This document shows, piece after piece, positions 1 through 32,049 of a stretch of DNA of 32,049 nucleotides. A model generated the notes under the pieces. It saw only the letters and a list, made by a program, of their open reading frames with translations, did not search any database and was not told the DNA's origin. Source of the stretch: Williamsia sp. 1135 (GTDB lineage Bacteria; Actinomycetota; Actinomycetes; Mycobacteriales; Mycobacteriaceae); assembly GCF_002095395.1 (NCBI RefSeq), contig NZ_MJEI01000055.1, forward strand, positions 1-32,049, in the 5' to 3' direction. The translations under genes were made by a program, and so were the position numbers. The first letter of the stretch is position 1. Every line of letters begins with the position of its first letter.

Positions 1-78
1 TCCGCTTCTCAGACATCGTGCTCCTCATTATCGATGCCTCTACGGTTTGGGGGGAACCTCAGGTTGACAACTACCGCG

Positions 79-114
79 CGGCGCCTGGTTTTGCCTGAAC
101 GACCTGGTTTTGTG
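79..114 (-). repeat. Single copy of a 36-bp palindromic-element arm downstream of the AbiEi-like gene
   Basis: Read on the minus strand, this stretch matches most positions of the 36-bp arm that occurs twice, head to head, at 1137-1208. The shared core runs acaaaaccag, a five-base variable part, then caggcaaaaccagg. It begins a few bases past the stop codon of the AbiEi-like gene. With the 1137-1208 element on the other side, that gene is bracketed by the same repeat family. It may act as a terminator or be a dispersed intergenic repeat. What is seen is the sequence similarity; the role is inferred. Confidence 0.6.
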
Positions 115-116
115 GG

Positions 117-1043
117 TCAGATGACGCCGGCCTGCGTGAGCGCTCTGCGTATCCGCGCACGCAGGATCTGCGGCTTCCTGAAGTCGTCCCACACCCACCG
201 GACGACGGTCAGACCTTCGTCACGTAGGCGGTCCTCGCGCTGTTTTTCGCGGAACACGACATCGGAAGCGCTCTCCCCGGGACGGCGGTTCTTCTCGTAT
301 TTGACCTTTCCGTCGAACTCACCGACGACCTTGCCGTCCCAGTCGAAGTCGACGCGAGCGATCAGTTGCCCGTGCTCGTCGCGGTATTCGGTCTGCAGCG
401 ACGGCACCGGTATCTCGGACCACTCGATCATCAATGCCCGACTGAGGGATTCGCCCACGGACTCGGAGTTCTTGTCGGCGACCTCGAGCGCTCGGCGCAG
501 TGTCCCGATCCCTTTGGTCTTGCCGAACCGCTGCGCGATGGAGCCGAGTTCGCTGCGGGCCACACCCAAACGCAGGGCGTGGTCCAGGACGGCAACCGCT
601 TGAGCGAACGTTCCTTGACGTGCGACGTCGCAGGCGGTGAGCGCCAGTTTGGTCAGCAGGACGCCGTCGACCACGGTGGTGTCGGACTCCCGCAGTGCGC
701 CACCCTCGTGCAGATGGACTTCCCGGGTTCGGCATCCACCGGCCGCAACGTAGAAGTGGACCAGCCGCTGGTCCGGCGCCAGCAGGTTCAGGCCGTGGAT
801 CGCGGCGGCGGACACATGGCTCACCACCCGTTGCTTCGACCGACCGGCCACGGCAATCACGAGTTCGGCGTACTGCTCGTCGTGATCGGGGTCTCGGGTG
901 TTCCCATCCGGGTCGACGGGGCGATACACGCCTCGTGTGACGCGAACCAGTTTCCCGCGGCGTACGCCGCGCCGCAGTTCGTCGTCGTCGGAGTGGCCGT
1001 CCGTTCGACGGATCAGACCGTCAGGTGCGGGCAAGAAGTCCAT
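117..1043 (-). CDS. AbiEi-like winged-helix protein with a PD-(D/E)XK/DUF559-like C-terminal domain
   Basis: A protein of about 308 aa. The N-terminal ~80 residues have the look of the AbiEi antitoxin-type winged helix (DDELRRGVRRGKLVRVTRGVY). The middle part, around VVSHVSAAAIHGL, is the usual AbiEi-like core. The C-terminus carries ARVDFDWDGKVVGEFDGK followed by REKQREDRLRDEGLTVVRW, which resembles the D...ExK core and tail of DUF559/Vsr-like nucleases. Proteins of this build are common and multicopy in actinobacteria and are usually labelled type IV TA AbiEi antitoxin-like. No AbiEii nucleotidyltransferase toxin lies beside it, so a classical TA pair is not supported. The frame stays open to an upstream start at 1178, but that start falls inside a palindromic repeat, so ATG at 1043 is preferred. 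The gene follows the TetR gene on the same strand. DNA-binding and nuclease activity are inferred. Confidence 0.75.
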   Translation of the reverse strand: MDFLPAPDGLIRRTDGHSDDDELRRGVRRGKLVRVTRGVYRPVDPDGNTRDPDHDEQYAELVIAVAGRSKQRVVSHVSAAAIHGLNLLAPDQRLVHFYVAAGGCRTREVHLHEGGALRESDTTVVDGVLLTKLALTACDVARQGTFAQAVAVLDHALRLGVARSELGSIAQRFGKTKGIGTLRRALEVADKNSESVGESLSRALMIEWSEIPVPSLQTEYRDEHGQLIARVDFDWDGKVVGEFDGKVKYEKNRRPGESASDVVFREKQREDRLRDEGLTVVRWVWDDFRKPQILRARIRRALTQAGVI

Positions 1044-1136
1044 GGACGGATCATCGAACGCGTCCGTGCGGTGATCGTCTGTGATAGACCGATTTCCGGG
1101 CGAGCTGTGGATCAATTGCGCATCTGTGGACACCGC

Positions 1137-1208
1137 GACAAACCCAGTCGCTCCAGGCAAACCCAGGTGCTGCAGCACGTGATTTTGCCTGGACGGCCTG
1201 GGTTTGTC
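1137..1208. repeat. 72-bp imperfect palindrome (two head-to-head 36-bp arms)
   Basis: Arms 1137-1172 and 1173-1208 are reverse complements at 30 of 36 positions. The centre is the perfect palindrome gtgctgcagcac, and the outer ends are gacaaacccag / ctgggtttgtc. It lies between the tetR stop codon, which it overlaps by two bases, and the AbiEi-like gene. A third related arm lies at 79-114. It could form a long hairpin that ends the upstream transcript, or it may be a small non-coding palindromic repeat family. No transposase is nearby. Confidence 0.8.
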
Positions 1209-1839
1209 AGTCGGGAAGCAGATACTCGGCGGTCAGCGTCTTCCACAGCGGCAGATGCGGGTCGTCGCGCGGATCCCGGCGATCGATCAAATACGTCATC
1301 GCCGCACCCCGCATGCTCGACAGCAGGACCGGATACAGCTCGTCGGTCCGCGGGGCCGCAGTGAGTACCGGGCCGAGGAACGAGTCGACGGCCGCCCGCA
1401 CGACTGGTCCCAGCTCACGTTCGGCCGGCAGCAGCGCACTTCGCAACCGCTCGTTGGTACGGGCTGCCGTCCACAGCTCGATCGAGGCAACGAAGTACGG
1501 CTGATGAAACGTCGACCACCCGGTGTCGATACCGACCGAGATGCGCTCGATCGGATCGTCCGGCCACTCGACCCGCTGTGGCAACTCTTCGATACGCACC
1601 CGCGCCAGGTGATGCACGGCCGCCATCAGCAGGTCGTCGCGCGACGGAAAGTGATGCAGCAGCCGCCCCCGCGAGACGCCGGCGGCCTCTTGAATCGCCA
1701 GCGTGCTGGCCTGCGCGTATCCCTTGCTGATGAGAACGTCGATCGCAGCGTCAAGGATCTGATTGCGGCTCTTCGTGCTCTTGAGCTGTTGCACCCCGAG
1801 TTGTCGTGTGCCGCCCAGAGATACGGATCCGTCCGTCAT
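1207..1839 (-). CDS. TetR/AcrR family transcriptional regulator
   Basis: A 210-aa protein. The N-terminal helix-turn-helix is clear: ILDAAIDVLISKGY, then TLAIQEAAGVSRGRLLHHF, then RDDLLMAAVHHL, ordered as in the TetR family. The C-terminal ligand-binding half is not recognisable to a subgroup. The gene begins 20 bp after the stop of the FAD oxidoreductase gene on the same strand and is probably co-transcribed with it. A perfect 7+7-bp palindrome beside the -10 box of that oxidoreductase gene (3690-3705) is the natural candidate operator, which would make the operon self-repressing. No strong Shine-Dalgarno sequence precedes the ATG. The extended N-terminus before KSRNQILDAA makes a downstream start possible. 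The effector is unknown. Confidence 0.9.
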   Translation of the reverse strand: MTDGSVSLGGTRQLGVQQLKSTKSRNQILDAAIDVLISKGYAQASTLAIQEAAGVSRGRLLHHFPSRDDLLMAAVHHLARVRIEELPQRVEWPDDPIERISVGIDTGWSTFHQPYFVASIELWTAARTNERLRSALLPAERELGPVVRAAVDSFLGPVLTAAPRTDELYPVLLSSMRGAAMTYLIDRRDPRDDPHLPLWKTLTAEYLLPD

Positions 1840-1859
1840 GGAACAACACTACCGCCGAG

Positions 1860-3672
1860 TCAGACGTCCATGATGTGCGGCAGGCCCGCCCGGTACCGGT
1901 CGCGGTCGGTCTGCTTGAACGGATCGAGGAACGGCAACTCCCACAACGGGTGCACCGCCGCCCGCTCGGCATTGCTTCCCGACGCATCGAGGATCGCATT
2001 GGCCACGCGCCTGCCCGATTCGTTGGCACCCTCCATCGTCGCGAGGTCGATGTTGGTCCGAACATGGTCGCCGCCGATGAAGAAGTTCGGGATGGCGGTG
2101 TCGGCCGTGGGTCGGTGCTGATAGGAATCGGCCGTGTTGACCATCAACGGCGTGGCGTTGGAAATCGTTGGATTCCAAGTGATTCCGGGATCGAGATGCC
2201 AGCTGACCAATTCACTGTCCCGCAGGATCGGTGTCGACCCTCGGTTCAGCGCGCGGCTCATCTGCGCCCAGACCTCCTTGGCGATCTCTTCTTTACTGCA
2301 CTGTTTGGCGGTCTTGCCGTACAGGATTCCCGGGGTGTCCCAGTCGGAGACGTCCACCGACAGACAATCGTGAACCCGTCCGTCACCGTACTTGCGACCG
2401 AAGTCGACGTCCCACGGACCGGCCTGGAACAGTCCGGTCAGTGCCCATGGGGTGCCGAGCGAGGCGATGTGGCTCGGCGGGACGTCAGAGCGCCTGGACA
2501 GGAAGTACTGGATGCCCACCATCCAGTCGTCCTGCAGCTCAGCGATGCCCGCGAGCGAGGGCGCCGCCGACAGCACCGCGGGTCGCAACAGGGGCTTGAG
2601 CCGATCGAGTGGCATCGCCGCGACGTACCAGTCCGAGGTCACCGTCGACGACGACCCGGCGCCGTCCGACACCTGCACTCCTGTGATCTGACCGCCCGCG
2701 ACGTCGAATGCGGTGGCACCCTGACCCATCACGAACTTCACCCCGCGCCCGCGGAGGTAGTCGACCCACGGGTTGATCCAAACATGGTCGGTCGGGGCGT
2801 TGAGAACCCGGTCGACTCCGCCGCCGACGATGGTGCCTGCGTACTGACTGATCAGCCCGGTCGCGGGGGTGACCAGCGCGAGGCCGATCTGCCCGATCGT
2901 CCGCGCCGAACCCAGGTCGGGCTTCGCCGCAACCGTCGCCCTTGTCAGCGCACTGACCAAGTACTTCTGATAGGCGCTCGACTTGCCCCTTGCTTTGACG
3001 AACTCCATCCAGGACTGCTTTTCCCACTGCCCGAGCCTGCGCTCCTCGCAACTCGTGGCGATGATCAGCTCGCGGGTGACGAAAAACGCGAGCTCTTGCG
3101 GCGGGATGTCGCCCACGATCTTGAGAGACGTCGTGATCGAGTTGCGCAGGTTCTCGAGATTGACTATCGCACTGGCGTGTTCGACGAATCCGTTGACCGA
3201 CTGCGGCACCGTGATCGGCGCGTACCCGGCCTCGTCCAAGGCGATGACCGCACCTTCGACGTTGATCAGATGGGAGTCCTTGACGTTGCCGGCACCGCCG
3301 ACCGGAATCCGCTCCATGGTGTCCGGCACGTGCTGGTAGCAGCCGGGGAAGAACCTGAATCCGTGCTCGCCCGGAAGTGCGAGCCTGCCCCCGGCGGCGG
3401 TGTTCGGCACATCCATGCTGCGGGCCTTGCCGCCGAGGAATGCCGGCTCGTACACGGTGACCGAGAAACCCCGCTCGATCAGCTCGTGTGCGACCGTCAA
3501 CCCCGACATACCGCCACCGAAGATCGCGACCCCTCGTCCGCGACCTGCCCCCGTCGGCGGTATGGCCCGCGCCGCCGGCCCCCGTCAGCGACGGCACCAC
3601 CAGCGTGGATCCTGCAACGGCAGCGCCTACCCCCGCGGCCTTCAACACTGCCCGCCGCGTCACCTGTTCCAT
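1860..3672 (-). pseudogene. Tat-exported FAD-dependent amine-oxidase/phytoene-desaturase-like oxidoreductase, frameshifted
   Basis: Two frames together make one gene. The first, from ATG 3672, gives a twin-arginine signal (TRRAVLKAAG, then a hydrophobic stretch). The second, ending at 1860, gives the FAD-binding Rossmann motif VAIFGGGMSGL and the body, with GEHGFRFFPGCYQH and, near the C-terminus, NFFIGGDHVRTN. These point to the flavin amine oxidase / hydroxysqualene-dehydroxylase-like superfamily. The frames part at around residues 30-40. The span 1860-3672 is 3n+1 bases, so one extra base, most likely in a five-C run at 3548-3552 or 3579-3583 (plus strand), explains the break; without it the product would be about 603 aa. 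The start has a GGGGGAG Shine-Dalgarno. A start at the internal ATG of the second frame would cut the Rossmann motif and is unlikely. Either a sequencing error or a disrupted gene; the body shows no other lesion. The substrate is unknown. Confidence 0.8.
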
Positions 3673-3683
3673 CCCGCTCCCCC

Positions 3684-3705
3684 ATCCTACAGTCAGCACT
3701 GACTG
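3684..3705 (-). promoter_or_regulatory. Promoter -10 box with overlapping palindromic operator, likely TetR-controlled
   Basis: On the minus strand, CAGTCAGTGCTGACTG (3705-3690) is a perfect inverted repeat with 7-bp arms and a 2-bp spacer. The actinobacterial -10 hexamer TAGGAT (3689-3684) follows it immediately, and the ATG of the oxidoreductase gene is 11 nt further on. An operator between -35 and -10 is typical of repression by steric block. The downstream tetR gene in the same operon is the likely regulator. The pairing is inferred from position only. Confidence 0.55.
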
Positions 3706-3745
3706 CTTCCCTGGAGTGATGTCTACCACAGGGCAGGACGGAGAT

Positions 3746-3771
3746 CGGGACGATTTTCAGAAATTGTCCCG
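3746..3771. terminator. Hairpin between purA and the FAD oxidoreductase gene
   Basis: Arms cgggacgattt (3746-3756) and aaattgtcccg (3761-3771) pair at 10 of 11 positions around a tcag loop. It lies about 60 bp beyond the purA stop codon and upstream of the oxidoreductase promoter. There is no U-tract on either strand, so it could be a purA terminator of the weak actinobacterial kind or a protein-binding site. Confidence 0.4.
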
Positions 3772-3830
3772 CTGAACGCGCGACCGCCGGTGCGTTCGGC
3801 GGGAGATTCGAGAGATCGAGCCCGCTCGAG

Positions 3831-5192
<1,362 letters not shown>

Positions 5193-5255
5193 TTACGTGA
5201 TCGAGGTCTCTTGGGCAGGTCTGACGTGGCGGAACGGCGCGCCGGAGGCGATCCG

Positions 5256-5261
5256 TAGGAT
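5256..5261 (+). promoter_or_regulatory. Putative -10 box (TAGGAT) for the gene at 5283
   Basis: TAGGAT lies 21 nt before the GTG start, giving a predicted leader of about 15 nt. Supported by position and consensus only. Confidence 0.35.
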
Positions 5262-5282
5262 CGCAGGCGTCGGGCGTGCGAG

Positions 5283-5972
5283 GTGAGCGAGGATGCGGTG
5301 GGACCAGGACAGATACAGGTGATCGCCGAGGCCGGGGCGCAGTCGGAGTTGACGCCGGCAGGCCTACCTCGCATCGAGGCGGTGCGTGAGCGGGCGTCGA
5401 TCATCGCCGCGATCAACGGCGCAGTGGCGGACGAATCGCTCACCCGACTCGTGGTGGTGGCCGGGCCCGAGCTCCCTGACGCCTTCTGCGCCGCGGTCGT
5501 GGGCCGGATCATGCTCGCCGAGCGCCTCGACCTCGAGATCGCACTGGTCCTGCCACACCCGACGCCGGCGAGCACGATCTACGGGTTACCGACCGGGCCC
5601 GCGGCGACCGCGCTCGCGGTGGACGGTGCGGCCGAGGAGCTTCCCCTCATCCGCGACGACATGGCGATCGTCCTGCTCGGACAGGCCCGGCAGCGTGGGG
5701 TCGAGGGGCCGTTCGACGGTGAGAGTTACGTCGACAGCGAACTCCTGGTCCGAGGCAAGGCCAAGGCCGTCGTGGTCGAACCGACCGCGACGATGCCCGG
5801 TGTCCGAGCGCGGCTCGACAAGCGGTTCCGCGCGAAGTGGCACCTCGGCCGGGCCGCGCAGACCGGCGCCCCCGCCCTGATCGTCGAACGGGACGGCATC
5901 ACCGCACCGAGACCGACGAAGCGGTCGACCTTCTATCGCCATCAACACAATTGGAAGCTGGTCCGGCCATGA
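5283..5972 (+). CDS. Conserved actinobacterial protein of unknown function (Rv0358-like)
   Basis: A 229-aa soluble protein with no signal peptide or membrane segment. It has alternating hydrophobic strands (LTRLVVVAGPELP, DLEIALVLPHP, AIVLLGQAR, KAKAVVVEPTA) that suggest an alpha/beta fold. The C-terminus is basic and aromatic (KRSTFYRHQHNWKLVRP). No catalytic motif was recognised. Its place, divergent from purA and just upstream of an M50 protease gene (25 nt between them), is the same as remembered for Rv0358 in mycobacteria. This argues for a conserved but uncharacterised partner of the protease. The GTG start is the first plausible one after the TAGGAT box; the ribosome site is weak. Confidence 0.8.
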   Translation: MSEDAVGPGQIQVIAEAGAQSELTPAGLPRIEAVRERASIIAAINGAVADESLTRLVVVAGPELPDAFCAAVVGRIMLAERLDLEIALVLPHPTPASTIYGLPTGPAATALAVDGAAEELPLIRDDMAIVLLGQARQRGVEGPFDGESYVDSELLVRGKAKAVVVEPTATMPGVRARLDKRFRAKWHLGRAAQTGAPALIVERDGITAPRPTKRSTFYRHQHNWKLVRP

Positions 5973-5997
5973 GACCTCACTCCCACAGGGCAACGAG

Positions 5998-6786
5998 ATG
6001 ACCGCGGGCACCACGCGGGCCGTCGCCCGGGCCGTTCGGCCCGGGCCGGTTTTCCTGGGTGTGGTCGCCGCAACGGTCCTCGGTGGTGTGATCCTGTGGA
6101 ACTCCGGCGGGGAGCGGACCGCCATCGCGATCATCGGGGCACTGCTCCTCGTGATCGGCGGCTGGGTGGTGTCCCTGTGCCTGCACGAGTTCGCCCACGC
6201 CGTCACCGCTTTCAAGTTCGGCGACCACGGCGCGGAACTGCGCGGGTATCTGACCCTCAATCCCCTGAAGTATGCACATCCCGGTCTCTCGATTGCCTTG
6301 CCGCTCTTGTTCATCCTGCTCGGCGGTATCGGATTCCCCGGCGGCGCAGTGTATGTGAACCAAGCCGGTTTCACGAAGGCCCAACGCTGCATCGTCTCCG
6401 CCGCGGGCCCGTTGACGAACATCGCGTTCGCGGTGATCCTGCTCGCAGTCATCGGGAGCCAAGACCTCTACGCGGTCTTCCCCGAGCTCAATTTCTGGTC
6501 GGCGCTGTCGATGCTGGCCGTGCTGCAGATCACCGCGGCACTGTTGAACCTGCTGCCGATTCCCGGACTCGACGGCTACGGCATCATCGAGCCCTATCTC
6601 TCGCCGGAGACCCGCCGCAAGGTAGCGCCGGTCGGCCAATACGGATTCTTGATAATTTTTGGCCTCTTGCTGATTCCACAGCTCAACCGCGCCTTCTTCG
6701 ACTTCGTCTATTCCCTGTTCGAACTCGGCGGCGCGGATCGGGGCCTGGCGTCCTGGGGCTGGCAGTTGTTTGTTTTCTGGCGGTAG
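5998..6786 (+). CDS. M50-family (site-2-type) membrane zinc metalloprotease, Rv0359-like
   Basis: A 262-aa polytopic membrane protein. A first hydrophobic segment (FLGVVAATVLGGVIL) is followed by one ending in the zinc motif HEFAH (residues 63-67). A later segment carries LLPIPGLDGYGI, whose Asp192 is the third zinc ligand expected in the family. Several more hydrophobic segments (PLLFILLGGIGFPGG, NIAFAVILLAVIG, YGFLIIFGLLLIPQL) complete a small core without a PDZ domain. Site-2 proteases cut substrates within the membrane; the substrate here is unknown. It follows the 5283 gene closely on the same strand and is likely co-transcribed. Length and context match Rv0359. Confidence 0.9.
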   Translation: MTAGTTRAVARAVRPGPVFLGVVAATVLGGVILWNSGGERTAIAIIGALLLVIGGWVVSLCLHEFAHAVTAFKFGDHGAELRGYLTLNPLKYAHPGLSIALPLLFILLGGIGFPGGAVYVNQAGFTKAQRCIVSAAGPLTNIAFAVILLAVIGSQDLYAVFPELNFWSALSMLAVLQITAALLNLLPIPGLDGYGIIEPYLSPETRRKVAPVGQYGFLIIFGLLLIPQLNRAFFDFVYSLFELGGADRGLASWGWQLFVFWR

Positions 6787-6847
6787 CGGGTAGCTCCCGG
6801 CGGTCAGCATCGGCGCTGTCATCTCAGCATGTCCACTCCGACGCCAG

Positions 6848-6879
6848 TAGGCTCGAAATCTCCGTCCGATGCCAGGAGG
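6848..6879 (+). promoter_or_regulatory. glgX -10 box and Shine-Dalgarno that set a TTG start
   Basis: TAGGCT (6848-6853) fits the actinobacterial -10. The next strong signal is AGGAGG (6874-6879), 6 nt before TTG at 6886. A transcript starting near 6860 would exclude the upstream in-frame ATG at 6829. So these signals favour TTG as the real start. Confidence 0.55.
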
Positions 6880-6885
6880 CACAAC

Positions 6886-8997
6886 TTGCAGATCCGACCG
6901 GGTACCGCTTATCCGCTGGGAGCGAACTACAGCGGGGCGGGCACCAACTTCGCCGTGTTCAGCGAGGTCGCCGAACGGGTGCAGCTGTGCCTGATCGACG
7001 ACTCGGGCGCCGAGACCCAACTCGACCTGCACGAGCGCGACGGTTTCGTCTGGCACGGCTTCTTGCCCGGTGTCGAGCCCGGTCAACGCTACGGCTACCG
7101 AATCCACGGTCCGCACGATCCGGCGCAGGGACAACGGTGCAACCCGAACAAGCTGCTGCTCGATCCCTACGCGAAGGCCATCGACGGCAAGTTCGAGTGG
7201 GCGGAAGCGGTCTTCGGTTACCAGTTCGACGATCCGTCGTCTCGTAACGACGAGGATTCCGGGCCGTATATGCCCAAGTCTGTGGTGATCAACCCGTTCT
7301 TCGACTGGGGCGTCGACCGCCCGCCGCGACACTCTTACCCCGACACCGTCGTCTACGAGGCACACGTCAAGGGACTCACCGAGACTCATCCGGGTATCCC
7401 AGAGGAACTCCGAGGGACGTACGCCGCCATCGCACACCCGGCGATCCTGGACCATCTGACCGAGCTGGGGGTCACCGCGCTCGAGTTGATGCCGGTCCAT
7501 CATTTCGCGGACGATTCGGTGCTGCAGGACAAGGGCCTGTCGAATTACTGGGGCTACAACACGATCGGCTTCTTTGCACCCGACTCCAAGTACTCTCGCA
7601 CCGACTCGCTCTCAGGGCAGGTTCAGGACTTCAAGTCGATGGTGAAGGCCGTCCACGAGGCAGGTATCGAGATCATCCTCGATGTCGTCTACAACCACAC
7701 CGCGGAGGGTAACCACCTCGGACCGACGTTGTCGTTCCGTGGCCTCGACAACGCGTCGTACTACCGGCTCGTCGAAGACGACCTGCAGTACTACATGGAC
7801 TACACCGGCACCGGGAACACCCTCAACGTGCGGCACCCGCATTCGCTGCAGCTCCTCATGGATTCGCTGCGATACTGGGTCACCGAGATGCACGTCGACG
7901 GCTTCCGTTTCGACCTCGCTTCCGCCCTCGCCCGCGAGTTCTATGACGTCGACCGGCTCTCGAGCTTCTTCGACCTCATCCAGCAGGACCCGATCGTCAG
8001 CCAGGTCAAGCTCATCGCCGAGCCGTGGGACGTCGGCCCCGGCGGTTATCAGGTGGGCAACTTCCCGCCGCAGTGGACGGAATGGAACGGCAAGTACCGC
8101 GACACCGTCCGCGACTTCTGGCGAGGCGAACCCGACACCTTGGGTGAGTTCGCCTCCCGCATCACGGGTTCGGCGGACATGTACGAGCACGACGGCCGAC
8201 GGCCTGCGGCCTCGATCAACTTCGTGACCGCGCACGACGGCTTCACCTTGCGGGACCTGGTGTCGTACAACGAGAAACACAACGAGGAGAACGGCGAGGA
8301 CAGCGCGGACGGCGAGAGCCACAACCGGTCGTGGAACTGCGGCGTTGAAGGTGAGACGGACGATCCGGAGATCTTGGCGCTGCGAGCCCGTCAGAGCCGC
8401 AACATGATCACCACCCTGCTCTTGTCGCAGGGTGTCCCGATGATCAGCCACGGCGACGAACTCGGTCGTACGCAGCAGGGCAACAACAACGGGTACTGCC
8501 AGGACAACGAGCTGACGTGGATCGACTGGGAGAACGTCGACACCGGTCTGCTCGCCTTCACCCAAGAGGTCACCGCGCTTCGCGCCGCGCACCCAGTCTT
8601 CCGTCGCCGCCGGTTCTTCGAGGGTCGGCCGATGCAGCGTTCCGCCGACGCCTTGCCCGACATCGCCTGGCTGCGGCCCGACGGCAGCGAGATGACCGAA
8701 GACGACTGGTCCGCGGACTTCGGTCGCGCCGTCGGCTTGTTCCTCAATGGCGGCGCCATTCCGGAGGTCGACGACTTCGGCGAGCGGATCACCGACAATT
8801 CGTTCTTACTGCTGCTCAGCGCGCACTACGAGCCCATCGACTTCGCCGTGCCTGCGGAATACGGCGAGCAGTGGGAGGTCGTGATCGACACGATGAGCCC
8901 TGACGAGGAAGCAGACCCGTTGCCGGCTCCCGCGACGATCACCGTCGGACCCCGCGCGATCACCGTCCTGCGTCGCGTCGAGCCCGAAGACACCTGA
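6886..8997 (+). CDS. glgX: Glycogen debranching enzyme GlgX (GH13 isoamylase type)
   Basis: Hydrolyses alpha-1,6 branch points of glycogen limit dextrins in the cytoplasm during glycogen breakdown. An N-terminal CBM48-like domain (GANYSGAGTNFAVFSE) precedes the GH13 barrel. The four GH13 regions are visible: DVVYNHTAE; GFRFDLA with nucleophile D343; IAEPWD with acid/base E379; and VTAHDGF with H450/D451. The C-terminal beta domain ends in PRAITVLRRV. From TTG 6886 the protein is 703 aa, normal for GlgX; the alternative ATG 6829 adds 19 unlikely residues and has no ribosome site. In the remembered M. tuberculosis order glgX is elsewhere, so this placement is lineage-specific. It is followed by a long inverted repeat and a convergent gene. 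Confidence 0.95.
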   Translation: MQIRPGTAYPLGANYSGAGTNFAVFSEVAERVQLCLIDDSGAETQLDLHERDGFVWHGFLPGVEPGQRYGYRIHGPHDPAQGQRCNPNKLLLDPYAKAIDGKFEWAEAVFGYQFDDPSSRNDEDSGPYMPKSVVINPFFDWGVDRPPRHSYPDTVVYEAHVKGLTETHPGIPEELRGTYAAIAHPAILDHLTELGVTALELMPVHHFADDSVLQDKGLSNYWGYNTIGFFAPDSKYSRTDSLSGQVQDFKSMVKAVHEAGIEIILDVVYNHTAEGNHLGPTLSFRGLDNASYYRLVEDDLQYYMDYTGTGNTLNVRHPHSLQLLMDSLRYWVTEMHVDGFRFDLASALAREFYDVDRLSSFFDLIQQDPIVSQVKLIAEPWDVGPGGYQVGNFPPQWTEWNGKYRDTVRDFWRGEPDTLGEFASRITGSADMYEHDGRRPAASINFVTAHDGFTLRDLVSYNEKHNEENGEDSADGESHNRSWNCGVEGETDDPEILALRARQSRNMITTLLLSQGVPMISHGDELGRTQQGNNNGYCQDNELTWIDWENVDTGLLAFTQEVTALRAAHPVFRRRRFFEGRPMQRSADALPDIAWLRPDGSEMTEDDWSADFGRAVGLFLNGGAIPEVDDFGERITDNSFLLLLSAHYEPIDFAVPAEYGEQWEVVIDTMSPDEEADPLPAPATITVGPRAITVLRRVEPEDT

Positions 8998-9003
8998 TCC
9001 CAC

Positions 9004-9072
9004 CTCCGATGATGTGCCCTTGTGGCGAGGGAAAGCCCTGGTGGACTCCGCCACAAGGGCACATCATCGGAG
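9004..9072. terminator. Perfect 24-bp inverted repeat between convergent glgX and CDF genes
   Basis: Arms 9004-9027 and 9049-9072 are exact reverse complements (ctccgatgatgtgccc... on the left). The 21-nt spacer holds a small inner hairpin, aggg-aaag-ccct (9028-9039). It fills the gap between the glgX stop (8997) and the stop of the convergent cation transporter gene (9073). A bidirectional transcription stop is the simplest role. There is no U-tract. Confidence 0.7.
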
Positions 9073-9990
9073 CTACCAGGTGATCTTCTTGTGGCAGTCG
9101 GCCTGCATCCCGACGGGATCGACCTGAATGGTGGCATGGGTCAGCCCATGGGAGTCGAGGACTTCGCGGGCGGCGCCGAGAACGACGGCGTTGTCCGCGG
9201 TGGCGGTGACGTGCACCGTGGCGACGTCCATGCCGGTGGTCAGGGTCCAGATATGCAGGTCATGGACCTCGGTGACCCCGTCGAGGGCGGTCAGGTCGGC
9301 GCGGACCTTGTCGACGTCGACATGCTGGGGCGCCTGCTGAGCCAGGATCCGCAGTGCGTCGAGCGCCAGCCGTACAGCCCTGGGTGCCACCCACAGCGCG
9401 ATGAGGACAGCCACGACGAGGTCGGCATACGGCCAGCTGGTCGTCATGGTGACGATGCCGGCGATCAGTACTCCGATCGAACCGACGGCGTCGGCGAGCA
9501 CCTCCATGTAGGCCCCGCGCACAGCGATGCTGCCCTTGGAGTCGCTGCGCAGTAGCAGCATGACGACGATGTTCGCGGCGAGGCCGATCAGCGCGACGAT
9601 CACCAGAGTCAGCCCCGGCACCTGTGGATCGGTGCCGATCCGCTCCACTGCCTCATAGAGGACGAAGACCGCGACCCCGATCAGCAACACCGCATTGGCG
9701 ACGGCGGTGAACACCTCCGCGCGATGCCAACCGAACGTCTTCACTCCGTCCGAGCTCCCGTGCCGGCTCAGCAGCAGCGCGCCGAGCCCCATCAGCATGG
9801 CCACCACATCGGTGAGCATGTGCCCGGCGTCGGCGATCAGGGCCAAGGAATTGACCGAGATGCCGACCGTCAGTTCCACCACGAAGAAGACCGAGATGAT
9901 GATCGCCCCGGCCACCATCGGCCAGAGCCTGCGCTCGCTGCCGTCGGCCTCGCCGTCCGCACCAGGACCGTGGCTGTGCGTGTGACCCAT
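9073..9990 (-). CDS. Cation diffusion facilitator (CDF) heavy-metal efflux transporter
   Basis: Likely exports Zn2+ or a similar divalent metal in exchange for protons. The N-terminus is His-rich (GHTHSHG). Six membrane segments follow. TM2 has DAGHMLTD. TM5 has EVLADAVGS, where Zn-type CDFs usually show a His four residues before the Asp; here that position is Glu. The C-terminal cytosolic domain shows the usual VHDLHIWTL and ends with HATIQVDP. ATG 9990 is preferred because GGGGAA lies upstream and the His-rich start is typical; a GTG at 10020 would add 10 residues. An operator-like palindrome lies about 50 bp upstream. The metal cannot be read from sequence. Confidence 0.9.
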   Translation of the reverse strand: MGHTHSHGPGADGEADGSERRLWPMVAGAIIISVFFVVELTVGISVNSLALIADAGHMLTDVVAMLMGLGALLLSRHGSSDGVKTFGWHRAEVFTAVANAVLLIGVAVFVLYEAVERIGTDPQVPGLTLVIVALIGLAANIVVMLLLRSDSKGSIAVRGAYMEVLADAVGSIGVLIAGIVTMTTSWPYADLVVAVLIALWVAPRAVRLALDALRILAQQAPQHVDVDKVRADLTALDGVTEVHDLHIWTLTTGMDVATVHVTATADNAVVLGAAREVLDSHGLTHATIQVDPVGMQADCHKKITW

Positions 9991-10039
9991 CAGTTCATTC
10001 CCCTGTTCTTGCCCCGACACCAGGACCGATCACCAATAT

Positions 10040-10055
10040 ATGCATGATCGTGCAT
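10040..10055. promoter_or_regulatory. Operator-like palindrome upstream of the CDF gene
   Basis: ATGCATGATCGTGCAT is symmetric except for one base pair (ATGCA-n-GATC-n-TGCAT) and lies in an AT-rich pocket in otherwise GC-rich DNA. Spaced TGCAT half-sites resemble operators of ArsR/SmtB-type metal sensors. No such regulator is encoded in the window, so the regulator would act from elsewhere. Confidence 0.4.
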
Positions 10056-10083
10056 GTGTTGCAAGAGGAGGGGCTGGTCGCCG

Positions 10084-11256
10084 CTATCTCAGCGTGGCCA
10101 TCGCCGAGACCCGCGAGAGCCCGCAGGCCATGAGGAGATCGACGAGTGTCGAGCGGAGCTGGGCGAGGATCACGGTTTCCGACAACGCGCTGCCCTCGAC
10201 CAACTCGGGTTTGGTCCGGCGCGCGATACTCCGCAACACCCTCGCCGCCTCCACCTGATCGGGCATCTGACCGGGATCGGCGAGCATCATGTCGTTGAGG
10301 ACATCGAAGGCGTGGCCGAGCTGCCCGATGAGGTCGACAATCTCGGGTTTGATCTTCTGACCGCGCTCGGTCGAGGCAGCGGCGCGGCGAGTCAACACCC
10401 GAACGTTTCGGACGGCGTTGTCGATGGGATCGGCCATCGCGGTGACGCGATCGAGTCGCGAACGACGGGCCCAGTGCAGCGGCGAGATCCGGCTGATCTC
10501 CTGGCCGCCGGAGATGTCCGACCGCAGCGCATCGATACCGGCCTGCGTGGTGCGGGCGTTCTCGAGAGCTTCGCTGAGCCGCTCGTGGTCCATGCGCCGC
10601 AGACCTTCGGCGACCTCGGCGAGTACGTCCGACATGGTGGTCAGCACATTTGCGGCGTCGCGGCGAGCGCGCAGGACGGGGTGGGTGGGGATAAGTGCAA
10701 CCACGAGAATCGCGACCAGCCCACCGATGAGTGCGTCGATCACGCGGTGGTAGCCGTCCACTCCACCCGGCGGCAACAGCGTGGCCACCAGCACCGCCGA
10801 ACTCGCCGCCTGGATCGGGACCAGCGGCCCCTTGTCGACGAACACCGCACACAACATCGCGATGGCGACGACGACCATGATCTGCCAGGTTCCCGAACCG
10901 ATCACCGAGATGATCAGGTCGCCGACCGCGACGCCGACGGTGACACCGATGGCCACCTCGAGGGCGCGACGCCAGCGCTGACCCAGCGAGAGCCCGAGGG
11001 ACACGACCGCAGCGATCGGCGCGAAGAAGGGCCGTTCGTGGTCGAAGACCTGACTTGCGATCCACCACGCGAGCCCAGCCGCGAGAGAGCACTGGAGGAC
11101 GGGCAGCAGCGACAGTCGAACGCGGTGCAGTGGAGCCCGCACGCGCGGCGGCAACCGGTCACGGCCGAGGGTCGGGAGGAGCTTTATCCGCTCGACCGGC
11201 GGACCGCTCGGTGGCGGCTCAGGCGAGGCCGAGCTCGCCGGCGGCTGCGGGGTCAC
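10084..11256 (-). CDS. FUSC / aromatic-acid-exporter-like membrane protein
   Basis: A 390-aa protein. A Pro-rich N-terminal tail is followed by about six hydrophobic segments (LLPVLQCSLAAGLAWWIA, FFAPIAAVVSLGL, ALEVAIGVTVGVAVGDLII, IMVVVAIAMLCAVFV, VDALIGG-like and VAILVVALIPTHP). The C-terminal half is a mostly helical cytosolic domain. The PFFAPIAAVVSLG and RALEVAIGVTVGVAVGD segments are typical of the FUSC/ArAE half-size proteins. The family is linked to export of aromatic acids and other small molecules; the substrate here is unknown. The GTG start overlaps the end of the DUF3151 gene by 38 bp on the same strand, implying translational coupling. Confidence 0.8.
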   Translation of the reverse strand: MTPQPPASSASPEPPPSGPPVERIKLLPTLGRDRLPPRVRAPLHRVRLSLLPVLQCSLAAGLAWWIASQVFDHERPFFAPIAAVVSLGLSLGQRWRRALEVAIGVTVGVAVGDLIISVIGSGTWQIMVVVAIAMLCAVFVDKGPLVPIQAASSAVLVATLLPPGGVDGYHRVIDALIGGLVAILVVALIPTHPVLRARRDAANVLTTMSDVLAEVAEGLRRMDHERLSEALENARTTQAGIDALRSDISGGQEISRISPLHWARRSRLDRVTAMADPIDNAVRNVRVLTRRAAASTERGQKIKPEIVDLIGQLGHAFDVLNDMMLADPGQMPDQVEAARVLRSIARRTKPELVEGSALSETVILAQLRSTLVDLLMACGLSRVSAMATLR

Positions 11257-11635
11257 TTTCGTTCAACAGGTCGAGGCAGCGGAGGTACTCGTCTTCTTCG
11301 CCGATGATCTGTGCGGCCCGCGCCAGCACCCCGACGCAACGCAGGAAGCCCTGGTTCGGTTCGTGGCTCCACGGCACCGGACCGAAGCCCTTCCAGCCAT
11401 GGCGACGCAGCTGATCGAGACCGCGGTGGTAGCCGGTGCGCGCGTACGCGTACGCGGTGATGGTCGCGCCGTCTTTCAGGGCGGCCTCGGCGAGGGCGCC
11501 CCAGGCGACGGAGGCGGTGGGATGTGCGGCGGCGACGGCAGCGGGGTCGGCTCCATTGAGCAGTTCCGACTCCGCCTCGTCGTCTCCGGTCAACAGGGTG
11601 GGCTGGGGGCCGAGAAGATCTCCGAACGACGTCAT
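11219..11635 (-). CDS. DUF3151 family protein (Rv0360c-like)
   Basis: A 138-aa soluble protein. Recognised by MTSFGDLLGPQPTLL at the N-terminus and AYAYARTGYHRGLDQLRRHGWKG followed by VPWSHEPNQGFLRC in the middle; helical, possibly TPR-like. Function unknown. The frame continues upstream to 11761, but ATG 11635 matches the family length (about 140 aa) and N-terminus. Context matches Rv0360c next to Rv0361 and fba in M. tuberculosis. It overlaps the downstream FUSC gene by 38 bp and is divergent from the acidic membrane protein gene. Confidence 0.85.
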   Translation of the reverse strand: MTSFGDLLGPQPTLLTGDDEAESELLNGADPAAVAAAHPTASVAWGALAEAALKDGATITAYAYARTGYHRGLDQLRRHGWKGFGPVPWSHEPNQGFLRCVGVLARAAQIIGEEDEYLRCLDLLNESDPAAAGELGLA

Positions 11636-11697
11636 CGGCCCATTGTCGCAGCTCTGCTCATGGCCCGGGTCACCCGTCCGGTCGACGATCCATTCGA

Positions 11698-11703
11698 TAG
11701 GGT
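11698..11703 (+). promoter_or_regulatory. Putative -10 box (TAGGGT) for the acidic membrane protein gene
   Basis: TAGGGT in the divergent intergenic region, about 90 nt upstream of ATG 11795. Consensus and position only. Confidence 0.3.
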
Positions 11704-11794
11704 GGGCCCGACGCTGCGCAGGTATGTCTTGCCGATCATCGGCTGCGACCTCGCGCGTCACAATCGATGTCGCTCGAGGACGGGGACCTGGTGC

Positions 11795-13228
11795 ATGTCA
11801 CATCCTAACGATGAAGGCAATTCTGTTGTCAGTCGCGCACTTTCGGCCATCCGTAAGCGTCGCGAAGGGAAAACAGGCCCGGGTCAGGCCTCGTCGCAGG
11901 ATCAAGCGCCAGTCACGGATCGAGCACCGGTCACAGAAACATCACCACAGGGGGAACAGTTGTCGCAGGAAGAACCGGGTCGGGATACGCCGACGGCCCC
12001 GGTCGTCGATTCGACCGACATTCCAGCGACCGAATCCGAGACCTCTGCCGCTCCGGAAGTGACCGAGGAGGACGCCTCCACCGAGGTCGCTGCTGAGGAC
12101 GTCACTCCTGAATCCGCGACACCGGAACCGTCGGAGGACACAGAAGAACCGGCAAGCGACGAGGACGCCGCGAACGGCGAAGAAACCTTGAACGACGGAG
12201 AAGCTGAGGTCGACGAAGAGGCTGAGGTCACCGAAGAAGCTGGGAGCGATCAAACTCCGGCCGAGGCTCCAGAGACCGTCGAGGCACCGGCCGCGGCGGA
12301 GGCTCCGTCCCCGGAATCGTCACCTGCAGAACAGGCGCCTCCAGAGCCCTCACCCGCGGAGTTGGCCGCCGACGAGTCGGTCGACGACACCGCCGAAACC
12401 GAATCCACCGCGACGGCGGATTCCGAAGCGGACACCGTCGCCATCGTTGCCGGCGAACCCGGCGATGACAACGAGACCACCGATGACAACGAGACCACCG
12501 AGTTCGCGGCGGTGGCGCCGGTCGGCCTCCAGAAGACGACGTCCTCCGACCCAGAGCCACCGGTCGTCGGCTCACCCGCGGACGAGAGCGAAACCCAGGT
12601 GATCGCCACCGATTCCTCCGCGCCGACGGAGGTCATCGACACGCAGACCGAACGGATCAGCGTCACCAAGGCGTCCCGTCCGCAGGAACGTGCGGCCCAG
12701 GCAGCCGGGTGGAAGGCTGAACCGTCTGCGCCGCAGTACATCGCACCCGGCGGCACCCCGCAGAACCGACCAACCGGTGTCGCGCCCAAGAAGTCGCGTA
12801 AGAGGCTGTGGATCGGAATCGCGGCTCTCATCGTGATCATCGGCGTCGTGGCCGCCGTCATCGGCGTGGTCGCCACCGGTGAAGACGACGATGTGCCCCC
12901 GGCCGACGTTGCGGCGAACACCGCGCTGGAATACACCACGGCGCTCCGTGACGGCGACATCGTGGTCCTCCGCTCGATCACCTGTGGAGAAGCGCAGGCA
13001 CGTTTCGCGGGGATGTCCGACCAGGAGTTCGCCGAGGACCACCGCATCCAGAAGGCCAACAACGAATTGGTGGGGGTCGACGGGGTCAAGGCGTCCAAGA
13101 TCGTCGAGGACGGCAACAGCGCGGTGGTCGAGGTGAGCGCTTTCAAGACCGCGACCCCCGACCAGAAGCTCGACGTCGCGCTGACACTGAGCAAGATCGA
13201 CGGCGAATGGAAGGTCTGCAAGGCGTAG
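11795..13228 (+). CDS. Acidic, low-complexity single-pass membrane protein with an extracytoplasmic DUF4878-like domain (Rv0361-like)
   Basis: A 477-aa protein. A short basic N-terminus (ALSAIRKRREGK) is followed by about 250 residues rich in Glu, Asp, Ala, Pro and Thr, with an 18-bp tandem duplication. A basic stop (KKSRKR, ~332-337) precedes one membrane segment (IGIAALIVIIGVVAAVIGVV). The C-terminal ~110 residues (ANTALEYTTALRDGD ... VALTLSKIDGEWKVCKA) look like the NTF2-like DUF4878 fold outside the membrane. Rv0361 has the same membrane-plus-small-domain end and the same neighbours but a shorter acidic part. The ATG at 11795 is preferred; TTG 11960, preceded by AGGGGG, is a credible alternative that would shorten the tail by 55 residues. 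Topology is inferred as cytoplasmic acidic tail, outer domain. Confidence 0.8.
   Translation: MSHPNDEGNSVVSRALSAIRKRREGKTGPGQASSQDQAPVTDRAPVTETSPQGEQLSQEEPGRDTPTAPVVDSTDIPATESETSAAPEVTEEDASTEVAAEDVTPESATPEPSEDTEEPASDEDAANGEETLNDGEAEVDEEAEVTEEAGSDQTPAEAPETVEAPAAAEAPSPESSPAEQAPPEPSPAELAADESVDDTAETESTATADSEADTVAIVAGEPGDDNETTDDNETTEFAAVAPVGLQKTTSSDPEPPVVGSPADESETQVIATDSSAPTEVIDTQTERISVTKASRPQERAAQAAGWKAEPSAPQYIAPGGTPQNRPTGVAPKKSRKRLWIGIAALIVIIGVVAAVIGVVATGEDDDVPPADVAANTALEYTTALRDGDIVVLRSITCGEAQARFAGMSDQEFAEDHRIQKANNELVGVDGVKASKIVEDGNSAVVEVSAFKTATPDQKLDVALTLSKIDGEWKVCKA
12464..12499 (+). repeat. Two exact tandem copies of an 18-bp unit within a CDS
   Basis: The unit gatgacaacgagaccacc occurs at 12464-12481 and again at 12482-12499, encoding DDNETT twice in the acidic tail. 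A recent in-frame duplication is the likely origin. Confidence 0.9.
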
Positions 13229-13291
13229 CGGCCGTACGACTGACCGAATGACTGCGCCCGCATGTGCCCCACACGGATGCAGCGCGCCCGA

Positions 13292-13297
13292 TAGGCT
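13292..13297 (+). promoter_or_regulatory. -10 box (TAGGCT) placed for a leaderless GTG start
   Basis: TAGGCT ends 6 nt before the GTG at 13304, the spacing expected when the first transcribed base is the start codon. There is no Shine-Dalgarno. Confidence 0.5.
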
Positions 13298-13303
13298 CGT
13301 CAC

Positions 13304-13816
13304 GTGCCCTCTCCGGAAGACCGGCAGCCCGCTGGTCCAGCCCGACCCGCCCACCGGGTGGTGAACGCGGCGACCCTGCCCATCGCGTCGCAGCGCCCAC
13401 CGGCATCGGCACCCCACCATGATCACGAGCCGCCGACCCGGCCGAATCCGGTCCCGCGCCAAGGTCCACCGCCGCGACTCGCACCGCAGGTGACCCGCCG
13501 GCCGCCCGCTCCCCCCGAGCAGTACCGCCAGTCGGGCCATCGTCCGGTGCCCGGCCACTACGCCCAGCCGGCACCCGACCTCCGGCCCGGGCCGGGCGGT
13601 CGGCAGGGCCCACCCGGCCACTACGTTCAGCGACCCGTGCACTACGGCGTCCCGCCGGCACAACAGGTCCCACAAACGGCTGATCCGTACCCGTTCGACC
13701 CACCGCGTATGACGACAACACAGCGGCCACACCGCCGGGTTGATACCTCGGTCTTGTGTGCGGCCGCTGCGTTGGTGCTGCTGGGAGTCGCTGTCCTGGT
13801 GGGGCTACTCCTCTAG
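13304..13816 (+). CDS. Small Pro-rich, C-terminally tail-anchored membrane protein
   Basis: A 170-aa protein. Residues 1 to about 145 are rich in Pro, Gln, Arg and His and likely disordered (for example PVPGHYAQPAPDLRPGPGG). The last ~22 residues form one hydrophobic segment (VLCAAAALVLLGVAVLVGLLL) that ends the protein, so it should be tail-anchored with the long part in the cytoplasm. No known family was recognised. It occupies the place where mgtE lies in the remembered M. tuberculosis order. The GTG start fits a leaderless mRNA. Its TAG stop shares the palindrome CTAG with the fba stop on the other strand. Codon usage looks coding, but the antisense frame is also long, so confidence is moderate. 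Confidence 0.65.
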   Translation: MPSPEDRQPAGPARPAHRVVNAATLPIASQRPPASAPHHDHEPPTRPNPVPRQGPPPRLAPQVTRRPPAPPEQYRQSGHRPVPGHYAQPAPDLRPGPGGRQGPPGHYVQRPVHYGVPPAQQVPQTADPYPFDPPRMTTTQRPHRRVDTSVLCAAAALVLLGVAVLVGLLL

Positions 13817-14850
13817 GCGCTGATGGACTTGCCCGTCGACTTCAGGTCGGTGCACGCCTCGATGACGCGCTCGGTCATCGACGCCTCCGCCTTCTTGTTG
13901 TAAACGCGGGGGTCGTAGACCTTCTTGTTGCCCACGTCGCCGTCGACCTTGAGGACGCCGTCGTAGTTGGCGAACATGTGACCGGCGATCGGCCGGGTGT
14001 ATGCGTACTGGGTGTCGGTGTCGACGTTCATCTTGATGACGCCGTAGCCCAGGGCCTCTTCGATCTCGCTCTTGAGTGACCCCGATCCACCGTGGAAGAC
14101 GAAGTCGAAGGGCTTGGCACCATCGGGCAGGCCGAGCTTCTTGACGGCGACTTCCTGGCCGATCTTGAGGACCTCGGGACGCAGCTTGACGTTGCCTGGC
14201 TTGTAGACACCGTGGACGTTGCCGAAGGTCGCAGCCAGCAGGTATCGGCTACCGGAGTCGCCCGCACCGAGTGCTTCGAGAGTGGCCTCGAAGTCTTCGG
14301 CCGTCGTGAACAGCTTGTCGTTGATCTCGTTCTCGACACCGTCCTCTTCACCGCCGACGACACCGATCTCGATTTCCAGGATGATCTTGGCGGCTGCAGC
14401 CTTGGCCAGGAGATCCTTGGCGATCTCCAGGTTCTCGTCGAGCGGCACCGCGCTGCCGTCCCACATGTGCGACTGGAACAGCGGGTTCTTTCCGGCGTCG
14501 ACGCGCTCCTGGGAGATGGCGAGCAGCGGGCGCACGTAGGTGTCGAGCTTGTCCTTGGGGCAGTGGTCGGTGTGCAGCGCCACGGTCACGCCGTACTTCT
14601 CGGCAACGACGTGGGCGAACTCGGCCAGTGCGACAGCGCCCGTGACCATGTCCTTGACACCCAGGCCCGACCCGAACTCGGCGCCACCGGTGGAGAACTG
14701 GATGATGCCGTCACTGCCGGCATCTGCGAAGCCCTTGAGGGCTGCGTTGATGGTGTTCGACGACGTGCAGTTGATCGCGGGGAACGCGAACCCGCCTTCC
14801 TTCGCCGCATTGAGCATCTGTGCATATTGTTCGGGCGTTGCGATGGGCAT
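13813..14850 (-). CDS. fba: Class II fructose-bisphosphate aldolase
   Basis: Cleaves fructose 1,6-bisphosphate to dihydroxyacetone phosphate and glyceraldehyde 3-phosphate, and the reverse, in glycolysis and gluconeogenesis; Zn-dependent and cytosolic. Class II signatures: ALHTDHCPKDK with zinc-binding His, EIGVVGGEEDGV, TFGNVHGVYKPG with the zinc His, FHGGSGS, and KMNVDTDTQ for the phosphate and sodium site. The length of 345 aa matches the mycobacterial enzyme (about 344). ATG 14850 is preferred over upstream starts: GGAGG lies 4 nt before it and MPIATPEQYAQML is the expected N-terminus. It is divergent from dedA, as in M. tuberculosis Rv0363c/Rv0364. Confidence 0.98.
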   Translation of the reverse strand: MPIATPEQYAQMLNAAKEGGFAFPAINCTSSNTINAALKGFADAGSDGIIQFSTGGAEFGSGLGVKDMVTGAVALAEFAHVVAEKYGVTVALHTDHCPKDKLDTYVRPLLAISQERVDAGKNPLFQSHMWDGSAVPLDENLEIAKDLLAKAAAAKIILEIEIGVVGGEEDGVENEINDKLFTTAEDFEATLEALGAGDSGSRYLLAATFGNVHGVYKPGNVKLRPEVLKIGQEVAVKKLGLPDGAKPFDFVFHGGSGSLKSEIEEALGYGVIKMNVDTDTQYAYTRPIAGHMFANYDGVLKVDGDVGNKKVYDPRVYNKKAEASMTERVIEACTDLKSTGKSISA

Positions 14851-14975
14851 ATGTCCTCCAGCTGCGGTTCGTTGGCTTATCCGCCCAAGTATGGCAAGTG
14901 TGTCCGGTTGCCGCGCCGCCCGCCCATCTGCGCGTCCACATATCGTCGGTTTGGGAATCGGACAGGAACAACCGG

Positions 14976-14981
14976 TACTCT
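14976..14981 (+). promoter_or_regulatory. -10 box (TACTCT) placed for a leaderless dedA mRNA
   Basis: TACTCT ends 8 nt before GTG 14990, and no Shine-Dalgarno lies between. TTGGGA at 14951-14956 is a possible -35 with a longish 19-bp spacer. Confidence 0.45.
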
Positions 14982-14989
14982 TGGGCCCT

Positions 14990-15700
14990 GTGATCGAGAC
15001 TGTGCTTGCCCAGACCACCACTGAAGTGGCCTTACTGCCTGGGTTCCTGGACCCGGTCAACCTGCTGAATTCGTTCGGCACCTGGATGTTGGGCGGGCTA
15101 CTCCTCGTCGTCTTCATCGAGTCCGGTTTGCTGTTCCCGCTGCTTCCCGGGGACTCCCTGCTCTTCACCGCAGGCCTGATCGTCGCCGCCAAGTCGTCCG
15201 AGATCGAACCGTTCGCCCCGCTCTGGGTCTTGCTGGTGACGATCCCGATCGCTGCATTCCTCGGTGATCAGGTGGGCTACTTCCTCGGCAACCGCTTCGG
15301 GTACTCGCTGTTCAAGCCCGACGCCAAGGTCCTCAAGACGAAGTACATCGACGAGGCCCACGAGTTCTTCGAAAAGCACGGCCCCATCACCATCTTCCTG
15401 GCGCGCTTCGTACCCATCGTGCGGACGTTCGCCCCGCTGGTTGCCGGCGCCGCCCGGATGAAATACACGACGTTCCTCACCTACAACGTCATCGGCGCGA
15501 TCGTCTGGGGTGCAGGCGTGACACTGCTCGGCTACTGGCTCGGACAGATCACGTTCATCCAGGAGAACATCGACTACATCTTCCTGCTGATCGTCTTCGT
15601 CTCGGTGCTGCCGATCATCAGCGAGATCGTCAAGCGCTACCGTCGCCGCGGGGACCAGCCGCAGCCCGCGACCGAGGCGCCGTCGGATTCCCCCACCTGA
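14990..15700 (+). CDS. dedA: DedA family membrane protein (Rv0364-like)
   Basis: A 236-aa polytopic protein of the DedA/SNARE-associated (VTT) family. Family motifs are present: LFPLLPGDSLLFTAGL near the N-terminus, GDQVGYFLGNRFGYSLF, the FARFVPIVRTFAPLVAG box, and NVIGAIVWGAGVTLLGYWLG. Members act in membrane lipid handling (undecaprenyl-phosphate or phospholipid translocation) and proton-motive-force upkeep; which applies here is unknown. The frame is open far upstream, but GTG 14990 gives the family-like N-terminus (IETVLAQTT) and follows a -10 box at leaderless distance. It is divergent from fba. Confidence 0.92.
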   Translation: MIETVLAQTTTEVALLPGFLDPVNLLNSFGTWMLGGLLLVVFIESGLLFPLLPGDSLLFTAGLIVAAKSSEIEPFAPLWVLLVTIPIAAFLGDQVGYFLGNRFGYSLFKPDAKVLKTKYIDEAHEFFEKHGPITIFLARFVPIVRTFAPLVAGAARMKYTTFLTYNVIGAIVWGAGVTLLGYWLGQITFIQENIDYIFLLIVFVSVLPIISEIVKRYRRRGDQPQPATEAPSDSPT

Positions 15701-15703
15701 CAT

Positions 15704-15771
15704 CAAATGCACCTCGTTCGGTCATATGCACACGTTTGAACGTGTGCATATGACCGAACGAGGTGCATTTG
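15704..15771. terminator. Perfect 33-bp inverted repeat between convergent dedA and methyltransferase genes
   Basis: Arms 15704-15736 and 15739-15771 are exact reverse complements with only tg between them; the centre is cacacgtttgaacgtgtg. The palindrome begins 4 nt after the dedA stop and ends 16 nt before the convergent methyltransferase stop. A two-way terminator is the simplest role. Its length and perfection exceed what termination needs, and there is no U-tract. Confidence 0.75.
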
Positions 15772-15787
15772 TGCGCGGGGTTGAACT

Positions 15788-16447
15788 TCACCACGCCTGA
15801 CCGACGTCGGCGTGCTGGCGGATCCAGGCGTGCATGGCAATTCCTGCCGCGACACCGGCGTTGATCGAGCGGGTCGACCCGAACTGCGCAATGGACACGG
15901 TCAAATCGGCCTGCTCCTGCGCATCCGGACTGATCCCGGGGCCCTCCTGCCCGAACAGCAGCACACTTGCCCGTGGCAGGTCGGCGGTTTCGAGCGGCAC
16001 CGAGCCCGGGGTGTTGTCCACCGCAACGACGGCCAGATCCCTCTCGCGGGCCCACACCATCAGCGACTCCACCGAATCATGATGCAGTACATGCTGATAG
16101 CGGTCGGTCACCATCGCCCCGCGGCGGTTCCAGCGCCGCCTGCCGACGATGTGGACCGCCTCCGCCAAGAAGGCGTTGGCGGTGCGGACGACGGTGCCGA
16201 TGTTGCCGTCGTGACCGAAGTTCTCGATGGCGACGTGGAACGGATGTCGCCGGGTGTCGAGGTCGGCGACAATCGCTTCTCGCGTCCAATAGCGGTACGG
16301 GTCGACGACGTTGCGACGATCACCCTCGGCCAGCAGGTGCGGATCGTAGCGCGGGTCCTCGGGGATCTCACCGGTGTGTTCTTCGGTCCACGGACCGACG
16401 CCGACCAGCGGCTCACCCCATTCGGTGGGGCCGGCCTCGTCGCTCAC
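15788..16447 (-). CDS. SpoU/TrmH family RNA 2'-O-ribose methyltransferase (Rv0380c-like)
   Basis: A SAM-dependent RNA methyltransferase with the SPOUT trefoil-knot fold. The three motifs are visible: motif 1 NFGHDGNIGTVVRTANAF, motif 2 LLFGQEGPGIS, and motif 3 SIAQFGSTRSINAGVAAG. At 219 aa it has an N-terminal extension of ~40 acidic residues. The target may be rRNA or tRNA; sequence alone does not decide. Its GTG start lies directly after the pyrE stop (TGA then GTG, no gap), so it is translationally coupled to pyrE. It is convergent with dedA across the 68-bp palindrome. Confidence 0.9.
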   Translation of the reverse strand: MSDEAGPTEWGEPLVGVGPWTEEHTGEIPEDPRYDPHLLAEGDRRNVVDPYRYWTREAIVADLDTRRHPFHVAIENFGHDGNIGTVVRTANAFLAEAVHIVGRRRWNRRGAMVTDRYQHVLHHDSVESLMVWARERDLAVVAVDNTPGSVPLETADLPRASVLLFGQEGPGISPDAQEQADLTVSIAQFGSTRSINAGVAAGIAMHAWIRQHADVGQAW

Positions 16448-16981
16448 TCAGCTCAGGCCGATGTCGCTCAGCCCCAGGAGCGACCGGTACTCGACGCCCT
16501 CGGCCGCGATGACGGCATCCGCCCCGGTGGCCCGGTCGACGACGGTCGCGACCCCGACCACGATGGCGCCGGCATCGCGAAGCGCGCGGACCGCGGTCAA
16601 CGGTGAGTTGCCGGTCGTGGTGGTGTCCTCGACGACCAGCACCCGTTTGCCCACGATGTCGGGGCCCTCGATCTGGCGTTGCATGCCATGGGCTTTGGCC
16701 GCCTTGCGCACCACGAACGAGTTGATCGGGCGTCCGGGCGAATGCATGATCGCGGTCGCCACCGGATCGGCCCCCAACGTCAGTCCACCGACCGCGTCGA
16801 AGTCCCAGTCGGCGGTGAGCTCGCGCAGTAGCCGGCCGATCAGCGGCGACGCCTCATGGTGCAGGGTTGCGCGACGCAGATCGACGTAATAGTCGGCGTC
16901 GGCGCCCGATGACAGGGTGACTTTGCCATGGACCACCGCGAGCTCTCTGACCAAGTCCGACAACCGGTCACGATCGCTCAC
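16448..16981 (-). CDS. pyrE: Orotate phosphoribosyltransferase
   Basis: Transfers phosphoribose from PRPP to orotate to form OMP in UMP synthesis. The PRPP-binding motif VLVVEDTTTTGNSP is intact, and KVTLSSGADADYYVDLR matches the orotate-site N-terminal segment. At 177 aa it is the short actinobacterial form. GTG 16981 overlaps the stop of the upstream gene in GTGA, implying coupling. Same neighbours as Rv0382c. Confidence 0.96.
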   Translation of the reverse strand: MSDRDRLSDLVRELAVVHGKVTLSSGADADYYVDLRRATLHHEASPLIGRLLRELTADWDFDAVGGLTLGADPVATAIMHSPGRPINSFVVRKAAKAHGMQRQIEGPDIVGKRVLVVEDTTTTGNSPLTAVRALRDAGAIVVGVATVVDRATGADAVIAAEGVEYRSLLGLSDIGLS

Positions 16982-17871
16982 TGAGGGCCTCCTGCTCGGC
17001 GTGATCCCGGCTGCCCAGGTTGGGGCGATATCGGGCCGGACTGGCGTGGAATCGGTCCGGATCCACCGACCGGCGGCACCGGGCTGCGCTGGATCGGACC
17101 CGAAGTGCGGGCGTGTGCACCGGAGTCCCGCGGTGCCGGCCGTGCCGCGCGTTGCGGCAGGTCCTCACGACGGATGTTCTCGGTGCGGGGCTCGGCGAGA
17201 CCCCGCCGGGAGCGACCTGTCGGGCTCGACGGATCGCGGGGATCCGGAGCGCCCTGCGGGTCGACGACAGGCGGCAGGACGCGGAGCAGGTCGGTGAAGC
17301 GCCGGACGGTTTCGAGTGCGGTGTCGAGGCGTTCGGGATCATTGGTGATCGGCATCGACCCCAGCGACCAGGCGCCCTCGTTCCACAGGATCTGGATGTA
17401 GTCGGGCGCATTTGTCGCGAGCGCCACCATGCGGCGATCGCACACCCGGCGCGCCACATCGAGATGACTGGAGAACATCACGCGCCTGCCCATCGCGCCG
17501 AGCAGTTCGACGTCGTCCTCGGAAGGGGCGAGGGTCTTCTCATGCCGCACATCGATCGTCACGTTCGACTCCGTGGTCCGACGGATCGCTACGACGGTCG
17601 CGGTGTCGGCGAGGTCGAAGACCAGCGTTTCTTCGCCGTAGTACGAGCCGTACGCCAAGTCCTGCACGCCGACATGGTCCGGTACGTCCATCGCAGCGCG
17701 TCCGAACTCCGACTTGAGCTCGGGGTCGGTCTCGCGATATTTGAACCCGTGTTGATCTCCCCAGACGGCGCGCTCACGGCGCGCACCGGTGGTGCGCCTG
17801 CGGTCGAGCAGGAGCAGCGCCACGGCGCCGGCCAACGCAACAGCGGCGATCAGGAAGTAGACGGCAGTCAT
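16978..17871 (-). CDS. Membrane-anchored conserved protein with Pro-rich C-terminus (Rv0383c-like)
   Basis: About 297 aa. One N-terminal membrane segment (AVYFLIAAVALAGAVALLLL) then RRRTTGARRER, so the bulk should lie in the cytoplasm, or the segment may serve as an uncleaved signal. Residues ~35-200 form a folded domain with no recognised function (WGDQHGFKYRETD, QDLAYGSYYGEETLVFDL, NEGAWSLGSMPITND). The last ~90 residues are Pro/Gly/Arg-rich with repeated SGPI motifs and likely disordered. It is first in the operon with pyrE and the methyltransferase gene; GTG 17874 is an equally possible start. A -10 box TAAGCT lies 8 nt upstream of the ATG, suggesting a leaderless mRNA. Confidence 0.85.
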   Translation of the reverse strand: MTAVYFLIAAVALAGAVALLLLDRRRTTGARRERAVWGDQHGFKYRETDPELKSEFGRAAMDVPDHVGVQDLAYGSYYGEETLVFDLADTATVVAIRRTTESNVTIDVRHEKTLAPSEDDVELLGAMGRRVMFSSHLDVARRVCDRRMVALATNAPDYIQILWNEGAWSLGSMPITNDPERLDTALETVRRFTDLLRVLPPVVDPQGAPDPRDPSSPTGRSRRGLAEPRTENIRREDLPQRAARPAPRDSGAHARTSGPIQRSPVPPVGGSGPIPRQSGPISPQPGQPGSRRAGGPQ

Positions 17872-17879
17872 CACCGGTC

Positions 17880-17885
17880 AGCTTA
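17880..17885 (-). promoter_or_regulatory. -10 box (TAAGCT) of the pyrE operon, leaderless spacing
   Basis: On the minus strand TAAGCT ends 8 nt before ATG 17871 (5 nt before GTG 17874), with no Shine-Dalgarno. Confidence 0.5.
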
Positions 17886-17975
17886 CCGTGGGGCGTCCGA
17901 ATCGGAGTCGATCGGCTGACGGTTCACCCATTGGGGCGACGCGCCCTCAGTCCGAAAGCGTCGCTGGCAGAGGAG

Positions 17976-18473
17976 TTAATTCTCCGGGATCGAGCCCGAC
18001 ACGCGGCCGTCGACAATAAGGTCAGCGGTTGTTTCGCCGTTCGATTTGATCACTCTCACGACCACCAGGTCACCGACGTCGAGAACGTCGACGGTGTCAC
18101 CTCGCGTGGACTGGACGTGGGTGTCCGGGCTCAGGATCAGATGATGTTTGCGGCCGTCCGCGGTGTGTACCGACAGCGCGCCGGCGTCGATCTTGTCGAT
18201 GGTGCACAACACCACCTTCGACCGCTCGGTGTCGAGGTCTTCCGGCACTGCCTCGGCGGAAGGTTCGACCGCGGACAGGCCCGCCTTGTTCGGTGCGACC
18301 TCGGTCGGACTCACGTATTGGATCTGGGTCGACGCCCGGTCGGAGTCGCTGCGTTGCGCTCCCAGATGGATGCAGTAGCCGAGAGCCACGCCGGCCACGG
18401 CCAGTCCGGCGACACACAACAACGTCACGACCCTCGTCGAACGCGGTTGAGATTCAGACACGAGTCCGAACAT
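17976..18473 (-). CDS. Small membrane-anchored or secreted protein of unknown function
   Basis: 165 aa from ATG 18473. A basic stretch (ESQPRSTR) leads into one hydrophobic segment (VVTLLCVAGLAVAGVALGYCIHLG), then an extracytoplasmic part. The C-terminal ~75 residues (VVLCTIDKIDAGALSVHTADG, LILSPDTHVQSTRGDTVDVL, DVGDLVVVRVIKSNG) look like a small beta-barrel and faintly resemble DUF5666-type repeats; that likeness is weak. The frame extends upstream to 18590 with a basic, non-typical sequence, so the later ATG is chosen. It follows the MFS gene at 80 bp on the same strand. Confidence 0.65.
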   Translation of the reverse strand: MFGLVSESQPRSTRVVTLLCVAGLAVAGVALGYCIHLGAQRSDSDRASTQIQYVSPTEVAPNKAGLSAVEPSAEAVPEDLDTERSKVVLCTIDKIDAGALSVHTADGRKHHLILSPDTHVQSTRGDTVDVLDVGDLVVVRVIKSNGETTADLIVDGRVSGSIPEN

Positions 18474-18552
18474 AGAAGCCAAGCCTGAGATCCATCTGTG
18501 AATAGCCGCAACACGGGCCGAGCATATTGACCGACTCGGCAGTCGACGTGAT

Positions 18553-19945
18553 CTAGACGGTCGATTTCGGCACCAGGGTGAATGCCGCAACCACGGCGGC
18601 GCCGGCCATCAGGGCGGCCGTCAGTAAGAATCCCGCGGCGCTCGCCGTCTGTGCACTGTCGTGATGGGAGAACGCCGATGCGGCGATCCCGAACACGGCG
18701 ATGCCGAGGATGCCGCCGAGCTGACGCGACGTCGAGGTGAGGCCCGAACCCTGACCACGGAGCGATGCAGGGACGGTCGCGAGGGCGGACGTGGTCATCG
18801 GGCTCATCAGCAACCCGATGCCGACGCCGGAGGGAATCAACCCGAGGCACAACACCCAGAGCGTCGAGGTTCCCAAACCCAGCGCGATCACCAGACTGCC
18901 GACGCCCAGTGCGGCCGTCCCCCCCGACACCCAGGGCCCGCGGTCCGACCTCGTTGTACCTGGTGCCGGCCCATCGGGTTGCGATCAGCAGCGGGACCAC
19001 CAGCGGCAGGAGAGCGACCCCGGCCGCCGCAGGTGAGAGGTCGAGCGCGGTTTGCAGGACAACCGCTGTGTAGATCGTGGTGACGGTCATCGCGAAACCG
19101 AGGGCGGCGAGGACGAGGGTGCTGCCACCGAAGACGCGGTCCGAAAAGAGTCGCAGGTCCAGAAGGCCGTCCGCGCGGGTCCAGAGGTGCCGGACAAACA
19201 GCCCTGCACTCACCACCCCCAGGACCAGCGCAACCAGTACCGCTGCCGATCCCGCACCCCAGGCCGGCAGTTGCATCAGGCCAAAGGAGATGCCGAACAG
19301 ACCCGCGGTCAGGGTCAGCAGTCCGTAGATATCAACCGTTGCCGAATGACTTTGCAGCATCGACGGTTTGCCGGAGACAGAGCCGGAGGCGGAGCTCGAC
19401 CCGGTAGCCGAGAGCATCAGCGCGATGGCCAGTGCCCCGATCGGGACGTTCAACAGAAATCCCACCCTCCAGGAGGCGAACTCCGCGCACAGGCCACCGA
19501 AAGCCGGGCCCACGGTCGCGAACGCCTGACCTGCACCTGCGTAAACAGCCATCGCCTTGGCCCGACCGTCCTCGGGATACGCGTCGAAGATCAGGGCGAG
19601 GGTGGCGGGCATCATCACCGCGGCCGCGACGCCGGCTGCGGCGCGCCCCACCAGCAGTTCGATCGGCCCCTGCGACACCCCGATCAGCAGGGAGGCCAGG
19701 GCGAAACCACCGGCCCCGACCATGAATGCCCGTGGCGCTCCGATGGAGTCGGAGATCCGACCACCGACCGGAAGCAGTACCGCGAGCGTCAAGAGGTAGG
19801 ACGACACCACCCAGTTCGCGATCGCGGTCCCGAATGACAGGTCGTGCCGCATGCTGGGCAGCATCACTCCGACGATGCTCGAGTCCAACACGAGCAGAGC
19901 CATCGAGGATGTGGCGGCAACGAGCACCCTGCCTGGCGTGCCCAT
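18553..19945 (-). pseudogene. DHA2-type (EmrB/QacA) MFS multidrug exporter, frameshifted in a G7 tract
   Basis: The N-terminal ~340 residues lie in one frame and the last ~120 in another. The first part has LDSSIVGVMLPSM (TM1 signature), GGRISDSIGAPR (motif A), and many membrane segments. The second has SPMTTSALATVPASLRGQGSG followed by RQLGGILGIAVFG, typical of the second half of DHA2 proteins. The break is at a run of seven G on the minus strand (plus 18919-18925). Removing one G joins the frames as ALGVGGTAALGVG and gives a 463-aa protein; the whole span is 3n+1 bases. Drug/H+ antiport is the family role; the substrate is unknown. ATG 19945 follows GAGGTC. Sequencing error, true loss, or slippage-prone tract cannot be told apart here. 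Confidence 0.85.
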
Positions 19946-19965
19946 CGCGACCTCAGTTCATTGGG

Positions 19966-20002
19966 GCGTGACCACCCGACTTCAAGGGTGCGTCACCACC
20001 CG
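19966..20002. repeat. Pair of 13-bp direct repeats upstream of the MFS gene
   Basis: gcgtgaccacccg (19966-19978) and gcgtcaccacccg (19990-20002) match at 12 of 13 positions with starts 24 bp apart. They lie just before the MFS start codon and could be paired regulator sites. Function unproven. Confidence 0.45.
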
Positions 20003-20007
20003 CTTCT

Positions 20008-21012
20008 TCAGTGTGGGGCGGGCCTCACCCGGACGTAGCCCGCTTCTTTGTCCACCTCGTTGGCGAGCGGCTCGGACGCCGCGTAGCGCTGCAGGTTTGT
20101 CAGAAACAGCTGCGCAAGTTCATCACGCCAGCCCACCACGTCGCCACTCATATGGGCAGAGATGTGCACGTTCTCCATGTCCCACAAGGGGTTGTCGGCC
20201 GCGAGGGGTTCTGTCTCGAAGACATCGAGGCTGGCGGCCGCGATCTGGCCCTCGCGCAATGCGGCGATGAGAGCCTTTTCGTCGACTAGCTGCCCGCGGC
20301 CGACGTTGATCAGGTGGGCCGAGGGCTTCATGGCCGTCAGCACGTCTGCATCGATCATCTGCGCTGTCTGTTCGGTCAGCGGCGCGATGGTCACGATGTT
20401 GTCGAAGTCTCCTGCGTACTCGGCCAACTCATCGGTCCGCAGGACTGTGCCGAAGTCCGGGTCCTCGGTCCGAGCGATCCGGCCCGCGCCGGTGACCTGC
20501 AGCCCTGCGGCTCTGAGCAGACTGGCGACGGCCCTGCCGATCCCGCCGGTGCCGATCACCAGGGCACTGCGACCGGCGGTGCGGATCGTGTCACGCCGCT
20601 CCCAGTGTTTGAGCTGCTGATATCTCTTGGACACGTGGAACTGTTTGTCCTGGGCGATGATCGAGCCGAGAACAAACTCCGCAATCGGCCCGTCGAAGAC
20701 TCCATGAGCGTTGGTGATCGTGATCGACGACGCCCGCAGTTCGTCGAACATCATGGCGTCGACCCCCGCCGCGGACACATGCACCCACTTCAGCGCCTGT
20801 GCCTGTTCCCAATTGTCCTTCAGCGCCGCGGAGAAGAAGTCCCACAGCATCAGGACATCGGCCCCGCCGTCGGCGGCGAGCGCCCCACCGAGGTCGGCCG
20901 TGGTGGCGAGCCGCACATTCGCGACCTGCCTGATCTGCTCCAGATTGCCCGGGTTCTCCAGTCCGTCGCGTCCCAGGATCACGACGTTCGGCTTCGTGTT
21001 CGCAGTTCCCAT
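20008..21012 (-). CDS. D-isomer-specific 2-hydroxyacid dehydrogenase
   Basis: A 334-aa NAD(P)-dependent enzyme interconverting a 2-oxo acid and its D-2-hydroxy acid. The Rossmann motif is ALVIGTGGIGRAVASLL. Then come TIAPLTEQTAQMI, LINVGRGQLVDE with the catalytic Arg, DVFETEPL with the catalytic Glu, and HISAHMSG with the catalytic His. The N-terminal substrate domain (NVVILGRDGLENP) is typical. The family spans glycerate, lactate and phosphoglycerate dehydrogenases; the substrate is not clear. ATG 21012 is preferred to the upstream ATG 21072, whose extra 20 residues are atypical. It is divergent from the six-gene operon over an 88-bp gap, suggesting shared control and a related substrate. 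Confidence 0.9.
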   Translation of the reverse strand: MGTANTKPNVVILGRDGLENPGNLEQIRQVANVRLATTADLGGALAADGGADVLMLWDFFSAALKDNWEQAQALKWVHVSAAGVDAMMFDELRASSITITNAHGVFDGPIAEFVLGSIIAQDKQFHVSKRYQQLKHWERRDTIRTAGRSALVIGTGGIGRAVASLLRAAGLQVTGAGRIARTEDPDFGTVLRTDELAEYAGDFDNIVTIAPLTEQTAQMIDADVLTAMKPSAHLINVGRGQLVDEKALIAALREGQIAAASLDVFETEPLAADNPLWDMENVHISAHMSGDVVGWRDELAQLFLTNLQRYAASEPLANEVDKEAGYVRVRPAPH

Positions 21013-21061
21013 GCGCCCCACGGTAGGGCAGCCGCCCTGACCACCCAGCAGCGACTGTCTA

Positions 21062-21073
21062 ATTGTTGACAAT
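21062..21073. promoter_or_regulatory. Operator-like palindrome with a -35-like TTGACA in the divergent promoter region
   Basis: ATTGTTGACAAT has perfect 5-bp arms around TG and includes TTGACA (21066-21071), a consensus -35 for the plus-strand operon. The form resembles GntR-family (FadR/VanR type) operators. It lies between the hydroxyacid dehydrogenase gene and the aminotransferase operon, where one regulator could control both. No regulator gene is in the cluster. Confidence 0.5.
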
Positions 21074-21100
21074 CGTGCAATCGGCAGTCACGGTGTACCC

Positions 21101-22363
21101 ATGAGTTCTGCCACCCTCAGCCCTGCCCTCAAACAAGCCACCCCGGTGGTGGTCGATCACGCCAAGGGGTCGTGGATCCACGGCACCGACGGCGTCGACT
21201 ACCTCGACTTCACCACCGGCATCGGCGTCACCAGCACCGGCCACTGCCATCCCAAGGTCGTCGCCGCCGCGCAGGAGCAATGCGGAAAGATCATCCACGC
21301 GCAGTACACGACGGTGATGCACAAGCCGCTGCTGGAACTCACGGACAAGCTCGGCGAGCACCTCCCGACCGGCCTCGACTCCGTGTTCTACGCGAACTCC
21401 GGATCCGAGGCCGTCGAGGCGTCGGTTCGCCTCGCCCGGATGGCCACCGAACGCCCGAACATCGTTGTCTTCCAGGGCGGGTTCCACGGCAGGACCGTCG
21501 CCGCGGCGACCCTGACGACCGCAGGCACCAAGTTCTCGGCAGGCTTCTCGCCGCTCATGGGTGGCGTCCACATGGCGCCGTTCCCCTACGCGTACCGCTA
21601 CGGCTGGGACGAGGCCACCGCGGTCGAGTTCGCGCTGCGGGAGCTCGATTACCTGTTCGCCTCCCGCGTCGCGCCCAACGACACCGCCGCGTTCCTGATC
21701 GAGCCGGTGCTCGGCGACGGCGGCTACCTCCCGACCCCGCCCGCGTTCCTGGCCGGTCTGCGCGAGCGCGCCGACAAGCACGGCATCATCCTGATCCTCG
21801 ACGAGGTGCAGGCCGGCGTCGGCCGCACCGGCAAGTTCTGGGGACACCAGCACAGCGAAGGCCTGATCCCCGACATCCTCATCACCGCCAAGGGCATCGC
21901 CTCGGGCTTTCCGATCTCGGCCATCGCGGCTCCGACGTCGCTGATGGCCAAGGCCTGGCCGGGATCTCAGGGTGGTACTTACGGCGGCAACGCCGTGGCA
22001 GCCGCCGCCGGAGTCGCCACACTGCAGGTGATCGCGGAGGAGAATCTGGTCGAGAACGCCCGGATACGCGGTGATCAGATGCTGCGCGGCCTGTCCGAGC
22101 TGGCACCGAAGTTCCCACAGATCGGCGACGTCCGTGGCCTGGGCCTCATGGCCGGCATCGAGTTCGTCGACGGCGACGGCAAGCCCGACGCGGTGGCCGC
22201 TGCCGCAGTCCAGCAGGCCGCCATTCCCGAGAAGCTGCTCACCCTCACGTGTGGTCCGATGGGTAACGTCGTGCGACTCATCCCCGCGCTGGTTGTCACC
22301 GAAGAGGAAATGGCCACCGGACTGAACAGGTTTGAAGCAGCGCTGACCGCGGCCCTCGGATAG
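21101..22363 (+). CDS. Class III PLP aminotransferase (GABA/diaminobutyrate/acetylornithine type)
   Basis: Transfers a terminal amino group to a 2-oxo acid with PLP. Signatures: SGSEAVEASVRLAR (phosphate-binding), GGFHGRT, LILDEVQAGVGRTG with the PLP-ring Asp, and ITAKGIASGFP with the Schiff-base Lys264; GGTYGGN closes the site. At 420 aa it has the GabT/DoeD size. It is the first gene of the operon; the next begins 8 nt after its stop. In context, plausible substrates are 2,4-diaminobutyrate (giving aspartate semialdehyde) or GABA (giving succinate semialdehyde), since an aldehyde dehydrogenase is in the same operon. The substrate is inferred. No Shine-Dalgarno of note precedes the ATG. Confidence 0.92.
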   Translation: MSSATLSPALKQATPVVVDHAKGSWIHGTDGVDYLDFTTGIGVTSTGHCHPKVVAAAQEQCGKIIHAQYTTVMHKPLLELTDKLGEHLPTGLDSVFYANSGSEAVEASVRLARMATERPNIVVFQGGFHGRTVAAATLTTAGTKFSAGFSPLMGGVHMAPFPYAYRYGWDEATAVEFALRELDYLFASRVAPNDTAAFLIEPVLGDGGYLPTPPAFLAGLRERADKHGIILILDEVQAGVGRTGKFWGHQHSEGLIPDILITAKGIASGFPISAIAAPTSLMAKAWPGSQGGTYGGNAVAAAAGVATLQVIAEENLVENARIRGDQMLRGLSELAPKFPQIGDVRGLGLMAGIEFVDGDGKPDAVAAAAVQQAAIPEKLLTLTCGPMGNVVRLIPALVVTEEEMATGLNRFEAALTAALG

Positions 22364-22371
22364 CGAGGGTC

Positions 22372-25300
22372 ATGGACCCCGCACCCAACGGGACTCGCAT
22401 CAGCGCAGATCTTCAGGCGCTCGGACTGAGCGCCGACACCTCGACGCGTCGACTCACCGAATACTCCTACGACGCATCGAATTACCGGCTGTCACCGCTG
22501 GTTGTAGTGTTCCCGCGCACCGACGAAGATGTGGCAGCGGTCGCCGCCTACTGTCACCGCAACGGCCTCACCGTGACCGCTCGCGGCGGCGGTACCGGCA
22601 TGGGCGGCAACGCGATCGGCAACGGTGTCGTGCTGGACTTCTCGCGGCACATGGACAAAGTGCTCGAAATCGACGCCGAGGGCAGAACCGCGGTGGCCCA
22701 GTCGGGCATCGTCTTGACGACGCTGCAACGCGAGGTGCGCGGCGCCACCGGCGGGACGCTCACCTTCGCACCCGACCCCTCGAGTCAGTCGCGCGCCACC
22801 CTCGGTGGCGCCATCGGCAACGACGCGTGCGGTAACCACTCGGTCCGCTATGGCCGCACCACCGATCACATCGAGTCACTCGATCTCGTCACCGCCGAGG
22901 GGCTGCGGTTGACCGCATTGCGCGACGGGCTCGTGGCCACCGATCCCGCGGACGGTGCTGCCGCCGCGCGGGCCGAGGAGCTGACTGCGGCGATGCGCCG
23001 GCTCACGTCGGCGAACATGGGCGCCCTGCGCACCGAGATGGAGCAGATCCCGCGTCAGGTGTCCGGATATCATCTCGGAAAACTGTTGCCCGAAAACGGC
23101 TTCGACGTCGCACGTGCGCTGGTGGGCACCGAAGGCACCTGCGCGATCGTGGTCTCTGCCAAGGTCCGGCTCGTCACCGCTCCCACCCGCGCCCTGCTGC
23201 TCTGTCTCGGGTATCGCAACGTGGTCGACGCCGCTCGCGACGTCCCGACCCTGCTGGAGTTCGCCCCGTCCGCCATCGAGGGCATCGACGAACGGATCGT
23301 GCAGACCATGCGGGCCCGGCGCGGCGATGATTCTGTCGCGGGTCTGCCCGAGGGCAACGCCTGGCTCTACATCGACCTCGACGAGGAGAGCGCCGAAGAC
23401 CCGGCGTTGGCTGCCGCGCAGCTGCTGGAAAAGCTCTACGCCAACGGCCGGCTCGTCGACGGACGTACCGTTCCCGATCCCGCGCAGCGGATCTCGCTGT
23501 GGCGGGTCCGGGAAGACGGCGCCGGGTTGTCGTCACGGTTGGTGAGCTCCGAAGAGGTCAACCCCGAAGACGGTGGACACGGCGGCACGTACGAGTCGTG
23601 GCCCGGCTGGGAGGACTCGGCCGTCGCACCCGAGAACCTCGCCGACTACCTCGAAGGCTTCACCGAACTCCTCGATCACCACGGCTTGACCGGGGTCATG
23701 TACGGCCACTTCGGCGCCGGCTGCATGCACGTGCGCATCACATTCGACCTGCGCAGCGCGGAAGGTCGGGCGGTGATGCGCCGGTTCTGCACCGATGCTG
23801 CCGCGCTCGTGGTCAAACACGGCGGTTCGCTGTCGGGCGAGCACGGCGACGGTCGCGCGCGGTCGGAGTTACTACCGATCATGTACTCGCCGCAGATGAT
23901 CTCGGCCTTCGGTGATTTCAAGAAGATCTGGGACCCGGCCGGCATCCTCAACCCGGGCAGCATCGTCGACCCCGATCCGCTGGACGAGAACCTGGTGCTC
24001 GCGGACGTTCCGAATCGACAGTGGCAGACTAGCTTCGATCTCGGAACACCAGGGATAGGCGTCAATGGACAACCAGGTCTCGACCCCTTCATCCACGCCG
24101 TCCAGGGCTGTATCGGCGTGGGACGCTGCCGTTCCGACGCCGGCGGAGTCATGTGCCCGAGCTATCGCGCAACCCGGGACGAAAAGGATTCCACCCGCGG
24201 ACGCGCACGCGTGCTGCAGGAGATGGTCCGCACCGCACGCGACATCAAATCCGGTTGGCGTGACGAGGATTCGCGCGAAGCCCTCGACCTGTGCCTGTCG
24301 TGCAAGGCCTGCTCGACCGATTGCCCGGTGGGCGTCGACATGGCCACCTACAAATCGGAGTTCTTCTCCAACTACTACCGCGGCCGGGTCCGCCCGCTCT
24401 CGCACTACTCGCTGGGCTGGATGCCGGCCTGGCTCAGCGTCGCAGGCACGCTGGCCCCGCTGATCAACAAGACGCTGTCCAGCAGACTGTCGACGCTGGC
24501 CGCCAAGGCCGGGGGGATCGACCCGCGGCGCACCATGCCCGCGTTCGCCCGTCGTAAACAGGTCCGCGCCGGAATGGCCGGACTGCGCGCCGACCCGTCC
24601 GCCGACACCGTGCTCTTCGTCGACTCGTTCACCAAGGCGTTTCGTCCGCACGTCGCGGCCGCCACCGCCAACGTCCTCGGCAGCGCGGGGCGCACGGTCA
24701 GTTGCGAGGCCGATCAGTGCTGTGGACTCACCTGGATCTCCACGGGTCAACTCGGGCATGCCCGAAAGGTGTTGGCCCGTACGGCTGCTGCCCTCGACGA
24801 CGGCACCGACAGGCCGATCGTGGTGCCCGAGCCGAGCTGCGCCGCCGCACTGCGCAAGGATCTGCCCGAGCTCGTCCACACCGATGCCGCCCGCCGGGTC
24901 GCGGCTCGGGTTCGTAGCTTCGCCGTCGAGGTGGGACATCTCCTCGACGACGGCTGGGAGCCCCCCGTACCGTTGCCCGCCGAGGTCACGGTGCAGACCC
25001 ACTGTCACGAATACGCCTCGTTCGGGCCGACCACGCAGCCGGCGGTCCTGAAGCGACTCGGTGCCACCACCGTGCACCAGGCGGACGGGTGCTGCGGTGT
25101 CGCAGGCAATTTCGGATTCGAAAAAGGCCACTACGACGTCAGCATGGACGTCTCCGAACAGGCGTTGGCCCCCGCGCTGCGCAAGCACGGCAGTGACACC
25201 CCTGTCCTCACCGACGGTTTCAGCTGCGCCATGGCCGTACAGCACCTCACCGCCACCGACAACACCATTCCCGATGTGCAGTCGGTCCACCTGGCCGAAC

Positions 25301-25383
25301 TGCTCGACCCCGCTTTGCTCATCTCACAGACGACCGCGCAGACACCTGCGGCACAGGTCGCCGAACAAGGAGGTTCGATATGA
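22372..25383 (+). CDS. Large FAD/Fe-S D-2-hydroxyacid dehydrogenase (GlcD-GlpC fusion, YdiJ-like)
   Basis: A 1003-aa fusion. Residues ~45-270 form a FAD_binding_4 (PCMH) domain (TARGGGTGMGGNAIG). Residues to ~545 form the FAD-oxidase C domain with GEHGDGRARSELL. Two ferredoxin-type clusters follow: CIGVGRC...CPS from C580 and CLSCKACSTDCPVG from C641. Two CCG domains close it, with DQCCGL (C783) and DGCCGVAGNFG (C907). This matches one-chain FAD/Fe-S enzymes such as E. coli YdiJ that oxidise D-lactate- or D-2-hydroxyglutarate-type acids and feed electrons to the respiratory chain. No membrane segment; likely peripheral on the inner face. Its stop overlaps the next start in ATGA. The substrate is unknown, and its part in the operon is the least clear. 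Confidence 0.9.
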   Translation: MDPAPNGTRISADLQALGLSADTSTRRLTEYSYDASNYRLSPLVVVFPRTDEDVAAVAAYCHRNGLTVTARGGGTGMGGNAIGNGVVLDFSRHMDKVLEIDAEGRTAVAQSGIVLTTLQREVRGATGGTLTFAPDPSSQSRATLGGAIGNDACGNHSVRYGRTTDHIESLDLVTAEGLRLTALRDGLVATDPADGAAAARAEELTAAMRRLTSANMGALRTEMEQIPRQVSGYHLGKLLPENGFDVARALVGTEGTCAIVVSAKVRLVTAPTRALLLCLGYRNVVDAARDVPTLLEFAPSAIEGIDERIVQTMRARRGDDSVAGLPEGNAWLYIDLDEESAEDPALAAAQLLEKLYANGRLVDGRTVPDPAQRISLWRVREDGAGLSSRLVSSEEVNPEDGGHGGTYESWPGWEDSAVAPENLADYLEGFTELLDHHGLTGVMYGHFGAGCMHVRITFDLRSAEGRAVMRRFCTDAAALVVKHGGSLSGEHGDGRARSELLPIMYSPQMISAFGDFKKIWDPAGILNPGSIVDPDPLDENLVLADVPNRQWQTSFDLGTPGIGVNGQPGLDPFIHAVQGCIGVGRCRSDAGGVMCPSYRATRDEKDSTRGRARVLQEMVRTARDIKSGWRDEDSREALDLCLSCKACSTDCPVGVDMATYKSEFFSNYYRGRVRPLSHYSLGWMPAWLSVAGTLAPLINKTLSSRLSTLAAKAGGIDPRRTMPAFARRKQVRAGMAGLRADPSADTVLFVDSFTKAFRPHVAAATANVLGSAGRTVSCEADQCCGLTWISTGQLGHARKVLARTAAALDDGTDRPIVVPEPSCAAALRKDLPELVHTDAARRVAARVRSFAVEVGHLLDDGWEPPVPLPAEVTVQTHCHEYASFGPTTQPAVLKRLGATTVHQADGCCGVAGNFGFEKGHYDVSMDVSEQALAPALRKHGSDTPVLTDGFSCAMAVQHLTATDNTIPDVQSVHLAELLDPALLISQTTAQTPAAQVAEQGGSI

Positions 25384-26867
25384 CAGCGTCAACCGTCACC
25401 GATCGCAAGGGCCGGGCCGCCGACCTCATCGGTGCGCTGCCCACCGGGCTCTACATCAACGGGGAATGGGGCCCGGCAGCAGACGGCGCGACGTTCGACG
25501 TCGAGAACCCAGCCACGGGCGAGGTGATCGCCACCGTCGCCAAGGGCGGGCAGGCCGACGCGACCGCCGCCATCGAAGCCGCGGCAGCACACCAGAAGAG
25601 CTGGGCCGCAACCGCGCCCCGCGAACGCAGCGAGATCCTGCGCCGCGCCTACGAACTCCTGCTGGAACGCCAGGACGATCTGGCGCTCATCATGACCACC
25701 GAGATGGGCAAGCCGCTGGCCGAAGCGAAGGGCGAGGTCGCGTACGCCGCCGAGTTCTTCCGCTGGTTCTCCGAAGAGGCCGTCCGGATCGGTGGCGATC
25801 ACACCACCACCGGTGACGGTAAGAACCGCATCCTCGTCACCAAAGAGGCTGTCGGGCCCTGCATCCTGATCACGCCATGGAACTTCCCACTCGCCATGGG
25901 CACCCGCAAGATCGGGCCGGCGATCGCGGCCGGGTGCACCATGGTGTTCAAGCCGGCGGAGCTCACGCCGCTCACGATTCTTGCGCTCGCAGAGATCCTC
26001 ACGGAGGCCGGCCTCCCGCCCGGTGTGCTCAACATCGTCACCACCGACGATCCCGGTTCGGTCGTGGAGACCTGGATGGACAGCGGTCTCGCGCGCAAGG
26101 TCAGCTTCACCGGCTCGACCCAGGTCGGCAAACTCTTGCTGGAGCAGGCGTCCCGGTCGGTGATGCGCACCTCGATGGAACTCGGCGGCAACGCCCCGTT
26201 CCTCGTGTTCGACGACGCCGACATCGACAAAGCCGTCGACGGTGCCATGGTCGCGAAGATGCGGAACATGGGTGAGGCGTGCACAGCGGCCAACCGGATG
26301 TTCGTGCATCGCAGTGTCGCCGGGGAGTTCGGCAAGAAGCTGTCCGAGCGGATGGCCGCTCTGACCGTCGGCAACGGTGCCGTCGACGGCACCGATGTCG
26401 GCCCCCTCGTCGAGAAGAAGGCCGTCGACAAGGTGAAGTCTCTGGTGGCCGATGCGGTCGATCGTGGTGCCACGGTGATCTGCGGTGGCGACACGACCTT
26501 TGACGCCGGATACTTCTATCAGCCGACGGTGTTGTCGGGTGTGGATCCGAACTCCGATCTGATGAGTACAGAGATCTTCGGACCGGTCGCCCCGATCATC
26601 CCGTTCGACGATGAAGACGAGGTGATCGCGCTGGCAAACGACACCCCTTGGGGGCTCGTGGGCTACCTCTTCACGCAGGACATCGACCGTGGACTGCGGG
26701 TGTCGTCGGCGCTCGAGGTCGGCATGGTCGGACTCAACACCGGCCTGGTGTCCAACCCGGCGGCACCGTTCGGTGGCGTCAAGCAATCCGGCCTGGGCCG
26801 AGAAGGCGGCAGGATCGGGATCGACGAGTTCCTCGAAGTGAAGTATCTGGCAATCCCCCGTACTTAG
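25380..26867 (+). CDS. gabD: NAD(P)-dependent succinate-semialdehyde-type aldehyde dehydrogenase
   Basis: Oxidises a small carboxylic semialdehyde to the diacid. Aldehyde dehydrogenase signatures: ITPWNFPLAMGTRKIGPA (oxyanion Asn, cofactor), MELGGNAPF with general base E267, and GEACTAANRMF with nucleophile C301; FTGSTQVGK is the cofactor turn. At 495 aa it has GabD size, and TTEMGKPLAEAKGEV is typical of the SSADH group. Paired with the class III aminotransferase, it could make succinate from GABA-derived semialdehyde or aspartate from aspartate semialdehyde (as DoeC/SsdA do). The start overlaps the previous stop and has AAGGAGG at 25367-25373. Confidence 0.92.
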   Translation: MTASTVTDRKGRAADLIGALPTGLYINGEWGPAADGATFDVENPATGEVIATVAKGGQADATAAIEAAAAHQKSWAATAPRERSEILRRAYELLLERQDDLALIMTTEMGKPLAEAKGEVAYAAEFFRWFSEEAVRIGGDHTTTGDGKNRILVTKEAVGPCILITPWNFPLAMGTRKIGPAIAAGCTMVFKPAELTPLTILALAEILTEAGLPPGVLNIVTTDDPGSVVETWMDSGLARKVSFTGSTQVGKLLLEQASRSVMRTSMELGGNAPFLVFDDADIDKAVDGAMVAKMRNMGEACTAANRMFVHRSVAGEFGKKLSERMAALTVGNGAVDGTDVGPLVEKKAVDKVKSLVADAVDRGATVICGGDTTFDAGYFYQPTVLSGVDPNSDLMSTEIFGPVAPIIPFDDEDEVIALANDTPWGLVGYLFTQDIDRGLRVSSALEVGMVGLNTGLVSNPAAPFGGVKQSGLGREGGRIGIDEFLEVKYLAIPRT

Positions 26868-26914
26868 AAGCAAGTACCAGAAGCGAATACGACCTAAGGA
26901 GGTGTGAAGAAGCC

Positions 26915-28108
26915 ATGTACCTCGGCTCACAGCTGTTCACCGATGCCGAATACGAGACCCGGCTGGCGAACGTCCGGACGATGATGGATCGGCAGGGCCT
27001 GTCGGCGATCATCGTGACGGATCCGGCCAACATCTTCTATCTCATCGGCTACAACGCCTGGTCGTTCTACACCCCTCAGATGCTGTTCGTCCCGATGGAC
27101 GGTGAGATGGTGTTCTTCGCACGGGAGATGGACGCCCACGGCGCTCACCGCACCACCTGGCTTCCCGCCGAGCAGATCGTCGGCTATCCGGAGAGCTACG
27201 TGCACCGTCCGCACGTACACCCGTTCGACTGGGTGGCATTCGCCTTGCGCCAGCGCCACCTCATCGCGCCGGCGTCGCGCGGCGGTTCGGTCGGGATGGA
27301 GATGGACTCACACTTCTTCTCCCCCAAGGCCTACCGGGCGCTGTTCAACGCCATCCCCGAGTGGAAGCTGGTCGACTGCTTCGAGCTAGTCAACTGGGTG
27401 CGATCGGTCAAGTCCGACGCCGAGATCCAGCTGATGCGGCAGGCGGGCATGGTGTGTTCAGAAGCCATGCGGGCGGCCATCGACACCATCGACATCGGGG
27501 TCCGGCAATGTGATGCGGCAGCAGCGATCTCGCAGGCCCAGATAACCGGCACCGACAAGTTCGGTGGCGACTATCCGGCCATCGTCCCGATGATGCCCAC
27601 CGGCGCCGCCGCGGACACCCCGCATCTCACCTGGCACCAGGGCACTTTCATCAGCGGCGAGGCAGTGGTCGTCGAGTTGACGGGCGCCCACAATCGCTAC
27701 CACTGTCCACTCGCCCGCACCGTGGCGCTGGGCCCGGTGAACAAGGATGTCGACTACGTCGCCGGTGCGACCGCAGAGGGGCTCAACAACGTACTCGAGG
27801 CCATCGCACCCGGTGTCCCGACCCGCGAACTCGCGTCCACCTGGAATTGGACCCTGGCCAAGTACGGACTCGAAAAGCATTCTCGTCTGGGCTATTCGAT
27901 CGGCATCGGTTACCCGCCGGACTGGGGCGAGCGCACCATCAGCATCCGCACCGAAGACGAGTCGATCCTCGAAGAAAACATGACGTTCCACATCGTCTGT
28001 GGGATGTGGATGGACGGCTACGGCTTCGAATTGTCAGAGTCGGTCCGGGTGAGTGCCACCGGAGTCGAGACCTTCACCAGCTTCCCCCGCGACCTGATCA
28101 GAAAGTGA
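26915..28108 (+). CDS. M24 creatinase-fold hydrolase, DoeA/EutD (ectoine hydrolase)-like
   Basis: A 397-aa protein with an N-terminal creatinase domain (to ~165) and a C-terminal pita-bread domain. It lacks the dinuclear metal site of true aminopeptidases: aligned ligands are E254 (for Asp), P265 (Asp), Y327 (His) and V361 (Glu), with only E375 kept. That is the creatinase/EutD condition. FGGDYPAIVPMMPTGAA, HLTWHQG, RYHCPLARTV and YPPDWGERTISIR are, from memory, hallmarks of DoeA/EutD enzymes, which open the ectoine ring to N-acetyl-diaminobutyrate through a covalent Glu (near 255 in EutD). A related creatinine-, amidine- or peptide-like substrate is possible. ATG 26915 follows AAGGAGGTG (26896-26904). 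It begins 47 nt after the dehydrogenase stop. Confidence 0.85.
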   Translation: MYLGSQLFTDAEYETRLANVRTMMDRQGLSAIIVTDPANIFYLIGYNAWSFYTPQMLFVPMDGEMVFFAREMDAHGAHRTTWLPAEQIVGYPESYVHRPHVHPFDWVAFALRQRHLIAPASRGGSVGMEMDSHFFSPKAYRALFNAIPEWKLVDCFELVNWVRSVKSDAEIQLMRQAGMVCSEAMRAAIDTIDIGVRQCDAAAAISQAQITGTDKFGGDYPAIVPMMPTGAAADTPHLTWHQGTFISGEAVVVELTGAHNRYHCPLARTVALGPVNKDVDYVAGATAEGLNNVLEAIAPGVPTRELASTWNWTLAKYGLEKHSRLGYSIGIGYPPDWGERTISIRTEDESILEENMTFHIVCGMWMDGYGFELSESVRVSATGVETFTSFPRDLIRK

Positions 28109-28115
28109 GAGACGC

Positions 28116-29348
28116 ATGACCGCAACCGAACTTTCCCACCACGCCCCTACCTTCCCGCTGGCCGGGCGGGCCAAGGATCTAGTGGGCTCGATGATCGATT
28201 CGTCCACCTCCCTGCTCGCAGCGCAGAAGCACGACATCGTGCGCTTCGCGATGGGCTCGCCGGCCGACGAGGCCGTGCCCGCCGACGAGTTCCGCGAGAT
28301 CGCCGGCAGCATCCTCGACCACACGTCCTTCACCTACGGCGCGTCCGAGGGCGAGCCGCGTCTACTGGATCTGCTGGTCAAATACCTTGCCGGTACCCCT
28401 GACCCGGCCAGCGAAGACCGCCTCGTCATCACCACCGGCGGCATGCAGGGCCTCGACCTCGCGTGCAAACTCTTCGTCGACCCGGGCGACCTGGTGATCA
28501 CGGAGTCCCCCACCTACACCAACGGCAGCGCCACAGCGCTCTCCTACGGTGCGCAGCTCCTCGAAGTCCCCGTCGACGACGAGGGCATGATGGTGGACCA
28601 GCTGCCCGACCTGGTGGCGCGTACCCATCGGACCCCCAAGGCGATCTACACGATCCCCAACTTCCAGAACCCGTCCGGTGTGACGCTGTCCCTGGAGCGC
28701 CGGAAAGCGTTGTTGGAGTTGGCCCATAAGTGGGGCGCGGTGATCATCGACGACGATCCCTACGCGTTGCTGCGGTTCTCCGGAGAAGACATCCCGACGT
28801 TCCAGACGCTGAGCCCCGATGATCCCCTGCTGTTCTCGGTCCGCACCTTCTCCAAGATCCTGGCTCCGGGGTGGCGGGTCGGCTGGGTCGACGCCGACCC
28901 GGCGCTGCGCCAGCTGCTGATCAACGGCAAGCAGGCCATGGACACCTGCACCAACGTGCCGAACCAGCACATCGTTGCCGAGTACATCTCGCGCGGCGGT
29001 CTGGACGACCACCTGGTGTCGATCCGCGAGCTGTACCGAATCCGGCGCGACGCGATGCTCACGTCGCTGCAGACGCATCTCGGCGATGAGGTCACCAGCA
29101 CCAATCCCGATGGTGGCTTCTTCCTCTGGGTCACGCTGCAGGGCAAGTACGAGGGGCTCGACACCCGCGAGCTGTTCGAGATCGCCCTCGCGCAGGGGGT
29201 GGCATTCATCCCCGGCCCGGCGCTCTCGCCCGGCGGTCACTTCCGCAATGCCCTGCGTCTGTGTTTCGCCTCCAGCACCCCGGAACGGATCGACGAGGGT
29301 GTCCGCCGCCTCAAGAGTGCTCTGGATCTGGCGCTGGCTGCCTCGTGA
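28116..29348 (+). CDS. Class I/II PLP aminotransferase (2-aminoadipate/MocR-domain type)
   Basis: A 410-aa fold-type I aminotransferase. Motifs: TSFTYGASEGEPRLLDLL (substrate loop region), TTGGMQGLDLACKL, PNFQNPSG (PLP-pocket Asn), DDDPYALLRF (Asp binding the ring) and RTFSKILAPGWRVGW with Schiff-base Lys247; NALRLCF contains the carboxylate-binding Arg. It belongs to the broad-range group of LysN/KAT-II-like enzymes that also supplies the C-terminal domain of MocR regulators. There is no N-terminal winged helix here, so it is an enzyme rather than a regulator. In the operon it could move the amino group of aspartate or another amino-acid product onto 2-oxoglutarate. It begins 7 nt after the M24 gene. 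Confidence 0.9.
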   Translation: MTATELSHHAPTFPLAGRAKDLVGSMIDSSTSLLAAQKHDIVRFAMGSPADEAVPADEFREIAGSILDHTSFTYGASEGEPRLLDLLVKYLAGTPDPASEDRLVITTGGMQGLDLACKLFVDPGDLVITESPTYTNGSATALSYGAQLLEVPVDDEGMMVDQLPDLVARTHRTPKAIYTIPNFQNPSGVTLSLERRKALLELAHKWGAVIIDDDPYALLRFSGEDIPTFQTLSPDDPLLFSVRTFSKILAPGWRVGWVDADPALRQLLINGKQAMDTCTNVPNQHIVAEYISRGGLDDHLVSIRELYRIRRDAMLTSLQTHLGDEVTSTNPDGGFFLWVTLQGKYEGLDTRELFEIALAQGVAFIPGPALSPGGHFRNALRLCFASSTPERIDEGVRRLKSALDLALAAS

Positions 29349-30532
29349 CCGAGACGGTCGTGGACGAAACTGCCGTGCTCGACCTTGTCGACGAGGCTGA
29401 GCTGGTATCGCTGACGCGGTCCCTGATCGACGCCGGCGGTGAGAATCCGGGTGGCACCGAGGGCCAGACGGTCGCCGTACTCGAACGGGCCTGCCAGGCT
29501 CTGGGCTTCACTGTGGAGACGTGGGAAGTCGCTCCGGGGCGACCGAATCTGACGGCCACATTGCCGGGCACCGGCGACGCTCCGGGGCTGATGGTTTTAG
29601 GCCACTCCGACGTGGTGCCGGCCGGTGACGGCTGGACCCGGCGCCCGTTCGAGGCGAGTGTGTCGGCCGGCCGGATCTACGGTCGCGGCGCCACCGACAT
29701 GAAGGGTGGCCTGGCGTCGGCTGTGATCGCGATGGCCGCGTTGTCGCGGTCCGGAGTGCAGTTGCCCGGTCCCGTGCAACTCGCGTGCACGGTCGACGAA
29801 GAAGACCTCGGGATCGGCATCCGGGATTTCGTGACGCGCTCGTCGTCGCACCGGTTCGCCGGCTGTGTGGTCGCCGAGCCCACCGACCTCGAGACAGTCA
29901 TCGCCTGCCGTGGTGCGTCGTACATCGAGGTCCGGATCATCGGTCGCGCAGCTCATTCGGGTCGTCCCGCCGACGGTCGCAACGCCATCGATGCGGCGGC
30001 GGCGATCATCGACCTGGTCCGCGCAGACCAGCGCAGCATGCTCTCCTCGCGCGACCCCCTGCTCGGCACCGGCACCTGGAACACCGGACTGATCGAAGGC
30101 GGTCAGGGCATTTCGGTCGTCGCACCCAGCGCTACCGTCAGTTTCGATCGCCGGCTCATGCCCGGCGAAGATGCATTCGAGGTCGCCACGTGGTTGCGGG
30201 GCGCGATCAGCGAGGCAGGTATCGATTCCGACGGCATCACCGTCGATGTCGAGGTCACGATGGCCATGCCCGGCTTCGAAACAGATCGCGACCACCCACT
30301 TGCCGCCCGGGCCGCCACCGCGGTGGTCGACGCCGGCGGTGCAACCACCATCACCGGCTGGACAGCAGCCTGCGACGGCGGCTTCATTGACCGCGATCTC
30401 GGCATACCCGCGATCGTTCTCGGTCCGGGCGGTCTGAACGACCAGGCACATCGTCCCGACGAGTCCGTCTCGATCGCCGAGTTGGTCACCGCCGCGAAGG
30501 CATACGCCCTCTTGGCCTTACGACTGCTCTGA
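29345..30532 (+). CDS. M20-family metallohydrolase (ArgE/DapE-type deacylase)
   Basis: A 395-aa Zn-dependent amidohydrolase that removes acyl groups from amino acids or cleaves small peptides. Metal-site residues: MVLGHSDVVP (H87), GATDMKGG (bridging D118), TVDEED (catalytic E152 and ligand E153), VVAEPTD and NDQAHRPDE (last ligand His). RAAHSGRPADGRNAI is the dimerisation-domain His segment. GTG 29345 overlaps the previous stop in GTGA, fixing the start; upstream in-frame sequence lies inside the aminotransferase gene. In the operon it could deacylate the ring-opened product of the M24 enzyme, replacing the unrelated EutE/DoeB deacetylase of known ectoine pathways. That role is inference. 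Confidence 0.9.
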   Translation: MTETVVDETAVLDLVDEAELVSLTRSLIDAGGENPGGTEGQTVAVLERACQALGFTVETWEVAPGRPNLTATLPGTGDAPGLMVLGHSDVVPAGDGWTRRPFEASVSAGRIYGRGATDMKGGLASAVIAMAALSRSGVQLPGPVQLACTVDEEDLGIGIRDFVTRSSSHRFAGCVVAEPTDLETVIACRGASYIEVRIIGRAAHSGRPADGRNAIDAAAAIIDLVRADQRSMLSSRDPLLGTGTWNTGLIEGGQGISVVAPSATVSFDRRLMPGEDAFEVATWLRGAISEAGIDSDGITVDVEVTMAMPGFETDRDHPLAARAATAVVDAGGATTITGWTAACDGGFIDRDLGIPAIVLGPGGLNDQAHRPDESVSIAELVTAAKAYALLALRLL

Positions 30533-30903
30533 CTGCTCTGACTGCCAAAGATGCCACCGACCGTGCCATCAACGCCGCCCACCGTGCCAATCCGAACGCC
30601 GGCGTGCGTTGAAACCGTGAGCGGGCCCTTCCGTGCGTTGACCGTGCTCTTAATACCGGGGTTCCCAAGAATATTCGCTCCAGCGCCGACGGAGTAGCGA
30701 AGCCCCTGACCAGCTCACTCGAGACGTATCTCGTGCGGTTCGTCCGAATACAGGGCGGAGACCGTGGTGCTGCCGCCCGGCCCATCCGGGCGGCAGCACC
30801 TTGCGTTTCACACTGTGGAATTGTCAATCTGCGTGCGCGGTCCCGAAGCGTTCTCGGGTACGCGGGGGGTCGAGCGGTCTGAGAGTTGCTGTCAGAAAGT
30901 AGA
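30533..30903. other. 371-bp intergenic region
   Basis: No credible gene. It begins inside a 9-bp tandem repeat (gactgctct, 30522-30545) that spans the M20 stop codon. Coding-like codon bias is absent, GC is lower around 30650-30680 (cttaataccgg...aagaatattcg), and a strong hairpin lies at 30766-30800. It separates the catabolic operon from the convergent HNH gene. Confidence 0.7.
30766..30800 (+). terminator. Rho-independent terminator of the catabolic operon
   Basis: A perfect 15-bp stem (ggtgctgccgcccgg / ccgggcggcagcacc) with a cccat loop, followed by ttgcgttt. It lies about 230 nt after the last stop of the six-gene operon; the long untranslated tail is unusual. The T-rich side is on the plus strand, so it serves the operon rather than the convergent gene. 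Confidence 0.75.
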
Positions 30904-32049
30904 TCAGGCTGCGAGTGTCATGGTTCGCCTGTTGTAGGCGGGTAAGGGTCTTCGTTGCGGGTCGATATCGGCCGGCGGAATCAGCCACGGATGCCCATCG
31001 GACCCCATACTGATCTCCCATCCGGTGTTGTGGATTGCGCGGTGGCAGGTCCGGCACAGTAGGCAGCCATTGCCCAATGTTGTGGTGCCACCGTCGGACC
31101 AGTAGATGATGTGGTGGCAATCAGACCAGGACGCTGATCCGCCGCATTTAACACAGCATTGGTCGCGGATGATGATCGCTTTGCGGACAGCGCCGGTGAA
31201 CAGGCGTTTCGAAGGTCCGACGTCGATCGGCACCCCGTGCTGGTCGAGGATGACCGATGCCATCGAGGAATCGCACGCCAGCAATTTCGCGAGGTGCTCG
31301 GTGATCGGTCCCATCCACTCCAGCGTCGCCCGGTCGGGGTGGTCGGCGGGTACGGATACGTTCACCTCGGTCCGCGGCGCCGACACGAATCCATCGCCGC
31401 CGCCACCGCCGCAATCGAGCAACTGATGCAACGCGTCAGCGCGGCGCTGGGTGTCACTGCGGGCATCATCAGATCCATCGGGCTCTGGGCGTGGCCGGCT
31501 CCACAGGTCCAGCGCGGCGTGCAACTTCTCCCCGATCTGCGCATCCACATCGAACCGACCCACCAACCGTCCCTCACTGAACGCGTAGTCGAGTTTGTTG
31601 AGTGAGGGATCCTCAGCCGGGGTGGGTCCGCCGGTGTCGTGGGCGACCTGGTTTCCCAGACCTTGGGCGATCTTCTCGATCTCGGTGGGTCGCGCTCCGG
31701 AGATGGCGTGACTCAACAATTTTCCTTCGAAGACGACTCGTTCCTCGTCGGTGATCCCGACGTCCGACCTGTCGTTGATCTGCTTGATCCCTTTGACCAC
31801 GGCGTCGACATGCTCGGTGGAGAGGAATCCATCCCGGAAGTACCCGGCGGTGCGATCGAGCTTCGCGACGCCGGCGCCGATACGTAGCCAGCGCGATGCT
31901 GGTGCTGGGGCGGCGCCGTTGTCTTGCAGCCACTTCGACGGTGTGGTGCCGGCTTTCTTCGCGAACCCGAGCCGGTCGATCATCGCCGCACAGACCGACA
32001 GCTGCGACTCGGTCGCATTGCGCAGGGTGATCAGGTCTTTCGTCAGTGA
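30904..32049 (-). CDS. DUF222/HNH endonuclease (13E12-type) protein, N-terminus beyond the window
   Basis: At least 381 aa. The frame stays open to the window end without a stop (LRNATESQLSVCAAMIDRLG), so the true start lies upstream. The DUF222 part (VVKGIKQINDR, ARPTEIEKIAQGL) is followed by the HNH zinc site: CVKCGGSASWSDCHHI, NGCLLCRTCHRAIH. Such proteins are multicopy in mycolata (the 13E12 repeat family of M. tuberculosis); their role is unclear, and some are linked to mobile or repeated DNA. A run of five Gly plus Asp (CGGGGGDGF) marks the linker. Confidence 0.9.
   Translation of the reverse strand, partial: SLTKDLITLRNATESQLSVCAAMIDRLGFAKKAGTTPSKWLQDNGAAPAPASRWLRIGAGVAKLDRTAGYFRDGFLSTEHVDAVVKGIKQINDRSDVGITDEERVVFEGKLLSHAISGARPTEIEKIAQGLGNQVAHDTGGPTPAEDPSLNKLDYAFSEGRLVGRFDVDAQIGEKLHAALDLWSRPRPEPDGSDDARSDTQRRADALHQLLDCGGGGGDGFVSAPRTEVNVSVPADHPDRATLEWMGPITEHLAKLLACDSSMASVILDQHGVPIDVGPSKRLFTGAVRKAIIIRDQCCVKCGGSASWSDCHHIIYWSDGGTTTLGNGCLLCRTCHRAIHNTGWEISMGSDGHPWLIPPADIDPQRRPLPAYNRRTMTLAA

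Follow-up and report, generated by a model that had tools for sequence, protein, structure and literature searches.

A candidate GntR-controlled gene set for ectoine degradation in actinobacteria, with a tentative route through D-malate

The closest described systems for ectoine breakdown are the doe/eut clusters (doeABCD in Halomonas elongata; eutABCDE-asnC-ssd-atf in Ruegeria pomeroyi) and the DoeA2-DoeB2 clusters (NF038259, NF038260), in which an ectoine hydrolase is found with an M20 deacetylase, an aminotransferase and a dehydrogenase. A 2026 survey treats ectoine breakdown in Gram-positive bacteria as unproven, and describes putative clusters carrying a EutD homologue and an AbgB amidohydrolase without eutE, an assignment that its authors call provisional (PMC13188858). 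Here we analyzed a locus from Williamsia sp. 1135, contained in a window (the whole stretch of DNA under study) of 32,049 nucleotides. The locus shares with doe/eut a metal-free M24 protein of the DoeA kind, a class III aminotransferase and a semialdehyde dehydrogenase, but it has an M20 enzyme in place of DoeB/EutE, an extra class I aminotransferase, an extra D-2-hydroxyacid dehydrogenase, an extra FAD/Fe-S dehydrogenase, and a linked regulator of the GntR/FCD type. Like the clusters of the survey, it combines a EutD homologue with the lack of eutE; Williamsia, Gordonia, Arthrobacter, Rhodococcus, Brevibacterium and GntR all go unmentioned in the main text of the survey, though its Figure 7 may overlap with our loci (PMC13188858). 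This conserved, jointly controlled gene set very probably breaks down ectoine, which protects cells against salt stress, and the extra enzymes suggest a non-textbook route.

The original prediction of a six-gene operon holds: all six genes lie on the forward strand, two pairs of neighbours overlapping by 4 nt and the other three being 8, 47 and 7 nt apart. They encode AT3, a GabT-like class III aminotransferase (21101..22363, 420 aa; Pfam Aminotran_3, E 6e-114); a YdiJ-like FAD/Fe-S D-2-hydroxyacid dehydrogenase-like protein (22372..25383, 1003 aa; FAD_binding_4, FAD-oxidase_C, Fer4_8 and CCG); SSADH, a GabD-like semialdehyde dehydrogenase (25380..26867, 495 aa; 595 bits with TIGR01780, cut-off 646); the DoeA/EutD-like M24 protein (26915..28108, 397 aa); AT1, a class I aminotransferase of the multiple-substrate/LysN type (28116..29348, 410 aa; Aminotran_1_2); and M20, an ArgE/DapE-type deacylase (29345..30532, 395 aa; 226.2 bits with TIGR01910, above the cut-off of 217.6). 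Pfam agrees with the family proposed for each protein, the top models having E-values of 2e-27 to 2e-165. Divergent from the operon, on the reverse strand, is 2HADH, a D-2-hydroxyacid dehydrogenase (20008..21012; 2-Hacid_dh_C, E 2e-47), which was not counted in the earlier six-gene list.

M24 was proposed to be the opening hydrolase of an ectoine-type pathway, built without a metal site, and the sequence evidence backs both ideas. In a MAFFT alignment, all five ligand places of an M24 peptidase from the host are replaced in M24 (by E254, P265, Y327, V361 and S374, the last two numbers being hand-counted), and the five ligands are likewise missing in Halomonas DoeA. Twelve proteins, among them DoeA, one DoeA2 and M24 itself, share 46 invariant positions, including E254, the counterpart of DoeA E255, which we take to be the catalytic glutamate. 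Halomonas DoeA (6twk) matches M24 at E 5e-103, and M24 scores 415 bits with the curated DoeA/EutD model TIGR02993 (cut-off 613) and 209 bits with the DoeA2 model NF038259 (cut-off 575). A tree setting M24 apart from characterised DoeA enzymes had been named as evidence against the prediction; in our tree M24 is instead sister to the Halomonas DoeA clade (joint SH-aLRT 93, not starred), and DoeA2 forms a separate deep clade. This was a quick tree in which Halomonas DoeA is the only characterised row; long branches were flagged, and its rows L076 and L092 represent a single locus. Locus L023 was omitted from a separate alignment. A plain M24 dipeptidase was discounted on the strength of the replaced ligands and the separation of M24 from five M24 peptidase-like rows. 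Finally, two M24 orthologues (L147, L151) directly follow ehuBCDA genes, which encode an ectoine transporter; EhuA, EhuB and EhuC exceed the curated cut-offs at L151, as do EhuA and EhuD at Arthrobacter locus L124. Because of the lost metal site, the kinship to DoeA and these transporter-linked orthologues, ectoine is the likely substrate of the system.

M20 had been cast as a replacement for DoeB/EutE. The stand-in role is supported by sequence: the DoeB/EutE model TIGR02994 has no match in the host genome at E 0.001, acetylornithine deacetylase (7rsf) matches M20 at E 4e-33 with the GHxD, DMKG, DEE, EPT and AHxPDE stretches aligned, and a gene 31-36% identical to M20 adjoins M24 in nine of ten MAG loci of the Halomonas DoeA clade. 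M20 is more likely than not the deacetylase of the pathway. Its use is less new than it first seemed, as DoeB2 (NF038260) is already catalogued as a curated M20 ectoine deacetylase, and we rejected the use of an M20 enzyme as a novelty in itself. A DoeA2/DoeB2 system was set aside for the window: M24 falls short of the DoeA2 model, NF038260 is not among the 25 of 52 M20 matches listed, and BLASTP gave no significant match between M20 and a DoeB2 protein. DoeB2 belongs to another subfamily. Another genome of the same family has a locus (L049) recognised by both NF038259 and NF038260; unlike the window, it and loci L050 and L051 have no AT1, 2HADH or FAD/Fe-S match at E 1e-15.

The genes around M24 were counted in the 69 of 80 named loci with at least 9 kb before and at least 5 kb after M24, the other 11 having short flanks. 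All eight partners (2HADH, AT1, AT3, FAD/Fe-S, GntR, M20, ProP-like and SSADH) are present in 38 of these 69, an arrangement beyond chance, although the counts here and below are not independent events because the 80 loci and the 151 family genomes surveyed are related (L127/L135, L137/L144 and L139/L154 are same-genome pairs). 2HADH is found in 57 of the 69, at one of which (L167) it has no other partner. The system is larger than the operon: the divergent 2HADH belongs to it, and genes for a regulator of the GntR/FCD type and for a ProP-like transporter lie a short way beyond the window. The reported absence of a transporter and a regulator was a window-edge effect: over its final 1286 bases the window matches, without a difference, the end of another contig of the same assembly, which carries EutA-like, amidase, DUF3830, GntR/FCD and ProP-like genes. 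Three linked ProP-like proteins scored 372, 424 and 432 bits against a ProP cut-off of 544, the 372 bits belonging to a near-identical orthologue of the host protein. The EhuB model matched twice in the host genome, the higher score being 65 bits against a cut-off of 190.9, and the one EutA-like protein scanned reached 85 bits with TIGR02990 (cut-off 318).

Joint control is suggested by a predicted operator, ATTGTTGACAAT, with the palindrome ATTGTnnACAAT, at 21062..21073 in the divergent promoter between 2HADH and AT3. It occurs once in the window against 0.03 expected. The palindrome was first spotted there and counted in other loci afterwards. Of the 80 named loci, 69 have it, with 153 sites in all; none lies within a mapped gene, and for 150 a cluster gene follows within 450 nt downstream. 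As controls, we preferred the expected count in the window and the site positions across loci over a single Markov shuffle. The palindrome precedes AT3/2HADH, M24, amidase, EutA-like, GntR and DUF3830 genes, and we predict that the GntR protein reads it. Three of these, the amidase, DUF3830 and EutA-like genes, are not accounted for by the scheme proposed below, and a literature search for DUF3830 with ectoine returned unrelated matches only.

Among the 151 family genomes, AT1 is nearly confined to those with M24 (29 of 29 carriers, 1 of 122 non-carriers). In 71 of the 80 named loci it follows M24 at a distance of no more than 700 nt, a count that omits L123, where the two genes overlap by a few bases. 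M24 stands without a following AT1 in six Brevibacterium loci and in the two Ehu loci. 2HADH is also present in all 29 carriers, but in 56 of the 122 non-carriers as well; an FAD/Fe-S protein with at least 60% identity is present in 26 carriers and 27 non-carriers. All 29 carriers have ectoine synthase, as do 101 of the 122 non-carriers (uncorrected for kinship). Gordonia jinhuaensis has 2HADH-M24-AT1 at one locus (L120) and M20 elsewhere, beside a ProP-like gene; its best AT3 match is 39%, and the palindrome was not found in either of the two stretches examined.

The added class I aminotransferase and D-hydroxyacid dehydrogenase of the original prediction are borne out at the level of family. 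Solved relatives of AT1 are 1x0m, 3aov, 1wst and 2egy. The solved structure nearest to AT3 by sequence is E. coli GabT, a 4-aminobutyrate aminotransferase (295 bits, phmmer), against 147 bits (BLASTP) for the aminotransferase of a DoeA2/DoeB2 cluster, a rough comparison since the programs differ. SSADH is nearest to the solved SSADH structures 3jz4 and 4v6h (528 bits). The FAD/Fe-S protein joins an FAD domain to Fe-S and CCG parts, as do YdiJ-type D-2-hydroxyglutarate/D-malate dehydrogenases, and would be expected to oxidise a D-2-hydroxy acid; unlike them, it sits in an ectoine cluster, and it scores 431 bits with the NCBIfam YdiJ model NF049975 (cut-off 1350). The Pseudomonas and human D-2-hydroxyglutarate dehydrogenases are reported to oxidise D-malate, whereas YdiJ of E. 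coli and Pantoea is reported to be strict for D-2-hydroxyglutarate, with no use of D-malate (PMC9504171). The latter two are the closest to our protein in architecture, and alignments of its residues gave no discrimination between the two substrates.

We propose, at somewhat less than even confidence, that these genes form a GntR/FCD-controlled regulon for ectoine uptake and degradation via D-malate. Ectoine would enter through a ProP-like or Ehu-type transporter and be hydrolysed by M24 to N-acetyl-2,4-diaminobutyrate. AT1 would remove the alpha-amino group to give a 2-oxo acid, which 2HADH would reduce to the D-2-hydroxy acid 4-acetamido-2-hydroxybutanoate. M20 would then take off the acetyl group, leaving 4-amino-2-hydroxybutanoate, a hydroxy-GABA, which AT3 and then SSADH could convert to D-malate; oxidation by the FAD/Fe-S dehydrogenase would yield oxaloacetate. 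The enzyme families, gene linkage, shared conserved palindrome and M24-DoeA kinship are established at the level of sequence; the order and products of the steps after M24 are tentative. Such a detour would keep breakdown away from L-diaminobutyrate and L-aspartate semialdehyde, which are probably the host's ectoine-making intermediates, and that actinobacteria degrade ectoine in this way, never meeting those intermediates, is more doubtful still. By title, we found no report on this cluster or on an ectoine hydrolase with Gordonia, and none that ties ectoine breakdown to 4-amino-2-hydroxybutanoate or 4-acetamido-2-oxo/hydroxybutanoate (the matches listed for these compounds mostly concern aminoglycosides). 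The regulon is a concrete case from soil actinobacteria that are common and have ectoine synthase as well; it offers a transporter and a candidate hydrolase, together with a predicted operator and regulator. If true, the D-malate detour would be a second ectoine catabolic route and would show a way for a producer to break down the solute it makes while avoiding a futile cycle. It would also suggest likely jobs for FAD/Fe-S dehydrogenases, EutA-like proteins and amidases that are widespread but now annotated by family only.

The same genes could instead serve the ordinary aspartate route with some enzymes swapped. M24 would make N-alpha-acetyl-diaminobutyrate, M20 would release diaminobutyrate, and AT3 and SSADH, in the roles of DoeD and DoeC, would turn it into aspartate. 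AT1 would convert this to oxaloacetate, and 2HADH and FAD/Fe-S would be side redox enzymes. ArgE-type M20 enzymes act on alpha-N-acyl groups, and an alpha-N-acetyl diamino acid is what an ArgE/DapE-type M20 fits, so M20 suits this route at least as well as the hydroxy-acid one. The steps match the doe/eut route (PMC7192451, PMC13188858), and GabT and GabD are described as homologous to DoeD and DoeC (PMC5320631). The originally predicted DoeD and DoeC roles of AT3 and SSADH, with aspartate as the end point, are tentative. Such a route gives no job to 2HADH and FAD/Fe-S, present in 29 and 26 of the 29 carriers, and a mere aspartate aminotransferase would have no need to go with the hydrolase as constantly as AT1 does (29 of 29 genomes, 71 of 80 loci); we consider this route unlikely.

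A regulon mainly for 5-hydroxyectoine, with the hydroxyacid enzymes and EutA-like proteins handling the hydroxyl group, is the least probable reading, even though 5-hydroxyectoine, too, is reportedly opened by EutD (PMC13188858) and EutA-like genes lie behind the same palindrome. EutB and EutC are absent from the annotated neighbour families present in at least 8 of the 80 named loci, and the ORFs beside the host ectC, judged by size and place only, resemble ectA and ectB, with none taken for ectD. Moreover, the hydroxyl of hydroxyectoine is on the beta carbon, out of place for dehydrogenases that act at the alpha carbon. Somewhat less improbable, though still less likely than the aspartate route, is a different substrate altogether: AT3, SSADH, FAD/Fe-S and 2HADH would degrade an amide-bound omega-amino acid freed by an amidase or M20, and M24 would open another cyclic amidine. 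In 7 of 13 further loci (L190-L193, L198-L200) these four core genes form a group that lacks M24, AT1 and M20; six of the seven have an amidase and two at least three Ehu-like subunits, so the core may serve another substrate. Two genomes (G018, G028) keep parts of the set, yet lack M24 orthologues and ectC, the first retaining 2HADH-AT3-FAD/Fe-S-SSADH-M20 without AT1. Against a different substrate for M24 itself, the protein has the positions common to DoeA and DoeA2, groups with DoeA, and has orthologues that adjoin ectoine-transporter genes.

All six ORFs predicted for the operon are present in the families and at the positions originally assigned to them, separated by the predicted gaps and overlaps: a class III aminotransferase (AT3), a YdiJ-like FAD/Fe-S protein, a GabD-like semialdehyde dehydrogenase (SSADH), an ectoine-hydrolase-like M24 protein (start 26915), a class I aminotransferase (AT1), and an M20 deacylase. 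The window spans one entire contig (C36) of the 5.98 Mb host genome. On the other side of an 88-base intergenic region lies a divergent gene (20008-21012, minus strand) encoding a member of the D-isomer-specific 2-hydroxyacid dehydrogenase family (2HADH). The observation behind the original prediction was confirmed and extended, and its interpretation as non-standard ectoine catabolism is supported in part.

The best solved relative of M24 is Halomonas DoeA (E 5e-103), and the alignment shows all five metal ligands replaced. In a quick tree of 59 rows, the actinobacterial M24 proteins form a clade of 31 rows (support 98) that is sister, with joint support of 93, to a Halomonas DoeA clade of 11 rows (support 100), ten of which are actinobacterial MAG proteins. 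DoeA2, a catalogued ectoine hydrolase, is placed elsewhere, apart from both clades. The M24 score falls below the curated DoeA cut-off. On this evidence, drawn from sequence comparison, we suggest that M24 works like DoeA, and claim no formal DoeA membership for it.

A scan of contigs from named genomes yielded 286 relatives, and we retained the best 80 loci. The nearest to the window are from Williamsia soli and Williamsia sp. 1138, which points to a Williamsia-like host, and the set includes Williamsia, Gordonia, Arthrobacter, Pseudarthrobacter, Kocuria, Mobilicoccus, Cryobacterium, Glaciibacter, Homoserinimonas, Brevibacterium, Rhodococcus, and others. AT1 lies at most 700 nt downstream of M24 in 71 of the 80. 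Where the flanks sufficed (69 loci), all eight tested partners were present in 38, and individually we found AT1 in 62, M20 in 61, SSADH in 58, 2HADH in 57, AT3 and FAD/Fe-S in 56 each, and a GntR gene and a ProP-like gene in 52 each. There are exceptions among the 80: six Brevibacterium loci lack AT1 (M20 is present in three of these), and in two loci (L147 and L151) ehuBCDA precedes M24. Two M24 clusters with differing partner genes occur in each of Kocuria sp. 2-558A (L137/L144) and Arthrobacter sp. H14 (L139/L154). The Williamsia cluster (M24 95%) also occurs in a record labelled Kitasatospora arboriphila NRRL B-24581 (L098); the contig comes from a genome assigned to the same genus as the host, and the record is probably mislabelled.

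Within the host family, M24 has a match of at least 59% identity in 29 of 151 genomes, the next group lying at about 33%. AT1 was matched in 30 genomes, namely all 29 M24 carriers and G028, and 2HADH in 85, including every M24 carrier. FAD/Fe-S reached at least 60% in 26/29 carriers, compared with 27/122 of the other genomes (2 of these 27 in pieces only). Ectoine synthase is encoded in 130 of the 151 genomes, including all 29 carriers, and ectC lies 11-17 kb from M24 in all six carriers of the Rhodococcus-like genus g6 (G036, G056, G116, G128, G140, and G150). Two genomes with neither ectC nor an M24 orthologue keep remnants of the cluster: 2HADH-AT3-FAD/Fe-S-SSADH-M20 in G018 (L188) and 2HADH-FAD/Fe-S-AT1-M20 in G028 (L189). 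Another genome of the family (L049) has a cluster of DoeA2 and its M20 deacetylase partner DoeB2, above both curated cut-offs, which by sequence is a second kind of ectoine degradation within the family.

The cluster had been thought to lack a transporter and a regulator, but both were overlooked because the contig ends there. The final 1286 bases of the window (30764-32049), where a DUF222-HNH gene sits, are identical to the end of another contig of the same assembly, C73 (L177 14639-15924). Reading inwards from this shared end, C73 carries genes for a ProP-like transporter, a GntR/FCD regulator, a DUF3830 protein, an amidase, and EutA-like proteins, and in Williamsia sp. 1138 (L095) this gene order is unbroken. 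The amidase, DUF3830, and two EutA-like (aspartate/glutamate racemase-type) genes co-travel in the regulon (L177 7007-10761; L124 14633-18165; L192 2557-6365).

The window contains a single copy of a predicted operator palindrome, ATTGTnnACAAT, located at 21062 in the region separating 2HADH from AT3; C73 has a copy between the amidase and EutA-like genes. Across the named loci, 69 of 80 contain a total of 153 sites. Of these, 150 precede the estimated start of a cluster gene by no more than 450 nt, and no mapped gene contains one. When 160 half-sites with one G or C were compared, the second most frequent had 3. Sites lie ahead of the 2HADH/AT3, M24, amidase/EutA-like, GntR, and DUF3830 genes; none was found in the two stretches fetched from Gordonia jinhuaensis. 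We infer that the GntR/FCD protein reads the palindrome ATTGTTGACAAT.

No other gene accompanies M24 as constantly as AT1, which therefore probably acts on the M24 product. It resembles multiple-substrate and 2-aminoadipate aminotransferases, and would yield a 2-oxo acid for reduction by 2HADH. M20 scores above the ArgE/DapE subfamily cut-off, its metal and catalytic stretches align with acetylornithine deacetylase, and a similar M20 lies beside the DoeA-clade M24 genes in 9/10 MAG loci. Deacetylation would give a hydroxy-GABA, which would suit GabT/GabD-like enzymes; AT3 and SSADH resemble GabT and SSADH, respectively, of the GABA pathway. The D-malate formed would then suit a D-2-hydroxyacid dehydrogenase. 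Gordonia jinhuaensis has M24, AT1, 2HADH, M20, and a ProP-like gene, with a best AT3 match of 39%; this gene set fits the proposed route, and a housekeeping GABA enzyme could stand in for AT3.

Two points argue against this route. YdiJ, which the FAD/Fe-S protein resembles distantly, is reported to lack activity on D-malate (PMC9504171), and the AT3-SSADH-FAD/Fe-S-2HADH core is also found in loci that have neither M24 nor AT1. Seven such core-only loci (L190-L193, L198-L200), which lack M20 as well, have the same GntR gene, an amidase in 6/7, and the palindrome in 7/7. One open-access library yielded no literature on this cluster.

Two further ORFs of the window lie on the minus strand. An MFS efflux-like ORF (18425-19945, 506 aa) matches its family only over residues 14-336, the remainder appearing to be out of frame. 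A protein resembling TtfA, a trehalose monomycolate transport factor (16978-17874; 200 bits, below the cut-off of 450), is in keeping with a mycolic-acid bacterium.
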